IMG/VR virus record: IMGVR_UViG_3300020446_001735
Location: 1-38,429 of that record
Length of the DNA stretch: 38,429 nt
From: a virus
Direction: 5' to 3' (one strand)
Part shown: piece after piece, positions 1-38,429 of the stretch
Position numbering within the stretch: the first letter of the stretch is position 1
Layout of the letters: every line of letters begins with the position of its first letter
Notes under the pieces: model-generated
Database searches by the model: none
Told to the model about the DNA's origin: nothing
Seen by the model: only the letters and a program-made list of their open reading frames with translations
Made by a program: the position numbers and the translations under genes

Positions 1-333
1 AAGAAAATGCATGCTGGCGAGTATGTCTTTACTATCGATAATGCGCATGCAGATCATAGCATAATTGATACTAATTTTTCTGAGCATGATCCGGAACATA
101 AATCCTTTAACGTTTTACAATTAGATAACGGACAATTCTGTGCGCAACCTAATAATCGAATTATCTGGAGAGATTCAAGCTTGACGCCTTCGAACTTGAA
201 ACAACCAGACTTTAAAGTTTGTACTCAAAACTACTGTGTAGAAGACGAACCTAAATGGTCAGTAGGTCACACGGACGAGTGGCAGTACAAAACAGAAGAA
301 GAGAGTAGTATATCCCTCCCCGGAAAACCTTAA
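1..333 (+). CDS. hypothetical protein, 5'-truncated by window edge
   Basis: The reading frame is open from the first base to a TAA at 331-333, so at most the last 110 residues are visible. An ATG at 7 is present, but nothing upstream can be judged and the true start may lie outside the window. The visible part is acidic and rich in Asn, Asp and Trp, with two Cys (CAQ and CTQNYC region) and no membrane segment. I do not recognise the family. It is followed by the gene 55 promoter, so it probably ends an earlier transcription unit. Confidence 0.7.
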   Translation, partial: KKMHAGEYVFTIDNAHADHSIIDTNFSEHDPEHKSFNVLQLDNGQFCAQPNNRIIWRDSSLTPSNLKQPDFKVCTQNYCVEDEPKWSVGHTDEWQYKTEEESSISLPGKP

Positions 334-360
334 TATTATTATACCACTTTCTCCGGAAAA

Positions 361-405
361 GTACACCACTAATTTTTCTAATTAAAGGAAAGTTTTGTAG
401 TGTAC
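361..405. repeat. imperfect inverted repeat over the gene 55 -35 region
   Basis: GTACACCAC (361-369) and GTAGTGTAC (397-405) are inverted copies matching at 8 of 9 positions, separated by 27 bases. The right arm overlaps the -35 hexamer TGTACA of the promoter before gene 55. It could be an operator or an RNA hairpin from upstream transcription. Its function is not known. Confidence 0.45.
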
Positions 406-429
406 ATTTAGCTCCTAATTTTGTATAAT
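401..429 (+). promoter_or_regulatory. sigma70-type promoter for gene 55
   Basis: TGTACA (401-406) is followed after 17 bases by TATAAT (424-429). The predicted start of transcription is about 436, which leaves a 27-base leader carrying AAGGAGG. The same spacing occurs at the other promoters in the window. Confidence 0.75.
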
Positions 430-462
430 ATTAGTAATTGATTAAGGAGGTAGACCCATATC

Positions 463-1050
463 ATGGCTAAGAAAAAAAGCATTCACTACGTTAATAATGC
501 TGAATTTTCTCAAGCTGTAGTTGACTACGTTACTATCTGTAACAAAGCCAAAGATGAAAATACAACTGTACCTATTGTACCTGACTATATTGCTCAGTGT
601 TTCTTACGAATCGCTGAAGGCTTGTCTCACAAGTCTAATTTTATTCGCTACACATATCGCGAAGAGATGGTAATGGACGCAGTTGAAAACTGTCTAAAGG
701 CAATCCACAATTATAATTTGGAAGCAGCTACAAGAACAGGCAAGCCTAACGCATTCGCATACTTTACACAGATTACATGGTATGCCTTTTTGCGCAGGAT
801 TTCTCGAGAAAAGAAACAGCAAGACATTAAACTAAGATACCTATCGCGATCCGGCATTGAAAATTTTGTCGACAACGACTTAGGCGATGAAATGAGTCAA
901 CAAGTTGTTGAAGCATTTGTTGATGGCTTAAGAGATCGAATAGATAAAGTAAAGATTCAAGACGAGCAAGTCAAAGAATTTGCTAAAGCAGAAAAGAAAA
1001 GACGAAGAGTCACAAACGTCGATTCTGATTTAAGTGAGTTTATGAAATGA
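463..1050 (+). CDS. 55: RNA polymerase sigma factor for late transcription (gp55)
   Basis: The 195-residue protein matches the T4 gp55 family in length and pattern: an N-terminal YVNNAEF segment and a central helical block with YREEMVMDAVENC and KPNAFAYFTQITWYAF that corresponds to sigma region 2. In T4, gp55 binds host RNA polymerase and recognises TATAAATA late promoters, helped by the sliding clamp. The C-terminus DSDLSEFMK fits the hydrophobic/acidic clamp-binding tail known in gp55. AAGGAGG lies 12 bases before the ATG, a slightly long spacing. Late-promoter matches elsewhere in the window are consistent with its role. Confidence 0.92.
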   Translation: MAKKKSIHYVNNAEFSQAVVDYVTICNKAKDENTTVPIVPDYIAQCFLRIAEGLSHKSNFIRYTYREEMVMDAVENCLKAIHNYNLEAATRTGKPNAFAYFTQITWYAFLRRISREKKQQDIKLRYLSRSGIENFVDNDLGDEMSQQVVEAFVDGLRDRIDKVKIQDEQVKEFAKAEKKRRRVTNVDSDLSEFMK

Positions 1051-1229
1051 AACCAGCAAAATTATACACAGTTGAAGTAACTGAAGAAGGTGAAGATCTT
1101 GTGATTGAGTTTCCTGAAGTAATTGTACAGGAACAAGGTTGGGTTATTGGCGATAAGCTAGAGTGGATTATCCACAATGATTATGTTATTTTAAGGAAAG
1201 CACCTAATGAAGATAGCGGTACTGAATGA
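1047..1229 (+). CDS. small AbrB/SpoVT-like protein
   Basis: This 60-residue protein overlaps the gene 55 stop (ATGA) and runs 23 bases into gene 47. It is beta-rich, with the pattern EDLVIEFPEVIVQEQGWVIGDKLEW followed by NDYVILRK, spaced like the swapped-hairpin AbrB/MazE DNA-binding fold (loop with a GW and GDKL turn). The family call rests on this pattern only. It may be a DNA-binding regulator, but no partner toxin is visible next to it. The long overlap with gene 47 suggests translational coupling. Confidence 0.6.
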   Translation: MKPAKLYTVEVTEEGEDLVIEFPEVIVQEQGWVIGDKLEWIIHNDYVILRKAPNEDSGTE

Positions 1230-2268
1230 CACGCATTGTGGTATCAGAAACTCTTCTGAAATCTTTTTAGAAAACTCAGCTAAATTTTACAAAGAAGTAT
1301 TTTTTCCTGCCTGCGAAGAACGTGGCATTGAACAAATCTTGCACTTAGGTGATTACTATGATCATCGTAAGTTTGTAAATTTTAAAGCTCTAAACCATAA
1401 TCGTAAACATTTTCTAAACGAACTAAGAACTCGTGGAATGAAGATGGATATCATTCCTGGCAACCACGACACGTATTACAAAAATACAAATGATCTTAAT
1501 TCATTAAAGGAATGTTTAGGTCACTATATGAATGAGATCCATATTGTTATGGAACCTCGAGTTATGGAATACGGATCTCTTAAGATAGCGCTGCTCCCTT
1601 GGATTTGCAATGACAACTACGATGCGTCTATGAATTTTGTTCGTAATTGTAAAGCTGACTGGCTTGGTGGTCACTTAGAACTTGGTGGCTTTGAATTGAT
1701 GAGAGGTGTCGAATCACATGATGGTATGAACCACAAGCTCTTCGAAAAGTTTGAGCTGGTACTTACCGGTCATTTTCATGTTTCATCACGTAAAGACAAC
1801 GTTTGGTATCTTGGAAGTCAGATGGAATTTTTCTGGTCTGACGAAGGAGATCCAAAATATTTTCATGTGATTGATACAGAAACACGTGAAATTGAAAAAA
1901 TTCGTAATCCATACACTTTATTCAAAAAAATTGTTTACAATGACGACAAAATGGATTATAATAACTACAATGTCGATGATTTGGATAACAAGTTTGTCAA
2001 AGTCGTCGTAGTAAATAAGTCAGACACTTTCCTGTTTGACAGGTTTATTGATCGTATTCAGAATAGAAATATACATGAACTAAAGATTGCCGAAAACTTC
2101 AATGAATTCTTAGGTGAAAACGTAGAAGATGAAGGGCTAGAAGTCGACGATACTCCACAACTAGTTGATGATTATATTGATGGTGTTGAAACTGACCTTG
2201 ACAAATCACGTATCAAAGTAGAAATGCGTGAACTTATGACAGAAGCACAGGCACTAGAAATTGCATGA
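1207..2268 (+). CDS. 47: recombination endonuclease subunit gp47 (Mre11/SbcD-like)
   Basis: This 353-residue calcineurin-like phosphoesterase shows the metal-binding motifs in order: DTH (D8, H10), GD (D49), GNHD (85-88) and GHFH near residue 190. With gp46 it forms the T4 46/47 complex, equivalent to Mre11-Rad50, which resects DNA ends for recombination-dependent replication and helps degrade host DNA. The ATG lies inside the preceding small gene. The stop overlaps the gene 46 start (ATGA at 2265-2268), so the two subunits are translationally coupled. The T4 protein is of similar size (about 340 residues). Confidence 0.95.
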   Translation: MKIAVLNDTHCGIRNSSEIFLENSAKFYKEVFFPACEERGIEQILHLGDYYDHRKFVNFKALNHNRKHFLNELRTRGMKMDIIPGNHDTYYKNTNDLNSLKECLGHYMNEIHIVMEPRVMEYGSLKIALLPWICNDNYDASMNFVRNCKADWLGGHLELGGFELMRGVESHDGMNHKLFEKFELVLTGHFHVSSRKDNVWYLGSQMEFFWSDEGDPKYFHVIDTETREIEKIRNPYTLFKKIVYNDDKMDYNNYNVDDLDNKFVKVVVVNKSDTFLFDRFIDRIQNRNIHELKIAENFNEFLGENVEDEGLEVDDTPQLVDDYIDGVETDLDKSRIKVEMRELMTEAQALEIA

Positions 2269-3977
2269 TTGTTTTTAAGAAAGTAAGGTGGAAGAATTTT
2301 CTTAGCACTGGAGATTCTTTTACAGAAATTAATTTAGACCAAGCAAAGTCTACATTGATTGTAGGCCAAAATGGATCCGGTAAATCAACTATGTTGGATG
2401 CCGTTTCATTTGGTCTGTTTGGCAAACCTCATCGTAATATCAATAAGCCACAACTCATCAACTCAATCAATAACAAAGGTTGTGTTGTTGAGGTTGAATT
2501 CTTTATTGGTAAGAATTACTATAAGATTGTAAGAGGCATTAAGCCAGGCAAGTTTGAGATCTGGAAAAACGATGATATGATTAATCAATCATCGCATGCT
2601 AAAGAGTACCAAAAAATTCTTGAGCAAAATATTCTCAAGCTAAATCATAAATCTTTCCACCAGGTTGTTGTTCTAGGATCGTCATCCTTTATTCCGTTTA
2701 TGCAATTGCCTGGTGGACATCGAAGAGACGTTATTGAAGATTTGCTTGACATCAACGTGTTTTCGAAAATGAATACTATCCTAAAGGAGAAACAAAATTC
2801 GATTAAAGACCAGTTAAAAGACATCAGCTACAATGTCGAGATTACTAAAAATAAAATTGACACACAACAAAAGTATATCCGCGACATTAAAACACTAACT
2901 GAAGAGAATCGGAAGGAATATGAATCTAGGATACATGCATCGCAGAATAGTATCGATGAATTACAGAGGGAGAATAGTGAGCTTAGCTTGGGCCTCGACG
3001 AATCTATTCGAGAAACCGAGGAAAGGCTATCGACTTTGCATGATAAACGCCAGGCCCTTATGCTCGGAGGTCAAGATAGGCAGACAACTCTCGCCAACGT
3101 CCGCAAAAGGATCAAGTTTTTCCAAGAGAATGAAACGTGTTCCGTATGCGAGCAAGCCATTACAAACTCGCATAAACATGACATACTCAAATCTGCGGAG
3201 CAAGAAGCCAATCAAATACAATCCGAATGCCGTAAGATTGGTACGGACGGGACCGCGGTGGAAAAAGAGATTAGCGAGACCGGCAGCGTACTTCGAACGC
3301 TTCGATCTAAAGTATCTCAACTCTCTGAGAACAACGCACAGATCTCGACGCACCAATCGAACATCAAGTCATATCAAGACTACTTAAACAAAGAAGTCTC
3401 GGCTGATCTTAATTTGGCCGAGGCTGATCTATCTTCTATCCAAGCTGATAGAAATAATTTGCTTGAAGAAAAGTTTAAAGTTTCAGAAGAATATTCTTAC
3501 AATGCTGTTATGGCAGAAATGCTCAAAGATACTGGAATCAAAACAAAAATCATCAAGCAATATTTGCCGGTTATCAACAAACTGGTAAACCAATACTTAC
3601 AAGTTTTAGATTTCTTTGTTCACTTTGATTTAGATGAAAGCTTCAACGAAACAATTCGTTCTCGTCATAGAGATGAGTTTACGTATGATTCTTTTTCTGA
3701 AGGTGAAAAGCAGAGGATTGATTTGGCTCTTCTGTTTACATGGAGGCAGGTTGCTAAAATGAAAAACAGCGTGGCCACAAATCTTCTTATATTAGATGAA
3801 ACGTTTGACTCATCCTTAGATCATGATGGTGTTGAAAACCTACTTAAGATTCTTAACACACTCAGTGATGATACAAACATCTTTGTTATCTCGCATAAAG
3901 GAGAAATCCTTGATGGAAAGTTCAACAGCAAAATTGAATTTAAGAAAGAAAAAAACTTCAGTAAGATTGCAGCTTAG
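2265..3977 (+). CDS. 46: recombination endonuclease subunit gp46 (Rad50/SbcC-like ATPase)
   Basis: The 570-residue protein has Walker A GQNGSGKS (34-41), long coiled-coil arms, a zinc hook CSVC (about 292-295), the ABC signature SEGEKQR (about 477), Walker B LLILDE (about 507) and a terminal switch histidine in ISHK. It pairs with gp47. The coiled-coil and hook part, about 2900-3420, uses codons rare in the flanking halves (AGG, CGA, TCG, ACG, CTC) and is free of stops in other frames, as if recently exchanged. The ATPase lobes look like ordinary phage sequence. Size agrees with T4 gp46 (560). Confidence 0.95.
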   Translation: MIVFKKVRWKNFLSTGDSFTEINLDQAKSTLIVGQNGSGKSTMLDAVSFGLFGKPHRNINKPQLINSINNKGCVVEVEFFIGKNYYKIVRGIKPGKFEIWKNDDMINQSSHAKEYQKILEQNILKLNHKSFHQVVVLGSSSFIPFMQLPGGHRRDVIEDLLDINVFSKMNTILKEKQNSIKDQLKDISYNVEITKNKIDTQQKYIRDIKTLTEENRKEYESRIHASQNSIDELQRENSELSLGLDESIRETEERLSTLHDKRQALMLGGQDRQTTLANVRKRIKFFQENETCSVCEQAITNSHKHDILKSAEQEANQIQSECRKIGTDGTAVEKEISETGSVLRTLRSKVSQLSENNAQISTHQSNIKSYQDYLNKEVSADLNLAEADLSSIQADRNNLLEEKFKVSEEYSYNAVMAEMLKDTGIKTKIIKQYLPVINKLVNQYLQVLDFFVHFDLDESFNETIRSRHRDEFTYDSFSEGEKQRIDLALLFTWRQVAKMKNSVATNLLILDETFDSSLDHDGVENLLKILNTLSDDTNIFVISHKGEILDGKFNSKIEFKKEKNFSKIAA

Positions 3978-3980
3978 TGG

Positions 3981-4009
3981 TTTACATTCTTGTGAAACTG
4001 ATATATAAT
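3981..4009 (+). promoter_or_regulatory. sigma70-type promoter for gene 45
   Basis: TTTACA (3981-3986) lies 17 bases before TATAAT (4004-4009), just after the gene 46 stop. The predicted start is near 4016, giving a 19-base leader with ACGGAG before the gene 45 ATG. Confidence 0.85.
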
Positions 4010-4034
4010 AACTACATAATGAAAACGGAGTTAT

Positions 4035-4715
4035 ATGATGGAATTGAATGAAGGTACTCTCCAAGTACTAAAGAATTTTTCTGGTATTAACCAGAATCTT
4101 CTAATTCGTTCTGGTAATACTATTAAAACTATTTCGGAAGCTCGTAACGTATTGGCAACTGCAATTGTTGATCAAGAGTTTCCTAATGATTTTGGTATCT
4201 ATGACCTCAACGAATTTATCAGTGTTCTATCTCTGGTTGACACACCTCGTCTCAAGTTTGAAGATGAGTATGTTAACATTGGAGATTCCACTGGTAGATC
4301 AAAAGTCAAATACTTCTTCTCATCTGAAGAAACTTTGACGACACCTCAGAAAGACATTAACATGCCTGAAGCCGATGTGGCTTTTGCGTTGGATAATGAT
4401 ACTTTGAATAAGCTTAAGCGCGCAGCTTCTGCACTTGGTCATAGTGAAGTTTCCATCTCGGGCAAAGATGGCGTGTTAAGTCTTTCTGTCGTGGACAGCC
4501 AGAACTCAACATCCAATACGTTCTCAATTGACGTGGATGGTGAGTTTAAACCAGATGCTGTATTTAACTTTGTGCTTAACATTGGCAATCTTAAGATTCT
4601 GCCTGGAGACTATGAAGTTCAAATATCATCTAAACTCATTACGCAATTCAAACATAAAGAGTTGAACGTTCGCTATTGGATTGCGCTAGAAAAATCATCA
4701 ACTTTTGGAGTATGA
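4035..4715 (+). CDS. 45: sliding clamp DNA polymerase accessory protein (gp45)
   Basis: The 226-residue protein has the length of T4 gp45 (228), its place between genes 46 and 44, and its typical N-terminus (LNEGTLQVLKNFSGINQNLLI). The trimeric ring tethers DNA polymerase and, in T4, is also the mobile activator of late transcription through gp55. Two in-frame ATGs occur (4035 and 4038); GGAG at 4027-4030 serves either. It has its own promoter and overlaps nothing downstream. Several other proteins here end in peptides that could dock on this ring (gp43, gp55, the DNA glycosyltransferase and the C5-methyltransferase homologue). Confidence 0.93.
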   Translation: MMELNEGTLQVLKNFSGINQNLLIRSGNTIKTISEARNVLATAIVDQEFPNDFGIYDLNEFISVLSLVDTPRLKFEDEYVNIGDSTGRSKVKYFFSSEETLTTPQKDINMPEADVAFALDNDTLNKLKRAASALGHSEVSISGKDGVLSLSVVDSQNSTSNTFSIDVDGEFKPDAVFNFVLNIGNLKILPGDYEVQISSKLITQFKHKELNVRYWIALEKSSTFGV

Positions 4716-4716
4716 C

Positions 4717-4929
4717 ATGTCAGAAGAAATCATGCAGCAGCTTGAAGATCTTGCTAATAAATCGGCACGTAGTACGATTGCAGTGATTGATGCTATGACT
4801 CAACGTGGTGGATTTAAAGGCGAAGAGCTTTCTACCATTGGTGGTCTTAGAGATCAATGCATTCAAATCGTGCAGATTTGTGAGCAGCTTCAGCAAGAAG
4901 CTGCAATGGCAGACGAAGAAGAAGAATAA
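4717..4929 (+). CDS. small acidic hypothetical protein between 45 and 44
   Basis: This 70-residue protein begins one base after the gene 45 stop, with TTGGAG six bases before the ATG at 4717. A TTG at 4705 is in frame but would overlap gene 45 and has no better ribosome site. The protein is helical, with a Gln/Glu-rich second half (QICEQLQQEAAM) ending in a run of acidic residues. No family is recognised. Its position between the clamp and the clamp loader suggests a role around replication, but nothing in the sequence proves it. Confidence 0.75.
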   Translation: MSEEIMQQLEDLANKSARSTIAVIDAMTQRGGFKGEELSTIGGLRDQCIQIVQICEQLQQEAAMADEEEE

Positions 4930-4933
4930 ACCA

Positions 4934-4962
4934 TTTACAATCATGACTACTTGTGATATAAT
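4934..4962 (+). promoter_or_regulatory. sigma70-type promoter with extended -10 for gene 44
   Basis: TTTACA (4934-4939), a 17-base spacer ending in TGA, and TATAAT (4957-4962) form an extended -10 promoter. The start is predicted near 4969. The leader carries TGGAG before the gene 44 ATG. Confidence 0.85.
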
Positions 4963-4985
4963 TATTTTTGTTATGGAGATTGTAA

Positions 4986-5924
4986 ATGTCAAACGACTTC
5001 TTGTGGGTCGAGAAATATCGACCGCGCCGTATTGCTGACACTATCTTACCAGATAGTCTCAAGCAAGTTTTTCAAAAAATCGTGGATGGTGGGGAGTTGC
5101 CTAACATGCTCCTCACCGGCACGGCTGGTCTAGGCAAAACAACAGTTGCACGTGCTTTGTGCGATGAGTTAAGCTTAGACTATATTGTTATCAATGGTTC
5201 CGAAGAAGGTAACATTGATACACTACGTGGCAAAATCAAACAATTTGCCAGTTCTGTCTCGCTACAAGGCGGATACAAAGTTGTCATCCTTGACGAGGCT
5301 GATTATCTAAATCCTCAATCTACACAGCCGGCTCTTCGTGGTTTTATCGAAGAGTTTGCAAATAACTGTAGGTTTATTCTTACTTGTAATTTTAAGAATC
5401 GTATTATTGAACCACTTCATTCTCGTTGTGGTGTCTATGAATTCAATACGAGTAAAAAAGATCTTGCGCCACTCGCTGCGCAGTTTATGAAACGTTGCCA
5501 ACATGTTCTTGAAGAAGAAGGCGTAGGCTATGATCAAATGGCAGTTGCTGATTTGATTATGAAGTATGCGCCTGATTGGAGGAGAGTACTTAATGAGCTT
5601 CAAAGATATTCTGTCACAGGTCATATTAGTGATGCAGTGGTTAATCGTAATCGTAGCGACAATTTTTCTGATCTATTTGCACATCTAAAAGGTAAAGACT
5701 TTAAGAAGATGCGGCAATGGGTTGCTAATAATATTGACACTGATGCCTCAGCTATTTTCAGAGGTATCTACGATAGAATGCTTGATCATATTCAACCGCA
5801 TTCTATTCCACAGTTGGTTCTTATACTAGCTGACTACCAATATAAGAATGCATTTGTTGCTGACCATGAACTAAATGTGGTAGCATGCATGACTGAGATT
5901 ATGGCCAATGTTGAATTTAATTAG
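4986..5924 (+). CDS. 44: clamp loader large subunit, AAA+ ATPase (gp44)
   Basis: The 312-residue protein has N-terminal WVEKYRPRR, Walker A GTAGLGKTT (45-53), Walker B ILDEAD (101-106) and an HSRC arginine-finger motif, all typical of RFC-like clamp loaders. T4 gp44 has 319 residues and works as a 4:1 complex with gp62 to open gp45 onto primer ends. The start overlaps nothing and has its own promoter. The next gene starts inside its last codons. Unusually, gene 62 does not follow directly: two foreign-looking genes lie in between. Confidence 0.95.
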   Translation: MSNDFLWVEKYRPRRIADTILPDSLKQVFQKIVDGGELPNMLLTGTAGLGKTTVARALCDELSLDYIVINGSEEGNIDTLRGKIKQFASSVSLQGGYKVVILDEADYLNPQSTQPALRGFIEEFANNCRFILTCNFKNRIIEPLHSRCGVYEFNTSKKDLAPLAAQFMKRCQHVLEEEGVGYDQMAVADLIMKYAPDWRRVLNELQRYSVTGHISDAVVNRNRSDNFSDLFAHLKGKDFKKMRQWVANNIDTDASAIFRGIYDRMLDHIQPHSIPQLVLILADYQYKNAFVADHELNVVACMTEIMANVEFN

Positions 5925-6297
5925 ATTACTTAATGTTGACTGGTTGATTCGTATCCCGTTATCAATTGTATTTTTACAGCAAGGAGTTAGTAAACTTCCA
6001 TTCAGTGCAGAAGACGCAGCATCTTTTGATTTGCCTGTTCTTGTATGGTTTTTTGTTGTGGCTGGAGAAATAGGAGCTGGAATAGGATTAATTGTAGGTG
6101 GTCTTATTCAAAAACTTTGGAATGGTATTGCTGATATTATAACCAGGTTTAGCGGATTTACAATAGGTTGTATTATGACCGGTGTAATATGGATTAGTCA
6201 GCCGGAAAACTTAATAGATGTTTTGTTGTACGATAACTTACATGTATTTCTTTGGGTTGGCGGGTTATTCTTTGCACTAAAGGGGAATCGTAAATGA
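5908..6297 (+). CDS. DoxX-like integral membrane protein
   Basis: The 129-residue protein has four hydrophobic segments (about residues 10-25, 44-66, 82-97 and 107-123). The first is followed by LQQGVSKL and the second contains [14 protein letters not shown], which resemble the DoxX family of four-helix inner-membrane proteins. DoxX proteins are linked to quinone or thiol redox chemistry in bacteria, but the role here is unknown. It overlaps the end of gene 44 by 17 bases and the start of guaC by 4, so the pair was probably gained together or is at least co-translated. Confidence 0.6.
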
Positions 6298-7412
6298 GAA
6301 TTGAAGAAGACGTAAAATTAGATTATAATGACGTGCTTTTCAGACCGAAAAGATCTACACTTGTTTCCAGAAAAGATGTAGATTTAGATCGTCACTATGA
6401 ATTTGCTAATGGAGAAAAATTTTATAACATCCCAATCATGGCTGCAAACATGGATGGTGTTGGTACATTTGAAATGGCGGATGCTTTGGCTAAGCTAGGC
6501 TTATTTACATGCCTACTTAAATCTTATACCGTTGCGCAATATGTAGATTTCTTTGACACAGATGACAAATGGATAGAAGTACATAAGCTCAATAGACAAC
6601 ACTGTACTGCGTATACTATGGGAATCAGCGATGAAGATCATCAAAAGTTTCGTATGGTATATGAACAAGCACCACAAATCAAATATGTCTGTATTGATGT
6701 GGCGAATGGATACACACAAAGGTTTGCTGAATTTGTAAAACAATTTAGAGATCTTTATCCAAAGATTGTTATCATTGCTGGTAATGTCTGTACAGCAGAC
6801 GCAACTCAAGAATTAATTTTAAATGGAGCAGATATTGTTAAAGTTGGTATTGGACCAGGATCTGTTTGCACTACGCGTATTCAAACGGGTGTTGGTTATC
6901 CTCAGCTTAGTGCTGTTATCGAGTGTGCTGATGCAGCGCATGGCCTCGGAGGTTTTATTATTGCTGATGGCGGTTGCAACTCTGCCGGCGATGTCGCTAA
7001 AGCATTTGGCGCTGGGGCTGACTTCGTTATGCTTGGTGGGATGCTTGCTGGCCACGATGAAGGAGGTGGAGAGATAATTACGAAGTACTTCTCGACCGGT
7101 GAACAGTGGTTCGATAAAAAGAATGAAACGTATAATCCTGTAATTACTAATGACAAGTTTGTACAATTCTACGGAATGAGTTCTGACACAGCGAATGAAA
7201 AACATTTTGGCGGTTTGAAAAATTACCGATCTTCAGAAGGTCGCGATGTTCAAGTTCCATATCGCGGCGGTATAAATAGAACAGTGCAAGATATCCTAGG
7301 TGGTTTACGCTCAACTTGTACATATGTTGGTGCGGCTGGTCTTAAGCAGTTAAGTAAATGCACCACCTTTATTCGTTGTAATGATACTCATAATCGAGTC
7401 TTTGAAAAATGA
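6294..7412 (+). CDS. guaC: GMP reductase
   Basis: The 372-residue TIM-barrel protein starts [20 protein letters not shown], very close to bacterial GuaC (E. coli [20 protein letters not shown]). It has the catalytic-cysteine loop GPGSVCTTR (C192), [14 protein letters not shown] and the GMP reductase-type YRSSEG plus [15 protein letters not shown] near the end. There is no CBS insertion, which argues against IMP dehydrogenase. The enzyme reduces GMP to IMP with NADPH. In a phage it could move guanine nucleotides from degraded host RNA toward adenine nucleotides for an AT-rich genome (inference). It sits between clamp-loader genes 44 and 62, overlapping both neighbours by 4 bases. Confidence 0.93.
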
Positions 7413-7786
7413 ATCCATTTGATTTTGTAAATGCGATCAACTATGACAAACAAGATATCATGGTTGACGACATCGCTGAAAAACAATACGTTCCATTTAT
7501 GGTGAATCGAAGCTTGTCTTATTTCCAAGACACAGTGCTGATGGCTAATGAGATGAATCTGAATGCTCATCTTGACAATCGTCTACAATTTGACTTTTTT
7601 ATAAATATAGTCAGAAAACGCAAAAGGTTTTCTAAGTGGTTCAAACCTGAAACACAAAGTGATGTGGAAGTAGTCAAGACTTATTATGGTTACAGCAATG
7701 AAAAAGCTCGTCAAGTCTTGTCCCTTCTCACAAAAGATCAGATTGAAGTATTGAAGAAGAAGGTGAACAAAGGTGGAAGAAAATAA
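7409..7786 (+). CDS. 62: clamp loader small subunit (gp62)
   Basis: This 125-residue protein lies directly before regA, where T4 has gene 62. It resembles the shorter gp62 of marine T4-like phages, with N-terminal [10 protein letters not shown], an RKRKRFSKW basic block (similar in spacing to GKRYGKW of T4 gp62) and a YYGYSNEKA segment. gp62 is the non-ATPase subunit that bridges the gp44 ring. It is shorter than T4 gp62 (187), as expected for that group. It starts by overlapping guaC and its last 14 bases overlap the GTG start of regA. Confidence 0.82.
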
Positions 7787-8183
7787 TATTGTGGAGTGGT
7801 CTCCTAACGCGATGTTAGAAGTCACTTTAAACGAGCCGGATGACTTTCTAAAAATTAGAGAAACCCTAACTCGCATCGGTGTTGCGTCCAGAAAAGATCG
7901 CAAGCTTTATCAATCGTGTCATATTCTGCATAAGCAAGGCAGATATTTTATTGTACACTTTAAAGAGTTGTTTTTACTCGATGGAAAGAAATCTAATTTA
8001 GAAGAAAACGATATTGCACGTAGAAATACAATTGCAACTTTAATGAGTGATTGGGGATTGGTTACAATCGAAAGCAAAGAAAAAGCTCAACCTCTTGCTC
8101 CTTTAAGACAAATAAAAATCATTTCGTATAAAGATAAAACTAACTGGGAACTTTGTCCAAAGTACAACATTGGAAATAAATGA
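7773..8183 (+). CDS. regA: RegA translational repressor
   Basis: From residue 14 the protein (MLEVTLNEPDDFLKIRETLTRIG) aligns closely with T4 RegA, including LYQSCHIL, the YFIVHFKE block, DWGL and the C-terminal LCPKYNIGN. RegA binds the initiation regions of early mRNAs and blocks their translation. The GTG at 7773 gives 136 residues; the in-frame ATG at 7812 gives 123, nearly the T4 length of 122, and begins exactly where T4 RegA does. The GTG has AAGAAGG upstream, so I list the longer form but regard the ATG as equally likely. Confidence 0.93.
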   Translation: MEENNIVEWSPNAMLEVTLNEPDDFLKIRETLTRIGVASRKDRKLYQSCHILHKQGRYFIVHFKELFLLDGKKSNLEENDIARRNTIATLMSDWGLVTIESKEKAQPLAPLRQIKIISYKDKTNWELCPKYNIGNK

Positions 8184-8392
8184 TGAAAACTTTTTTATTA
8201 GTGGTCACTATGTGGGGCCAAACTGAAGATGGCACGTGGTTGTATATGAGAAATCAAGCTGTGCTTAATCATGAATTTACTTATGAGCAGTGTGAAAAAT
8301 TAGCTGCTGATGAATCTTGGACTAAGTGGATGGATAATAAATATTATGACGTTCAGTTTGACTGTCATGAAAAAGGCACTGAAATAAAATGA
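8180..8392 (+). CDS. small hypothetical protein
   Basis: This 70-residue protein begins in an ATGATG overlapping the regA stop and ends in an ATGA overlap with the next gene. It has a short hydrophobic N-terminus (TFLLVVTMW), which could be an uncleaved signal or just a beta strand, then a Trp- and Tyr-rich acidic body with two Cys (YEQCEKL and FDCHEK). No family is recognised. Tight overlaps on both sides support it as a real gene. Confidence 0.7.
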   Translation: MMKTFLLVVTMWGQTEDGTWLYMRNQAVLNHEFTYEQCEKLAADESWTKWMDNKYYDVQFDCHEKGTEIK

Positions 8393-8517
8393 AAACTTTT
8401 AAGCATTGGTGGAGGAACACTGACAGCATAGAAGTAGTTCTTTTTGCTTCACTAGCATTCTGCATTGGATGGGGCATTTACCAGATAATCATAGGCTTAA
8501 TAGGAAGGTTTGGCTAA
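8389..8517 (+). CDS. 42-residue single-pass membrane protein
   Basis: ATG at 8389 overlaps the previous stop, and TAA at 8515-8517 overlaps the next ATG. The product has a basic Trp-rich head (KTFKHWWRN) followed by one hydrophobic segment (about residues 15-38, VVLFASLAFCIGWGIYQIIIG) and a short basic tail. The function is unknown. The start and stop overlaps at both ends are the main support. Confidence 0.7.
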   Translation: MKTFKHWWRNTDSIEVVLFASLAFCIGWGIYQIIIGLIGRFG

Positions 8518-8879
8518 TGAGAAAGTTTGTATACGATTCTTGGAATAGCATTATGGATCATGATGTTAATCCACTAAAACATATTCCAGATTTAAATACA
8601 CGACATATGGTCATGCAAGTATTAGCTTGGATGTGGTGTATTGTATTTTCATTTTATGTTGGTAGCTTCTGGGTTTTTGGCGTCAGCGCAATTGCACATG
8701 TAATTGTACTTGCTGCTATTGCTATTACTGTAGGTACGTTTGAGGTTGCGAAGCGTAACCCAGAGGTTTTTAGTCTGCGCCCGGGTTATCACTCGGTAAG
8801 TCGCACTAGACAATACATGTGGGTTAATGGCCAAAGGGTTGTGCTTGATGCTAATGATCCTGGCGGCGAGCATGAATAA
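8517..8879 (+). CDS. two-helix membrane protein conserved in marine phages
   Basis: The ATG at 8517 overlaps the preceding TAA and has AGGAAGG upstream; the in-frame ATG at 8469 lies inside the previous gene and is rejected. The 120-residue product starts MRKFVYDSWNSIMDHDVNPLKHIP, a pattern I associate with a family of unknown function in marine T4-like and T7-like phages. Two membrane segments follow (about 33-55 and 58-78), then a soluble tail with Arg and Tyr. The function is unknown. Confidence 0.75.
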   Translation: MRKFVYDSWNSIMDHDVNPLKHIPDLNTRHMVMQVLAWMWCIVFSFYVGSFWVFGVSAIAHVIVLAAIAITVGTFEVAKRNPEVFSLRPGYHSVSRTRQYMWVNGQRVVLDANDPGGEHE

Positions 8880-9079
8880 TGGCTAAGATCATTGGAGCTT
8901 CTCATGGTACTATAGCAGACCATGAAATAGTTGTCATAAATAAAAAAGAATTTTATTGCGATGGAGGCGAATTTGGACATCCTAGAGTTTACTTCACTGT
9001 AGGTACTGAAGGATTCGTTATGTGCAGTTATTGCAATATTAAATATGTTTACGAAAAAAATGACTCCTCAGCTATTTAA
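8879..9079 (+). CDS. zf-CHCC zinc-binding protein
   Basis: The 66-residue protein contains YCDGGEFGHPRVYF and CSYC, giving ligands C27, H34, C49 and C52. This is the layout of the zf-CHCC domain (CDGG..HP.VY...CPYC type), found in alphaproteobacterial small proteins and the mitochondrial complex I subunit NDUFS6. The zinc binding is a firm structural prediction; the role in a phage is unknown. It starts in a TAATG overlap. Such proteins are typical of alphaproteobacteria, which fits the tmRNA evidence for the host. Confidence 0.8.
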   Translation: MAKIIGASHGTIADHEIVVINKKEFYCDGGEFGHPRVYFTVGTEGFVMCSYCNIKYVYEKNDSSAI

Positions 9080-9100
9080 ATTTTCGAAAAAAGTACTATA

Positions 9101-9106
9101 TATAAT
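9101..9106 (+). promoter_or_regulatory. -10 element upstream of hsp20
   Basis: TATAAT occurs at 9101-9106 in an AT-rich intergenic stretch, with no good TTTACA 17 bases upstream. The leader downstream contains a short hairpin CCGC-GGAAA-GCGG (about 9115-9127) before the ribosome site TTAGGAGG. A weak or regulated promoter for hsp20 is likely. Confidence 0.55.
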
Positions 9107-9164
9107 ACTGGATGCCGCGGAAAGCGGGTCCATCTACAACCTTGCTTAGTCTTAGGAGGTTCAC

Positions 9165-9632
9165 ATGACTGGCACTTTTACGTTCCCACGCGGAGCATTC
9201 GTTGGCTTTGATCACATTGCGAAAGACTTAGAACGTCTTGCACATGCACACCAAAAAGATCATTATCCGCCACATAATGTAGTCAAGCACAATGATGACG
9301 AGTTTCTTATTGAACTCGCTGTCGTTGGATTCAAAGAAAAAGATATCGATATCACGATGCATGATGGTATTCTAACTGTCAAAGGCGATCGTGAGTCACG
9401 TCGAGATCAAAATCTTTATGTCCATAAAGGTATCAGTGGTAGAAAATTCGAGAGGTCATTTAGACTCTCCGAATTTGTAGAAGTCACTGGAGCTGATCTT
9501 GAAGATGGATTGCTTACAATTCACTTGGAGCGAATCATCCCCGAAGAGAAGCGTCCTCGTAAAATTCTAATTGGAAACTACGAGGAAAAAAATGGCAACA
9601 GCAATTCTCAACTACTCACAGAGTCTGATTGA
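9165..9632 (+). CDS. hsp20: small heat-shock protein, Hsp20 family
   Basis: The 155-residue protein has an alpha-crystallin domain at about residues 36-130, with ELAVVGFKEKDIDITMHDGILTV, a KFERSFRL strand and the ADLEDGLLTIHL strand, where canonical members have A.(Y/L)..G.L.I. Small heat-shock proteins hold unfolding proteins, and Hsp20 genes are common in marine T4-like phages. GAGG lies eight bases before the ATG. The last 41 bases overlap the next gene. Other chaperones are not seen in the window. Confidence 0.93.
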   Translation: MTGTFTFPRGAFVGFDHIAKDLERLAHAHQKDHYPPHNVVKHNDDEFLIELAVVGFKEKDIDITMHDGILTVKGDRESRRDQNLYVHKGISGRKFERSFRLSEFVEVTGADLEDGLLTIHLERIIPEEKRPRKILIGNYEEKNGNSNSQLLTESD

Positions 9633-9834
9633 AGTAATAATCAACGGACTTAAAACCACGCTAAAAGGCATGATGATTGGCTATATGGTCGGTCGTCAGA
9701 CGTCGGCTAATAGCAGAGTCGCTGAATTCTTAATCAGCACAGGCGAGTATAGGCAGCAGCAATACTGGGAAATACTCAACAGGTTAAACAAAGAAACGAT
9801 TGATTCGATTCATAAGGAGTTTAACTACAAATGA
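9592..9834 (+). CDS. small hypothetical protein
   Basis: ATG at 9592 follows CGAGGAAAAAA and lies inside the end of hsp20; a TTG at 9571 is in frame but less likely. The 80-residue product has a moderately hydrophobic helix (about residues 10-28, SLIEVIINGLKTTLKGMMIGYMVG) with a GxxxGxxxG-like spacing and a polar helical C-terminal half. No family is recognised. It could be a weakly membrane-associated protein. Confidence 0.65.
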   Translation: MATAILNYSQSLIEVIINGLKTTLKGMMIGYMVGRQTSANSRVAEFLISTGEYRQQQYWEILNRLNKETIDSIHKEFNYK

Positions 9835-9980
9835 TTAAGATGTTCAAACGAATCTTTAGCTTACGTCCTTCGATGTCATGGCAACAAAGAGAAATAGAAA
9901 GATATCTTGCTAACTCGACTGATCATTTTGACTTAGAATGTCGTCAAAAAGATATCATTTACGGAAGGAAAAATTTATGA
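9831..9980 (+). CDS. DUF3563-like small protein
   Basis: The 49-residue product starts in an ATGA overlap and ends overlapping the pseudoazurin ATG. After a basic amphipathic head (KMFKRIFSLRPS) comes EIERYLANSTDHFDLECRQKDI. This resembles DUF3563, a short proteobacterial and phage family with the pattern EEAYLAQAxDxxDLExR. The function of the family is unknown. The assignment rests on this pattern. Confidence 0.65.
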   Translation: MIKMFKRIFSLRPSMSWQQREIERYLANSTDHFDLECRQKDIIYGRKNL

Positions 9981-10411
9981 AAACATTAGCATTTTATCTA
10001 TCAGCATTTGCAGTTATCTTTGCAGTTAGTTCTGCATCAGCAGCTGATCTTACTATTGATATGCTGAATAAAGATGCAGATGGTAACAAAATGGTTTATT
10101 CGAATGAATTGGCTAGAGTAGAAGTAGGTGAAACTATCACTTGGTTACCAGCTTCGAAAGGTCACAATGTCGAATGGATTGCAGGACCTGATGGAGCAGA
10201 TCTTCCTAAAAAGTCTAAGAATGGCAAAGAAGTTTCTATGACTTTTGAAGTACCTGGCATCTATTACTATTGGTGCACACCACATAAAGGCATGGGCATG
10301 ATTGGTCTTGTCGTAGTCGGTGGCGACGTATCTAATAAAGATGCAATTGCTAAAGCAAAAGCCTTAGGTAAATCAAAGAAGAAGCTAAAGGCTCTCTTAG
10401 GAGAACTTTAA
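9977..10411 (+). CDS. pseudoazurin, secreted type-1 copper protein
   Basis: The 144-residue precursor has a signal peptide ending SASA (cleavage after A22). The mature part of 122 residues matches bacterial pseudoazurins (about 123): MLNKDADGNKMV, KGHNVEW and CTPHKGMGMIG. The type-1 copper ligands are H63, C100, H103 and M108, with the family spacing C-x2-H-x4-M. The C-terminal Lys-rich helices after VVVGG are also present. Pseudoazurins shuttle electrons in the periplasm, for example to nitrite or nitrous oxide reductases. In a phage it could redirect host respiration (inference). The start overlaps the upstream DUF3563-like gene and has ACGGAAGGA before the ATG. Confidence 0.93.
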   Translation: MKTLAFYLSAFAVIFAVSSASAADLTIDMLNKDADGNKMVYSNELARVEVGETITWLPASKGHNVEWIAGPDGADLPKKSKNGKEVSMTFEVPGIYYYWCTPHKGMGMIGLVVVGGDVSNKDAIAKAKALGKSKKKLKALLGEL

Positions 10412-10452
10412 TGTGGCCGTACACAAACGAAGAAGCTGATTGGCTTTCCTAA
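10411..10452 (+). CDS. possible 13-residue micro-ORF
   Basis: An ATG overlapping the pseudoazurin stop is preceded by TTAGGAGAAC and encodes MWPYTNEEADWLS before TAA. The ribosome site and stop-start overlap are those of real genes here, and the terminator follows 14 bases later. A peptide this short may be a translated leader or simply chance. It is listed with low confidence. Confidence 0.35.
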   Translation: MWPYTNEEADWLS

Positions 10453-10454
10453 AA

Positions 10455-10462
10455 TATAAATA
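10455..10462 (+). promoter_or_regulatory. TATAAATA late-promoter match before a terminator
   Basis: An exact T4-type late promoter octamer lies immediately upstream of the terminator hairpin. Transcription from it would begin around 10469, within the hairpin's left arm, which would destroy the terminator stem in that transcript. It could thus serve the Cys-rich gene late, or be chance in AT-rich sequence. Confidence 0.35.
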
Positions 10463-10495
10463 AAAAGGGACAAGAACTCTTGTCCCTTTTAATCT
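10463..10495 (+). terminator. intrinsic terminator after pseudoazurin
   Basis: GGGACAAG (10467-10474) and CTTGTCCC (10479-10486) form a perfect 8-bp stem with a 4-base loop, extended by AAAA/TTTT. A T-rich tail follows. It closes the hsp20-pseudoazurin unit and is followed closely by the ribosome site of the Cys-rich gene. Confidence 0.85.
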
Positions 10496-10507
10496 TAGGA
10501 GGTTCAT

Positions 10508-10651
10508 ATGGCTAAATGCAAGAAATGTGGACATGACTGTCACTGCGAAATGATGTGTGACGAATGTATCAATGATATTTGTACAGGCTGCGATTGTCAA
10601 GAAGAACAAGAAATTGATATCCCTTCATCATTTACTCAGGAGAACGTGTAA
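10508..10651 (+). CDS. 47-residue cysteine-rich, metallothionein-like protein
   Basis: ATG at 10508 has TTAGGAGGTTC upstream, and the TAA overlaps the next ATG. The first 30 residues hold nine cysteines (C4, C7, C11, C13, C17, C20, C25, C28, C30) and two histidines, as CKKCGHDCHC, CDEC and CTGCDC; the rest is an acidic tail. The density and the CxxC, CxC spacing predict binding of a metal cluster, either metallothionein-like or a compact double zinc knuckle. It follows a copper protein, which makes copper or zinc handling a reasonable guess only. Confidence 0.75.
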   Translation: MAKCKKCGHDCHCEMMCDECINDICTGCDCQEEQEIDIPSSFTQENV

Positions 10652-10881
10652 TGCGTAGATTAGGAAAATTAATTGAAGATGCTCTTGTCGATCGGCAAGA
10701 AAAATATTTACGTCTTCGTATCGAGCAGTTAAAAGAAGATATGGAAAAGGCGCATGATGAACACGATAAAAAGTGGTATAATCGGTGTATTCAAGAATTA
10801 GATTGGGCTTTACAAATGAAAGGTAAGCCAGGTCATAATTGCTATATGGCAGAAGCTAACAAAGAAAGAGCAATGTGGTAA
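10651..10881 (+). CDS. hypothetical coiled-coil protein
   Basis: The 76-residue product is strongly charged and helical through residues 5-56 (RLRIEQLKEDMEKAHDEHDKKW). It has a Trp-rich, Cys-containing C-terminal third and no membrane segment. It starts and ends in TAATG overlaps, so it is part of the Cys-rich gene to lysozyme operon. The family is not recognised. Confidence 0.75.
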   Translation: MRRLGKLIEDALVDRQEKYLRLRIEQLKEDMEKAHDEHDKKWYNRCIQELDWALQMKGKPGHNCYMAEANKERAMW

Positions 10882-11063
10882 TGGCAAAACCAAACAAAAA
10901 TTTCAACCTAGACGTTCGAGATATACATCTTATCGAGCTTTCTTTGCGTAACATGTATTGGGAAAGCGAAGAGAAAGCAAAAGAAGTACAACAACTACTA
11001 GGAAAGATATCTAATCAAAAAGTTTGGTATCGTCCTAAAAATCAAATTTATGTGAGTGGATAA
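10881..11063 (+). CDS. small hypothetical protein
   Basis: The 60-residue product begins at the ATG overlapping the previous TAA; a GTG two codons earlier is less likely. The sequence is a helix (VRDIHLIELSLRNMYWESEEKAKEVQQLLGKI with breaks) followed by a short strand region (KVWYRPKNQIYV). The family is not recognised. Its stop is four bases before the lysozyme ATG. Confidence 0.7.
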   Translation: MAKPNKNFNLDVRDIHLIELSLRNMYWESEEKAKEVQQLLGKISNQKVWYRPKNQIYVSG

Positions 11064-11067
11064 AGAT

Positions 11068-11529
11068 ATGAATTTAGAAGCATTAAGAGAAGAATTAAAA
11101 ATTGATGAGGGAGTTAAGTATGAAATTTATCTTGATCACCTTGGTCTCCCTACATTTGGTATTGGGCACCTTGTCCTGGATTCTGATCCAGAACATGGCA
11201 TGGCAGTTGGAACGCCAATCAGCGAAGATCGAGTCAATGAGTGTTTCGATAAAGATGTTGAAGTCGTCCTTGGAGACTGTAGAAAATTGTACGACGACTT
11301 CGATGATCTTCCCGAAGAAGCACAACGAATCATTGCCAATATGCTCTTTAACATGGGACTTCCTCGGCTCTCTAAGTTTAAAGGAATGAAACGTGGCGTA
11401 GACGCGCGCGACTGGGAGGCAGCCGCAGACGAGATGGTAGATTCTCGTTGGTATAGACAAGTTACTAATAGAGCTGACCGGCTGGTTGAAAGAATGAGAG
11501 CAATTACTCTTTCTGAAATCCCTGCATAA
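11068..11529 (+). CDS. e: T4-type lysozyme (GH24 endolysin)
   Basis: The 153-residue protein has the GH24 catalytic triad of T4 lysozyme at conserved spacing: E14 (IDEG), D23 and T29, followed by FGIGHL, with the C-terminal SRWYRQVTNRADR matching T4 SRWYNQTPNRAKR. It cleaves peptidoglycan between MurNAc and GlcNAc. It has no signal peptide, so it would need a holin. I chose the ATG at 11068 because it mimics the T4 N-terminus; a GTG at 11056 is in frame, and neither has a strong ribosome site. A second wall hydrolase lies at 26425. Confidence 0.92.
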   Translation: MNLEALREELKIDEGVKYEIYLDHLGLPTFGIGHLVLDSDPEHGMAVGTPISEDRVNECFDKDVEVVLGDCRKLYDDFDDLPEEAQRIIANMLFNMGLPRLSKFKGMKRGVDARDWEAAADEMVDSRWYRQVTNRADRLVERMRAITLSEIPA

Positions 11530-11531
11530 AA

Positions 11532-11545
11532 AGGTTTACAAACCT
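11532..11545. repeat. inverted repeat covering the gene 43 -35 box
   Basis: AGGTTT and AAACCT flank a 2-base centre (11532-11545) and contain the whole -35 hexamer TTTACA. It may be an operator. It lies upstream of the predicted transcription start, so it would act at the DNA level rather than in the gene 43 mRNA. Confidence 0.45.
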
Positions 11546-11563
11546 GGCAAAACTTGATATAAT
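11535..11563 (+). promoter_or_regulatory. promoter giving a leaderless gene 43 transcript
   Basis: TTTACA (11535-11540), 17 bases, then TGA-TATAAT (11558-11563). Seven bases beyond the -10 is 11570, the A of the gene 43 ATG. There is no purine-rich ribosome site before the ATG. The mRNA is therefore predicted to be leaderless. Confidence 0.85.
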
Positions 11564-11569
11564 TATAGC

Positions 11570-14089
11570 ATGTTTTATACTTCAGTAGTCCGTTATGGAA
11601 ATAGCATGCTTTATCGCGGATATGATTCTGCCGGAAAGCGTGTCGTTCGAAAAGATCATTTCCAACCAGAGTTTTTTGTTCCCTCAAAGAAAGACACCGG
11701 CTGGCGAGGCCTAGACAATACCTCGATTGGCCGGCTGTCTTTTCAGAACATGCGCGAAGCCAAAGGCTGGTTGGAACAAAACAAAGATGTAGTCGGTAGG
11801 CATGTGTATGGTAACACCAACTACATCCACCAGTATATCACGTCTAAATTCAAATACGATGTTGAATTTGATCGTGACAAAATCAACGTATCTACAATTG
11901 ATATTGAAACAGAATATGACGATGGATTCCCTCATCCTCATGAAGCATCACAGCGCATTCTTGCAATTACTCTTAAAAACAATATTGATGGCATTTATTG
12001 GGTATGGGGTTACGGCGACTACAATGTAGATGATGCTCTTATCAAGCCCGTAAGATATATCAAATGTCTAGACGAGCCTGATCTTCTTCTCAAGTTCTTG
12101 GATTTCTTTTCATCGCCGGAAAAATGTCCGGATGTTATCACAGGCTGGAACGTACGTTTCTTTGATGTTCCATACCTCGTAAATCGTACAGCAAAAATTC
12201 TTGGTCTTGAACAAGTCAAAAAGTTTTCGCCATGGGGCCTGGTTGATTATCGTAAGGTCGTACGTCGTGGTAAAGAAGATGAGACATATGATCTCAAAGG
12301 TATTCAGACACTTGATTATCTCGAGCTCTTCCAAAAATTTGGATACTCGTATGGTCCACAAGAATCATACAAACTCAACCACATTGCTTATGTAGTTCTT
12401 GGTGAAAAGAAACTTTCATTCGAAGAATCCGGTTCTCTTAAAAATCTCTACAAAGACGACTTTCAAAAATATATCGACTACAACATGAAAGACGTGCAAC
12501 TGGTTGACCGGTTGGAAGATAAGCTTGGCCTTATTACTCTGGCCATGACCGTAGCGTATAAGGGTGGTGTTAATTATCAAGATACGTTTGGAGTCACCGC
12601 TATATGGGAATCGATTATCTATCGATATCTCAATCGCCAAAAGCGCGTACCATCCGTGGCTCAATTGGAAAGCGGCGATTACCAGATTATTGGTGCTGAC
12701 GATGCCGGTGGATACTCAATCGCTGGTGGCTATGTCAAAAATCCAAAGCCTGGCGCATATGATTGGGTTGTGTCTTTTGATTTGAACTCTCTGTATCCAA
12801 ACATCATTGTTCAGACAAATATCTCGCCTGAAACATTGTTACCCAAAACCAATTGGCTCATGCCTGGTGTCAAACATTATCTCAACACTGCTCCACCAGA
12901 AAGTAATCATTCAATTGCTGCCAATGGTACTACGTATCGTAAAGACATCGATGGTATCATTCCAACTATCATTAAAGATTACTATGCCGAACGCGTTTCT
13001 GTTAAGAAAATGCAACTGGCGCATGAGTCTGAATATCAAAAGGGTAAGACATACGAGCTAGAAAAACAGATTGCCACACTTAACAATCAGCAGATGGCTA
13101 TCAAAATTCTACTCAACTCTTTATATGGTGCGTTGGCTAACAAGTATTTCAAGTACTTCCATCCAGGCATGGCTGAAGGCGTAACACTCACAGGCCAGAC
13201 TACAATCAAGTGGGCTGAACGTGCTATGAATGGTGCCATGAATGATCTGCTTAAGACTGAAAAAGATTATGTGATCGCAATCGATACGGATTCAATCTAC
13301 GTTAACTTTGGTCCGCTAGTAGAAAAGCTACAGCCAAAAGATCCGGTTAAGTTCCTTGATAAGATTTGTCAAGAACACTTTGAACCTATGATCGCAAAAT
13401 CATATGACGCTTTCTTCACACGCATGAATCACCATACCAAGCGTATGGAAATGGCAAGGGAAGTAATTGCTGACCGTGGCATCTGGACTGCGAAGAAGCG
13501 TTATATCTTAAATGTCCATAACTCAGAAGGTGTGCAGTATGCTGAACCAAAACTCAAGATCATGGGGATCGAAGCAATCAAGTCCTCAACTCCAGAGGTA
13601 TGTCGCGACAAGTTCAGGGAAGTTTTCAAAATCATCATATCTGGATCTGAAGGCGACACTCAGGAGTTTATACGTCGATTCAAAGAAGAGTTCAAGTCAC
13701 TTCCTCCCGAAAACGTGGCATTCCCGCGCTCGGTCTCGAATATTACAGACTGGCACGATCGGCGCTCTGTATACAAGAAAGGAACACCCATTCACGTTCG
13801 CGGTTCCCTCCTTTACAACAAGCTTGTTAAAGACGCCAAGCTCTCAAAGCGATATGAGCTTGTCACAAATGGTTCTCGCATCTTCTTCACATACATGAAG
13901 AAACCTAATCCTATGCATGAGAATGTGATTGCGTTTCCAGATATTCTGCCACAAGAACTCAAGCTAAATAATTACGTTGATTATGACATGCAATTCAACA
14001 AAACTTTTGTGGAACCACTGCAGCTTATACTCGACGCAGTTGGCTGGACAGCCGAGCCGATCGCAACTCTCGATGAATTCTTCGCTTAG
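11570..14089 (+). CDS. 43: family B DNA polymerase (gp43)
   Basis: The 839-residue protein has the proofreading exonuclease motif TIDIETE (near residue 110), polymerase motif A SFDLNSLYPNI (near 402), motif B KILLNSLYGALAN (near 512) and motif C IDTDSIY (near 572), in the order and spacing of T4 gp43 (898 residues). It replicates the phage genome with the gp45 clamp. The C-terminus ATLDEFFA is a clamp-binding tail like that of T4 gp43. The start codon directly follows the promoter with no leader. The gene is intact, with no intron or split. Confidence 0.96.
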   Translation: MFYTSVVRYGNSMLYRGYDSAGKRVVRKDHFQPEFFVPSKKDTGWRGLDNTSIGRLSFQNMREAKGWLEQNKDVVGRHVYGNTNYIHQYITSKFKYDVEFDRDKINVSTIDIETEYDDGFPHPHEASQRILAITLKNNIDGIYWVWGYGDYNVDDALIKPVRYIKCLDEPDLLLKFLDFFSSPEKCPDVITGWNVRFFDVPYLVNRTAKILGLEQVKKFSPWGLVDYRKVVRRGKEDETYDLKGIQTLDYLELFQKFGYSYGPQESYKLNHIAYVVLGEKKLSFEESGSLKNLYKDDFQKYIDYNMKDVQLVDRLEDKLGLITLAMTVAYKGGVNYQDTFGVTAIWESIIYRYLNRQKRVPSVAQLESGDYQIIGADDAGGYSIAGGYVKNPKPGAYDWVVSFDLNSLYPNIIVQTNISPETLLPKTNWLMPGVKHYLNTAPPESNHSIAANGTTYRKDIDGIIPTIIKDYYAERVSVKKMQLAHESEYQKGKTYELEKQIATLNNQQMAIKILLNSLYGALANKYFKYFHPGMAEGVTLTGQTTIKWAERAMNGAMNDLLKTEKDYVIAIDTDSIYVNFGPLVEKLQPKDPVKFLDKICQEHFEPMIAKSYDAFFTRMNHHTKRMEMAREVIADRGIWTAKKRYILNVHNSEGVQYAEPKLKIMGIEAIKSSTPEVCRDKFREVFKIIISGSEGDTQEFIRRFKEEFKSLPPENVAFPRSVSNITDWHDRRSVYKKGTPIHVRGSLLYNKLVKDAKLSKRYELVTNGSRIFFTYMKKPNPMHENVIAFPDILPQELKLNNYVDYDMQFNKTFVEPLQLILDAVGWTAEPIATLDEFFA

Positions 14090-14092
14090 TGG

Positions 14093-14121
14093 TTTACTTT
14101 TTCGATAAAATGGAGTATAAT
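14093..14121 (+). promoter_or_regulatory. sigma70-type promoter for the MazG-like gene
   Basis: TTTACT (14093-14098) and TATAAT (14116-14121) are 17 bases apart. The predicted start is 14127-14128, on the ATG of the next gene, which lacks a ribosome site. This is a second likely leaderless transcript. Confidence 0.8.
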
Positions 14122-14126
14122 ATATC

Positions 14127-14621
14127 ATGAATAAACATAAGAATGATTTACGTAAAGGTCCAAACGCAAATGGATATGATGGAGATGTGACATGGGATAT
14201 GAGAGTAATGGGTGATTGGGTAAATGACATGTACCAAATGCATGAAAAGTATGGCGTACATGAGTGGATTGAAAACAACAAAGACAACACTGAGTTGATG
14301 GCTCAGTTTCTTGAGTTTCGTCTTAACTTTCTTCAAGAAGAATTAAATGAAACACGAGCAGCAGCATTGATAGATAAAGATCCGGAAGAAATTGTGGATG
14401 GTCTTATTGATCTTTGCGTTATTGCTATCGGTACTTTGGATGCTTTCAACGTTGCAGCACATGATGCGTGGCAAGAAGTTCTCAAAGCAAACATGTCCAA
14501 AGAAGTTGGTGTTAAAGAAACACGTCCTAATCCACTAGGACTTCCAGATCTAATTAAGCCAGAAGGTTGGCAAGGTCCATCACACAGAGGTAATCATGGC
14601 TATCTCGGGAACGCTGTTTAA
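14127..14621 (+). CDS. MazG-like all-alpha NTP pyrophosphatase
   Basis: The 164-residue protein has the core of the all-alpha NTP-pyrophosphatase superfamily: FLQEELNET (E71, E72, E75) and DPEEIVDGLIDL (E88, D91, D95), the EExxE and ExxD metal sites, in a bundle of helices. This superfamily includes MazG, HisE and the T4 dCTPase-dUTPase gp56. Given the dCMP hydroxymethylase nearby, it could hydrolyse dCTP/dUTP as gp56 does, but that is inference. No in-frame ATG with a ribosome site follows, so the leaderless ATG is chosen. It overlaps the next gene by 26 bases. Confidence 0.78.
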   Translation: MNKHKNDLRKGPNANGYDGDVTWDMRVMGDWVNDMYQMHEKYGVHEWIENNKDNTELMAQFLEFRLNFLQEELNETRAAALIDKDPEEIVDGLIDLCVIAIGTLDAFNVAAHDAWQEVLKANMSKEVGVKETRPNPLGLPDLIKPEGWQGPSHRGNHGYLGNAV

Positions 14622-15525
14622 AAGTATCTTTGATAATAAGACTAATCGTCGTGTGGATCTTCAAGATTTTGACGCGTTCGAAAAAGTGTTATATAATCTT
14701 GCCGAAGTGCCTAGGCAAGATAAGAAAGATGCTGAGTTAATATCACCGGCTGTTTATCATCCAGACACAACACGTGCAAATAAGAACGTGGTTGAATGGG
14801 CTGGTTGGTGTGCAGTCGATGTAGATGACTTTAAGTTTGAAGGAGATTTAAAGAATGAATTGGTTAATCGGTTTAGTGCTTATCGCTGGATTTGCTATTC
14901 TACTGCAAGCAGCACGAGTACTTCGCCAAAGTTTCGTCTTGTCTTCCCGCTTAGACATGCAGTTCGGTCCGAGCGGATCAAATCTTTCTGGTATGCTCTC
15001 CAAACTGAGCTTGGCGAGCTCGGAGACAAACAAACTAAAGACTTGTCACGTATGTATTACATCCCTGGAAAGTACGCTGGTGCTGATAATTTCATATTTA
15101 GTTATCATCATGGTGACGCTATCGATCCAGATGTTTTAATGAATAAGCATCCTATGGCAGAAAAATCTGGTAACTCTTTCTTTGATCGACTACCAGAAAA
15201 AATGCAGAAAGAAATTATTGAACATCGTAAGTCCAGATTGGAAAACACTGATGTCTACTGGTCATCATATCGTGATTGTCCATTCTTTCCTCGTCAACTT
15301 GAGAATGAATACAAACTAATTAGTAGTACTGGCTGGTATCATAAAATGTATCAGATCATGGTAGCTCTAGCCGGTAATGCTATTAAGAAAGAATATCCTA
15401 TCACAGCCGATGAGATTGCTGTGCTATGTCGTGAGTTCGATGCTGATACTGGTAATTGGTATGCTAATCGTCCAATGCAAACCGAAGCTGATCGCGCTCT
15501 AGAATATGTTTACAAAAATATGTAA
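14596..15525 (+). CDS. archaeo-eukaryotic primase-like replication protein
   Basis: The N-terminal half resembles the primase-polymerase domain seen in VapE-type and phage replication proteins. WCAVDVDDF carries the paired catalytic aspartates (near residues 74-77), YSTASSTSTSPKFRLVFPL occupies the place of the usual YSTHSHTPxxPRFRLVxPL, and DLSRMYYIPG matches the DxSRxxYxPG motif. The normal catalytic histidine of the second motif is missing. The C-terminal half (about 200-309) is helical and unassigned. It may be a primase variant or an inactive relative; the family itself is a moderate-confidence call. AGAGG precedes the ATG. Confidence 0.55.
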   Translation: MAISGTLFKSIFDNKTNRRVDLQDFDAFEKVLYNLAEVPRQDKKDAELISPAVYHPDTTRANKNVVEWAGWCAVDVDDFKFEGDLKNELVNRFSAYRWICYSTASSTSTSPKFRLVFPLRHAVRSERIKSFWYALQTELGELGDKQTKDLSRMYYIPGKYAGADNFIFSYHHGDAIDPDVLMNKHPMAEKSGNSFFDRLPEKMQKEIIEHRKSRLENTDVYWSSYRDCPFFPRQLENEYKLISSTGWYHKMYQIMVALAGNAIKKEYPITADEIAVLCREFDADTGNWYANRPMQTEADRALEYVYKNM

Positions 15526-15527
15526 TT

Positions 15528-15537
15528 AAATGCATTT
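15528..15537. repeat. AAATGCATTT upstream element, copy 1
   Basis: This perfect 10-bp palindrome lies 5 bases upstream of a TTTACT -35 box. Identical palindromes precede the promoters at 26065 and 29969. Confidence 0.65.
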
Positions 15538-15542
15538 TATGG

Positions 15543-15570
15543 TTTACTTTTTCTCTCGTTGTGGTATAAT
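15543..15570 (+). promoter_or_regulatory. promoter with extended -10 and palindromic upstream element
   Basis: TTTACT (15543-15548), a 16-base spacer ending TGG, and TATAAT (15565-15570). The predicted start, 15577, is the A of an in-frame ATG, and a second ATG with a GAGGAG ribosome site lies at 15601. Confidence 0.8.
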
Positions 15571-15600
15571 ATATACATGATTAGAAAAGAGGAGTCAATC

Positions 15601-15867
15601 ATGTACGTAGATCTTAAAAATCTTATCAACCATTGGAACACTATTGCTAAAGAAGATTGGGCGATTGAAGGTGACATGTCTAGCATGTATATCGCCGACG
15701 CCAACGATGCACAAAATGTTCTTGATTTTCTTCAGCATGAGAATATTGAAGGCGCAATGTCTATGATTAATCGCATGGACACTGCTCCTCGTGAATCTGT
15801 TGTAATGGCTATCTATGCTGATACCAATAGCAACTTTGTTCGTGATCTTGGTTGGGAGGTTGCGTAA
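15601..15867 (+). CDS. small hypothetical protein
   Basis: The 88-residue product starts at 15601 behind AAGAGGAGTC. An in-frame ATG at 15577, exactly at the predicted transcript start, would add eight residues. The protein is mostly helical and acidic (DANDAQNVLDFLQHENIEGAMSMINRM), with no membrane segment. It belongs to one of three units with the same promoter and leader design (see 26124 and 30029), although the three proteins do not look alike. The function is unknown. Confidence 0.72.
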   Translation: MYVDLKNLINHWNTIAKEDWAIEGDMSSMYIADANDAQNVLDFLQHENIEGAMSMINRMDTAPRESVVMAIYADTNSNFVRDLGWEVA

Positions 15868-15995
15868 TGACTATAACTGAAGAACAACTCCAAGCAAAAG
15901 CTTGGACTATCCATCAATGGATGGAGCGTAATCGCGATATCCCTTGGGTCCGTAGAGTCGGTGAGATCTGGCTCGCAAATCTGTGGAGAAGATAA
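15867..15995 (+). CDS. 42-residue Trp-rich hypothetical protein
   Basis: ATG overlaps the previous TAA and the TAA overlaps the next ATG. The product has five tryptophans and is basic toward the C-terminus (VRRVGEIWLANLWRR), suggesting an amphipathic helix that could bind membrane or nucleic acid. No family is recognised. The overlaps at both ends are the main evidence that it is a gene. Confidence 0.62.
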   Translation: MTITEEQLQAKAWTIHQWMERNRDIPWVRRVGEIWLANLWRR

Positions 15996-16351
15996 TGTCG
16001 AAAGAAAGTCTAAAGTTTCTGCAACGTGCCGCAGAAATACAAAACAAAAAGGGTAATGATTATCAGAACCCTAACTCACGCGTTCGTCAAGCAATGTACT
16101 ATCCTCGTGGTTGTGCTACTATTCTAGACACAATGCAAGCTAAAATTCTTCGTATGCAATCTGTGCTCGAAGCAATGGAGTCCGATCCAAGTTATCAACC
16201 TAACTTTGAATCGCTAGAAGATTCCTGTCTCGATATCATTAACTATGCTTCTTTCTTTGCTGCGTATATGAATGGTGGTATTGATGGCCAGCATCCGGAT
16301 CATGACTTCCTTAATCGTCCGAAGAAAGTAGTCAACAATGAAGGTGAGTAA
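15995..16351 (+). CDS. DUF1599-like protein (nucleotide modification associated domain 1)
   Basis: The 118-residue protein has KKGNDYQNPN near the start, a KILRM helix and EDSCLDIINYASFFAAY, matching the pattern of DUF1599, where K.xDY, KxxR and ExxxDxxxY are conserved. DUF1599 has been linked by gene context to modified-nucleotide synthesis in phages, hence its other name. Here it directly precedes dCMP hydroxymethylase and overlaps its start by 14 bases, which fits. The biochemical function is not established. Confidence 0.65.
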   Translation: MSKESLKFLQRAAEIQNKKGNDYQNPNSRVRQAMYYPRGCATILDTMQAKILRMQSVLEAMESDPSYQPNFESLEDSCLDIINYASFFAAYMNGGIDGQHPDHDFLNRPKKVVNNEGE

Positions 16352-17033
16352 TATCAGGGAGTATTTCATCAATGAACTTCAAAATGAAAACTTCACGGTG
16401 GACCGATCAGGACAAAAAACTATTGAGCTCATCGGTGCATCCTTTGAAGCCGACGAACCGTCGATCTTCGGGACTGTCAATCAAGGCTATGTTGATGCTG
16501 AGCTTGCTTGGTATAAGTCTATGTCTACTAACATATATGATATACGACCTGAAGCAGAACCTCCAGCAGCTTGGAAATATAGTGCAAACGAACATGGAGA
16601 TATTAACAGTAATTACGGAAAACTAATTTACTCCGATAAATACTATGGCCAATATCACCAGGCACTCGATGAGTTACTTCGTAATATGGATTCTCGTCGT
16701 GCCACTATGATTTACACACGTCCTTCTATCTGGACAGAATATGATGAACATGGTAAAAACGATTTCATATGTACTAATGCTGTCACTTATTATATACGCA
16801 ATGGCGCAATCCACGCTGTGGTCCAAATGCGTTCAAACGATGTTGTGTACGGATACAAAAATGACTATGCTTGGCAGCTTCATGTTCTAAAAGATTTTGT
16901 AGACGATTACAACGCATGTTACCTTGATGGTGCCTGGGACGCCGACTATCGTAGAGAAATGGAAGTCGGCACTATCACATGGCAAGTACAAAATCTTCAC
17001 GTATATGAAAGGCACTTCGATCTTGTCAAGTAA
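16338..17033 (+). CDS. 42: deoxycytidylate 5-hydroxymethylase (gp42)
   Basis: The 231-residue thymidylate-synthase fold enzyme matches T4 gp42 (246) segment by segment: IELIGASFEADEPSIFG, DINSNYGKLI, DSRRATMIYTRPS, FICTNAVTYYIR, MRSNDVVYGYKNDYAW and LHVYERHFDLV. C145 is the catalytic cysteine (T4 C148). D176 aligns with T4 D179, the residue that selects dCMP where thymidylate synthases have Asn. It makes 5-hydroxymethyl-dCMP from dCMP and methylene-tetrahydrofolate. The phage DNA is therefore expected to contain 5-hydroxymethylcytosine or a derivative. A folate-independent gap in dTMP supply is covered by thyX at 25377. Confidence 0.96.
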   Translation: MKVSNIREYFINELQNENFTVDRSGQKTIELIGASFEADEPSIFGTVNQGYVDAELAWYKSMSTNIYDIRPEAEPPAAWKYSANEHGDINSNYGKLIYSDKYYGQYHQALDELLRNMDSRRATMIYTRPSIWTEYDEHGKNDFICTNAVTYYIRNGAIHAVVQMRSNDVVYGYKNDYAWQLHVLKDFVDDYNACYLDGAWDADYRREMEVGTITWQVQNLHVYERHFDLVK

Positions 17034-17463
17034 ATGGGATACAAGATTTCTAATCCTTGCAAAGGAAGTTGCGTCTTGGTCGAAAGATCCATCACGCCAG
17101 ATCGGTGCAGTATGCGTTGACAATCGCACAGTCATTGCAACCGGCTATAATGGGTTTCCTCGAGGAATAGAAGATAATCCTTTACTTTACGAGAATCGTG
17201 ATATAAAATATAAGTACGTTGTTCATGCTGAAATGAACGCTATCTTTAATGCTACATATAATGGCGTGTGTTTGGATGGAGCAACGTTATACGTATATGG
17301 CTTACCAGTTTGTTCTGATTGTGCTAAAGGCGTAATTCAAGTTGGTATTAGTCGTGTAGTCATGCCTCAGCAAGAAATTCCAGATCACTGGACTGAGTCA
17401 TGGAGTTTAACACAGTCGATGTTCGACGAAGCAGGTATTCAATGGGAGTTTATCGATGCCTAA
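17005..17463 (+). CDS. cd: dCMP deaminase
   Basis: The 152-residue zinc deaminase has HAEMNAI (H74, E76) and PVCSDC (C103, C106), with SKWDTRFLILAKEVASWSKDPSRQIGAV typical of the deoxycytidylate deaminase family. It converts dCMP to dUMP, feeding thymidylate synthesis by ThyX and competing with gp42 for dCMP. The ATG at 17005 lies inside the end of gene 42 without a clear ribosome site; a TTG at 17023 is an alternative that would begin LSSKWD. An ATG at 17034 is out of frame. Confidence 0.92.
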   Translation: MKGTSILSSKWDTRFLILAKEVASWSKDPSRQIGAVCVDNRTVIATGYNGFPRGIEDNPLLYENRDIKYKYVVHAEMNAIFNATYNGVCLDGATLYVYGLPVCSDCAKGVIQVGISRVVMPQQEIPDHWTESWSLTQSMFDEAGIQWEFIDA

Positions 17464-17614
17464 GACTCAAGAATGGATTAAACAAAAAATGGCAGAAGAG
17501 TCTGTTACCTATTGGACAGAAATGAAATTGACCGAAGAGGTGAAAGAACTAAAAGAAAGAATGAAAAAACTCGAAATCGATATTGCTCACCTTTTGCGAA
17601 AAGCAAATGGATAA
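17456..17614 (+). CDS. 52-residue coiled-coil protein
   Basis: ATG at 17456 overlaps the deaminase end, and the stop overlaps the next gene start. The product is a charged helix (about residues 20-48, with heptad-like spacing through LTEEVKELKERMKKLEIDIAHLL). It may be a small oligomerising adaptor. The family is unknown. It is too short to judge further. Confidence 0.62.
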   Translation: MPKTQEWIKQKMAEESVTYWTEMKLTEEVKELKERMKKLEIDIAHLLRKANG

Positions 17615-17993
17615 AGTATTAGTAATAGGTCACAGCCCTTCCTCGAAAGAATACTGTCCGAGGAAGGGCAATCCTACTCACAATCGTCTCAACCGTTGGT
17701 TAGATGACTGTGGTGTGGAAATATACAGCTTTACTAATGCGTGTGCACACCGTGCGACTTCACTAAAGTTAACTGATATTGATAGAACATTTTTACATGA
17801 AGTAGTAAAAGGCTATAATAAAATTCTATCATTAGGCAATGACGTGAATAATATTCTAACAAAGATGGAGATCGAGCATTACGCACTCCCTCATCCATCT
17901 CCACTAAACAGAAAGTTTAATGACAAAGCGTACGAACCGAAAATCATAAATAACTTAAAATCGTATTTACAAATAGACTCAACTGTTGTATAA
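17607..17993 (+). CDS. uracil-DNA glycosylase superfamily-like protein
   Basis: The 128-residue protein has VLVIGHSPSS (G8-S12), the NxC/H strand SFTNAC (N44), ILSLGNDV (about 73-80) and LPHPSPLNRKF (HPSPLN at 96-101). These correspond in order to the GxxPS, N, and HPSPL elements of the uracil-DNA glycosylase superfamily. It is shorter than usual members (about 190-230), so one or more peripheral helices are missing. It lies between dCMP deaminase and the DNA glycosyltransferase, so it could act on uracil or on a modified base; the substrate is unknown. The stop overlaps the next promoter. Confidence 0.68.
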   Translation: MDKVLVIGHSPSSKEYCPRKGNPTHNRLNRWLDDCGVEIYSFTNACAHRATSLKLTDIDRTFLHEVVKGYNKILSLGNDVNNILTKMEIEHYALPHPSPLNRKFNDKAYEPKIINNLKSYLQIDSTVV

Positions 17994-17994
17994 T
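17966..17994 (+). promoter_or_regulatory. promoter for the sugar-modification operon
   Basis: TTTACA (17966-17971) and TATAAT (17989-17994) are 17 bases apart. The start is predicted at about 18001, with AAGGAGAG in a 15-base leader. The downstream genes to 22210 overlap or nearly abut, so they form one unit. Confidence 0.85.
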
Positions 17995-18015
17995 AGTTAG
18001 AGTAAGGAGAGAAAT

Positions 18016-19254
18016 ATGAAAACGATTATCCTACTCGGTCGTGGGACCGAAGGCTGCGGCGTTACACAATGCGCTATCCAAATGCAAAAAGTAACCGGAG
18101 CCACTATCCTCTCAGCAAATGATAAGAAGTGGGGAAGAGCCAAAGGCCTCGACCTTCAGCAGACAGAAATGTCTGTTGGTAAAGAATGGGAAGAGATGGC
18201 AAACATTGTTAATCAGCACGATGTTTGTATCGTATATTCTGTTCCTTCTAAATCACATCCTCAAGATTGTCAAGATAATTTTCCAAAACTGTTGGAAGCA
18301 ATCACAATACGTAAAGCATTTATCAATGTAGACCACAAGGCTGCATCGATTGCACGTAATGCAAACCTTGTCGAGGTTTGTAAAAAGATGGACGTGATTA
18401 TGACTCATAGTCTGGAGAATGACTTCTCTCGATTTATGAAGAAAAACAAAATCCTTGTACCACTCAAGAAGATGGGACTTGGATTTGATTATGATGGTCA
18501 TAGAGCAAAATACTGGAAAGGTATCCACACACAACAAAGAAGTATGGTGCGTTGGATTGGCCGAACAGCTATGTGGAAAGGTCCGGCTCTTATGATTGAC
18601 TACCATCAGGACGCTTTGATGGATGCTGAATTTATTACAGTCCTTGAAGGATTGGAAGCGTCAATCCAATATCCACTCGTGTTATATCGTGACAATAAGG
18701 AAGAAACACCTACGGATCGTCGTAAGGTTGTTAATTACTTTCGTCCAGAAAAACAACACGGTGAAACACAAAAGTTTTTGCCAGAATTTTATGGCACAGA
18801 AAAAGTAGGAAATGGTGCATACCTTTATCCTCAATATATAAATGAAGATTGTATGAATAGAATGTCACGTTCTGCTTTTGGCGCAGATCTATATCATCTG
18901 AAAGCAGAAACCTATGGAAACAATATTGAGAACTGTCATGCAGAAATCATTGCATCTGGCGCAGTACCAATTTTTCATAAACACTTCTGTGATAACGTCA
19001 TACATAAAAAACAGGGTAAGCCAGTAACCCTGTGTAAAGATACTGGTACAATCGGTCTTGATTATTCTAACTTTGAAGAATGTAAGGAAGTCATGATCAA
19101 ACTTAAAAACGATCCTGCGATGAGAGATGATTGGCGTGAAATGGCGTTTGAATTTTGGAAGCAACACTCAGATGGTGAGATGGTTGTAGGTGAAATTATG
19201 GAATTGGCCACAAGCGACGAACACCAACCACAAGGACTCGAGGAGTTTTTCTAA
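18016..19254 (+). CDS. DNA glycosyltransferase, T4 alpha-glucosyltransferase-like
   Basis: The 412-residue protein matches T4 alpha-glucosyltransferase (400) along its length: N-terminal GRGTEGCGVT (T4 ARGLEGCGVT), DHKAASIARNANL, RWIGRTAMWKG (T4 RWIGRTTTWKG) and YINEDCMNRMSRSAFG. T4 AGT moves glucose from UDP-glucose to hydroxymethylcytosine in DNA. Here two sugar-nucleotide enzymes follow directly, so the sugar may be different. The C-terminus GLEEFF resembles the clamp-binding tail of gp43 (LDEFFA) in this window; T4 AGT has been reported to bind gp45. It overlaps the next gene by one base. Confidence 0.88.
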   Translation: MKTIILLGRGTEGCGVTQCAIQMQKVTGATILSANDKKWGRAKGLDLQQTEMSVGKEWEEMANIVNQHDVCIVYSVPSKSHPQDCQDNFPKLLEAITIRKAFINVDHKAASIARNANLVEVCKKMDVIMTHSLENDFSRFMKKNKILVPLKKMGLGFDYDGHRAKYWKGIHTQQRSMVRWIGRTAMWKGPALMIDYHQDALMDAEFITVLEGLEASIQYPLVLYRDNKEETPTDRRKVVNYFRPEKQHGETQKFLPEFYGTEKVGNGAYLYPQYINEDCMNRMSRSAFGADLYHLKAETYGNNIENCHAEIIASGAVPIFHKHFCDNVIHKKQGKPVTLCKDTGTIGLDYSNFEECKEVMIKLKNDPAMRDDWREMAFEFWKQHSDGEMVVGEIMELATSDEHQPQGLEEFF

Positions 19255-20201
19255 TGAAAACTATTTTTATCACCGGTATTTCCGGCATGATTGGTTACCA
19301 CTCAGCCAAAATGTATAATCAACTTGGGTGGAAAGTAACAGGCATCGATGATTTTAATAATTATTACGATGTCAAACTCAAAGGTGCGCGTGAAGCAATC
19401 CTTAATGGCATCGGCATCAGTGTGATTGACGGTTCTATTCAAGATCCAGAATCATATCGCGATATCATGGCTGAAGCTGATGTTGTACTTCATCTTGCAG
19501 CATATGCAAATCCTAGGCATGCTATGGATGAGCCTCAGCTTTACATTGACACGAATATCACTGGTACGCAACGTCTTCTAGAAATTGCAGAACAGCATGA
19601 TATTCCAGTTGTATACGCATCAAGCTCGTGTGTAATGCATGGACAAGAACTTCCATGGAACGAACATGATGCTAACGGCCATCAGAATAATCCTTATGGC
19701 TGGTCTAAGTATGTCAACGAATGTCAATTTAAATATAGCAAGTTGTCTAAATCAACTGGCCTTCGCTTCTTTACTGTGTATGGTCCGTATGGTCGACCAG
19801 ACATGGCGCTGTTTAAATTTACAGATGCGATTGTAAAAGGCGAAAAGCTTACACTGTATAATTACGGCAACATGATTCGTGACTTTACATACGTAGAAGA
19901 TATTGTACAAGGCATCACACTGGTTGTAGATCAAATTCTAGATCCGGAACATGATGGTCATGAGCTTTATAATATTGGATATGGCGAACAAGTTAATCTC
20001 ATGGATTTTGTTGAGGCAATTGAAAATGAGCTTGGTCGTAAAGGTGAGTATGATCTGGTACCAGCACACCCGGCTGACGTACCGGCAACTTGGTCTGACA
20101 CTAGTAAACTTCAGAAGCTTGGATATAAACCTACTACACCAATCAGCGAAGGTGTAAAGCATTTTGTATCTTGGTACAAGGAGTACTACAATGTCAATTA
20201 A
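19254..20201 (+). CDS. nucleotide-sugar epimerase, UDP-glucuronate 4-epimerase-like
   Basis: This 315-residue extended SDR has GISGMIG (8-14), ASSS (122-125) and Y148-x3-K152. Family hallmarks FNNYYDVKLKGAR and GLRFFTVYGPYGRPDMA are those of UDP-glucuronate 4-epimerases (UDP-GlcA to UDP-GalA). UDP-xylose synthases have a different N-terminal pattern. UDP-glucose 4-epimerase activity cannot be excluded from motifs alone. It sits between the DNA glycosyltransferase and a UDP-glucose dehydrogenase, which supports a UDP-glucose to UDP-GlcA to UDP-GalA route. It overlaps the next gene by 11 bases. Confidence 0.85.
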   Translation: MKTIFITGISGMIGYHSAKMYNQLGWKVTGIDDFNNYYDVKLKGAREAILNGIGISVIDGSIQDPESYRDIMAEADVVLHLAAYANPRHAMDEPQLYIDTNITGTQRLLEIAEQHDIPVVYASSSCVMHGQELPWNEHDANGHQNNPYGWSKYVNECQFKYSKLSKSTGLRFFTVYGPYGRPDMALFKFTDAIVKGEKLTLYNYGNMIRDFTYVEDIVQGITLVVDQILDPEHDGHELYNIGYGEQVNLMDFVEAIENELGRKGEYDLVPAHPADVPATWSDTSKLQKLGYKPTTPISEGVKHFVSWYKEYYNVN

Positions 20202-21018
20202 GAAGATTGCTATCATTGGACATGGCTATGTAGGGAAAGCTGTAGATCATGGCTTTTCCACATCGCATGTTGAAAAGTTTTTGGTGGATCCAATTTATGG
20301 TTCTACCATTGGTGATCTTAAACTTAAAACTCGTTTGGACGCAGCATTTGTTTGCGTTCCGACACCATTCGGAGATGATGGAAGTATTGATGCCTCGATT
20401 GTAAAAGAAGTTGTGACAGAGCTTCAATACTTTAATTGTCCTATTATCATCAAGTCGACAGTGACTCCTGATATTGTAAGTGAACTTTATAATGAAGACT
20501 CGAATGTTGTTTACAATCCGGAGTTTCTAACCGAAGCAAATGCTCTTGATGATTTTATTAATCCTTCTATGCATATCTTTGGAGGTAACATTATGATTAC
20601 TCGTAGAGTTCAAGAACTTTACGAAAATCACAGTCAGTGTCGTCCTTGTCCTGTCAGGCATATGACTCCTGCTGAAGCGAGCTTTGTTAAGTATGGAATC
20701 AATAGTTTTCTAGCTACAAAAGTTCTATGGTTCAACCAATTTAAAGATGTGGTGGATCAACATGATTCAAAATACAATGTGGTTGTAAATGCCATGAGCA
20801 TGGATCCACGTATTTCTACTTCGCATATGCAGGTGCCAGGACCTGATGGTAAAAAAGGATTTGGCGGAGCATGCTTCCCCAAAGACACTAACGCCTTTTC
20901 TACTTTCTCTCAAAATGCTTTCACTGTTCTAGATGAAGTGATTAGTGCCAATAATACATATAGAAAAGAATATGATCTAGACCACAGAGAAATTGAACAG
21001 AAAGTAAATTATGGCTAA
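20191..21018 (+). CDS. minimal UDP-glucose 6-dehydrogenase
   Basis: The 275-residue protein has the UGD signatures in order: GHGYVG (10-15), FVCVPTP (53-59), STVTP (89-93), NPEFLTEANALDDF (109-122), FVKYGINSF with K167 and N171, and GGACFPKD with catalytic C228. It ends about 30 residues after that cysteine, so the whole C-terminal UDP-binding domain (about 130 residues in usual 390-450 residue enzymes) is absent, and the N-terminal Rossmann part is shortened too. All core catalytic residues remain. AAGGAG precedes the ATG, which lies inside the epimerase end. The product would be UDP-glucuronate. Confidence 0.85.
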   Translation: MSIKKIAIIGHGYVGKAVDHGFSTSHVEKFLVDPIYGSTIGDLKLKTRLDAAFVCVPTPFGDDGSIDASIVKEVVTELQYFNCPIIIKSTVTPDIVSELYNEDSNVVYNPEFLTEANALDDFINPSMHIFGGNIMITRRVQELYENHSQCRPCPVRHMTPAEASFVKYGINSFLATKVLWFNQFKDVVDQHDSKYNVVVNAMSMDPRISTSHMQVPGPDGKKGFGGACFPKDTNAFSTFSQNAFTVLDEVISANNTYRKEYDLDHREIEQKVNYG

Positions 21019-22210
21019 CTACGCAAGTATTGTTCCTCTAATCGGAGGAGAAACAATAGCAATGCAAAATGTATTCGGGTCTCGGCCCGAATACATTCTG
21101 TCTTACGAAGGATTTGAAAACAATGATCAACACTTGGTGGAATACTATAAGAGAGAAGTTCCCTACCATCTTATTCAAGGTGATTCTTTACCTCAGGTTG
21201 AGTCTGTTGATGTCATTAATACTGTTTGCCCTTGCGCTGGGCTTAGCAGTCTTAGTGTCACAAGCTCTTCTGACGCTGCTGCTAATGATTGGATGCGTAC
21301 CAGTGCTCGTCATGTACTCGGTCATCTACGGCCCAAGGTCTTTTGGGGAGAAAATGCACCACGACTTGCTTCAAAAATGGGAGAACCAGTCGTGGAAGAT
21401 CTTCGAAAGATCGGAAGAGAAAATGGCTACACTTTTAGCATCTTTAAAACAAAAAGTATCCTTCATGGATTATCTCAAGTAAGAGATCGTACTTTTTATT
21501 TTTTCTGGAAAGGCGAAAAGGTACCACAATTTGAATATATAAAACGTGAGCATGAAACGATCGAGGATACGATTCGCTCCGTGAAGCGGGATCCAAGTGA
21601 TCCAATGAACATCCTAACGTCTGATCGTGCTCCGTCACAAGATCCATATTATAGGTACGTTCTCGAAGAAATGGAGAACGGCATTAATCACAGCGCGTTT
21701 CAAGATAAACTTGAAAAAAGCTATGATGTGAAGCACTACATTGAAGACAATGGAGTTACCTATGACAAAGTATCTAAATGGATGTCAAAGCATGGCTACG
21801 AGAAACAAGCTTCTCGTTGTATGGACATGTATCATAAATTAAAGAGTGGTGGTAATATTATGCGTCGTGGTGTCAATATTCCAAAAGGCTACATTGGAGC
21901 TTTTGTTGGCGCATATCCTATGACACTGACTCATCCGGATGAAGATAGATTTCTAACATTGAGAGAATGCTTATCAATTATGAAACTGCCTGAAGATTTT
22001 ATTCTTCAAGGTGGACTAAAAAATATCAATCACATCTGTCAGAACGTGCCAGTAACGACAGCACAGGACATGGCAGATCATGTACTTCGTTATGTTGATG
22101 GAAGATTAGATAACCAACTAATCGATACCGATTATCTCGTACAAGACAACAAGTCTCAAACGCTTTCTTATGAAAAAGAGAGTGTACAACTTGACGCATT
22201 TATGGTATAA
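21011..22210 (+). CDS. cytosine-C5 DNA methyltransferase homologue
   Basis: The 399-residue protein keeps the C5-methyltransferase motifs CPCAGLS (motif IV, catalytic C75), GENAPR (motif VI) and QVRDRTFYFF (motif VIII). Motif I, normally DLFAGxGG, is replaced by IVPLIGGET, so cofactor binding may be altered. There is a long central target-recognition region (about 190-290) and a C-terminal motif IX/X part. It ends VQLDAFMV, similar to the gp43 clamp tail. The ATG at 21011 overlaps UGD; an ATG at 21062 behind GGAGGAG would remove motif I. Its substrate in a hydroxymethylcytosine phage is unclear. Confidence 0.82.
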   Translation: MANYASIVPLIGGETIAMQNVFGSRPEYILSYEGFENNDQHLVEYYKREVPYHLIQGDSLPQVESVDVINTVCPCAGLSSLSVTSSSDAAANDWMRTSARHVLGHLRPKVFWGENAPRLASKMGEPVVEDLRKIGRENGYTFSIFKTKSILHGLSQVRDRTFYFFWKGEKVPQFEYIKREHETIEDTIRSVKRDPSDPMNILTSDRAPSQDPYYRYVLEEMENGINHSAFQDKLEKSYDVKHYIEDNGVTYDKVSKWMSKHGYEKQASRCMDMYHKLKSGGNIMRRGVNIPKGYIGAFVGAYPMTLTHPDEDRFLTLRECLSIMKLPEDFILQGGLKNINHICQNVPVTTAQDMADHVLRYVDGRLDNQLIDTDYLVQDNKSQTLSYEKESVQLDAFMV

Positions 22211-22211
22211 T
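22183..22211 (+). promoter_or_regulatory. promoter for uvsX
   Basis: TGTACA (22183-22188), 17 bases ending TGG, then TATAAT (22206-22211), which overlaps the methyltransferase stop. It has the same TGTACA variant as the gene 55 promoter. The leader carries TAGGAGAG. Confidence 0.8.
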
Positions 22212-22235
22212 AATCAAGTTATTTAGGAGAGATCT

Positions 22236-23273
22236 ATGAGTATTATGGATAAATTGAAGAAGAATAGTAAAGTCAAAGAAACTTCTATTCTTTCTGATTC
22301 GAAATTCTTTACCGAAAAAGATATGGTAAAGACCGAAGTGCCAATGATTAACGTGGCATTATCGGGTTCCGTGGATGGCGGACTTGCGCCAGGACTGACA
22401 GTTTTAGCTGGCCCATCCAAACACTTCAAAACATCATTCGCTTTGATTATGGCATCAGCATATCTCAAAGAAAACGAAGATGCTGTGCTTCTATTCTATG
22501 ATTCAGAGTTTGGTTCACCGCAATCATACTTTGAAAACTTTGATATCGATACAAGCCGTGTTCTTCACACGCCAATCACAAACGTTGAAGAACTAAAGTT
22601 TGATATCATTGCACAGTTAGAAGGCATTGAACGCAATGATAAGGTTGTCATTGTAATTGACTCGGTCGGTAACCTCGCATCTAAAAAAGAATTGGAAGAT
22701 GCCATTAATGAAAAGTCCGTTGCCGATATGTCAAGAGCAAAAGCTCTCAAAGGTTTGTTCCGCATGTGTACTCCGTACTTGAACATGAAGAACATTCCTT
22801 TGATTGCTGTCAACCATACATATATGGAAATCGGGTTATTCCCCAAAGCAATTGTGTCAGGTGGTACTGGCATTTACTACAGCGCTGATAACATATGGAT
22901 TTTAGGCAGACAACAAGATAAGCAAGGCACTGAAATCAAAGGCTACCACTTTGTTATCAACGTGGAGAAATCACGCTATGTTAAAGAAAAGTCTAAGATT
23001 CCCATCAGTGTTAGCTGGGAAGGTGGAGTACAAAAGTGGTCTGGCCTGCTTGATGTTGCTCTCCAAGGTCAATATGTCGCTAAGCCGTCTAATGGCTGGT
23101 ATTGCAGGGTTAGCCGGGAAACTGGGGAATTACTTGAACCGAAAGTACGAGAGAAACAAACCTTAGAAGAAGAGTTTTGGAAACCAATCTTTGAAGAAAC
23201 AGACTTTAAAGATTATCTCAAAAATCGATTTTCAATTCTAAATGAAAGAGGCATTGAAGATGTCGCAGAATGA
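22236..23273 (+). CDS. uvsX: RecA-like recombination protein UvsX
   Basis: The 345-residue protein has Walker A GPSKHFKTS (59-67, the unusual T4-type P-loop), Walker B VVIVIDSVGNL (near 132-142) and the VNHTY strand, with a C-terminal acidic tail. T4 UvsX has 391 residues. It forms filaments on single-stranded DNA and drives strand invasion for recombination-dependent replication, working with 46/47. TTTAGGAGAG precedes the ATG. A small membrane-protein gene begins in its last five codons. Confidence 0.95.
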   Translation: MSIMDKLKKNSKVKETSILSDSKFFTEKDMVKTEVPMINVALSGSVDGGLAPGLTVLAGPSKHFKTSFALIMASAYLKENEDAVLLFYDSEFGSPQSYFENFDIDTSRVLHTPITNVEELKFDIIAQLEGIERNDKVVIVIDSVGNLASKKELEDAINEKSVADMSRAKALKGLFRMCTPYLNMKNIPLIAVNHTYMEIGLFPKAIVSGGTGIYYSADNIWILGRQQDKQGTEIKGYHFVINVEKSRYVKEKSKIPISVSWEGGVQKWSGLLDVALQGQYVAKPSNGWYCRVSRETGELLEPKVREKQTLEEEFWKPIFEETDFKDYLKNRFSILNERGIEDVAE

Positions 23274-23388
23274 AAAGTACAGTGTGCTGTGGACATTTTA
23301 CCACACTGTACTAGCTGTTGAGCTGGCTCTTGTTGTATTGATTGAAGGCACAGAGTTATATTTAAACTTTTTTGAATTGTGGCCGTAA
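23260..23388 (+). CDS. 42-residue single-pass membrane protein
   Basis: ATG at 23260 lies in the end of uvsX with AGAGG upstream, and its TAA overlaps the next ATG. The product has a hydrophobic segment (about residues 9-28, VLWTFYHTVLAVELALVVLI) and a short acidic/aromatic tail ending LWP. An 11-bp inverted repeat lies inside the gene. The family is not recognised. Confidence 0.62.
   Translation: MSQNEKYSVLWTFYHTVLAVELALVVLIEGTELYLNFFELWP
23276..23312. repeat. 11-bp perfect inverted repeat just after uvsX
   Basis: AGTACAGTGTG (23276-23286) and CACACTGTACT (23302-23312) are perfect inverted copies with a 15-base loop. No T-run follows, so it is not an intrinsic terminator. It may be an RNA processing or stability hairpin downstream of uvsX, within the small membrane-protein gene. 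Confidence 0.6.
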
Positions 23389-23684
23389 TGATTGAACTTA
23401 AAGACTACGAATTAATTCCTCATGAAGAGGATGAACAAGCATGGGCAGTTAGACTTTTAACTGGTCCATATGTTGAAACAGTTATCAAGTTTGGAGCAAT
23501 TAGTTTCAATAGAGTCGAAGAAGGTGTAATGACATTTAATTTTACTATTGTATCATCACCAGATACTGAATTGACAACAGAAGACATTGACTTCCAAGAT
23601 TATGTAGGCAATGTTTTGGAAGCAGTAATTAGAGACGGGATGGAAACCGGATCTGTAGTAGCAAGGGAAAAAGAAGATGAGTAA
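23388..23684 (+). CDS. hypothetical acidic protein
   Basis: The 98-residue product starts in a TAATG overlap. It is strand-rich in the first two thirds (YVETVIKFGAISFNRVEEGVMTFNFTIV) and helical at the end (DYVGNVLEAVIRDGMETG), acidic overall. No membrane segment or known motif is seen. It lies in the uvsX-41 interval, where T4-like phages carry small conserved genes of unknown role. Confidence 0.72.
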   Translation: MIELKDYELIPHEEDEQAWAVRLLTGPYVETVIKFGAISFNRVEEGVMTFNFTIVSSPDTELTTEDIDFQDYVGNVLEAVIRDGMETGSVVAREKEDE

Positions 23685-23856
23685 TCCAGCAGTTCTATCT
23701 GACATAGATCGTATTGTTATGCTAATGGAAGAAATCGCAATTGCGCAAAGCAAGTTGCAACCTACTGACACTGGTCATATTCATACGGCAATTAATTATA
23801 TGCGTAATCGTGTTGAGGAAATCAAAAAAGATATTGCTTATGGTGAAATCCAATAA
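23677..23856 (+). CDS. 59-residue helical hypothetical protein
   Basis: The ATG at 23677 overlaps the end of the previous gene, and the TAA overlaps the helicase ATG. The product is two amphipathic helices (residues 5-27 and 33-55) joined by a QPTDTGHIH loop. The family is unknown. The position directly before helicase 41 and the overlaps suggest translational coupling with it. Confidence 0.65.
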   Translation: MSNPAVLSDIDRIVMLMEEIAIAQSKLQPTDTGHIHTAINYMRNRVEEIKKDIAYGEIQ

Positions 23857-25223
23857 TGCAAGCTAATATTGAACAAACTATTCTACGTAATCTGCTTACA
23901 GATGAAAAGTATATGCGTAAAGTATTACCTTTCATCAAGCCAGATTACTTTCAAGGTGCGTATCGGTCTCTCTTCAAAGAGGCTGGTAAGTACGTTGGCA
24001 AATATAATAAGTTGCCAACATCAGAATCTCTTGTCATTGAATTGCAAGAGTCGAGTAATATGTCAGACGAGCAATTCCAAATGTCCATGGATATTGTTCC
24101 GCAGTTATTTACAACAGATATTATTGATCAAGACTGGTTACTTGATGCTACAGAAAAGTGGTGTCAGGATCGAGCATTGTACAATGCAGTAATGGAATCG
24201 ATTTCTATTATCGATGGAAAGCATGAATCACTTACAAAAAATGCTTTACCAGATATTCTATCAAAAGCTCTTGGAGTTTCTTTTGATAAGAATGTTGGTC
24301 ACGATTATATTGAGAATGTTGAAGAACGTTACGAGTTTTATCATACAGAAGAAGATCGCATTCCATTTGATTTGGAAATGTTTAACAAGATTACTAAAGG
24401 CGGTGTTCCGAACAAGACTCTAAATATTTGTTTGGCTGGTACCGGTGTTGGTAAATCTCTATTCATGTGTCACTTAGCCGCGGCAGCTTTGACCGAAGGC
24501 CGTAATGTTTTGTATATCACGATGGAAATGGCCGAGGAAAGAATTGCCGAACGTATTGATGCTAATCTTCTTAACATTCCAATCGATCAACTCGAAAATC
24601 TTTCGAAAGATATGTTTACCACAAAGGTTGCAGATCTTGCACGTAAAACAAATGGCAAGTTAATTGTAAAAGAATATCCTACTGGTTCTGCTCATACAGG
24701 ACATTTTCGTGCTCTACTGAATGAGCTTAAGCTCAAAAAAGAATTTGCACCCGATGTTATCTTTGTGGATTATCTAAATATCTGTGCCAGTTCTAGAATG
24801 AAAGGAATGGGTGGTGCAATCAACTCATACACCTACGTTAAAGCAATTGCTGAAGAGTTACGTGGTCTTGCGGTCGAGTTTGACGTACCGCTCTGGTCTG
24901 CAACGCAAACGACTCGTTCTGGTTTTGCTAACTCGGATATTGGGCTTGAAGATACGTCCGAGTCTTTTGGATTACCCGCTACCGCGGATCTAATGTTTGC
25001 TTTGATTTCTACAGAAGAGCTTGAACAAAGTGGTCAACTCATGGTAAAGCAATTAAAGAATAGATATAATGATCCTACGTATAATAAAAGATTTGTCATC
25101 GGTGTTGATAGAGCAAAGATGAGATTGTTCGACGTAGATGATAACGAGCAAACTCTAACCGATGATACACCTGTATTCGATAACGGTAAGATGAGCGAAA
25201 GATTCAAGGAGTTCAACGTATGA
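23856..25223 (+). CDS. 41: replicative DNA helicase (gp41, DnaB-like)
   Basis: The 455-residue protein has a DnaB-type N-terminal helical domain and a RecA-like motor with Walker A GTGVGKS (near 196-202), YITMEMAEERI (motif H1a), Walker B VIFVDYLNI and a LWSATQTTR strand near the end. T4 gp41 has 475 residues. It is the hexameric 5'-3' helicase that unwinds DNA ahead of gp43 and binds primase gp61, which I do not see in this window. The start overlaps the upstream small gene, and the stop overlaps the next start. Confidence 0.95.
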   Translation: MQANIEQTILRNLLTDEKYMRKVLPFIKPDYFQGAYRSLFKEAGKYVGKYNKLPTSESLVIELQESSNMSDEQFQMSMDIVPQLFTTDIIDQDWLLDATEKWCQDRALYNAVMESISIIDGKHESLTKNALPDILSKALGVSFDKNVGHDYIENVEERYEFYHTEEDRIPFDLEMFNKITKGGVPNKTLNICLAGTGVGKSLFMCHLAAAALTEGRNVLYITMEMAEERIAERIDANLLNIPIDQLENLSKDMFTTKVADLARKTNGKLIVKEYPTGSAHTGHFRALLNELKLKKEFAPDVIFVDYLNICASSRMKGMGGAINSYTYVKAIAEELRGLAVEFDVPLWSATQTTRSGFANSDIGLEDTSESFGLPATADLMFALISTEELEQSGQLMVKQLKNRYNDPTYNKRFVIGVDRAKMRLFDVDDNEQTLTDDTPVFDNGKMSERFKEFNV

Positions 25224-25396
25224 AGGTAGATCTTTATGGCAAGGAATTAAATCAGGTCGGTTGGGGACACGACCGAGGAGGTGGAGACGAATGGTGGAGT
25301 CACTATTGCAAAAAGCAAGACGATGTTATGAGTTTTCAGAAAGGTGTAGAATGTGATTGGTGTGGAGAAGTAGAAGATGAAAGTAAATCTGATTAG
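25220..25396 (+). CDS. 58-residue protein with a possible zinc knuckle
   Basis: ATG overlaps the helicase stop. The product is Gly/Trp-rich (GWGHDRGGGDEWWSHYC) with C30, and C44 and C47 in VECDWCGEVE, plus several histidines, which may bind one zinc ion. Its last 20 bases overlap thyX. The family is not recognised. Confidence 0.65.
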   Translation: MKVDLYGKELNQVGWGHDRGGGDEWWSHYCKKQDDVMSFQKGVECDWCGEVEDESKSD

Positions 25397-26045
25397 TTAT
25401 TCGCATCCTCATTTTGTAGTTCAAGCAGTTGACGGAGAATTAAGTGCTCAAGATCTCATCGCGTATTGCGCCCGTGTATCCAATCCAGCGAACCAACATA
25501 ACAAAGAAACGTCAGAAAGGCTACTTGCCTATTTGGCAAAAGAAAAACACTGGTCACCATTCGAAATGGTATCTGCTTGCTTAGAGATTGAAACTACACG
25601 AGATATCGCTAGGCAAATTCTAAGACATAGGTCATTTTCATTTCAAGAATTTTCCCAAAGGTATGCTGAGCAAACAGAGTTTAATAATTATAGAGAAGCT
25701 CGCATGCAGGATCATAAGAACCGGCAGAATAGTATTGAAACTGAAGATCCTGACGTAAAACTCGAATGGTTGAAAAAACAATCTGAAGTTGCACTTGCTG
25801 TTAGAGATTCATATGAATGGGCATTGGAAAATGGTATTGCAAAAGAACAAGCTCGAGCCGTATTGCCTGAAGGTATGACGAAATCTACAATGTATATGAA
25901 TGGAACTCTCAGGTCTTGGATGCATTACATCGAACTGAGATCTGGCAATGGAACTCAGAAAGAACATAGAGAAGTGGCTATTGCTTGTGCTGAGGCTCTA
26001 AAGGAGATCTTTCCTATTATCGAAACTTTTATTGAAAAAAATTAA
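25377..26045 (+). CDS. thyX: flavin-dependent thymidylate synthase
   Basis: The 222-residue protein carries the ThyX signature RHRSFSFQEFSQRYA (83-97) and a C-terminal RSGNGTQKEHREVA region, typical of the family. ThyX makes dTMP from dUMP using FAD and NADPH and is common in alphaproteobacteria and their phages. It completes the route dCMP to dUMP to dTMP begun by dCMP deaminase. Its presence frees the thymidylate-synthase-fold protein gp42 to be the hydroxymethylase. The ATG lies within the previous small gene, behind TGGAGAAG. Confidence 0.95.
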   Translation: MKVNLISYSHPHFVVQAVDGELSAQDLIAYCARVSNPANQHNKETSERLLAYLAKEKHWSPFEMVSACLEIETTRDIARQILRHRSFSFQEFSQRYAEQTEFNNYREARMQDHKNRQNSIETEDPDVKLEWLKKQSEVALAVRDSYEWALENGIAKEQARAVLPEGMTKSTMYMNGTLRSWMHYIELRSGNGTQKEHREVAIACAEALKEIFPIIETFIEKN

Positions 26046-26048
26046 AAT

Positions 26049-26058
26049 AAATGCATTT
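26049..26058. repeat. AAATGCATTT upstream element, copy 2
   Basis: This perfect 10-bp palindrome lies 6 bases upstream of the TTTACT -35 box of the next promoter and is identical to copies at 15528 and 29953. Confidence 0.65.
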
Positions 26059-26064
26059 TTGGGG

Positions 26065-26093
26065 TTTACTTTTGCTGAGATCTATAGTATAAT
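26065..26093 (+). promoter_or_regulatory. promoter with palindromic upstream element
   Basis: TTTACT (26065-26070) and TATAAT (26088-26093) are 17 bases apart. The leader carries GGAAAGAGGAGTCC before the ATG, nearly the same as the leader at 15577. Confidence 0.82.
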
Positions 26094-26123
26094 ATATCTA
26101 TCAAATGGAAAGAGGAGTCCAAA

Positions 26124-26432
26124 ATGTTTGAAAAAGATCTTTTTGTCAATGATGGTCCATACCTTCGGTACCGCACCGATGATGCACCTTATGGCAAGAT
26201 CGTTGGTCGCTGGAAGAACGGCCGTGGTTTCATCACCAAGACAATTTTCAAAAACTGGTTGATTAAGTCTGGTCTTCCTGTCAATGCCTACTTCACCGCA
26301 TTTGAGTCTGGTGTTGCCCCTCTCGATATTATGAAGACCGTCGATCGCGACTTCTTTGATGCTAAGCGGGAAGCTTGGAATAAGAAGATGTGGGAGCAAG
26401 GATTCCAGCAGTGGAAAGCTTCCAATGCTTAA
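26124..26432 (+). CDS. hypothetical protein
   Basis: The 102-residue product is basic and rich in aromatic residues (YLRYRTDD, RWKNGRGFITKTIFKNWL, WNKKMWEQGFQQW). It is soluble, with no recognised motif. It is driven by the second copy of the palindrome-promoter-leader cassette, which suggests strong early expression. GC content is higher than in neighbouring small genes. Its last 8 bases overlap the start of the wall hydrolase. The function is unknown; host-takeover roles are common for such early genes, but nothing specific is seen. Confidence 0.72.
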   Translation: MFEKDLFVNDGPYLRYRTDDAPYGKIVGRWKNGRGFITKTIFKNWLIKSGLPVNAYFTAFESGVAPLDIMKTVDRDFFDAKREAWNKKMWEQGFQQWKASNA

Positions 26433-26958
26433 GGATCTTTTTATTCTTAGCTGCAGCGCAGCATTCATCGGTGGCTTTATCACCGGTGAATCTGCATTTG
26501 CTGGTGATCACACTGACCTAGACGAACAAGTCAATTGTCTAGCTCATAACATTTATTGGGAAGCTCGCAATCAACCAACTAAAGGTATGATTGCTGTAGC
26601 TCTCGTAACTCGCAATCGTGTATATGATGATCGTTATCCGAATACATATTGTGGAGTTGTTGAACAAGGTCCAGTTCGTGAGAGCTGGAAAAAAGATGGT
26701 ACGTACTATCCTATTCGCCACCGCTGTCAATTCAGCTGGTATTGCGATGGTAAGTCAGATAAAATTCCAACAGTTGATTTGGATGTCTATGAACTAGCTC
26801 GTATCATTTCATTTAAGGTAATTAGTAATGCACCTATGAGAGATTTTACTAAAGGTGCTACTCATTATCATGCTACATACGTATATCCTGAATGGGCAGA
26901 AACTAAAACCAAGACTGTTCGAGTAAAGGATCATATTTTCTATCGTTGGGAGAAGTAA
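26425..26958 (+). CDS. secreted cell-wall hydrolase, SleB/CwlJ family
   Basis: The 177-residue precursor begins at the ATG at 26425 with a signal peptide ending ESAFA (cleavage after A26). The body matches the SleB/Hydrolase_2 family: NIYWEARNQ (catalytic-type E46), GMIAVALVTRNRV, CQFSWYCDG, GATHYHA and HIFYRW. These enzymes are lytic transglycosylases acting on peptidoglycan. With its own export signal it would act from the periplasm, unlike the leaderless lysozyme at 11068. It may serve in lysis, superinfection or entry-site repair; which one is not evident. Confidence 0.88.
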   Translation: MLKDLFILSCSAAFIGGFITGESAFAGDHTDLDEQVNCLAHNIYWEARNQPTKGMIAVALVTRNRVYDDRYPNTYCGVVEQGPVRESWKKDGTYYPIRHRCQFSWYCDGKSDKIPTVDLDVYELARIISFKVISNAPMRDFTKGATHYHATYVYPEWAETKTKTVRVKDHIFYRWEK

Positions 26959-27324
26959 ATGGTAAAGGTGAAAGAAATTAAAGACTACAAAGAAGAAATG
27001 AAAGCGCTTGACTTTAACGTTCCAAGCATTCGTTACAAGTTCGATGAAGACATTTTGTGTGATGAACTCTTAGAGTATATTACTGAAACTTATGGCACGC
27101 ATTATGCTACCGACAAGTTTCAAGCCACCGAATTTATTATTGATGGTGGGCATGGTACAGGTTTCTGTATTGGTAATATTCTTAAGTACGCACAGCGTTA
27201 CGGAAAGAAGGGTTCGCGGCAAGACGCTCGGCGAGACTTAATGAAGGTTTTGCACTATGCGATAATTCAACTTTATGTTCATGATCTTGAAGAACAAGAT
27301 CAGGCTTCTTCCGACCAATCATAG
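26959..27324 (+). CDS. DUF3310-like protein
   Basis: The 121-residue product contains DGGHGTGFCIGNILKYAQRYGKKG and a DLMKVLHYAI helix, the hallmarks of DUF3310, a phage family sometimes called SaV-like and of unproven function. It starts immediately after the wall hydrolase stop. Its last 143 bases overlap a minus-strand gene, which is unusual. The conserved domain ends about residue 110, so the overlap includes part of it. Confidence 0.8.
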   Translation: MVKVKEIKDYKEEMKALDFNVPSIRYKFDEDILCDELLEYITETYGTHYATDKFQATEFIIDGGHGTGFCIGNILKYAQRYGKKGSRQDARRDLMKVLHYAIIQLYVHDLEEQDQASSDQS

Positions 27325-27436
27325 TATTAGCATACTCAATATCAAACTTAATCTCCTCGAAATTACCGTGATAGTCATCAAGCTTAAGCTTATGTCTCAT
27401 CGCGGTAGTTCGTGCTTTTAACTCAACTTCAATCAT
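27182..27436 (-). CDS. hypothetical protein overlapping DUF3310 antisense
   Basis: The 84-residue minus-strand frame starts in an ATGA overlap with the upstream minus-strand gene, and its first 37 codons (KLDDYHGNFEEIKFDIEYANTMIGRK) lie outside any plus-strand gene and look coding. The C-terminal 47 codons run antisense through the end of the DUF3310 gene. LSLAERLAANPSFRNAVRT at the end is helix-like. Either a true convergent overlap or readthrough of a shorter ancestral gene is possible. The family is not recognised. Confidence 0.6.
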   Translation of the reverse strand: MIEVELKARTTAMRHKLKLDDYHGNFEEIKFDIEYANTMIGRKKPDLVLQDHEHKVELSHSAKPSLSLAERLAANPSFRNAVRT

Positions 27437-27656
27437 AAATTTCTATTCCACTCCCTGCATTAATATATTTAGGCAAGCAATAGGCTGTAGCTCTATCGCG
27501 TTTATCCATCGCTGCGTATGTCGAATATCTTTTCGATAATTCTTTTGCGAAGTAGTTACATCTGGTTACGCTACTAAAATACATATCGTTTGATACTAGA
27601 CGTCTATCATCGCCTACACCAATGTAAAGCATTAGTAGAAATACGTGTATCATCAC
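27429..27656 (-). CDS. hypothetical protein of marine T4-like phages
   Basis: The 75-residue product has a short hydrophobic N-terminus (HVFLLMLYIGVG), then SNDMYFSSVTRCNYFAKELSKRY and a DRATAYCLPKYI tail with two cysteines. I associate this pattern with an uncharacterised family in marine T4-like phages. It could be exported. It overlaps the IscA-like gene start-to-stop in the minus-strand operon. Confidence 0.72.
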   Translation of the reverse strand: MMIHVFLLMLYIGVGDDRRLVSNDMYFSSVTRCNYFAKELSKRYSTYAAMDKRDRATAYCLPKYINAGSGIEIYD

Positions 27657-27958
27657 ACTGCAAAACTTTCACCACATCCACATGATGCAGTTGCATTAGG
27701 ATTAACCACTTTTAGGTATGAACCACCTAACTCACTTACGTAATCGATAGTACAGCCGGCCACAAACATTTCTGCCATAGGATCTAGAACTAGAACATTT
27801 TCGTATGGCTCACTCCAATCAACATCAGGCCAGTTCTTTTTAAAATCCCAAACATATTGAAAACCAGAACAGCCACCACCTTTCACACCTAACGTTACGT
27901 AATCATTTTGTCTAACTTTATCTAAGTATTCAACTGCACTGCTTGTAATATCAATCAT
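27653..27958 (-). CDS. IscA/ErpA-type iron-sulfur carrier
   Basis: The 101-residue HesB-fold protein carries the three conserved cysteines of A-type carriers: C30 in GGGCSGFQY and C93, C95 in SCGCGESF. These proteins hand Fe-S clusters to apo-enzymes, and A-type carriers occur in marine T4-like phages. It lies within the minus-strand operon whose promoter looks late, so it may act in virion or tail assembly rather than early metabolism (inference). It overlaps both neighbours by 4 bases. Confidence 0.92.
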   Translation of the reverse strand: MIDITSSAVEYLDKVRQNDYVTLGVKGGGCSGFQYVWDFKKNWPDVDWSEPYENVLVLDPMAEMFVAGCTIDYVSELGGSYLKVVNPNATASCGCGESFAV

Positions 27959-28296
27959 TTATTATTCCTCATTGCATCTTCGATACTTTCTAGCATTTCT
28001 TGTATCATTGGTGCTTGTTTATTTGGTTCATAAATGCATCGCATCGATGGTGGACAATGTTCAAATCTACTTATAAACACAGTATCAGTTGTTTTATTTG
28101 GTCCTTGGTAAAGACAAATCTTTTGTGTAAGAACTATCTTCTTTTTTGCTAAACGACAGGTTACATATATTTTATCTTTTTCTTTTTCCTTGTACATTCT
28201 ACCTTCAGACCATGCTTCCTCAGGTATAATAAAAAGACAAAACAAAAGAGCAAATAGAATTAGTAATGTGTTGCCGATCCTAACATACCATTTCAT
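27955..28296 (-). CDS. hypothetical membrane-anchored or secreted protein
   Basis: The 113-residue product has one N-terminal hydrophobic segment (about residues 7-24, IGNTLLILFALLFCLFII), followed by a basic, four-Cys soluble part (TCRLAK, KICLYQ, HCPPSMRC). It could be a signal anchor with a periplasmic disulfide domain. The family is not recognised. ATGA overlaps join it to both neighbours. Confidence 0.7.
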   Translation of the reverse strand: MKWYVRIGNTLLILFALLFCLFIIPEEAWSEGRMYKEKEKDKIYVTCRLAKKKIVLTQKICLYQGPNKTTDTVFISRFEHCPPSMRCIYEPNKQAPMIQEMLESIEDAMRNNK

Positions 28297-28778
28297 ATTT
28301 GGCCAGTTCTAGCTGCATACACCAGCCAAACAAATGATAAAATAACTGCGCCAAATACAAGTGTAAGGAAACCAATTGCTACGCCTTCAATAAATTTCTT
28401 TCTTCTTTGTGCCTGCTTATAAATTGTTTCTTGCCTTTGCTTTCTGATTTGAGCTTCCATACGAATAAGCTCGTCCCAGTGAGATGCACCATATGTAAAC
28501 CCGATAAAGTTCTTCAGATCTTGTCGCATTTGATCTGCTTTTTTCTTAGCAGCAAAGATCTCCATTGCTTCTTGTTCGATTGAACCTTTGAATGCTAGCT
28601 TCTTGAATAGAGGAGGATTCTTTGCTTGGCGCTCAGCTTCTGATAAATCAGACATGGCATTCATCCACCGGCCGAGATCACTCGCCATGGACTCAATATC
28701 TCTTCCGATCTGAAATCCTTTTTTCAGAACGTTAAATGCTGCAGTTGCAGTTGCTAATGCGCTAACGGGATCTACCAT
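28293..28778 (-). CDS. hypothetical protein with C-terminal membrane anchor
   Basis: The 161-residue product is a long helical, charged body (residues 20-130, with QKQRQETIYKQAQRRKK-like repeats of basic residues) ending in one membrane segment (about 133-156, GFLTLVFGAVILSFVWLVYAA). It starts after CTAGGAGGGCTC, a strong ribosome site. As first gene of the minus-strand operon, it follows a TATAAATA late promoter. Homologues of this shape occur in marine T4-like phages without known function. Confidence 0.75.
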   Translation of the reverse strand: MVDPVSALATATAAFNVLKKGFQIGRDIESMASDLGRWMNAMSDLSEAERQAKNPPLFKKLAFKGSIEQEAMEIFAAKKKADQMRQDLKNFIGFTYGASHWDELIRMEAQIRKQRQETIYKQAQRRKKFIEGVAIGFLTLVFGAVILSFVWLVYAARTGQI

Positions 28779-28839
28779 GAGCCCTCCTAGTCCGAGTTCT
28801 CATAATAAGATTCAAAGATTGATAAAGCTCACTCATAAC

Positions 28840-28847
28840 TATTTATA
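28840..28847 (-). promoter_or_regulatory. T4-type late promoter for the minus-strand operon
   Basis: The minus strand reads TATAAATA exactly here, 62 bases upstream of the first minus-strand ATG (28778). gp55 is encoded in the window. It lies back to back with the tmRNA promoter. Confidence 0.75.
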
Positions 28848-28855
28848 TTTTTTTG

Positions 28856-28891
28856 TTTACATAGCAATTTATTTGTGGTAGAATATAAATA
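28856..28891 (+). promoter_or_regulatory. overlapping early and late promoters of the tmRNA
   Basis: TTTACA (28856-28861), 17 bases ending TGG, and TAGAAT (28879-28884) form a sigma70-type promoter. The exact late octamer TATAAATA occupies 28884-28891, directly overlapping the -10. The RNA could thus be made both early and late. Confidence 0.75.
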
Positions 28892-29142
28892 CAAATGAAG
28901 ATGTTAGAAGGTAGACAGGACCCGGGGGCGGTACCCGGCGCCTCCACCATAATTACTAGGAACAATAAATGCTGCTTAAATTTTACTTCTGGCCTTTTCT
29001 AGTAATTATGTGGGGGCGAAATAGGATCGACTGGTGCTTGAGTCTTCGAAAAAGTAACTGCAAACGATAATTTTGCACCTGTAGATTATCGCCTCGCGGC
29101 GTAAACTACCGGGCCCGGTGGAGCCTCGGAACAGAATCCACC
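28892..29142 (+). ncRNA. ssrA: circularly permuted (two-piece) tmRNA
   Basis: The acceptor piece comes first and ends CGCCTCCACCA (CCA at 28947-28949); the coding piece starts GGGGGCG at 29012. These pair as a 7-bp acceptor stem with one G-U. The linker 28948-29010 is closed by a perfect 12-bp inverted repeat (CATAATTACTAG with CTAGTAATTATG), as expected of a processed loop. The coding piece continues AGGATCGACTGG and has resume codon GCA at 29060, with tag ANDNFAPVDYRLAA and TAA at 29102-29104. A GGTGGA/TCCACC hairpin (29117-29142) ends it. The permuted layout and ANDN...LAA tag are alphaproteobacterial. tmRNA with SmpB rescues stalled ribosomes. The T-loop reads GGCGGTA rather than TTCRANN. 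Ends are approximate. Confidence 0.92.
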
Positions 29143-29160
29143 AACTTAAAGGAGATATAA

Positions 29161-29355
29161 ATGGCTTTACTAGCAGTATTAGTTACAGGTCTTTGGTTTG
29201 CAGACAATGCAGAATTTGTTTCCACAACAGAAAACCAAAGGGCTGAAGGATTTAGATGGCACCAGATTGAATGCAGAGATGTCAATCCTGAGTTGCCGGC
29301 AATTACAATTAACACACCAACTGGACGGAAAATCGTGTGTCATAAACTGAAGTGA
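29161..29355 (+). CDS. small hypothetical protein after tmRNA
   Basis: The 64-residue product starts behind AAAGGAGATATAA, only 19 bases after the tmRNA hairpin, so it probably shares the tmRNA transcript. It begins hydrophobic (ALLAVLVTGLWFA) and continues with a polar strand-rich body with two Cys. The N-terminus could be a weak signal sequence. The family is unknown. Confidence 0.68.
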   Translation: MALLAVLVTGLWFADNAEFVSTTENQRAEGFRWHQIECRDVNPELPAITINTPTGRKIVCHKLK

Positions 29356-29362
29356 GAAAACT

Positions 29363-29719
29363 ATGAGATTTTTATTAGCAGCATTTTTATTTTTATCAGC
29401 ATGTACACCGGCAATAGCACAGCCAGAAATGAGGTCAAAGCCAGTACAATGCGCCACACCACAAGAAACACTAGATCACTATGTTGTAGCTAATGGGCTA
29501 CAAGTCATGTATATTGGAGTTGCGCAAGTTCGCACGCAGTACGGCGATGTAGTACCTACCGCAATTGCATTTTTTGCAGATCCATCAACAGGTAGATTTC
29601 TTTTACTCGAAGGCGACAAAGATGATGTATGTGTTATTAGTGTAGGCGATAAACTACAGATTGGTGTTAATCATGATGAGGTTATGAATTTATTCTTGCA
29701 AAATAGTTTTAATTCTTAA
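29363..29719 (+). CDS. putative lipoprotein or periplasmic protein
   Basis: The 118-residue precursor has a signal peptide (RFLLAAFLFLSACTPAIAQ). The lipobox LSAC with C14 predicts a lipoprotein; alternatively AIA-Q at 19-20 could be cut by signal peptidase I. The mature part is strand-rich (GLQVMYIGVAQVRTQYGDVV, GRFLLLEGD) with two cysteines. It starts seven bases after the previous stop. No family is recognised. It may alter the host envelope, for instance in superinfection exclusion, but this is only a guess from location. Confidence 0.7.
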   Translation: MRFLLAAFLFLSACTPAIAQPEMRSKPVQCATPQETLDHYVVANGLQVMYIGVAQVRTQYGDVVPTAIAFFADPSTGRFLLLEGDKDDVCVISVGDKLQIGVNHDEVMNLFLQNSFNS

Positions 29720-29897
29720 CTACATTCCACTCTGATAAATCAGATTGTTCTTTAGTCATGTATTTACTAATGCATGCTAGTATGATCTTATTATCTGAAC
29801 TATGATCTATCACAACCCAATCGCTTGAGCCGGAAGGTGCTTTCACGACATCCCCTCTTTTTAAAACTTTGTGGCCAACTTTATCCGCTAGGATCAT
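29709..29897 (-). CDS. small hypothetical protein, minus strand
   Basis: The 62-residue product has a strong ribosome site (ACAGGAGAAATGT before ATG on the minus strand). It is strand-rich (KVLKRGDVVKAPSG, DWVVIDHSS, KIILACIS), resembling a small SH3-like barrel by pattern only. It converges with the putative lipoprotein gene, with an 11-base overlap at their ends. No clear promoter is seen in the AT-rich stretch upstream. Confidence 0.65.
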   Translation of the reverse strand: MILADKVGHKVLKRGDVVKAPSGSSDWVVIDHSSDNKIILACISKYMTKEQSDLSEWNVVKN

Positions 29898-29952
29898 ACA
29901 TTTCTCCTGTAATAGTTGCGCTAGTAATATTTATTTAAAAAAAAGTTTAAAA

Positions 29953-29962
29953 AAATGCATTT
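29953..29962. repeat. AAATGCATTT upstream element, copy 3
   Basis: This perfect 10-bp palindrome lies 6 bases upstream of the TTTACT -35 box of the next promoter, as in copies 1 and 2. Confidence 0.65.
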
Positions 29963-29968
29963 TACCTA

Positions 29969-29997
29969 TTTACTTTTGATAAGAAATAGTGTATAAT
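29969..29997 (+). promoter_or_regulatory. promoter with palindromic upstream element
   Basis: TTTACT (29969-29974) and TATAAT (29992-29997) are 17 bases apart. The leader has AAAAAGAGGAGAAG before the ATG, again like the leaders at 15577 and 26100. Confidence 0.82.
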
Positions 29998-30028
29998 AGA
30001 TCCAACAATTGAAAAAGAGGAGAAGAAA

Positions 30029-30253
30029 ATGGGTAAAGTTAAGTCAATGTTGATGGACCAGCAAGATGTTCTTTACGATATCGTAGATCTTGAAGATGCA
30101 ATCTCAGGCGCAGAGTGCGTAGCTGAGTTTCACTACAATGTCACCGAAGCCGGTGGCGTAGCATTCCAAGAGTGGTTGGATGAGGTAGGCAAGTCAACTG
30201 CCAACTACATCTTAAACGATGCATGGAACGAGTACTGGTCGGAGTACGTATAA
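30029..30253 (+). CDS. small acidic hypothetical protein
   Basis: The 74-residue product is strongly acidic and Trp/Tyr-rich toward its end (DAWNEYWSEYV). Its first half has a helix with DIVDLEDAISGAE. It is the first gene of the third palindrome-promoter cassette. Acidic early phage proteins of this size sometimes inhibit DNA-binding host proteins, but there is no specific evidence here. The stop overlaps the next ATG. Confidence 0.72.
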   Translation: MGKVKSMLMDQQDVLYDIVDLEDAISGAECVAEFHYNVTEAGGVAFQEWLDEVGKSTANYILNDAWNEYWSEYV

Positions 30254-30330
30254 TGATTATCGTGAAAGTAGCCTTCGCTATCATGGGCATGTTAATGGTA
30301 GCATCACTTCCAATTATGCTTGTGTGGTAA
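30253..30330 (+). CDS. 25-residue hydrophobic micro-protein
   Basis: ATG overlaps the previous stop (ATGA) and encodes an almost entirely hydrophobic peptide (IIVKVAFAIMGMLMVASLPIMLVW), one membrane helix. The stop is 12 bases before the DUF932 ATG. The ATGA coupling supports translation. The role is unknown. Confidence 0.55.
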   Translation: MIIVKVAFAIMGMLMVASLPIMLVW

Positions 30331-30341
30331 GGAGATATATA

Positions 30342-31298
30342 ATGGCACATATGGTTGAAACAATGGCCTACGCTGGTGAGGTTCCCTGGCATGGTCTTGG
30401 TGTTCCGGTTTCAAATGACTTGACTCCGGCGCAGATGATGGAAAAAGCTGGATTAAACTGGAGAGTTCGTGAACTCGAATCATTTGTTGAGTTTGATGGT
30501 AAGCGTATGCCTACCGGTCAAAAGTCTCTGGTTCGTGAAACTGACGGTAGCATTCTAACTAATGTTGGTGCTGACTGGAATCCAGTGCAGAATGAAACTG
30601 CATTTGAATTTTTCAATGAGTATGTAATGGCAGGTGACATGGAAATGCATACTGCTGGTTCGTTGAAAGATGGTCAAATGGTTTGGGCTCTTGCAAAAGT
30701 TGGCGAATCATTTGAACTTTTTGGTGATGATAAGATCGATTCGTACTTGCTCTTTTCTAATCCTCATCAGTACGGTAAAGCAATCGATGTTCGCTTTACT
30801 CCTATCCGTGTGGTATGTAATAACACTTTGACTTTCTCACTTCAAAGCAAAAGCGATACTTCTGTCAAGGTTGGTCATCGTTCTGAGTTTGATGCTGAGG
30901 AAGTAAAGTCACAACTTGGCATGGCAAAGAGCCAGCTCGATACATACAAGGATATGGCAGAGTTTCTTGGTAGCAAGCGCTTTACCGCAGACTCTTACAT
31001 CGAGTATCTGAATGAAGTATTCCCTCGTACTGCAGACAAGCGTGTACAAGGTAAGGCTCTTTCAATTGAAACACTTTCACGTAATGCAAAGCTGGCACAT
31101 GATGCGATCGAACATCAGCCAGGTGCACGTTATGCTGAAGGTTCCTGGTGGCAGGCATTCAACTCTGTCACATACATTACTGATCATGTACAGGGTCGTA
31201 ATGCTGATAACCGTCTGTACTCATCCTGGTTTGGTGGAAATCAAACTCGTAAAACCAACGCCTTGAAGAAGGCAGTAGAATATGCGGAGGCTGCGTAA
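30342..31298 (+). CDS. DUF932 / TIGR03299-like phage protein
   Basis: The 318-residue product starts behind AAGGAGATATATA at 30342. It has the family pattern: N-terminal YAGEVPWHGLGVPV, WNPVQNETAFEFFNEYV, NPHQYGKAIDVRFTPIRVVCNNTLTFSL in the centre and GNQTRKTNALKKAVEYAEAA at the end. DUF932 proteins occur in phages and plasmids. Their function is not established; links to recombination or anti-restriction have been suggested by context. An upstream in-frame ATG at 30219 lies inside other genes and is rejected. Confidence 0.9.
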   Translation: MAHMVETMAYAGEVPWHGLGVPVSNDLTPAQMMEKAGLNWRVRELESFVEFDGKRMPTGQKSLVRETDGSILTNVGADWNPVQNETAFEFFNEYVMAGDMEMHTAGSLKDGQMVWALAKVGESFELFGDDKIDSYLLFSNPHQYGKAIDVRFTPIRVVCNNTLTFSLQSKSDTSVKVGHRSEFDAEEVKSQLGMAKSQLDTYKDMAEFLGSKRFTADSYIEYLNEVFPRTADKRVQGKALSIETLSRNAKLAHDAIEHQPGARYAEGSWWQAFNSVTYITDHVQGRNADNRLYSSWFGGNQTRKTNALKKAVEYAEAA

Positions 31299-31624
31299 TG
31301 TCCGAAGTGTCTAAATTGATATCAAGGCGTTTAGCTGATTCAAAAACAAATGCAAAGAAAAAAGGTATTGAGCATGACATCGATCATGCTTGGATCCGGC
31401 ATCTTCTAAGAGTTTGTGGAGGAAGATGCGCAGTCACTCAGAGCAAATTTGTTTTTGAGTCAAAACATCCGAACAATTTTTCTCTTGATAGAATCGACAA
31501 TTCAAAAGGTTATATCAAGGATAACGTCTGGCTTATAACTACTTGGGCAAATCGAGCGAAAAGTGATCTATCACTAGATGACTTTAAGAAAAATTGTAAT
31601 CTAGTAGTGGAGGCTGCGCAATGA
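31298..31624 (+). CDS. HNH-like endonuclease
   Basis: The 108-residue protein contains C40 and C44 (CGGRC) and the beta-beta-alpha segment SLDRIDNSKGYIKDNVWLITTWANRAKSDLS, which has the LDRID-GY-N-N-K layout of small phage HNH nucleases. The N-terminal 35 residues are basic and helical, suited to DNA binding. It could be a freestanding homing endonuclease or a functional nuclease in DNA processing. It starts in a TAATG overlap with the DUF932 gene and ends in an ATGA overlap. Confidence 0.68.
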   Translation: MSEVSKLISRRLADSKTNAKKKGIEHDIDHAWIRHLLRVCGGRCAVTQSKFVFESKHPNNFSLDRIDNSKGYIKDNVWLITTWANRAKSDLSLDDFKKNCNLVVEAAQ

Positions 31625-31812
31625 ACGACGGTCCATTTAAATCAGCTTTAGATCAGCTGCCAACCCAGGGAGTGTATCAACACTCCTTGGTTACCTATAA
31701 GTATGTAAGTAGTCAGTTGGTCAAAGTTACCAACACTCGTAGATATACGACTGATGGTGATTATACTGACACTTACACTAGTGAACCAATTGGAAGAGGA
31801 AGTTCAGTATGA
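31621..31812 (+). CDS. small Tyr/Thr-rich hypothetical protein
   Basis: The 63-residue product is polar and rich in Tyr, Thr and Ser (VTYKYVSSQLVKVTNTRRYTTDGDYTDTYTS), with likely beta strands and no Cys or membrane segment. ATGA overlaps join it to both neighbours, so it belongs to the DUF932 operon. The family is not recognised. Confidence 0.65.
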   Translation: MNDGPFKSALDQLPTQGVYQHSLVTYKYVSSQLVKVTNTRRYTTDGDYTDTYTSEPIGRGSSV

Positions 31813-31973
31813 GAAAACATTCGCCTGATATGACTGCTGCTTGGGCAAAGGACTGGGGTATTCGTGGTTATGAACACCTTGATCCTCAGCAACGTGAAAA
31901 GCATCGTCAAAATACGATGAAGCGTTCGAATGAAAAAGCCCGAAAGCGTGAAGAACAAAAGCGAAAGTATTAA
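31809..31973 (+). CDS. 54-residue basic hypothetical protein
   Basis: ATGA overlap with the previous gene. The product has an N-terminal TAAWAKDWGIRGYEHL segment and a very basic helical C-terminus (KRSNEKARKREEQKRKY), probably nucleic-acid binding. The family is unknown. It is the last gene of the operon begun at 30029. Confidence 0.62.
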   Translation: MRKHSPDMTAAWAKDWGIRGYEHLDPQQREKHRQNTMKRSNEKARKREEQKRKY

Positions 31974-32035
31974 ACTTTTGTTACATATTACATTTTGTGT
32001 TTAAATATAAATGTAATAATCAATAGGAGAATGCA

Positions 32036-32503
32036 ATGGATGCACTCTGGAAAAAGGTAAGGAAAATGGATCTAGGCAATCCCGTAATTACAACAATCGT
32101 AGGACTAGTTATTTTCTACATTGGGCTTAAAACTTTCTCAGGTGGTATGAAATCTATGGGTAATATGGATCACCTTTCTTGGTTTACTGCCAACATATTT
32201 TATATGTTCATTGGCGGTATTGTGATGACATTGCTTTGGCAATCATCTTCACTATCAACTACAGCAATTATTGCACTGGTAGCATCTGGAGCTATTCCTC
32301 TACCAGCAGCGATTGCTGCAGTCCTTGGAGCAAACTTAGGAACAACCGGCACTATCTGGTTAGCTGGACTTTTGGTATCTGATGGTATGCCGAAAGGTGA
32401 TACACTACGAATAGCAATGGCACATACTGGTGTTAATCTACTTATGGCATTGTCTCTATTGCCCTTTGTACATCACATTGCAAAGTTTCTCTCGAAATTT
32501 TAA
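32036..32503 (+). CDS. Na/Pi cotransporter-like half-size membrane protein
   Basis: The 155-residue protein has about four membrane helices. It contains WQSSS (Q69-S72) followed by LVASGAIPLPAAIAAVLGANLGTT (GANLGTT at 98-104), the QSSS and GANIGTT motifs of the Na+/phosphate cotransporter II family (PF02690). Full proteins have two such inverted repeats; this is a single repeat, so it would have to dimerise or act on a host transporter. AATAGGAGA precedes the ATG, and TATAAATG at 32006 is a near-match to a late promoter. A strong terminator follows, making it a stand-alone unit. Confidence 0.8.
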   Translation: MDALWKKVRKMDLGNPVITTIVGLVIFYIGLKTFSGGMKSMGNMDHLSWFTANIFYMFIGGIVMTLLWQSSSLSTTAIIALVASGAIPLPAAIAAVLGANLGTTGTIWLAGLLVSDGMPKGDTLRIAMAHTGVNLLMALSLLPFVHHIAKFLSKF

Positions 32504-32517
32504 TGTAAAACAAATAT

Positions 32518-32546
32518 AAAAAAGCGTCCTTCGGGGCGCTTTTTTT
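32518..32546 (+). terminator. intrinsic terminator with UUCG loop
   Basis: GCGTCC (32524-32529), TTCG, GGGCGC (32534-32539), flanked by an A-run and followed by seven Ts, is a textbook terminator. It isolates the transporter gene from the head-protein block. Confidence 0.93.
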
Positions 32547-32547
32547 G

Positions 32548-32576
32548 TTTACAAAAGACTATAAATAGTGTATACT
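32548..32576 (+). promoter_or_regulatory. early promoter with a late promoter inside its spacer
   Basis: TTTACA (32548-32553) and TATACT (32571-32576) are 17 bases apart. The exact late octamer TATAAATA fills 32560-32567, within the spacer. Both would start a few bases before the gene at 32597. Confidence 0.78.
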
Positions 32577-32596
32577 AGTCTGGAATGGAGACAAAA

Positions 32597-33406
32597 ATGA
32601 AAAGACTCAAAACTTATATAAAGGAGATGGCTGCTATGAATGTAAGTGAAATGGATTCTGAGTTTCTTAAAAGAGCTCAGCGCGTAACATCCTTCAATCT
32701 AAGAACAGCTGATTTCGAAAGTCTTGATCACAAAGCTGAGATTCAGTTTCTTTTCAAGACACACTTCTTTCCAGACTTTGACTTGGATTCTACTATTACT
32801 AGAGGTATAACAAAAGACAAAGCAAATGAAATAATTCGTGCCCTTAAAAGTGAAGATGCTTCTGCATACAATAAGTTGCACTTCTATAACTTGAAAGGTG
32901 TTGGCCCGGGCGAAGCAGCATTATATTTCATTTGTGATCAAGCAAAGCTTGGTGGTGGCACTAGTGCTGGTGTCGATTTGGTTATTGGATCTAAGCAGTA
33001 CGAAGTAAAAGCAGCTCAGTATTCTTCTGCAACCAGTACTGTCTATGGATTTAAACTTGGTGGTACTGTTCCTCTGGGTAACATGGTTACTAAGGCAGTT
33101 GAATTGAAAGAGCGCCTCGGTTTGAGAACTTCGGGTAAAGGACAGAATGAAGTTAACAAAACTCAAATTGAAGCGATTAAGAAAGAATTTCCTCGAGAGT
33201 GGAATGCTATTGAGAGAGATTATGCTAACAAAGCTCATGTATATTTTGGTAGAACACCAGTCATATTCATGAATAACAATAACACTGGCGGCAGATTAAC
33301 ACGTAGTGGTGGTGGTGAAATTATTTCAATTAAAGTGGTAGACAAACCAGACATTCAAATTGAAACAATAACCCAAGGTACAATTAAGCCAAGAGTGAAA
33401 GTGTAA
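32597..33406 (+). CDS. putative head-targeted PD-(D/E)XK nuclease
   Basis: The 269-residue product starts at 32597 behind ATGGAGACAAAA; an ATG at 32585 adds four residues. The N-terminus KRLKTYIKEM resembles the T4 capsid targeting peptide (KTYQEFI-E) with an IxE cleavage site. The core has GEAALYFI with E106, GVDLVIG with D127 and YEVKAA with E136 and K138, the D-x8-E-x-K layout of the restriction-endonuclease fold. Neither nuclease activity nor packaging is proven. It is the first of a block of large proteins with similar N-termini. TAATG overlaps the next gene. Confidence 0.62.
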   Translation: MKRLKTYIKEMAAMNVSEMDSEFLKRAQRVTSFNLRTADFESLDHKAEIQFLFKTHFFPDFDLDSTITRGITKDKANEIIRALKSEDASAYNKLHFYNLKGVGPGEAALYFICDQAKLGGGTSAGVDLVIGSKQYEVKAAQYSSATSTVYGFKLGGTVPLGNMVTKAVELKERLGLRTSGKGQNEVNKTQIEAIKKEFPREWNAIERDYANKAHVYFGRTPVIFMNNNNTGGRLTRSGGGEIISIKVVDKPDIQIETITQGTIKPRVKV

Positions 33407-34632
33407 TGGAATTTAAACAGTACATCACAGAACAAAAGAATACACACATGACTCACATTGAGGATAAGGTTCTCTATGGTGGAGTCGCTGGAACGCGTGA
33501 AGCAATCCTCGCATTGCGTTCCTTAAGAGATGCTTTAGGAGGTGTGCATGACGGAAGAGTCTCGGTTAAGTGGGATGGCGCGCCGGCTGTGTTCGCAGGC
33601 GTGGATCCAAGAGACAGTAGATTTTTTGTTGCTAAGAAAGGGATTTTTAATAAATCACCAGTCGTCTATAAGACTAACGCTGATATTGATGCTGATACTT
33701 CTGGCGATCTCAATGCCAAGTTAAAGTTAGCACTCAAGCATTTTCCAAGTCTAGGAATCAAAGGAGTAATTCAAGGTGACTTCTTATTTGGACCAGGTGA
33801 TGTTACGACTAAAAGAATTAAAGGAAAGCAGTATGTCACTTTCCACCCAAACACGATTGTTTATGCAATCCCGGCAAACACGGAGATGGCCAAGGAGGTC
33901 ACCTCCAAGAAAATCGGAGTGGTATGGCATACAACTTACACCGGAAACTCGTTCGAAACAATGAAAGCATCCTATGGAGTAAATGTTTCGGCACTCAATA
34001 AAACAAAGGATGTTTGGTCACAAGACGCAATGTTACGTGATATGACCAGTTATAGCATGTCAGCAGAAGATACGGAGGAGATAAATGGATATCTTTCAGA
34101 AGCTGGTAGGCTCTTTAATCAAATTTCTTCAACAACTCTTAAGCAGCTTGAAGAAAATCGCAAGCTTGCGGAAACTATTGAACAATTCAATAACACGTAT
34201 GTCAGACGCGGCGAAGTTGTGCTGGACACACGTGGTCACGTTGAAAAACTCATTCGTTTTATCCGTCAAAAATTTCAAAAAGAAATTGACAAAAGGACAA
34301 CCGAAAGAGGAAGAATGACTCAGATTGGAAAGCTAAATGAATTTTTAGCTTTCTTTTCTCCACAGAATAAAACTTCTTTGAAGAAAATATTCGATCTTCA
34401 AAAAATGCTAATTCTTGCAAAATTAAAAATTATAAATACTCTAAACAAACTAAACAATACACAAACCTTTTTGAAAACGAGAAAAGGATATCGTACAACA
34501 GGCCAGGAAGGCTATGTAGCAATCGATAAACTTGGTGGTGACGCAGTGAAAATTGTTGATCGGATGGAATTCTCATTCGCCAACTTTTCACCTACTATAT
34601 TAAAAGGATGGGATAAGCCGGGGAGAAAATAA
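33406..34632 (+). CDS. DUF6267-like nucleotidyltransferase/ligase-fold protein
   Basis: The 408-residue product begins MEFKQYITEQ, a targeting-like peptide with an ITE site. It contains SVKWDGAP (K55-W-D-G58, motif I KxDG of nucleotidyltransferases), FVAKKGIF, VIQGDFLFG (like motif IV) and KKIGVVWHTTY (like motif V), in the order seen in DNA and RNA ligases. I associate it with DUF6267. The C-terminal half is helical and basic. An RNA or DNA ligase activity is possible but not shown. It lies between a nuclease-like and a basic protein. Confidence 0.68.
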   Translation: MEFKQYITEQKNTHMTHIEDKVLYGGVAGTREAILALRSLRDALGGVHDGRVSVKWDGAPAVFAGVDPRDSRFFVAKKGIFNKSPVVYKTNADIDADTSGDLNAKLKLALKHFPSLGIKGVIQGDFLFGPGDVTTKRIKGKQYVTFHPNTIVYAIPANTEMAKEVTSKKIGVVWHTTYTGNSFETMKASYGVNVSALNKTKDVWSQDAMLRDMTSYSMSAEDTEEINGYLSEAGRLFNQISSTTLKQLEENRKLAETIEQFNNTYVRRGEVVLDTRGHVEKLIRFIRQKFQKEIDKRTTERGRMTQIGKLNEFLAFFSPQNKTSLKKIFDLQKMLILAKLKIINTLNKLNNTQTFLKTRKGYRTTGQEGYVAIDKLGGDAVKIVDRMEFSFANFSPTILKGWDKPGRK

Positions 34633-35111
34633 TGCCAGACATTTATGACCATCAAAAGCCATTGGGTGGTCCTCTTTCATTCAGACATTTTTACGTTGCC
34701 GAGTATCGTCCAGGTGAGGATGAGCTAACAAATTATCGTGCCAAGAAGCGCAAGAACGGTGCAATGTATGAAGAGTCTGAAGATGTAGATGAAGCTCTTA
34801 CACTTCAGCAAAGAATTAAGCGCGGACGAATGATGAAGAGAATGAAGTCTCGCATCAAGATTGGTCGTGAACGTGCAAAGAGGAAAATGGCACCGGTTGC
34901 AAAACTGAAGAAGCGCGCAAATCGTAAAGCAAGAGATTTAATTGTACGTAAAATTACAAAGGACATTCCTAAAAAAGATTTAACTTTTGCTCGAAAGCAA
35001 GAGATTGAGAAGCGTTTAGAGAAGCCAGCGTTCAAGGCTCGCATTGCTCGACTCGCAAAAAGAATGTTCCCTAAGATTCGTAAAGCAGAAGTGGCAAGAA
35101 AAAAAGGATGA
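34632..35111 (+). CDS. highly basic putative head or DNA-binding protein
   Basis: The 159-residue product has an acidic region around residues 26-55 (GEDELTNY, EESEDVDEAL), followed by an extremely basic helical part (residues 60-159) full of Lys and Arg (RIKRGRMMKRMKSRIKIGRERAKRK). This looks like an internal head protein or DNA-binding protein. DEAL at about 54 could be a processing site, though this is uncertain. No enzyme motif is seen. It overlaps both neighbours by 1 to 4 bases. Confidence 0.68.
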   Translation: MPDIYDHQKPLGGPLSFRHFYVAEYRPGEDELTNYRAKKRKNGAMYEESEDVDEALTLQQRIKRGRMMKRMKSRIKIGRERAKRKMAPVAKLKKRANRKARDLIVRKITKDIPKKDLTFARKQEIEKRLEKPAFKARIARLAKRMFPKIRKAEVARKKG

Positions 35112-36304
35112 TTAGCTCCTTTAAGAATTATCTGGTTGAAGAGGAGAAGACTCTGTACTTTGTATGGGGTCGTATGAATCCTCCTACAGCTGGTCATGAA
35201 AAATTACTTGACTTCTTAAAACAAAAAGCAGGTAGCAACCCGTTTAGAATTTATTTGACACAGTCAGAGGATCAAAATAAAAATCCTATTCCTTTTGCTC
35301 AAAAGATCAAATTTGCTCGCAAAGGTTTTCCTCAGTATGCTCGTCAAATTATGATGAATAGAAAACTAAAAACTATCTTTGATGCTATGACATCTTTTTA
35401 TAATGAAGGTTTCAAAAGAATCGTAATTGTGGCTGGTCAGGATAGAGTGAACCAATATGATGTCTTATTGAAAAAATATAATGGCAAAAAAGGTAAACAT
35501 GGTTTCTATAATTTTGAGAGAATTAATGTTTTAAGTGCTGGTGATCGTGATCCAGAAGCTGAAGGTGTTGAAGGTGTATCCGGTACGAAACTAAGAGGGT
35601 ATGTAAAAGCTGGTGACTTTACTAAATTTGCTCAGTTCATGCCAAAGAGACTTTCGAATGCTGACGCAAAACAAGTATTCAATGCTGTACGTAAAGGTTT
35701 AGGCTTAAAAGAACAAAGAGAATTTATTAATCATGTACAACTTGAAAAAGTATCTGATAAAAGAGAAGCATATGTTAACGGCGAGTTATTTCAAGCCGGT
35801 GATAAAGTAGTCATTAAAGACACAGACGTAGTTGCCGAAGTTAAACATTTAGGTCCTAACTACGTTATTGTTGAATCAAATGGTGTACAAATGAGAAAAT
35901 GGATTGAACATGTTGAGTTTCTTGAGAGAACAACATCTCCTCAAGACCCGGACATTAAAGATCGTAAAGGTACTCAACCCGCTGCATATCACGGACGTGA
36001 TGCAAAAGGTAAAGAGATGTCAAAAGGAACAAAGGCTGCACGTGACAGGCACTTTAAGAAAGGTGCAAAGATGGATGATGATAATCCTGCAGCATATAAA
36101 AAAGCTCCTGGAGATCATGGTGCAAAGACAAAGCCAAGTAAACACACCACTCGATTCAAACAAATGTACGGCGAAACAATCGCTGTAAACATGGCAAAAC
36201 AAAAGATCGATCGTGAAAAACAAGCCGACAAAGTAAAACACGATCGCATGATGGATAGAGCTCGATTAAGAGACACCAGAAGAAAAAACAGGGAAACGGC
36301 ATGA
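35108..36304 (+). CDS. putative head-targeted HIGH-type nucleotidyltransferase
   Basis: The 398-residue product begins ISSFKNYLVEEEK, a targeting-like peptide with an LVE site. Next comes an adenylyl/cytidylyltransferase fold: VWGRMNPPTAGHEKLL (16-34, T27-x2-H30), an IVIVAGQDR strand and VSGTKLRGYV, equivalent to the (I/V)SSTxIR motif. The fold ends near residue 190. The rest is a positively charged extension with KKAPGDHGAKTKPSKHTTRFKQMYGE and many Lys/Arg. Relatives include NMN and phosphopantetheine adenylyltransferases, but the substrate is unknown. The ATG overlaps the previous stop. Confidence 0.7.
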   Translation: MISSFKNYLVEEEKTLYFVWGRMNPPTAGHEKLLDFLKQKAGSNPFRIYLTQSEDQNKNPIPFAQKIKFARKGFPQYARQIMMNRKLKTIFDAMTSFYNEGFKRIVIVAGQDRVNQYDVLLKKYNGKKGKHGFYNFERINVLSAGDRDPEAEGVEGVSGTKLRGYVKAGDFTKFAQFMPKRLSNADAKQVFNAVRKGLGLKEQREFINHVQLEKVSDKREAYVNGELFQAGDKVVIKDTDVVAEVKHLGPNYVIVESNGVQMRKWIEHVEFLERTTSPQDPDIKDRKGTQPAAYHGRDAKGKEMSKGTKAARDRHFKKGAKMDDDNPAAYKKAPGDHGAKTKPSKHTTRFKQMYGETIAVNMAKQKIDREKQADKVKHDRMMDRARLRDTRRKNRETA

Positions 36305-36552
36305 TTAGATTCAAACAATACATTTCAGAAAATGCAACAGCTGCTTTAAAAAAGAAAGCAGAAAAATCTGGCATGCCACTAGGCATTCTCCGTAAAGTCT
36401 ATAATCGAGGAGTTGCTGCATGGCGTACTGGACACAGACCAGGAACCACACCGCAGCAATGGGGTTTGGCAAGAGTTAACTCATTTGTAACTAAGTCATC
36501 TGGTACTTGGGGCAAAGCAGATAAAGACTTAGCAGCAAGGGTAAGAAAATGA
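36301..36552 (+). CDS. small conserved phage protein with FKQYISE start
   Basis: The 83-residue product starts MIRFKQYISENATAALKKKAE. The following KSGMPLGILRKVYNRGVAAWRTGHRPGTTPQQWG region is a pattern I recognise as a family conserved in marine phages (possibly DUF5824), with no known function. Basic and helical, it may bind DNA. The start peptide matches the one at 33406 (FKQYI-E). ATGA overlaps join both neighbours. Confidence 0.72.
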   Translation: MIRFKQYISENATAALKKKAEKSGMPLGILRKVYNRGVAAWRTGHRPGTTPQQWGLARVNSFVTKSSGTWGKADKDLAARVRK

Positions 36553-37502
36553 CAGTTAAAAGCGCAGACAAAAAACCTGAAAAGTATGTAGGATCGGATG
36601 GTAAGCCTAAGATCCGTATGGTGCCTGTTGACAAGAATGTCACTAATGAAGTTTCGAAAGGCATGGTCGGTAGATACTTGAAAAAAGTTCCTGCCAGCGC
36701 AGCCGATGCTGGAAGAAAATCCAGCGGTGCTATGGGTATTGGCGCAGATGATCAAAAGAAACAAATGAAAAAAGGAATCAGCCAATTTGTCAATAGACAA
36801 AGAGGTACTACTATGGCGGTAGATAAAATGACTGGTAAAGCTAAAGTTCCTGCCACTGAAGAAAAGCACGTCTTTAGATTTAGCACAAAGACAAAGCAAG
36901 GAAACATTCACCATGATTCAAAAGACCATAAGTCTGCGGCCGATGCTATTCAAAAAAGAACCGGAGAAAAGGTACAAAGCATGACTTATAAAGGTAAAGT
37001 GTCAAGTATGCCTCGTGCAAGACGTGAAGATTCTGATGCAGTCAAAGCATTTCTTGCCAAAGGTGGTAAGATTAAAAAGCTTCCTCCTGCAAAAGCACAA
37101 GGCTATCATGGTAAAGACGATCCGGGTAAAGACATGCACGGTGTCATGGACAAACCAGATACAAAAGCAATGGGTACACGTAAAAAGGTGAAGTCAATGG
37201 AAGGTAAAAGATTCGCAGATTTAAGAGCTCAAGTTGCTGAAGGTTATGCTTCTTATGCACAACAGAAAGCAGCACATGCCTCAATGGCAGAGCGCGGTAA
37301 GAAAAAGAGTAAAAATGAAAGTATGCTTGGTCATTCTGATGCTGAGAAATTAAATGGTGGCAAGTCAAGAGATTCTAACTTTAAGTCTCCTGAGTCTCAT
37401 ATTGATCATCATCATAGAAAGACCGGTGGTCATGAAAAGTCTGGTGGTGATGCAGATCGCCATAGATATCAAGTGGCTAAAAAATTAGGGTATGACGTAT
37501 AA
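36549..37502 (+). CDS. large basic, low-complexity hypothetical head protein
   Basis: The 317-residue product is very rich in Lys, Gly, Asp and Ser, with no hydrophobic core until a short strand pair (KHVFRFSTKTKQGNIHH, KVQSMTYKGKVSS) near residues 105-150. His-rich segments occur at the end (ESHIDHHHRKTGGHEKSGG). It is likely largely disordered, as in internal virion or scaffold proteins. A central KDMHG-K region resembles the HGRDAKGKEMSKG repeat in the previous large protein. The family is not recognised. Confidence 0.65.
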   Translation: MTVKSADKKPEKYVGSDGKPKIRMVPVDKNVTNEVSKGMVGRYLKKVPASAADAGRKSSGAMGIGADDQKKQMKKGISQFVNRQRGTTMAVDKMTGKAKVPATEEKHVFRFSTKTKQGNIHHDSKDHKSAADAIQKRTGEKVQSMTYKGKVSSMPRARREDSDAVKAFLAKGGKIKKLPPAKAQGYHGKDDPGKDMHGVMDKPDTKAMGTRKKVKSMEGKRFADLRAQVAEGYASYAQQKAAHASMAERGKKKSKNESMLGHSDAEKLNGGKSRDSNFKSPESHIDHHHRKTGGHEKSGGDADRHRYQVAKKLGYDV

Positions 37503-38245
37503 TGCCATTAAAAGTCTCAGATGGAATAGGAACGTGGATTAAGGATTTTAAAAAATCCAAAGCTCCACAGTTCAAAGGTAAGAACGAAAAGGAACGCCGT
37601 GATATGGCAGTTGCTGCCTATCTGTCTGCGAAAGATGAGAAGCGAGAAGTAAAAGAGGAAACAAACTTCCAAGTAAACATTGAAGGTTTACCAATGATGT
37701 TTATTGGAGGTATGAGTCCTGGTGAAGTCAAGGCCAAGTTACGTGGTATTGTCAAGCAGCCTTCTATGATTAAGAGTGTTCGTCGAGTTACAGATGCCGA
37801 AGTCAAGAAAAACTTTAGACTGAAAGCACAAGGCCGTGATGATGAAGAAGAAGTAGAAGAGCAGTATAAGTATGATTATGGTACACCTGAATCTGTAAGG
37901 CTCATGAAGAAAATTACACCGGGTGAGAAGAATGAAAAGCATATGGTGAAGGATAAGAAGCTAAAGAACCTGTATGTTCCTAATCCGAAAGATCCTACTC
38001 CTTTCCAAAAAGCTAAAAAGATTATGAAAAACAGGCAGACCAATGAAGGATCTGAAAGTTGGGAATCTGGCTACAAGCGTAGAGTTGTAAAGACGACAAA
38101 GCCTGAGCATAAAGCAAAAGGATACAATTGGAGAATCAAAGGGAAAGATCGTCCGGAGATTTCAATTAAGTTGTATAGAGAAAAGCCATCACAGGCCGAG
38201 TTTAACAAACAAATGAAAAGGGTTGCAGGACATGAGTTCGGCTGA
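37502..38245 (+). CDS. basic hypothetical protein with conserved N-terminal motif
   Basis: The 247-residue product starts MPLKVSDGIGTWIKDFKKSK, followed by APQFKGKNEKERRDMAVAAYLSAK, a helix-rich motif I have seen at the start of marine phage structural proteins. A small strand-helix domain follows (QVNIEGLPMMFIGGMSPGEVKAKLRGI), then a Lys-rich, probably disordered tail. The TAATG start joins it to the previous gene, and its end overlaps the next start. The function is unknown. Confidence 0.65.
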   Translation: MPLKVSDGIGTWIKDFKKSKAPQFKGKNEKERRDMAVAAYLSAKDEKREVKEETNFQVNIEGLPMMFIGGMSPGEVKAKLRGIVKQPSMIKSVRRVTDAEVKKNFRLKAQGRDDEEEVEEQYKYDYGTPESVRLMKKITPGEKNEKHMVKDKKLKNLYVPNPKDPTPFQKAKKIMKNRQTNEGSESWESGYKRRVVKTTKPEHKAKGYNWRIKGKDRPEISIKLYREKPSQAEFNKQMKRVAGHEFG

Positions 38246-38429
38246 TAAATTTAAATCTTATAGAGAAGAAATCATCGATGACACATGCGAGTGCGAAGAC
38301 TTGTATGAGGATCTTGAAATTACCGAGGCTGAATACCAAGGTAAGAAAGTAAAGCTGAACGATCCTATTCGTACTTCTGAGAATCCTAATAAAAAATTTA
38401 AAGTATATACTATGGGTCCAAATGGCAAA
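38232..38429 (+). CDS. hypothetical protein, 3'-truncated by window edge
   Basis: ATG at 38232 overlaps the previous gene by 14 bases; 66 codons are visible with no stop. The N-terminus SADKFKSYREEIIDD resembles, weakly, the FKxY peptides upstream. The later GKKVKLNDPIRTSENPNKKFKVY segment fits a conserved domain I associate with phage head-region proteins of unknown function. The remainder lies outside the window. Confidence 0.68.
   Translation, partial: MSSADKFKSYREEIIDDTCECEDLYEDLEITEAEYQGKKVKLNDPIRTSENPNKKFKVYTMGPNGK

Follow-up and report, generated by a model that had tools for sequence, protein, structure and literature searches.

The window analyzed here, a 38,429-nucleotide stretch of IMG/VR record IMGVR_UViG_3300020446_001735, belongs to a marine T4-like virus and contains one tightly packed, same-strand gene cluster at positions 14127–22210 (Table 1). 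Profile and structure matches placed the pyrophosphatase, gp42, dCMP deaminase, AGT-family and two sugar-nucleotide genes where a preliminary description of this DNA had located them, with the two sugar-nucleotide genes directly behind the transferase gene, as it had stated. The C5-methyltransferase-fold gene was left out of that description, although it lies inside the same coordinates. The UvsX-like gene comes after the methyltransferase-like gene in relatives too.

Table 1. Genes of the cluster and its surroundings.
Feature	Position	Strand	Evidence
MazG/PRA-PH-type nucleotide pyrophosphohydrolase	14127..14621	+	Pfam PF01503 E 3.7e-7; phrog_671 E 3e-21
Primase-like protein, flanking	14596..15525	+	phrog_9765 E 3e-47
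Small protein, weakly DUF1599/Nmad1-like	15983..16351	+	phrog_1485 E 2e-11; DUF1599 E 0.13, sub-threshold
dCMP hydroxymethylase, gp42 type	16338..17033	+	PDB 1b49 E 5.5e-66
dCMP deaminase	about 17005..17463	+	PF00383 E 1.2e-19; phrog_174 E 6e-43
UDG-superfamily small protein	17583..17993	+	PF03167 E 2.7e-5, barely above cut-off
T4 AGT-family DNA glycosyltransferase, module gene 1	18016..19254	+	PF11440 E 1e-35; 1xv5 E 2.8e-44
UDP-glucuronate 4-epimerase-type SDR, module gene 2	19254..20201	+	5u4q E 4e-67
UDP-glucose-dehydrogenase-like (UGD-like) protein, module gene 3	20191..21018	+	PF03721/PF00984
C5-cytosine-methyltransferase-fold protein	21011..22210	+	PF00145 E 3e-16
UvsX/RecA-like recombinase, right-hand landmark of slot	22236..23273	+	PF21134 E 3e-13
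ThyX, flavin-dependent thymidylate synthase	25377..26045	+	PF02511 E 7.5e-44

The gp42-type protein shares 51% identity with T4 gp42 and scores 226 bits against the T4 dCMP hydroxymethylase structure 1b49, versus at most 35 bits against any thymidylate synthase (TS). Alignment with T4 shows that the catalytic Cys (DFICTN) and the Asp that replaces the TS Asn (GYKND) are kept. The protein aligns with T4 gp42 throughout, whereas the RB69 5-hydroxy-dCMP synthase ORF048c diverges; 5-hydroxycytosine as the base, as in RB69, was ruled out because the protein groups with T4 and not with ORF048c. Its predicted identity as a dCMP hydroxymethylase supports hydroxymethylcytosine (hmC) as the base of the modified DNA. 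ThyX can supply dTMP separately, which leaves the gp42-type gene free for dCMP. A search for a TET oxygenase as the hmC source, run without a positive control, gave no match in the window, four AGT-epimerase-type relatives, S-TIM5 or XG4.

A gp56 identity for the pyrophosphatase was rejected on sequence, since HMM and hhalign comparisons of this MazG-type protein with T4 and RB69 gp56 detected no similarity; by position only, it is a candidate dCTPase. The gene described as DUF1599-like is present, but its DUF1599 score of 13.1 bits lies under the Pfam gathering cut-off of 25. A search for a gp1-like dNMP kinase (hm-dCMP kinase), likewise run without a positive control, gave no match in the window, in S-TIM5, in two large relatives or in a contig of the C48C1 type. 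To call the pathway complete, as was done before, is therefore an overstatement, given the unsupported gp56 identity, the missing gp1-like kinase and a UGD-like protein that lacks the UDP-binding domain.

The AGT-family protein matches the T4 AGT structure 1xv5 across both halves. Its invariant residues (D106-H107, R183, W187-K188, and E305) include catalytic and phosphate-binding residues of T4 AGT. The known acceptor of this family is hmC DNA. Even contig L089, with its divergent AGT, pairs the transferase with a TS-family gene, and in the cultured cyanophage S-TIM5 an AGT is present together with a TS carrying the Asp that marks dCMP use. A scan of AGT conservation for donor specificity found no discriminating residue set. 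The same motifs occur in a second AGT clade, mostly without a UGD nearby, so that donor choice is not readable from the sequence. The earlier proposal of a modification other than glucosyl-hmC is supported for the hmC base and, given the epimerase signature, for a probable phage-supplied donor other than UDP-glucose, but not for the donor that the AGT itself uses.

The start codon of the epimerase gene overlaps the AGT stop. After its best structural match, 5u4q, the epimerase is closest to the characterised Bacillus cereus enzyme 6zl6 (E 8e-32), and it carries the UDP-glucuronate 4-epimerase signature (FTVYGPxGRPDMA, YxxxK, and SSSC). Four of the five residues of the carboxylate-binding set (Thr/Ser126, Ser127, Ser128, Thr178, and Arg185) are retained, reading Ser, Ser, Cys, Thr, and Arg. 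The Glu of decarboxylases is absent at position 128, where a Cys stands instead of the Ser128 of characterised UDP-GlcA epimerases, and MH is found where those enzymes have YG. Long branches in the epimerase tree keep it from placing the family firmly. The signature points to UDP-GlcA/UDP-GalA as the sugar nucleotide. In the UGD-like protein, the NAD and central domains are present with the catalytic T, E, K, N, C, and D kept in alignment with Escherichia coli Ugd, and its best fold matches are all UGDs. The C-terminal UDP-binding domain is missing from this protein and from all its relatives (270–333 aa), unlike the phage UGDs of SP-15, Kuja, and S-SSM7, which are full length.

Co-occurrence of the AGT-epimerase-UGD cassette is near-invariant in about 80 contigs. 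Among independent IMG/VR contigs, the epimerase follows the AGT in 71 of 72, a UGD-like gene lies on the same piece in 51/56, and gp42 is present in 29 of the 31 able to hold it; these counts indicate that the grouping is not due to chance. The association is still kept where the UGD gene is shifted upstream of gp42 (L038 and L087) or lies elsewhere on the contig (L056). Together with the overlapping of the genes, this co-occurrence suggests that AGT, epimerase, and UGD form a functional unit.

The sugar genes occupy a slot bounded by the dCMP deaminase gene on one side and the C5-methyltransferase-fold gene on the other, and are one of several interchangeable modules found there. In a survey of 116 distinct contigs, 13 of them unclassified fragments, the slot held AGT and epimerase, with or without the dehydrogenase, in 56 (type A), a second AGT with a short SDR in 20, inositol-phosphate-synthase/5-hmdU-kinase-like sets in 16, a UDP-galactopyranose-mutase set in six, a nucleotidyltransferase set in three, and TAGT in two. 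The SDR of the other modules is about 60 residues shorter than that of type A. This varied content, which the preliminary description did not note, suggests that marine T4-like phages exchange their hmC decoration. If so, whole decoration modules would be exchanged at one site, offering a ready explanation for the evasion of restriction enzymes or defences that recognise particular modified cytosines.

Several known systems share parts of this arrangement. Like the T4 hmC glucosylation system (gp42, gp56, gp1, AGT/BGT), the cluster combines gp42-type hmC synthesis, dCMP deaminase, and an AGT-family transferase; unlike T4, it has sugar-nucleotide enzymes behind the AGT and an extra C5-methyltransferase-fold gene, and gp56 and gp1 are not recognisable. 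For a DNA transferase accompanied by sugar-nucleotide genes of the phage itself there are precedents in the arabinose genes of RB69/NP (PMC13390438) and in the UDP-xylose pyrophosphorylase of Thanatos (PMC12838424). In the RB69/Mosigvirus arabinosyl-cytosine pathway (PMC13390438, PMC6024577), a T4-like phage likewise activates its own sugar for cytosine, but through a 5-hydroxy-dCMP synthase and isomerase, kinase, and nucleotidyltransferase genes rather than the hmC-type gp42 and predicted UDP-hexuronate route found here. The T4-like Shewanella phage Thanatos also couples a sugar-nucleotide enzyme of its own with DNA modification; this enzyme, however, is a UDP-xylose pyrophosphorylase, and a deoxypentose is joined to cytosine via oxygen, with no methylene (PMC12838424). 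The pair most similar to the epimerase (45%) and the short UGD (44%) comes from the TET-bearing phage C48C1, which also has a UDP-galactopyranose mutase; this phage shares the idea of sugars on the C5 hydroxymethyl but differs in having a TET oxygenase instead of gp42, no AGT, and an adenine-type methyltransferase near the pair. Recurrence of the pair alongside a different hmC-type system supports its being a functional unit. S-TIM5 resembles the present virus in having an AGT, a C5-methyltransferase-like relative (30%), and, in its TS, the Asp that selects dCMP; its genes, however, are scattered, and no epimerase-UGD pair is annotated behind its AGT.

As judged from its genes, the virus has the means to alter cytosine in its DNA and probably also to attach an acidic sugar to the altered base. 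The explanation that best covers the whole, and which we favour with moderate confidence, is that hmC in the DNA bears a uronic acid (galacturonic or glucuronic) rather than glucose, via UDP-hexuronate made by the cassette. Gene content, gene order, key residues, and module swapping lead us to predict the following chemical steps, donor, and linkage. The gp42-type enzyme would make 5-hydroxymethyl-dCMP, which, once phosphorylated, would replace dCMP in new DNA, with the nucleotide pool shaped by the dCMP deaminase and the MazG-type pyrophosphatase. The UGD-like protein would oxidise UDP-glucose at C6 to UDP-glucuronate, the epimerase would convert this at C4 to UDP-galacturonate, and the AGT-family enzyme would move galacturonate onto hmC in DNA, probably alpha-linked, giving a negatively charged uronosyl-hmC. 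A uronic acid is suggested by the epimerase being nearest UDP-GlcA 4-epimerases, by its counterparts of Arg185 and Thr178 and its lack of Glu128, and by the catalytic residues and fold of its UGD-like partner. Against the explanation count the absent UDP-binding domain, the Cys and MH replacements, the AGT motifs shared with the second clade, the failure to find gp56 and the hm-dCMP kinase, and the loose placement of the epimerase in its tree. No report of galacturonosyl-hmC, or of a UGD with an AGT in phages, was found in the literature searched. If correct, T4-type hmC glycosylation would extend to a charged sugar. Parts of the proposal can already be tested in two cultured phages, S-TIM5 and Pseudoalteromonas phage XG4; the latter has gp42-like and methyltransferase-like genes, and no AGT was found in it.

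Alternatively, the AGT may take host UDP-glucose as in T4, yielding plain glucosyl-hmC, while the epimerase and UGD-like protein have a different use, for example in changing host surface polysaccharide or sugar-nucleotide pools. The T4 residues retained in the AGT fit this, as do the divergent AGT of L089, with neither epimerase nor UGD on its 52-kb contig, and the common carriage of sugar-nucleotide genes by marine phages; the overlapping, nearly invariant gene order and the joint swapping of transferase and sugar genes make it rather unlikely. Another possibility, that glucose is attached by the AGT and then oxidised on the DNA by a UGD-like protein no longer bearing a UDP-binding domain, is improbable: loss of this domain throughout with all catalytic residues kept, and the shorter SDR of other modules, would suit such a route, but in type A the epimerase has its full length and aligns with UDP-sugar enzymes to the end, and we know of no precedent for oxidation of DNA-bound sugar by the UGD family. 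Mutation can make primitive decarboxylases of UDP-GlcA epimerases (PMC12338863), and T4-like phages with pentosyl cytosines are known, so the epimerase might decarboxylate UDP-GlcA to place arabinose or xylose on DNA as in RB69 or Thanatos. This is very improbable, as the decarboxylase Glu is absent and the UDP-GlcA epimerase signature kept, the gp42 belongs with the hmC enzymes rather than with 5-hydroxy-dCMP synthases, and arabinose 5-phosphate isomerase and nucleotidyltransferase are not among the cluster's genes. That the genes adjoin for convenient early expression and form no single pathway is scarcely credible given their co-occurrence, the exchange of entire modules within a single slot, and the AGT family's acceptor, even though some belong to general nucleotide metabolism and the primase and UvsX neighbours are not modification genes.

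The C5-methyltransferase-fold gene accompanies dCMP hydroxymethylase regardless of the sugar genes. The AF2 model of its product has a pLDDT of 85, and its top PDB fold matches are all C5-methyltransferases. DNA-acting residues are kept in motifs IV, VI, VIII, and X (CPC, ENAP, QxRxR, and QNVP). The AdoMet motif I (FxGxG) is eroded, with IVPLIGG instead of LFAGIGG, the PF00145 match leaves profile positions 1–28 (motif I) unmatched, and the motif II acidic residue and motif III Asp are not conserved. Synechococcus phage S-B43 encodes CmoX, a C5-methyltransferase homologue that makes 5-carboxymethylcytosine (PMC12783734) and that similarly has an altered role in DNA modification. CmoX, however, keeps an AdoMet-type pocket and a carboxyl-binding Arg, whereas the protein here lacks the motif I Phe; CmoX-like carboxymethylation was rejected on motifs (CPC, not SPPC; Asn345, not Arg350). 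The probable role of the protein is to act on hmC itself or to read it. We tentatively suggest an enzyme that does not use AdoMet and that may remove, activate, or read the hydroxymethyl at chosen sites in DNA, in phages with swappable hmC decoration of uronic acid, galactofuranose-type, inositol/phosphate-type, or other kinds.

The primase-like and UDG-superfamily genes were likewise unmentioned in the preliminary description. The latter encodes a PHPSxxNR motif that is invariant across 25 relatives.

The window is a complete IMG/VR virus contig of 38.4 kb that carries T4-like replication genes, including family B polymerase and UvsX. The genes named in the preliminary description are indeed located on a single strand at 14127-22210. 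The gp42-type protein matches T4 dCMP hydroxymethylase with 226 bits, versus at most 35 bits for thymidylate synthases (TS). It retains the catalytic Cys and has Asp in place of the TS Asn, the residue that selects dCMP over dUMP. In the alignment, it follows the T4 enzyme and not RB69 ORF048c, which represents the 5-hydroxy-dCMP synthase type (PMC13390438). A separate ThyX can supply dTMP, leaving the gp42-type gene free for dCMP. The dCMP deaminase and the T4 alpha-glucosyltransferase family protein (AGT) are also clear matches, as described. The pathway had been called complete, which goes beyond the evidence: the MazG-type protein has no detectable similarity to gp56, so that its putative dCTPase role derives from gene position only, the DUF1599 similarity falls under the Pfam cut-off, and a search run without a positive control found no gp1-like kinase.

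Features of the window discussed in the text
Feature	Position	Strand	Match
DoxX-like membrane protein	5908-6297
IMP dehydrogenase/GMP reductase family	6294-7412		PF00478, E 3e-72
Hsp20	9165-9632
Plastocyanin/azurin-family copper protein	9938-10411		PF00127, E 6e-17
MazG-type	14127-14621	+
DUF1599-like	15983-16351	+
gp42-type	16338-17033	+
dCMP deaminase	17005-17463	+
UDG-superfamily small protein	17583-17993
AGT	18016-19254	+
Epimerase	19254-20201	+
UGD-like	20191-21018	+
MTase-like	21011-22210	+
ThyX	25377-26045
A-type iron-sulphur cluster protein	27653-27958	-	PF01521
Na+/phosphate cotransporter piece	32036-32503		PF02690

Co-occurrence was counted among IMG/VR relatives of the AGT, with contigs able to show each gene as denominators. 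The epimerase lies directly behind the AGT in 71 of 72 contigs, and 51 of 56 carry the UDP-glucose dehydrogenase (UGD) on the same piece; the MTase-like gene (44/45) and gp42 (29/31) also accompany the AGT. Genes of this unit overlap by a few bases. UGD is retained even where it is relocated, upstream of gp42 in two contigs (L038 and L087) or elsewhere (L056). The epimerase and short-UGD pair recurs in phage C48C1 (44-45% identity), and about 80 further viral contigs have the pair in its C48C1-type form. C48C1 has no TS-family match and carries TET, another route to C5 hydroxymethyl, in contrast to gp42 in the window. Its TET oxygenase gene is followed consecutively by genes for an unknown 344-aa protein, related to the phrog_14998-type protein of module C below, and UDP-galactopyranose mutase (L008, 34584-38031), a row possibly serving galactofuranosyl-type DNA decoration. 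A different phage type (L089, IMG/VR contig 3300044642_000273) has a TS-family gene and a divergent AGT but neither epimerase nor UGD; this AGT is perhaps a glucose-using relative.

The closest PDB match of the epimerase is 5u4q, deposited as a dTDP-glucose dehydratase, yet with the same RFFTVYGPxGRPDMA motif, followed by the B. cereus UDP-glucuronate 4-epimerase 6zl6. Thr178 and Arg185 are kept, the latter holding the UDP-GalA carboxylate, and position 128 is an invariant Cys instead of Ser, without the Glu that marks decarboxylases (PMC7984243, PMC12338863). The UGD-like protein has a UGD fold in the predicted structure (pLDDT 93), its top PDB matches are all UGDs, and every catalytic residue is kept, suggesting that it works like UGD. 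It lacks one defining feature of the family, the C-terminal UDP-binding domain, which is absent in all relatives. Phages SP-15, Kuja and S-SSM7 encode full-length UGDs, in contrast to the short protein of the window, and a Campylobacter phage has a short UGD as well. The donor made by this unit is most likely UDP-galacturonate (or UDP-glucuronate).

A search with the MTase-like gene as query yielded 80 loci, in which different modules occupy the stretch between dCMP deaminase and this gene. Module A comprises AGT, epimerase and UGD; B, a second AGT clade and a short SDR; C, an unknown 344-369-aa protein, UDP-galactopyranose mutase and a short SDR; D, inositol-phosphate synthase, a HAD phosphatase-like protein, a 5-hmdU-DNA-kinase-like protein and a transferase with weak similarity to T4 BGT; E, a 412-aa protein and a nucleotidyltransferase/HAD protein; and F, a TET-associated-type glycosyltransferase. 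With duplicates removed, A to F number 56, 20, 6, 16, 3 and 2, plus 13 short fragments, proportions that mean little since the sample is skewed to near relatives of the queries; the existence of distinct modules does not depend on them. Among the 56 module A contigs, 50 have UGD on the piece, five are without it and one has a T4-like AGT. gp42 is present in 31 of the 32 slot contigs having 6.5 kb upstream. The SDR accompanying several modules, as at 5018-5770 of L127 and in further contigs of modules B-E, falls short of the type A epimerase by about 60 residues. Five loci (L152, L162, L174, L180 and L184) combine inositol-phosphate synthase, the 5-hmdU-DNA-kinase-like protein and an unknown transferase, and an inositol- or phosphate-based cytosine decoration is possible there.

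The MTase-like gene had been overlooked in the gene list. Its product has a C5-cytosine methyltransferase fold (pLDDT 85), and the best 50 PDB matches listed all belong to this superfamily. The nucleophilic Cys and the ENAP, QxRxR and QNVP motifs are kept. IVPLIGG replaces LFAGIGG (Dcm) or TFAGGGG (CmoX), and the acidic residues of motifs II and III are not conserved; the AdoMet side is thus eroded, and the Pfam match consequently starts past motif I. CmoX, characterized by SPPC and Arg350 (PMC12783734), is ruled out, as SPPC is missing and Asn replaces Arg350. Phage relatives occur in S-TIM5-group cyanophages, Pseudoalteromonas phage XG4 and, remotely, Bacillus phage G. S-TIM5 also carries an AGT, and its TS has the dCMP-type Asp. 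In XG4, a gp42-like gene lies about 5 kb from the MTase-like relative, and a search for AGT gave no match.

Most likely, gp42 would make 5-hydroxymethylcytosine (hmC) for incorporation, and the module's transferase would decorate it with a donor produced by the remaining module enzymes. The MTase-fold protein accompanies hmC and not one particular sugar, and therefore probably acts on or reads hmC. Glycosylation of hmC and phage-made sugar nucleotides are already known. Neither uronic acid on hmC nor one-site module swapping next to a C5-MTase-fold gene that lacks the AdoMet signature was found in the literature searched, where absence is not proof of novelty since most subscription journals lie outside its coverage.

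Other genes were also identified. In relatives, the corresponding position is taken by one of two divergent clades of the UDG-superfamily small protein, with identities of about 70-80% and about 30%. The copper protein gene, here in a T4-like phage contig, lies near Hsp20, and the DoxX-like gene precedes the IMP dehydrogenase/GMP reductase-family gene. The short cotransporter piece and the iron-sulphur cluster protein represent auxiliary metabolic genes.

Follow-up and report, generated by a model that had tools for sequence, protein, structure and literature searches.

The window analysed here, a virus contig of 38,429 bases, encodes once a protein of the C5-methyltransferase type, which is referred to as the PLIGG enzyme after its rewritten motif I (Table 1). 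The first part of the surrounding gene order comprises genes for a DNA polymerase, a MazG-like protein, a primase-like protein, a small hydrolase-like ORF, a dCMP hydroxymethylase and a dCMP deaminase. These are followed by genes for a UDG-superfamily protein, a DNA alpha-glucosyltransferase (AGT)-like protein, a nucleotide-sugar epimerase/dehydratase (SDR), a UDP-glucose dehydrogenase (UGD), the PLIGG enzyme, uvsX, a gp41-like helicase and thyX. Elsewhere in the window, a GMP reductase homologue (6294-7412; 2a7r 9.4e-125) was found between both clamp-loader genes, and a plastocyanin-like protein (9938-10411, phrog_515) and an Hsp20 protein (9165-9632, phrog_432) recall cyanophages.

A reading of this DNA from sequence only had placed a C5-methyltransferase homologue with intact PC, ENAP and QxRxR motifs at 21011-22210. 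This assignment was confirmed by a match of the protein to PF00145 (2.9e-16, 60.2 bits against a cut-off of 22), with PC at residues 74-75, ENAP at residues 114-117 and QxRxR, in the form QVRDR, at residues 156-160. The PF00145 match starts at profile position 29, that is, after motif I, so that motif I lies outside the match. Global profile-profile alignment (hhalign, probability 99.8) placed VPLIGG on the canonical FAGIGG without gaps.

Table 1. Genes and motifs of the DNA-modification island in the window
Feature	Position	Strand	Evidence or remark
dCMP hydroxymethylase (T4 gp42 type; Asp at dCMP-specifying site, GYKND)	16338..17033	+	PDB 1b49 5.5e-66
dCMP deaminase homologue	16924..17463	+	phrog_174 5.8e-43; start uncertain; overlaps hydroxymethylase gene
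UDG-superfamily protein	17583-17993		PF03167 2.7e-5, just over cut-off
DNA alpha-glucosyltransferase (AGT) homologue, T4 type	18016..19254	+	PF11440 1.1e-35; phrog_2888 1.5e-71
Nucleotide-sugar epimerase/dehydratase (SDR)	19254..20201	+	PF01370 3.3e-43
UDP-glucose dehydrogenase homologue (UGD)	20164..21018	+	phrog_9148 6.2e-45; 8-base overlap with start of PLIGG enzyme
C5-methyltransferase-fold protein (PLIGG clade), 399 aa	21011..22210	+	ATG start, open frame
Rewritten motif I: VPLIGG (residues 8-13) for FAGxGG	21032..21049	+	Register from hhalign
Residue 33, likely motif II acid site	21107..21109	+	Asp/Glu in 130/215; Glu33 in window
Motif IV PCA (residues 74-76), catalytic Cys75	21230..21238	+	Cys 218/218; following Gln replaced by Ala in 214/218
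Motif VI ENAP (residues 114-117)	21350..21361	+	219/219
Motif VIII QVRDR (residues 156-160)	21476..21490	+	Arg158 219/219, Arg160 220/220, Gln156 218/219
Rewritten motif X: CQNVP (residues 343-347) for GN[AS]VP	22037..22051	+	Register from hhalign
uvsX recombinase, downstream boundary of island	22236..23273	+	PF21134 2.8e-13, PF00154 9.1e-10

Predicted fold

Structure prediction assigns the DNA cytosine-5 methyltransferase fold to the window protein. A first AlphaFold model, from 48 alignment rows, had a pLDDT of 82.8, and a second one, from 50 more diverse rows, reached 90.3, with values below 50 at residues 76-91, the loop past the catalytic Cys. In VIA-align comparisons of the predicted model, Z scores were 23.8 for 3g7u (rmsd 3.0, 284 residues), 23.7 for CmoX (8yf3; rmsd 3.6, 287 residues, 20% identity) and 23.5 each for M.HhaI (1fjx) and M.HaeIII (1dct). 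As judged with this model, the four are tied as the closest among the structures listed. When the first model was compared with predicted structures of viral proteins, gp301 of phage G ranked first (E 1.2e-20).

Family, descent and selection

Relatives of the enzyme were collected from viral contigs. A first scan confirmed 153 of them, of which 80 were kept (the first 80 loci hereafter); a second, alignment-based scan, of which 80 were also kept, confirmed at least 557, making the clade a common one, and scans from distant members added further sequences. The resulting alignment held 221 sequences, including the window protein and gp301, which has no alignment at the motif I region; many of its rows are closely related to one another. 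Because the enzyme has relatives in named phage records as well as in several hundred contigs, an artefact of a single contig was ruled out.

In the phylogenetic tree, 52 non-redundant clade members grouped together (support 100/98), and the 20 canonical enzymes as well as gp301, on a very long branch, fell outside this group. Among these 52 rows the N-terminal half was conserved equally to the catalytic half, with mean identities of 0.582 over residues 4-39 and 0.585 over residues 66-170; elsewhere the values were 0.381 (residues 40-65) and 0.418 (residues 171-305). The dN/dS ratio of the window gene against seven relatives was 0.11-0.17 over codons 1-225. Over codons 1-60 it was 0.07-0.21 in six of the seven pairs, dS being above 1 in three of those six and saturated in the seventh pair. 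Altogether, the PLIGG clade is monophyletic and under purifying selection, and a loss of function was ruled out by the invariant catalytic residues together with the low dN/dS.

Cofactor-binding and catalytic motifs

In M.HhaI, the sites of motifs I, II, III and X contact SAM. The replacement of the SAM-binding FAGxGG, noted from the sequence as PLIGGET, extends as PLIGG or PLVGG across the whole family: P-L-[IV]-G-G was present in 212/212 readable sequences of the 221, and P9, L10, G12 and G13 were identical in all 212 sequences reaching motif I, window included, so that the rewriting is not a chance event. The last two Gly residues of the motif are kept, the first Gly is changed to Leu, and Phe to Val or Ile. 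With regard to motif II, residue 33 was acidic in 130/215 clade sequences, and an acidic residue was found anywhere within residues 31-34 in 134. The register of this motif is uncertain by two residues, since hhalign places the site two positions earlier, where Ser or Thr is found; in either register a conserved motif II acid is absent from the clade. Motif III is loosely kept, with an acid within residues 56-58 in 194/216 sequences. In motif X, [CA]Q was present in 218/218 sequences, Gln344 in 218/218 and Asn345 in 217/218. Motif IV has an extra Cys as well (Cys73, 200/218), as does motif X (Cys343, 208/218).

These sites were compared with those of two sets of control enzymes, 28 and 20 in number, obtained from a search of 150 genomes. 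The first set consisted of 28 of 30 listed loci that were among the best-scoring, chosen by the pattern PCQ + EN[VA] + QxRxR (the two left out had PCP and CAGAGG); the second was made up of 20 weaker-scoring, divergent bacterial enzymes. The motif I Gly was present in 28/28 enzymes of the first set, the Phe in 27, the motif II acid in 28, the motif III Asp in 23/28 and the motif X Asn in all 27 readable sequences; Gln followed the catalytic Cys in 28/28, as selected by PCQ. The corresponding values for the divergent set were 19/20 for the motif I Gly, 19 for Phe, 20 for the motif II acid, 15 for the motif III Asp and 18 for Gln after Cys, with the motif X Asn in only 11/20 (Asp in 8, Glu in 1). 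For both sets combined, the motif I Gly was kept in 47/48 and the motif II acid in 48/48, and Gln occupied the motif X Asn site in 0/47 readable sequences. Since the Gly of motif I and the acid of motif II are both upheld in the controls, these two features set the clade apart most firmly; the motif X GN, with Asn kept in only 11 of the divergent controls, is weakly defining and therefore less telling.

On the catalytic side, Cys75, Glu114, Asn115, Arg158 and Arg160 were invariant among readable sequences. The replacement of the Gln after the catalytic Cys by Ala should free space near C5; in M.HhaI, bulky groups have been handled with changes at Q82 and N304. That the enzyme might use another cofactor, as had been suggested from the sequence, is thus favoured by the departure of motifs I, II and X from the norm next to untouched catalytic residues. 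On the other hand, SAM may still bind in an altered mode, as the GG of motif I is kept in 212/212 sequences and an acid lies near motif III in 194/216.

Gene neighbourhood

The position of the enzyme next to uvsX is a regular feature of the family. The uvsX gene was found in 78 of the first 80 loci, on the same strand and downstream of the enzyme in 78/78 and no more than 200 bases away in 73; an SDR-like gene was found between the two in four loci (L075, L077, L078 and L080). A tie of the enzyme to one sugar pathway was considered and rejected, as the divergence among the sugar genes is much greater than that of the enzyme. The AGT match dropped to 45-49% in 29 of the first 80 loci where the enzyme was at 69-76%, the SDR match dropped to 29-37% in 43 of them where the enzyme was at 66-76%, and UGD was frequently without a match. 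In addition, AGT (phrog_2888) was present in only 8/25 large records with the enzyme or gp301, so this family is no fixed companion.

In other clades, different glycosyltransferase-like genes lie close to the enzyme. A beta-glucosyltransferase match in locus L156 and a glycosyltransferase-family match in Pseudoalteromonas phage XG4 were both below the cut-off, and a TET-associated glycosyltransferase family protein (TAGT, PF20691 2.4e-15, over the cut-off) is encoded at 7171-8001 of locus L201, directly upstream of the enzyme. A search for TET/JBP partners matched 0/24 records, and the positive controls of this search gave no match either.

Further genes were noted in these islands. The UDG-superfamily protein, which may remove deaminated or wrong bases, was matched at a large number of the first 80 loci. 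A threonine-dehydratase-like protein (phrog_7093 1.1e-37) is encoded in the island of L162 (6047-6913), and a look-alike, recognised by eye, is found at 8082-9020 of L372, a locus without the enzyme; a PDB search with the PLP-like neighbour gave no match.

Link to hydroxymethylcytosine

The sequence-only reading had taken the virus for a hydroxymethylcytosine (hmC) phage. At the level of genes, this premise is supported by the dCMP hydroxymethylase and the T4-type AGT homologue of the window. To judge from gene content, phages carrying the PLIGG enzyme probably replace cytosine by a decorated form. Among 26 chosen large records (at least 45 kb) with the enzyme or gp301, comprising 22 IMG/VR and 4 phage records, the hydroxymethylase was matched in 19. 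Six of the other seven (S-TIM5, S-TIM54 and four related contigs) matched the thymidylate-synthase (TS) family, and the sole exception among the 26 was G174, a record of 45.8 kb, perhaps a fragment, with no TS-family match. In total, 25/26 large records contain a TS-family protein, and in each of the 25 one such protein reads Asp where E. coli TS has Asn177. Across the whole alignment, a TS-family ORF lay in the same stretch in 113/221 loci, with Asp at this site in 113/113 (two of them read by eye); among stretches of at least 12 kb it was found in 73/80, with none within the stretch in 7/80.

Asp in place of Asn177 of E. coli TS switches preference to dCMP, according to a passage of PMC8670742 that concerns 5-methyl-dCMP. 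Given this source, the residue denotes dCMP preference and not hydroxymethylation, and 5mC might therefore be the base in S-TIM5 and phage G. The annotated ThyA of S-TIM5 (locus L082, 8769-9605, minus strand) is of the Asp type at TS position 177 (GVPLD). S-TIM5 also carries an AGT homologue, and its DNA may hold modified cytosine. Phage G (JN638751) encodes one Asn-type and one Asp-type TS-family protein and two AGT homologues.

As a control, 80 uvsX loci were analysed, 61 of them with 1.5 kb and 34 with 5 kb of upstream sequence. By local search, the enzyme was present in 33/61 of those with 1.5 kb upstream. In the loci with at least 5 kb upstream, the hydroxymethylase was found in 16/17 with the enzyme vs 7/17 without it (Fisher p 0.0024, a value to be taken only as a guide, the rows being related). 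Whole records from uvsX loci without the enzyme contained the TS family in 7/13, the absence of the enzyme from these 13 records (of 28 uvsX loci without the enzyme) coming from a search in which nothing matched. Conversely, the enzyme was present in 32/45 hydroxymethylase loci with 6.5 kb downstream. From the values of 16/17 vs 7/17 and 32/45, the enzyme accompanies the hydroxymethylase more than the reverse. The suggested tie of the enzyme to hmC is therefore upheld as far as co-occurrence goes (25/26 records; 16/17 vs 7/17), although the same co-occurrence equally fits an enzyme acting on leftover cytosine.

Discussion

We tentatively propose, as a reading that we hold somewhat short of probable, that the PLIGG enzyme acts covalently at C6 of bases in hmC-containing phage DNA and does not methylate with SAM in the canonical way. 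The dCMP-directed company of the gene, the kept catalytic half, the altered SAM contacts and the Ala beside the catalytic Cys lead us to infer that chemistry on hmC would be the purpose of the enzyme. As in its relatives, the enzyme would flip a cytosine-type base out of DNA and Cys75 would attack C6, the target base in phage DNA being presumably hmC, or hmC before its glycosylation. Adduct formation by the thiolate would activate the 5-hydroxymethyl group, which could lose water to give an exocyclic methylene, and a small nucleophile bound in the place once occupied by SAM could then trap this methylene; alternatively, the hydroxymethyl group could leave as formaldehyde. In neither case would SAM be used canonically. 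The fuller statement, that an abundant clade of C5-methyltransferase fold gave up SAM and performs C6-thiolate chemistry on hmC in DNA, swapping the hydroxyl or removing the hydroxymethyl group, is rather doubtful. Between its two outcomes we favour capture, that is, hypermodification, over removal; no constant neighbour able to make a nucleophile was found among the loci surveyed, and this counts against the proposal.

Known enzymes with this fold provide precedents for action on hmC. In a passage of PMC11347137, M.MpeI is described as forming weak adducts with hmC DNA in a reaction that required SAM, at least with DTT; the loss of the hydroxymethyl group as formaldehyde was inferred there, and hydroxymethyl loss without SAM is cited for other enzymes. 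A passage of PMC7176277 describes an engineered M.SssI that adds thiols to hmC. By analogy, the weakness of the M.MpeI adducts and their need for SAM, at least with DTT, would speak against the proposed chemistry on hmC. If the proposal were true, the PLIGG enzyme would perform in nature what has until now been seen only as a side reaction of methyltransferases in vitro, and would show how a SAM enzyme loses SAM yet keeps its catalytic half. Phage hmC would then be a sugar handle and also the substrate of a methyltransferase turned to a new use, and there may be a DNA base still to be discovered.

According to the main rival, the enzyme still depends on SAM, which it would bind in a diverged pocket, and is a C5-methyltransferase of the cytosines escaping hmC replacement, which it would methylate for example to shield them from a nuclease of the phage or of the host. 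We regard it as doubtful. Its fold and catalysis are those of true methyltransferases, its kept motif I GG and the acid near motif III would leave room for SAM, and variation at motif X is seen in divergent bacterial enzymes too, where Asn was lost in 9/20. These points have to be set against the family-wide loss of the motif I Gly and the lack of conservation of the motif II acid, two features kept in 47/48 and 48/48 controls, respectively.

A DNA-level hydroxymethylase, adding a one-carbon unit from formaldehyde or folate onto residual dC and so finishing the work of the dCMP hydroxymethylase, appears improbable. One-carbon addition is the reverse of formaldehyde release from hmC. The regular company of dCMP-directed TS-family enzymes would suit such an activity, as would the release of formaldehyde from hmC inferred for M.MpeI in the passage of PMC11347137; against it, folate is in our judgement large for the pocket. 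Still less probable is an enzyme that modifies the DNA of the host, so as to mark or cripple it, with the phage DNA protected by hmC: host DNA would be the main source of unmodified cytosine in the infected cell, but the gene lies inside a phage DNA-modification island, between the hydroxymethylase and uvsX. A base-flipping DNA-binding protein without catalysis would agree with the altered SAM side and is very unlikely in view of the invariant catalytic Cys, Glu and Arg. Least likely of all is a CmoX-like carboxymethyltransferase using carboxy-SAM, although CmoX (8yf3), itself a phage enzyme, is among the tied closest structures (VIA Z 23.7). The site of CmoX Arg350 is Gln344 in 218/218 clade sequences, the adenosine contacts kept in CmoX are lost in the clade, and a CmoA search found 0/24 records over the cut-off and one weak match in G165, with the E. 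coli control matched and many of the records, including that of the window, being possibly fragments. On these three grounds, carboxymethylation was rejected as the best reading.

With regard to earlier descriptions, we recognised none of a PLIGG clade, an S-TIM5 clade or an hmC-linked methyltransferase homologue in the non-subscription literature. Neither did the passages of works on RB69 arabinosylation (PMC6024577), Thanatos (PMC12838424) and SP-15 (PMC5977210) contain a recognisable description of the clade, and the word 'methyltransferase' is absent from the main text of the pelagimyophage paper PMC7029224. The presence of clade members in named isolates (S-TIM5 and XG4) allows the question of C6 chemistry on hmC to be put directly to virion DNA.

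Comparison with known systems

The nearest precedent for a changed cofactor is CmoX, the DNA cytosine carboxymethyltransferase of Synechococcus phage S-B43 (8YF3), which uses carboxy-SAM, as described in a passage of PMC12783734. CmoX and the PLIGG clade are alike in being phage C5-methyltransferase homologues, of which CmoX departed from SAM and the clade may have done so; they differ at the cofactor contacts. According to the same passage (PMC12783734), CmoX keeps Phe25, Glu47 and Asp69 for adenosine and has Arg350 at the site of M.HhaI Asn304. The corresponding positions in the PLIGG clade are Val or Ile, variable, loosely kept and Gln, respectively.

With M.HhaI, M.HaeIII and DNMT1 (PF00145), the clade shares the fold, the order of motifs, the catalytic Cys in PC, EN, RxR and the motif IX Glu. 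It differs from these enzymes in four replaced features, namely the Gly of motif I, the acid of motif II, the Asn of motif X and the Gln that follows the catalytic Cys, and it forms a separate clade. Bacillus phage G gp301 resembles the PLIGG enzyme in the presence of PCSGLS and ENAP and of alpha-glucosyltransferase genes nearby; on the contrary, its identity is 21.5%, it has no PLIGG and it carries Met for Gln in QxRxR.

The 'DNA methylase' of cyanophage S-TIM5 and the homologue of Pseudoalteromonas phage XG4 are members of the clade, with PLVGG or PLIGG and QNVP, at 30-33% identity to the window protein. In XG4, whose record is marked unverified, PVC stands for PPC/CPC, and in S-TIM5 the Asp-type TS-family protein is of another lineage.

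Follow-up and report, generated by a model that had tools for sequence, protein, structure and literature searches.

The window analysed here comprises the entire record, 38,429 bases long, of a marine virus of bacteria and most probably encodes a working two-piece phage tmRNA built around an exchangeable segment, which in many relatives carries the gene of a small phage protein. Two-piece tmRNAs are cut by tRNA enzymes, charged with alanine, used together with SmpB, and tag proteins for proteolysis, and we propose the following course for the window gene. A host-type promoter would drive transcription early and a phage late promoter later on, the late transcript starting with the first base of the acceptor piece; processing of the tRNA type would cut after CCA and before GGGGG, the segment would be discarded, and the two pieces would pair via their acceptor and H2 stems. 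The G-U at the third acceptor pair would bring about charging with alanine, the RNA would bind the SmpB of the host (the phage itself yielded none) and rescue stalled ribosomes by trans-translation, and the tag added, ending in LAA, would direct the products to host proteolysis. Since the segment is predicted to be thrown away and lies between two stretches of high conservation, it could be exchanged without harm to the tmRNA, the likely route being homologous recombination through these flanks (a UvsX-like recombinase is encoded in the window), and the genes carried in it would be expressed.

Identity and anatomy of the window gene

The original prediction had placed a circularly permuted tmRNA of alphaproteobacterial type at 28856-29142 and had named the alpha_tmRNA model of Rfam as a check. 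A cmscan search of the window with Rfam returned RF01849 (alpha_tmRNA) at 28831-29146 on the plus strand, with a score of 95.4 bits (E-value 6.2e-25; gathering score 50) and a match over the full length of the model (1-355). The only other Rfam match over threshold in the 38,429 bases was to RF04321 (tmRNA_permuted) at 28897-29104, with 78.2 bits versus a gathering score of 47. ARAGORN, run on the window, reported no tmRNA gene. The order of the parts is permuted, in that the acceptor 3' strand (28918-28949) precedes the 5' strand (from 29012) and the intervening segment lies between them. The parts of the gene and its divergent neighbour are:

28293..28778 (-): divergent neighbour gene of unknown function (phrog_32327)
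28897..28949 (+): acceptor piece of the tmRNA, comprising H2 3' strand GAAGAT, T-arm, acceptor 3' strand and CCACCA
28918-28949 (+): T-arm and acceptor 3' strand, ending in CCACCA, read from the sequence
28950..29011 (+): intervening segment of 62 nt, hairpin-closed, predicted to be removed, exchangeable as judged from sequence, folding and relatives
29012..29146 (+): mRNA piece, comprising acceptor 5' strand GGGGGCG, H2 5' strand GTCTTC, tag frame and 3' hairpin
29060..29104 (+): tag reading frame ANDNFAPVDYRLAA and stop, read from the sequence
29117-29142 (+): 3' hairpin GGTGGA/TCCACC, read from the sequence

The acceptor helix has seven pairs, the third of which is G-U; a G3-U70 acceptor pair is an alanine identity element. 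The hairpin that closes the segment has 12 pairs counted from the CA of the CCA end, with CAUAAUUACUAG pairing with CUAGUAAUUAUG, and the tag ANDNFAPVDYRLAA is followed by a stop codon at 29102-29104. The acceptor piece, the 12-bp hairpin, the 7-bp acceptor pairing and the tag, all named in the original prediction, are accordingly legible in the window. Its starting position of 28856 has to be amended, as this is the -35-like hexamer of a promoter-like site and not an RNA start; the likely 5' end of the RNA is 28897.

Folding and comparison with relatives agree with this anatomy. Only 3 of 200 shuffles beat or equalled the fold of 28897-29146 (z -2.62), and in an alignment of 35 genes of the window's type all seven acceptor pairs and all five T-stem pairs form in every gene, with up to four pair types in the T-stem. 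One H2 pair covaries (A-U in 27 of the 35, U-A in 6). The third acceptor pair is G-U in 35/35, although it was fixed by the pattern for those genes that were fetched by their T-arm. Support for the window gene as a two-piece tmRNA is far beyond chance, and the Rfam scores, the strand order, the acceptor pairs and the pairing conserved in 35 relatives bear out the claim of a circularly permuted alpha-type gene; the gene is a real and probably functional phage tmRNA.

That the gene sits in a phage, as had been proposed, is confirmed by the T4-type clamp, late sigma factor, UvsX-like recombinase and DnaB-like helicase encoded in the window, which is probably a fragment of a T4-like genome. Pointers to the host differ: the product of the divergent neighbour (28293-28778) has its closest relatives, at 50-51%, in Roseobacter phages CRP-1, CRP-2 and CRP-9, whereas the polymerase points to phage C48C1 and cyanophages. 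The window also encodes an IMP dehydrogenase/GMP reductase domain (6294-7412), an Hsp20 (9165-9632), a plastocyanin/azurin-type copper protein (9938-10411), a C5 cytosine methylase (21011-22210) and an iron-sulphur cluster biosynthesis protein (Pfam PF01521; 27653-27958, minus strand).

The intervening segment and the genes carried in it

For comparison we fetched viral contigs by a T-arm pattern (at least 119) and by a short TCGAC-tag spacer pattern (at least 119), and three further patterns chose long segments (21, 18 and 1 stretches, with some loci in common). From these, 215 genes were parsed, 169 of them unique, with the window (L001) and one MAG contig (L121) included. Because the loci were selected by patterns, three of them aimed at long segments, the share of long segments in this set is not a prevalence, and genes whose T-arm or 5' piece falls outside the patterns are left out of it. 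Phage records yielded few relatives: when 50,697 of them were searched by blastn with the window gene, the sole match was one of 34 bases, in Rhodobacter phage RcRudolph, and L173, of the next spacer type, had no match in phage records. A composite mRNA-piece query at E-values up to 5 matched 54 phage records, mostly Streptomyces phages with a tmRNA type of their own, and also two Rhodobacter phages. In the RcRudolph record the annotation of a hypothetical protein, RCRUDOLPH_61, runs across a permuted tmRNA (L244 1427-1762; OP009285.1 49133-49468) that is itself unannotated, and RcSimone-Hastad has a similar RNA, likewise unannotated. Since ARAGORN missed the window's gene and two Rhodobacter phage records leave theirs unannotated, tmRNA genes of this kind are easily missed.

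The window and phage contig L057 share 198 of 201 bases of the mature RNA (63/65 in the acceptor piece and 135/136 in the mRNA piece), and their flanks are also alike (412/432 for 400 bases upstream together with the acceptor piece, 542/600 for 600 bases downstream). Their segments, 62 versus 110 nt long, are without clear likeness (44 matches in a gapped global alignment). The same was seen more widely in an ungapped comparison, made between stretches of equal length and covering the 30 nt that precede the T-arm, the acceptor strand, and 150 nt counted from the 5' piece: 73 pairs of unique genes have at least 93% identity over the compared mature stretch and segments that differ in length by at least 20 nt. 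Two of the pairs are identical over that stretch and have segments of 24 and 151 nt (L154/L209) or of 30 and 68 nt (L013/L096). Likeness in the compared pairs ends at the ends of the mature RNA, and on these alignments we read the intervening segment as a swap slot. Among the 131 segments that are at least 30 nt long, when pairs were counted strictly from the CA up to the first break, 58 have a closing stem of at least 8 pairs, versus 9.5% in mixed-arm controls, and 42 have one of just 2; a closing hairpin as clear as the window's is not seen in every relative.

Longer segments in the relatives carry open reading frames. An ORF that takes up 60% or more of its segment was present in 22/22 distinct segments of 180-400 nt (shuffle mean 1.8), 19/19 of 130-180 nt (4.8) and 26/36 of 90-130 nt (11.5), so that all 41 distinct segments of at least 130 nt carry one, versus about 7 in shuffles. 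Shorter segments fell below their shuffles, with 9/30 versus 14.6 at 60-90 nt and 4/40 versus 19.0 at 20-60 nt. Many of these ORFs fall into families while others are single, and some families span different tmRNA types; counted in unique genes, family F1 has 20 members (in three spacer groups), F9 has 7, F3 and F5 have 5 each, F4 has 4, and there are smaller ones. Two loci (L151 and L196) hold two overlapping ORFs, of F5b and F5, within a 388-nt segment. The RNA around such segments is still recognisable: tmRNA_permuted matched 18 of 18 segment-carrying records, 16 of them over the cut-off, both records with the 388-nt segment scoring below it.

Changes in these families are distributed as in coding sequence. 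By first, second and third codon position they number 50, 27 and 161 in F5, 559, 267 and 908 in F1, 44, 55 and 113 in F3, and 61, 40 and 95 in F4, and third positions are the most changed in every family with more than one change. Pairwise pN/pS was 0.05-0.18 in F5, 0.03-0.31 in F5b, 0.22-0.36 in F2, 0.25-0.38 in F4, 0.31 in F12, 0.15 in F6, 0.08-0.22 in the F9 pairs listed and 0.32-0.48 in the six most different F1 pairs. The six F3 pairs listed range from 0.26 to 1.0, the single value of 1.0 resting on few changes, and F7 and F8, with one non-synonymous change each, are uninformative. These ratios come from a simple pairwise count, near synonymous saturation in distant pairs and with the RNA stem constraining the ends, and they used 13 of 20 members of F1, 4 of 5 of F5, 3 of 4 of F4, 6 of 7 of F9 and 3 of 4 of the F5b cluster. 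Within those bounds, the substitution patterns show several families of segment ORFs in relatives to be under purifying selection.

Some of the carried genes also occur by themselves. With stand-alone defined as having no tmRNA 5' piece within 330 nt downstream, homologues were found for F12 (22 places, 10 of them listed), F7 (6), F2 (3), F4 (3) and F5b (2, weak), and the same search gave none for F1, F3, F5, F6, F8, F10, F13, F14 and F15. Two F9 candidates were discounted, since the 5' piece is a variant one in L043, which is a tmRNA gene, and is missing from L048, which does have the T-arm. When segment proteins were compared with phage records by tblastn, F1 and F4 had no match and F3 matched 11 records (best E-value 7e-4); among ten segment proteins compared with PHROGs only F3 had matches below an E-value of 0.001, to a family of unknown function, and none of ten compared with Pfam passed a cut-off. 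We make no claim that carried genes are confined to phages, because the cellular controls are few (three genes and the Rfam consensus).

Long ORFs are present in 72 of the 82 unique genes with segments of at least 90 nt, and by a simple test 29 of the 72 have a Shine-Dalgarno-like stretch. While 35 stop inside the segment, 37 run on into the mature piece, which is awkward for an ordinary gene. An ORF with no inner stop would, once the RNA is cut, lie on a stop-less mRNA, and this opens the way for putative self-tagging: the segment could be a dedicated slot for microproteins swapped by recombination, in which the product of the released stop-less mRNA is tagged by the same tmRNA so that making the tmRNA would limit the microprotein, as a viral analogue of the ArfA circuit. 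We hold this elaboration to be unlikely.

At the other extreme, the segment could be neutral filler in a phage tmRNA that is otherwise ordinary, and relatives would have their ORFs by chance or as leftovers. Filler would fit the segments below 90 nt with their lack of ORF excess, the two Rhodobacter phages (in the 98-nt segment of RcRudolph and the 97-nt segment of RcSimone-Hastad the reading frames disagree and are not coding-like) and possibly the window itself. It does not fit the long ORFs in 41/41 distinct segments of 130 nt or more, the codon-position pattern with pN/pS below 0.4 in several families, or the families that are found both free-standing and in different tmRNA types, and we regard it as improbable.

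In the window itself the exchangeable segment may hold a carried gene in reduced form:

28969..29070 (+): possible micro-ORF MLLKFYFWPFLVIM, 14 codons in the segment and open to 29070, with an ATG after AGGA

Its first 10 codons resemble a 27-codon ORF, MLFKFYFWPFEAIRSVSQLSKKRSSNQ, of phage contigs L236 and L237, and viral_contigs has 2 stretches that match a degenerate pattern made for its start, with one and the same sequence in both where printed. The MLFKFYFWPFEAIRSVSQLSKKRSSNQ ORF lies after a gene that by eye is related to window 8469-8879, and one of the two contigs has a permuted tmRNA of its own about 0.9 kb upstream. This one independent comparison suggests that the window segment holds a short copy of a phage gene, of which the ORF may be a remnant; since segments below 90 nt show no ORF excess, statistics lend no support to the window's ORF by itself. 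The window is a plain member with a small insert, and the main interest is in its relatives. As to the protein of 8469-8879, it is membrane-like and is encoded far from the tmRNA in the window, and what are by eye its relatives adjoin or soon follow the tmRNA in L051 and L237.

Tags, promoters and the compact form

Among 155 parsed tags, the C-terminal end is LAA in 125, IAA in 10, AAA in 7, QAA in 6, AVA in 3 and something else in 4, and 152 begin with ANDN, a start that the short-spacer search patterns required. The window's tag was found in one other unique gene of the set, that of L057. The LAA end shared with 125/155 argues, at the level of sequence, for a degradation signal that is kept and not changed. 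Tags of another kind were also seen: permuted tmRNAs on eleven other viral contigs (L014, L015, L023, L029, L068, L070, L079, L080, L107, L110 and L114) have a tag, ANDNALSNVTFVDFSAPVTAVNEDFALAA, that at 29 residues is roughly double the usual length, and the permuted tmRNA-like genes of L016 and L018 have tags that our script left unparsed, apparently without an ANDN start.

The tags bear on whether the phage RNA could be a decoy, which would be charged and bind SmpB and ribosomes in order to block host trans-translation. A precedent is given in the account of mycobacteriophage DS6A, whose CDS-less tmRNA inhibits endogenous tmRNA in E. coli (PMC11915505), and SmpB was found in 0 of 30 phage records of 32-216 kb (their completeness not given), as a decoy would allow. 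A decoy needs no tag, however, and here the tag frame is intact and the tag ends are conserved, so we think such a role quite unlikely and prefer a tmRNA that works in tagging.

Upstream of the gene, and elsewhere in the window, we located the following elements:

463..1050 (+): late sigma factor (gp55-like), expected reader of TATAAATA (phrog_234, E-value 1e-51)
28840..28847 (-): TATAAATA on the opposite strand, a possible divergent late promoter for the 28293-28778 gene, by motif
28856..28884 (+): sigma-70-like promoter, TTTACA, 17 nt, TAGAAT after TG (extended -10), by motif search
28884..28891 (+): T4-type late promoter TATAAATA, expected +1 near 28897, by motif search

The sigma-70-like site is weak taken alone (1 found in the window versus a shuffle mean of 1.8), but TGnTA[TG]AAT is present upstream of 35 of 44 genes of the window's type against a background of 0.009 per 50 nt; in the other spacer types the extended -10 was found in 24/36 (the next type), 2/29, 2/43 and 0/13. 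As to TATAAATA, the window has 7 copies versus a shuffle mean of 2.7, and of 165 unique genes, 128 have the exact motif in the 60 nt that precede the T-arm, where 0.0085 per gene would be expected; among the 44 window-type genes it is found in 33, all within three positions. A motif at a fixed distance together with a gp55-like sigma factor characterises this site as a putative T4-type late promoter. A late transcript would start at 28897, where H2 begins, and its 5' end would then not have to be trimmed. The two promoter motifs overlap upstream of the tmRNA, and the motifs suggest that it is expressed in both early and late phases; such overlap offers a prediction of when these phages need ribosome rescue.

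The window's type is also compact. H2, which is GAAGAU with GUCUUC and shows changes from A-U to U-A, is followed by the resume codon after 11-12 nt in the 35 aligned genes, which leaves no space for the pseudoknot PK1, and PK1 was found before the resume codon in none of the 35. This pseudoknot is usual in that position in two-piece tmRNA, and is absent from the Rfam pairings shown. Phage tmRNAs that lack PK1 and are otherwise complete bear on the purpose of that pseudoknot. Measured from TCGAC to TGC, the spacer is 27 nt in the window and about 63 in the Rfam consensus; across the 169 unique genes it is at most 30 nt in 45, 31-40 in 36, 41-50 in 30 and over 50 in 45, with 13 unparsed. As cellular controls we took 8 alphaproteobacterial plasmid records that share the T-arm stretch, of which 4 were examined and three were parsed (Bosea was not); these three genes, on large replicons, have spacers of 63, 122 and 63 nt and segments of 34, 83 and 30 nt, and the consensus segment, from the Rfam alignment, is about 28 nt.

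A pattern for short spacers allowed 18-48 nt; as it fixed the start of the tag to AND N(F/Y)A, and the acceptor in part, it may overlook cellular genes whose tags differ. In genome_contigs 1 stretch matched this pattern, in viral_contigs at least 119 did, and the short-spacer type thus circulates among phages. The sole match in genome_contigs is an 8.2-kb Opitutia MAG contig (L121; NZKY01000164.1) with a short-spacer tmRNA that carries an F2 gene; by eye its ORFs look viral, and it is probably misbinned. That the window phage alone recently captured a host ssrA, in the spirit of the acquisition from a host first envisaged, is very improbable, for while the alpha-type model fits best and the T-arm stretch is common to alphaproteobacterial replicons, these counts, the near-identical gene with like flanks in L057 and the distance of a 27-nt spacer from cellular ones leave acquisition as a recent event unsupported. 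What circulates is in our reading a two-piece tmRNA with an exchangeable segment, and this suggests that protein genes may dock in a part of a structured RNA gene that is discarded.

Comparison with known systems

A permuted tmRNA in a phage is of a known kind, since such genes are already described in PMC9004378 and PMC11915505. Buchholz et al. (2022, PMC9004378) described Methylophilales phage Melnitz as carrying a two-piece tmRNA of the alpha type, and in 18,146 phage genomes counted 133 unique tmRNA structures, 53 of them two-piece and 50 of these marine or aquatic; in the 2025 paper on the tmRNA database, the unique phage tmRNAs number 79 over all forms (PMC11915505). The class itself is thus known, and what is new, as far as our literature searches reach, is the compact form, the overlapping promoters and the gene-carrying segment. 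Protein genes in a tmRNA intervening segment were the subject of no report that we found in the titles and abstract openings of the open-access literature.

Melnitz resembles the window in having its alpha-type two-piece tmRNA in a T4-like marine myophage (PMC9004378). Buchholz et al. noted an early promoter before the Melnitz tmRNA and argued for early expression, and for Melnitz and Pelagibacter phage Mosig a glutamine riboswitch is described along with the early promoter, whereas the window has an overlapping late promoter (PMC9004378). A search of the window at gathering scores found no glutamine riboswitch, and around the gene none appeared at E-values up to 5. The descriptions of Melnitz and Mosig, with which we compare rather than with the genomes, mention no segment genes (PMC9004378).

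With the alpha_tmRNA of Alphaproteobacteria the window gene shares the permuted order, the T-loop, the G-U at pair 3 and an intervening segment, as well as the ANDN tag and the 3' hairpin with AACAGAA; it differs in a shorter spacer without room for PK1, a T4-type late promoter and an exchangeable segment. The tmRNA of mycobacteriophage DS6A is likewise phage-borne but has no tag frame, in contrast to the conserved tag of the window's type (PMC11915505). Cargo has been described in PMC11915505 as a tRNA-Ala gene in the intervening sequence of a nominally archaeal gene and a repetitive element in another permuted gene. These are single cases of an RNA or a repeat, whereas the phage set presented here has recurring protein-coding families.

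Follow-up and report, generated by a model that had tools for sequence, protein, structure and literature searches.

The question raised by this locus is why four proteins with unrelated bodies, encoded within a single cluster of a marine relative of phage T4, should begin with almost the same short peptide. The window, i.e. the whole stretch of DNA that was analysed, comprises positions 1 to 38,429 of IMGVR_UViG_3300020446_001735, with the module at 32,597-36,552; all features given below lie on the plus strand. Our preferred reading, to which we assign a probability of about three in four, is that the module is a late operon of T4-like internal head proteins, in which enzymes would be directed to the core of the prohead and cut by gp21 before being packaged and ejected.

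An earlier note on this DNA described four unrelated proteins with a similar N-terminal peptide ending in (I/L)xE and likened it to the start of the T4 internal head proteins. All four peptides are indeed present and in frame, and they share the form (F/L)xxY(I/L)xE, the spacing of which matches the T4 capsid targeting sequence MKTYQEFIAE: MKRLKTYIKE on the nuclease candidate (32597..32626; L4, Y7, I8, E10), MEFKQYITE on the DUF6267 protein (33406..33432), MISSFKNYLVE on the nucleotidyltransferase (35108..35140) and MIRFKQYISE on the DUF5824 protein (36301..36330; F4, Y7, I8, E10). Conservation among relatives is seen for each of them, with matches in 13 of 18 distinct relatives of the nuclease (one truncated frame was left out), 61/65 for DUF6267, 53/56 for the nucleotidyltransferase and 29/47 for DUF5824 (44/47 with the relaxed form of the motif). 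The nuclease of the window has Leu at position 4, where 10 of its 13 distinct matching relatives have Phe. T4 IPII and IPIII start MKTYQEFIAEA (AF158101), and T4 IPI reads MKTFKEFTSTTT, with ITEA further on. The positions held fixed in the peptide are the functional ones of T4, with variable residues next to them; according to the excerpted text of PMC9026906, residues 4 and 7 of IPIII matter for targeting and residues 8 and 10 for processing. The fifth module protein, a small Lys/Arg-rich one of 159 aa (34632..35111; phrog_23027, E 1.5e-14, unknown function), has a degenerate targeting-like stretch, MPDIYDHQKPLGGPLSFRHFYVAE (34632..34703), its copy of the peptide reading LSFRHFYVAE; with 2/65 relatives matching the strict and 14/65 the relaxed form, its membership of the peptide-bearing set is doubtful.

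The motif expression was drawn up with the window already in view, and the relatives, virion proteomes and promoters are therefore the weightier, independent tests. In its first form it was found in 4 of the 187 window ORFs of at least 50 aa, every one of them inside the module cluster, and in none of the 434 ORFs of HTVC008M, while a looser form occurs in 0.5-2.1% of internal 22-residue segments of six sequences. Outside the module, the strict motif begins 3 of 689 N-termini (genes of at least 100 aa in five genomes), a background of 0.4% to be compared with 62-95% in the four families, and the relaxed motif begins 33 of the 689. The peptide-bearing bodies belong to separate Pfam or PHROG families or to none; a single profile, phrog_455, matches two of them, its hits to the DUF6267 protein and to the nucleotidyltransferase falling in separate parts of the profile. 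SAM lyases carry T4-like versions of the peptide as well, in 29 of 44 distinct N-termini (four 5'-open frames were left out).

The first of the bodies is a PD-(D/E)xK-type nuclease candidate (32585..33406; 273 aa as an ORF, 269 aa from Met 32597), the translation of which probably starts at Met 32597, since GGAG lies just upstream and most aligned relatives begin there. The nuclease core proposed in the earlier note gained from D131 and E140-x-K142 being invariant in all 20 aligned rows, and the structure prediction that had also been suggested returned a weak but consistent fold match: the best Foldseek hit of the model was DpnI (E 0.08), and after structural re-alignment rows 1-11 were all restriction endonucleases, with a best Z of only 4.7 (rmsd 4.0, 144 aligned residues). 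A sequence search of the PDB gave no match to the nuclease. Taken together, the invariant residues and the fold match support the nuclease assignment. In the model, some 21 tail residues of low confidence (pLDDT below 50 at ORF residues 1-9 and 11-21) precede a confident body. A relative of the nuclease that lacks the peptide is encoded by phage Va1, where it adjoins a fused protein. The window also encodes a C5 methylase (PF00145, E 2.9e-16), and self-protection of the nuclease by a DNA methylase was considered and dropped: in nine other genomes or contigs a methylase match was found in 0/3 with the nuclease and 1/6 without it, all seven IMG/VR contigs possibly being fragments.

The second body (33406..34632; PF19782, E 4e-98) carries the conserved blocks K55-x-D57-G58, Q123-G124-D125, E368-G369-x-V371 and K382, invariant and in this order in 19/19 rows (row L069, with an internal stop, was left out), which we take to be motifs I, III, IV and V of the covalent nucleotidyltransferase (ligase) superfamily. 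The ligase-type KWDG motif noticed earlier thus holds as a motif, K55, D57 and G58 being present in every row, and the protein is a ligase-like candidate by its motifs. A search for a ligase fold gave no usable match: the predicted model was too poor (pLDDT 61.8) for the fold search to be informative, and a PDB profile search gave no sensible match below E 0.04, only implausible ones. Comparison of the DUF6267 protein with the Va1 fused protein and with the annotated RNA ligase of Va1 likewise gave no match. The protein encoded in the slot before DUF6267 differs among relatives.

The HIGH-type nucleotidyltransferase (35108..36304) was correctly recognised from the start, its motif reading GRMNPPTAGH, and it is a relative of the cyanophage cytidylyltransferase T4-GC190 (phrog_3041, E 4.7e-67). 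As it scores 17.6 bits against PF01467 (CTP_transf_like), under the Pfam cut-off of 21, and falls in phrog_3041 and phrog_395, both named cytidyltransferase, it was filed under these phage families and not under PF01467. The module ends with an 83-aa DUF5824 protein (36301..36552; PF19141, E 8.8e-19). The cultured Methylophilales phage Melnitz encodes relatives of the DUF6267, nucleotidyltransferase and DUF5824 proteins. PADLOC found nothing with the nuclease, DUF6267, nucleotidyltransferase and DUF5824 proteins, NCBIfam gave no hit above cut-off for the five module proteins, and a search of a viral structure library returned two uncharacterised phage proteins at E <0.001. Anti-defence or NAD-linked roles would suit the module enzymes as well as nucleic-acid processing does.

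Upstream of the module, a terminator-like hairpin followed by a T run was read directly from the sequence (32524..32546), although it was not listed by a pattern scan, and behind it lies a T4-type late-promoter octamer, TATAAATA (32560..32567), 25 bp upstream of the ORF start (32585) and 37 bp upstream of Met 32597. In 23/23 distinct relatives the same octamer precedes the nuclease at a distance of no more than 100 bp, as against 94 of 5460 random stretches (1.7%). Counted overall, late octamers show no enrichment (11, 33, 34, 27 and 33 sites, against 10, 37, 21, 34 and 19 expected); the signal consists in their placement. The octamer points to late transcription of the module, though an overlapping sigma-70-like promoter (TTTACA-17-TATACT, 32548-32576) leaves early expression possible. 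A protease of the gp21 family is present in 2/2 phages and in 5/6 relative contigs, and the capsid protein of relatives has LxE sites where they would be expected, as judged by eye. Glu is followed by M, Q, E or N in the module and by T or A at the inferred capsid-protein sites of relatives. Small genes adjoining gp21 in G001 and G003 start MKLFTELRK and MKYFTELRK, respectively.

Evidence from virions comes from published mass spectrometry of three cyanophages, S-CREM2, S-SZBM1 and S-SCSM1, the virion status of S-SCSM1 proteins being taken from the record annotation (48 CDS by our count, 45 according to its paper). Homologs of the nucleotidyltransferase that encode the peptide were detected in virions of 3/3 cyanophages, and DUF6267 homologs without the peptide in 0/3; the nuclease, the small protein and DUF5824 had no homolog in these three proteomes. 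With an offset of at most 20 residues, the F-anchored motif was found on 7/130 virion and 5/589 other proteins (p 0.0019), and at offsets up to 12 on 6 and 4 (p 0.0035); the loose motif gave 9 versus 17 (p 0.031) and 7 versus 9 (p 0.015), respectively. In S-CREM2 alone, 5/52 virion and 2/167 other proteins carry the loose motif at an offset of up to 13 (p 0.009), a limit that misses gp12, whose motif starts at residue 19. The SAM lyase, kinase, Cas9-like protein and cytidylyltransferase of S-CREM2 virions all bear the peptide, and these four are its named non-structural virion enzymes apart from two endolysins; the Cas9 identity of gp12, a name given by its authors, was not reproduced by Pfam, PADLOC or PDB sequence searches. 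The association is not exclusive: 123 of the 130 virion proteins are without the F-anchored motif, including S-SCSM1 gp89, 90, 92, 93, 95 and 97, which are annotated virion proteins, while S-SCSM1 gp30 and gp77, S-SZBM1_191 and _192 and S-CREM2 gp71 bear the peptide and were undetected in virions. The T4-GC190 enzyme went undetected in the earlier S-PM2 proteome, according to the excerpt of PMC3037559.

On the preferred reading, the module proteins would be made late in infection, their first 9 to 11 residues would act as a capsid targeting sequence and bind the prohead core, and the prohead protease gp21 would cut after the Glu of (I/L)xE, freeing the bodies inside the head. The freed bodies would be packaged alongside the DNA and accompany it into the next host, where the restriction-like nuclease and the ligase-type and HIGH-type nucleotidyltransferases could act immediately, their likeliest targets being host nucleic acid or host defence. 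Points that weigh against this reading are the differing residue after Glu, the peptide-bearing proteins undetected in virions and the virion proteins without the motif, the nuclease, small protein and DUF5824 having no homolog in the three proteomes, the S-PM2 result, the lack of a match in HTVC008M, the Va1 nuclease relative without the peptide, the overlapping sigma-70-like promoter and the contamination allowed for in S-CREM2. The interpretation of the N-termini as T4-type capsid targeting sequences draws on the spaced residues that are kept, the unrelated bodies, conservation, the late-promoter octamer and the relatives detected in virions; in this the earlier note stands, with 'ligase' not reaching beyond the motifs. 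That the module proteins would be packaged is well supported by inference, and we infer their targeting, cutting, ejection and function; the peptide, its conservation, the late octamer and the enzyme motifs come from the present analysis, and the presence of the nucleotidyltransferase in virions from the work of others on relatives.

The proteins might be packaged through the peptide and yet serve head assembly or DNA condensation instead of being effectors in the next host. In T4, IPIII is a component of the core and influences head morphogenesis (PMC9026906, excerpt), the small module protein is rich in Lys and Arg, and the starts of the small genes by gp21 fit such a role too; we nevertheless consider it unlikely, given enzyme motifs on three of the bodies, the different proteins that fill the slot before DUF6267 and the retention by Va1 of a nuclease relative without the peptide.

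It is quite improbable that the peptide is unrelated to the capsid and is a docking motif gathering enzymes on a cytoplasmic partner in the infected cell. A link between the activities without packaging can be seen in phrog_455, which spans two module proteins, and in the fused protein beside the Va1 nuclease, and most virion proteins lack the motif; against this, its form is identical with that of T4 IPII and IPIII, a late octamer lies upstream, peptide-bearing relatives are detected in virions and SAM lyases, for which we know of no need of such a partner, carry T4-like versions. The shortness of the expression and the noticeable background of its relaxed form mean that chance similarity, or a loose amphipathic start without a shared role, also has to be weighed. 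The virion, N-terminus-count, promoter and SAM-lyase results already make this unlikely, as do the fixed positions being those functional in T4, and we give it very little weight.

In T4 the head cargo consists of three small internal proteins and Alt, and our results suggest that marine T4-like phages ship whole enzymes under T4's label, the peptide then being a sequence rule that predicts cargo. The authors of the S-CREM2 study allow for contamination (PMC10665884, excerpt), and the labels on its SAM lyase, kinase, Cas9-like protein and cytidylyltransferase bear on this published doubt as to cargo or contaminants. That capsid targeting sequences may let T4-like phages take various proteins into their capsids has been proposed before (PMC9026906, excerpt), and titles and abstract beginnings of the papers retrieved on capsid targeting in cyanophages and marine phages contained no report of marine enzyme cargo. 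The broader proposition, for which we see even odds, is that the targeting sequence serves marine T4-like phages as a movable address label for unrelated enzymes of many kinds, most of them encoded behind late promoters: SAM lyase, kinase and Cas9-like protein as well as the restriction-like nuclease and the ligase-type and HIGH-type nucleotidyltransferases. The particle would thereby be preloaded with a set of several enzymes for takeover and anti-defence, acting as the DNA enters and before phage gene expression.

Among known systems, T4 IPI, IPII and IPIII share with the module a short N-terminal aromatic/aromatic/aliphatic/Glu peptide of equal spacing on unrelated bodies and a late-promoter octamer upstream. 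They differ in being small (95-193 aa from coordinates) inhibitors of host enzymes, Ip1-3 being injected and inhibiting type IV restriction enzymes (PMC12373910, excerpt), whereas the module cargo looks enzymatic, reaches 408 aa and has an F/L-anchored peptide with another residue after Glu. The T4 peptide by itself packages foreign enzymes, including EcoRI and staphylococcal nuclease, and the T4 enzyme Alt, an ADP-ribosyltransferase, travels in the head and is ejected (both from the excerpt of PMC9026906); Alt is of a different enzyme class from the module proteins and is likened to them by description. The nuclease resembles PD-(D/E)xK restriction endonucleases (ThaI entry 3ndh, MspI, HincII, NhoI, HinP1I, EcoRV, DpnI) in its D...ExK residues and top structural rows, although at Z <5 and without a PDB sequence match. 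A parallel by homology is offered by the virion-associated NMNAT-like cytidylyltransferases (T4-GC190; S-SM1, S-SCSM1, S-SZBM1, S-CREM2), whose body is homologous to the module nucleotidyltransferase: three T4-GC190-type enzymes are 29-37% identical to it over 261-328 aa and have a peptide of the same kind, and the excerpted literature on them reports virion presence and names no targeting peptide. These comparisons suggest that the system is a variant of the T4 internal-protein system with enzymes as its cargo.

The 38.4-kb window carries T4-like replication genes (gp45, DNA polymerase B, UvsX and a DnaB-like helicase), together with two likely auxiliary metabolic genes, one for a plastocyanin-family copper protein (9938-10411; PF00127, E 5.8e-17), the other for an IMP dehydrogenase/GMP reductase (6294-7412; PF00478, E 3e-72). 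Downstream of a hairpin and T-run (32524-32546) directly ahead of the module, seven overlapping ORFs run in the same orientation (32585-38245), and four of the first five begin with a similar peptide: the nuclease candidate (273 aa; MKRLKTYIKE from Met 32597), the DUF6267 protein (408 aa; PF19782, 4e-98; MEFKQYITE), the nucleotidyltransferase (398 aa; phrog_3041, 4.7e-67; MISSFKNYLVE) and the DUF5824 protein (83 aa; PF19141, 8.8e-19; MIRFKQYISE). The third ORF encodes a Lys/Arg-rich small protein (159 aa). The earlier note's observation that these four N-termini are alike and end in (I/L)xE proved real and holds in relatives of all four, and we regard the peptide as a genuine signal, conserved and open to test, carried by probable enzymes. 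The module proteins would be synthesised late, directed by the peptide to the prohead core, trimmed by the prohead protease gp21, packaged in the head and ejected, acting at once in the host; we give this mechanism as a whole a probability of about 0.75, with higher confidence in packaging alone and lower in any given enzymatic role. A carried-in nuclease could attack host DNA.

One rival explanation, that the N-terminal similarity is due to chance, can be weighed against the motif frequencies. The strict motif occurs in 61/65 distinct N-termini for DUF6267, 53/56 for the nucleotidyltransferase, 13/18 for the nuclease and 29/47 for DUF5824, against a background of 3/689 (genes of at least 100 aa outside the module, five genomes); when (I/L)xE is allowed to slide, as in the T4 internal head protein IPI, these become 61/65, 53/56, 18/18 and 44/47, against 33/689. 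Small-protein relatives fail the motif (2/65 strict, 14/65 relaxed), and it is found in 0/434 ORFs of HTVC008M. Among motif-bearing relatives, in counts taken on rows selected by the motif itself, position -6 is F (F or L in the nuclease), -3 is Y/F with some H, -2 is I/L with some V or M and 0 is E, with more variation in between. These fixed positions are those mapped in T4 IPIII, where residues 4 and 7 are reported as the main ones for targeting, and 8 and 10 for processing (PMC9026906). In the T4 record AF158101, MKTYQEFIAEA opens both IPII and IPIII, and IPI has the N-terminus MKTFKEFTSTTT with ITEA farther along; ipII and ipIII alone match the F/Y-anchored form among the 57 T4 CDS scanned. 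Like the lack of matches in HTVC008M, one feature of the window peptides counts against the proposed mechanism: the residue after Glu is M, Q, E or N, which differs from the capsid-protein cleavage sites of relatives, inferred by eye as LTE/T, LSE/A, LNE/A and LTE/T.

The other rivals are that the peptide is a cytoplasmic docking peptide, on which virion composition in cyanophages bears, or that the module proteins serve head assembly. The cytidylyltransferase T4-GC190 is reported as detected in virions of S-SM1, having gone undetected in an earlier S-PM2 study (PMC3037559), as well as in those of S-SCSM1 (PMC9602691), S-SZBM1 (PMC9146016, Table 1) and S-CREM2 (PMC10665884, Table 3). We compared the full proteomes of the latter three (719 CDS, 130 virion proteins; 48 in S-SCSM1 by record annotation, 30 in S-SZBM1 and 52 in S-CREM2 by published tables), and the F-anchored motif was found in 7/130 virion versus 5/589 other proteins (p 0.0019). 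Each of the three encodes a single homolog of the window nucleotidyltransferase, peptide-bearing and in the virion in 3/3 (MKSFLQFLKEA, MRFRQFIIEA, MKNFSSFLTEA); each also encodes a single DUF6267 homolog, which lacks the peptide and is in the virion in 0/3. The motif occurs in 41/41 S-SZBM1-type nucleotidyltransferases. The remaining named non-structural virion enzymes of S-CREM2, two endolysins excepted, all bear the peptide too: a SAM lyase (PF23780, E 2.3e-19; MKDFDSFLEE), a kinase (MKRFDAFLTE) and a Cas9-like protein (FASFMAE from residue 19). SAM-lyase relatives in IMG/VR have the motif at 29/44 distinct N-termini (36/44 relaxed), with forms such as MKTFKEFIQE and MKTYKEFISEA that are close to T4 IPII/IPIII. 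On the other side, the nuclease, small protein and DUF5824 have no homolog in the three cyanophages at E 1e-3; peptide-bearing S-SCSM1 gp30 and gp77, S-SZBM1_191 and _192 and S-CREM2 gp71 were undetected in virions; S-SCSM1 gp89, gp90, gp92, gp93, gp95 and gp97, beside gp91, are virion proteins without the F-anchored motif; and the S-CREM2 authors mention possible contamination (PMC10665884, section 19). Small proteins close to the terminase gene (S-SZBM1 record 122311-123125, S-SCSM1 record 44215-44535), with MKSFKSFLSE, MKTFKQYITE and MKTFKQFMSE and not reported in virions, are candidate internal proteins.

The D..ExK nuclease core claimed earlier is borne out by D131, E140 and K142, invariant along with E110 and D118 in 20 aligned rows; since restriction endonucleases also occupy rows 1-11 of the structural re-alignment (best Z 4.7), a restriction-endonuclease fold is probable rather than established. 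In the predicted nuclease, pLDDT falls below 50 at residues 1-9 and 11-21 (whole-model mean 85), and the Vibrio phage Va1 relative lacks the peptide, which therefore seems to have been added to this body. For the DUF6267 protein the ligase-type reading stood at the level of ordered motifs (K55-x-D-G, Q-G-D, E-G-x-V and the K of motif V, all invariant), which we take to correspond to ligase motifs I, III, IV and V, and did not gain structural support; the nucleotidyltransferase shows kinship to phage proteins named cytidyltransferase, with a PF01467 score below the cut-off. Positions 22-342 of the phrog_455 profile match the DUF6267 protein and 419-724 the nucleotidyltransferase, and in Va1 a 484-aa protein without the targeting peptide, which has an N-terminal KTDG and, at the other end, a PF01467 domain just above the cut-off, lies beside the nuclease homolog (10496-11950 and 11965-12759); the three predicted types of activity therefore recur together.

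As for timing, the T4-type late-promoter octamer TATAAATA lies 25 bp upstream of the ORF start at 32585, and [ACT]ATAAATA occurs within 100 bp upstream of the nuclease in 23/23 distinct relatives versus 94/5460 random stretches of the same loci; corresponding counts are 1/79 for DUF6267, 0/69 for the small protein, 0/71 for the nucleotidyltransferase and 1/50 for DUF5824. Over whole genomes, late octamers are no more numerous than expected. In S-CREM2, NATAAATA begins 27-30 bp upstream of gp6, gp13, gp136 and gp154; gp12 and gp14 are not directly preceded by it but come after gp13 and gp15, which are. It is absent from the 150 bp upstream of the major capsid and portal genes, and of S-SZBM1_140. 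The SAM lyase, kinase and Cas9-like genes occupy 3837-13331 of S-CREM2 (OR473000), with NATAAATA just upstream of gp6, gp13 and gp15. The module may also have an early promoter, because the same stretch fits a sigma-70-like promoter (TTTACA-17-TATACT, 32548-32576) overlapping the late octamer; many relatives have a TATAAATAGTGTATAAT-like sequence at this site.

The slot upstream of DUF6267 holds different proteins among relatives: a 460-aa protein (MLRFKAFLLE) in contig G001 and a 451-aa protein (MIKFKNYILE) in contig G003, each with one gene in between, and a 361-aa protein (MQGFKTFLSE) in Methylophilales phage Melnitz. The octamer lies 10-41 bp upstream of the slot protein or its neighbour in G001, G002 and C48C1, and in G003 22 bp upstream of a 203-aa gene directly preceding the slot protein. 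In G002 the DUF6267 reading frame is broken near the N-terminus (5001-6221). A C5-cytosine DNA methylase in the window (21011-22210; PF00145, E 2.9e-16) was considered as protection of phage DNA from the nuclease and rejected, as the two genes do not track each other across nine further genomes or contigs.

T4 offers two precedents: its peptide is reported to package fused EcoRI and staphylococcal nuclease (PMC9026906), and Ip1-3, which have only the leader in common, are described as being injected and inhibiting type IV restriction enzymes (PMC12373910). The module would be a further variant of this T4 internal-protein system, not a separate kind.
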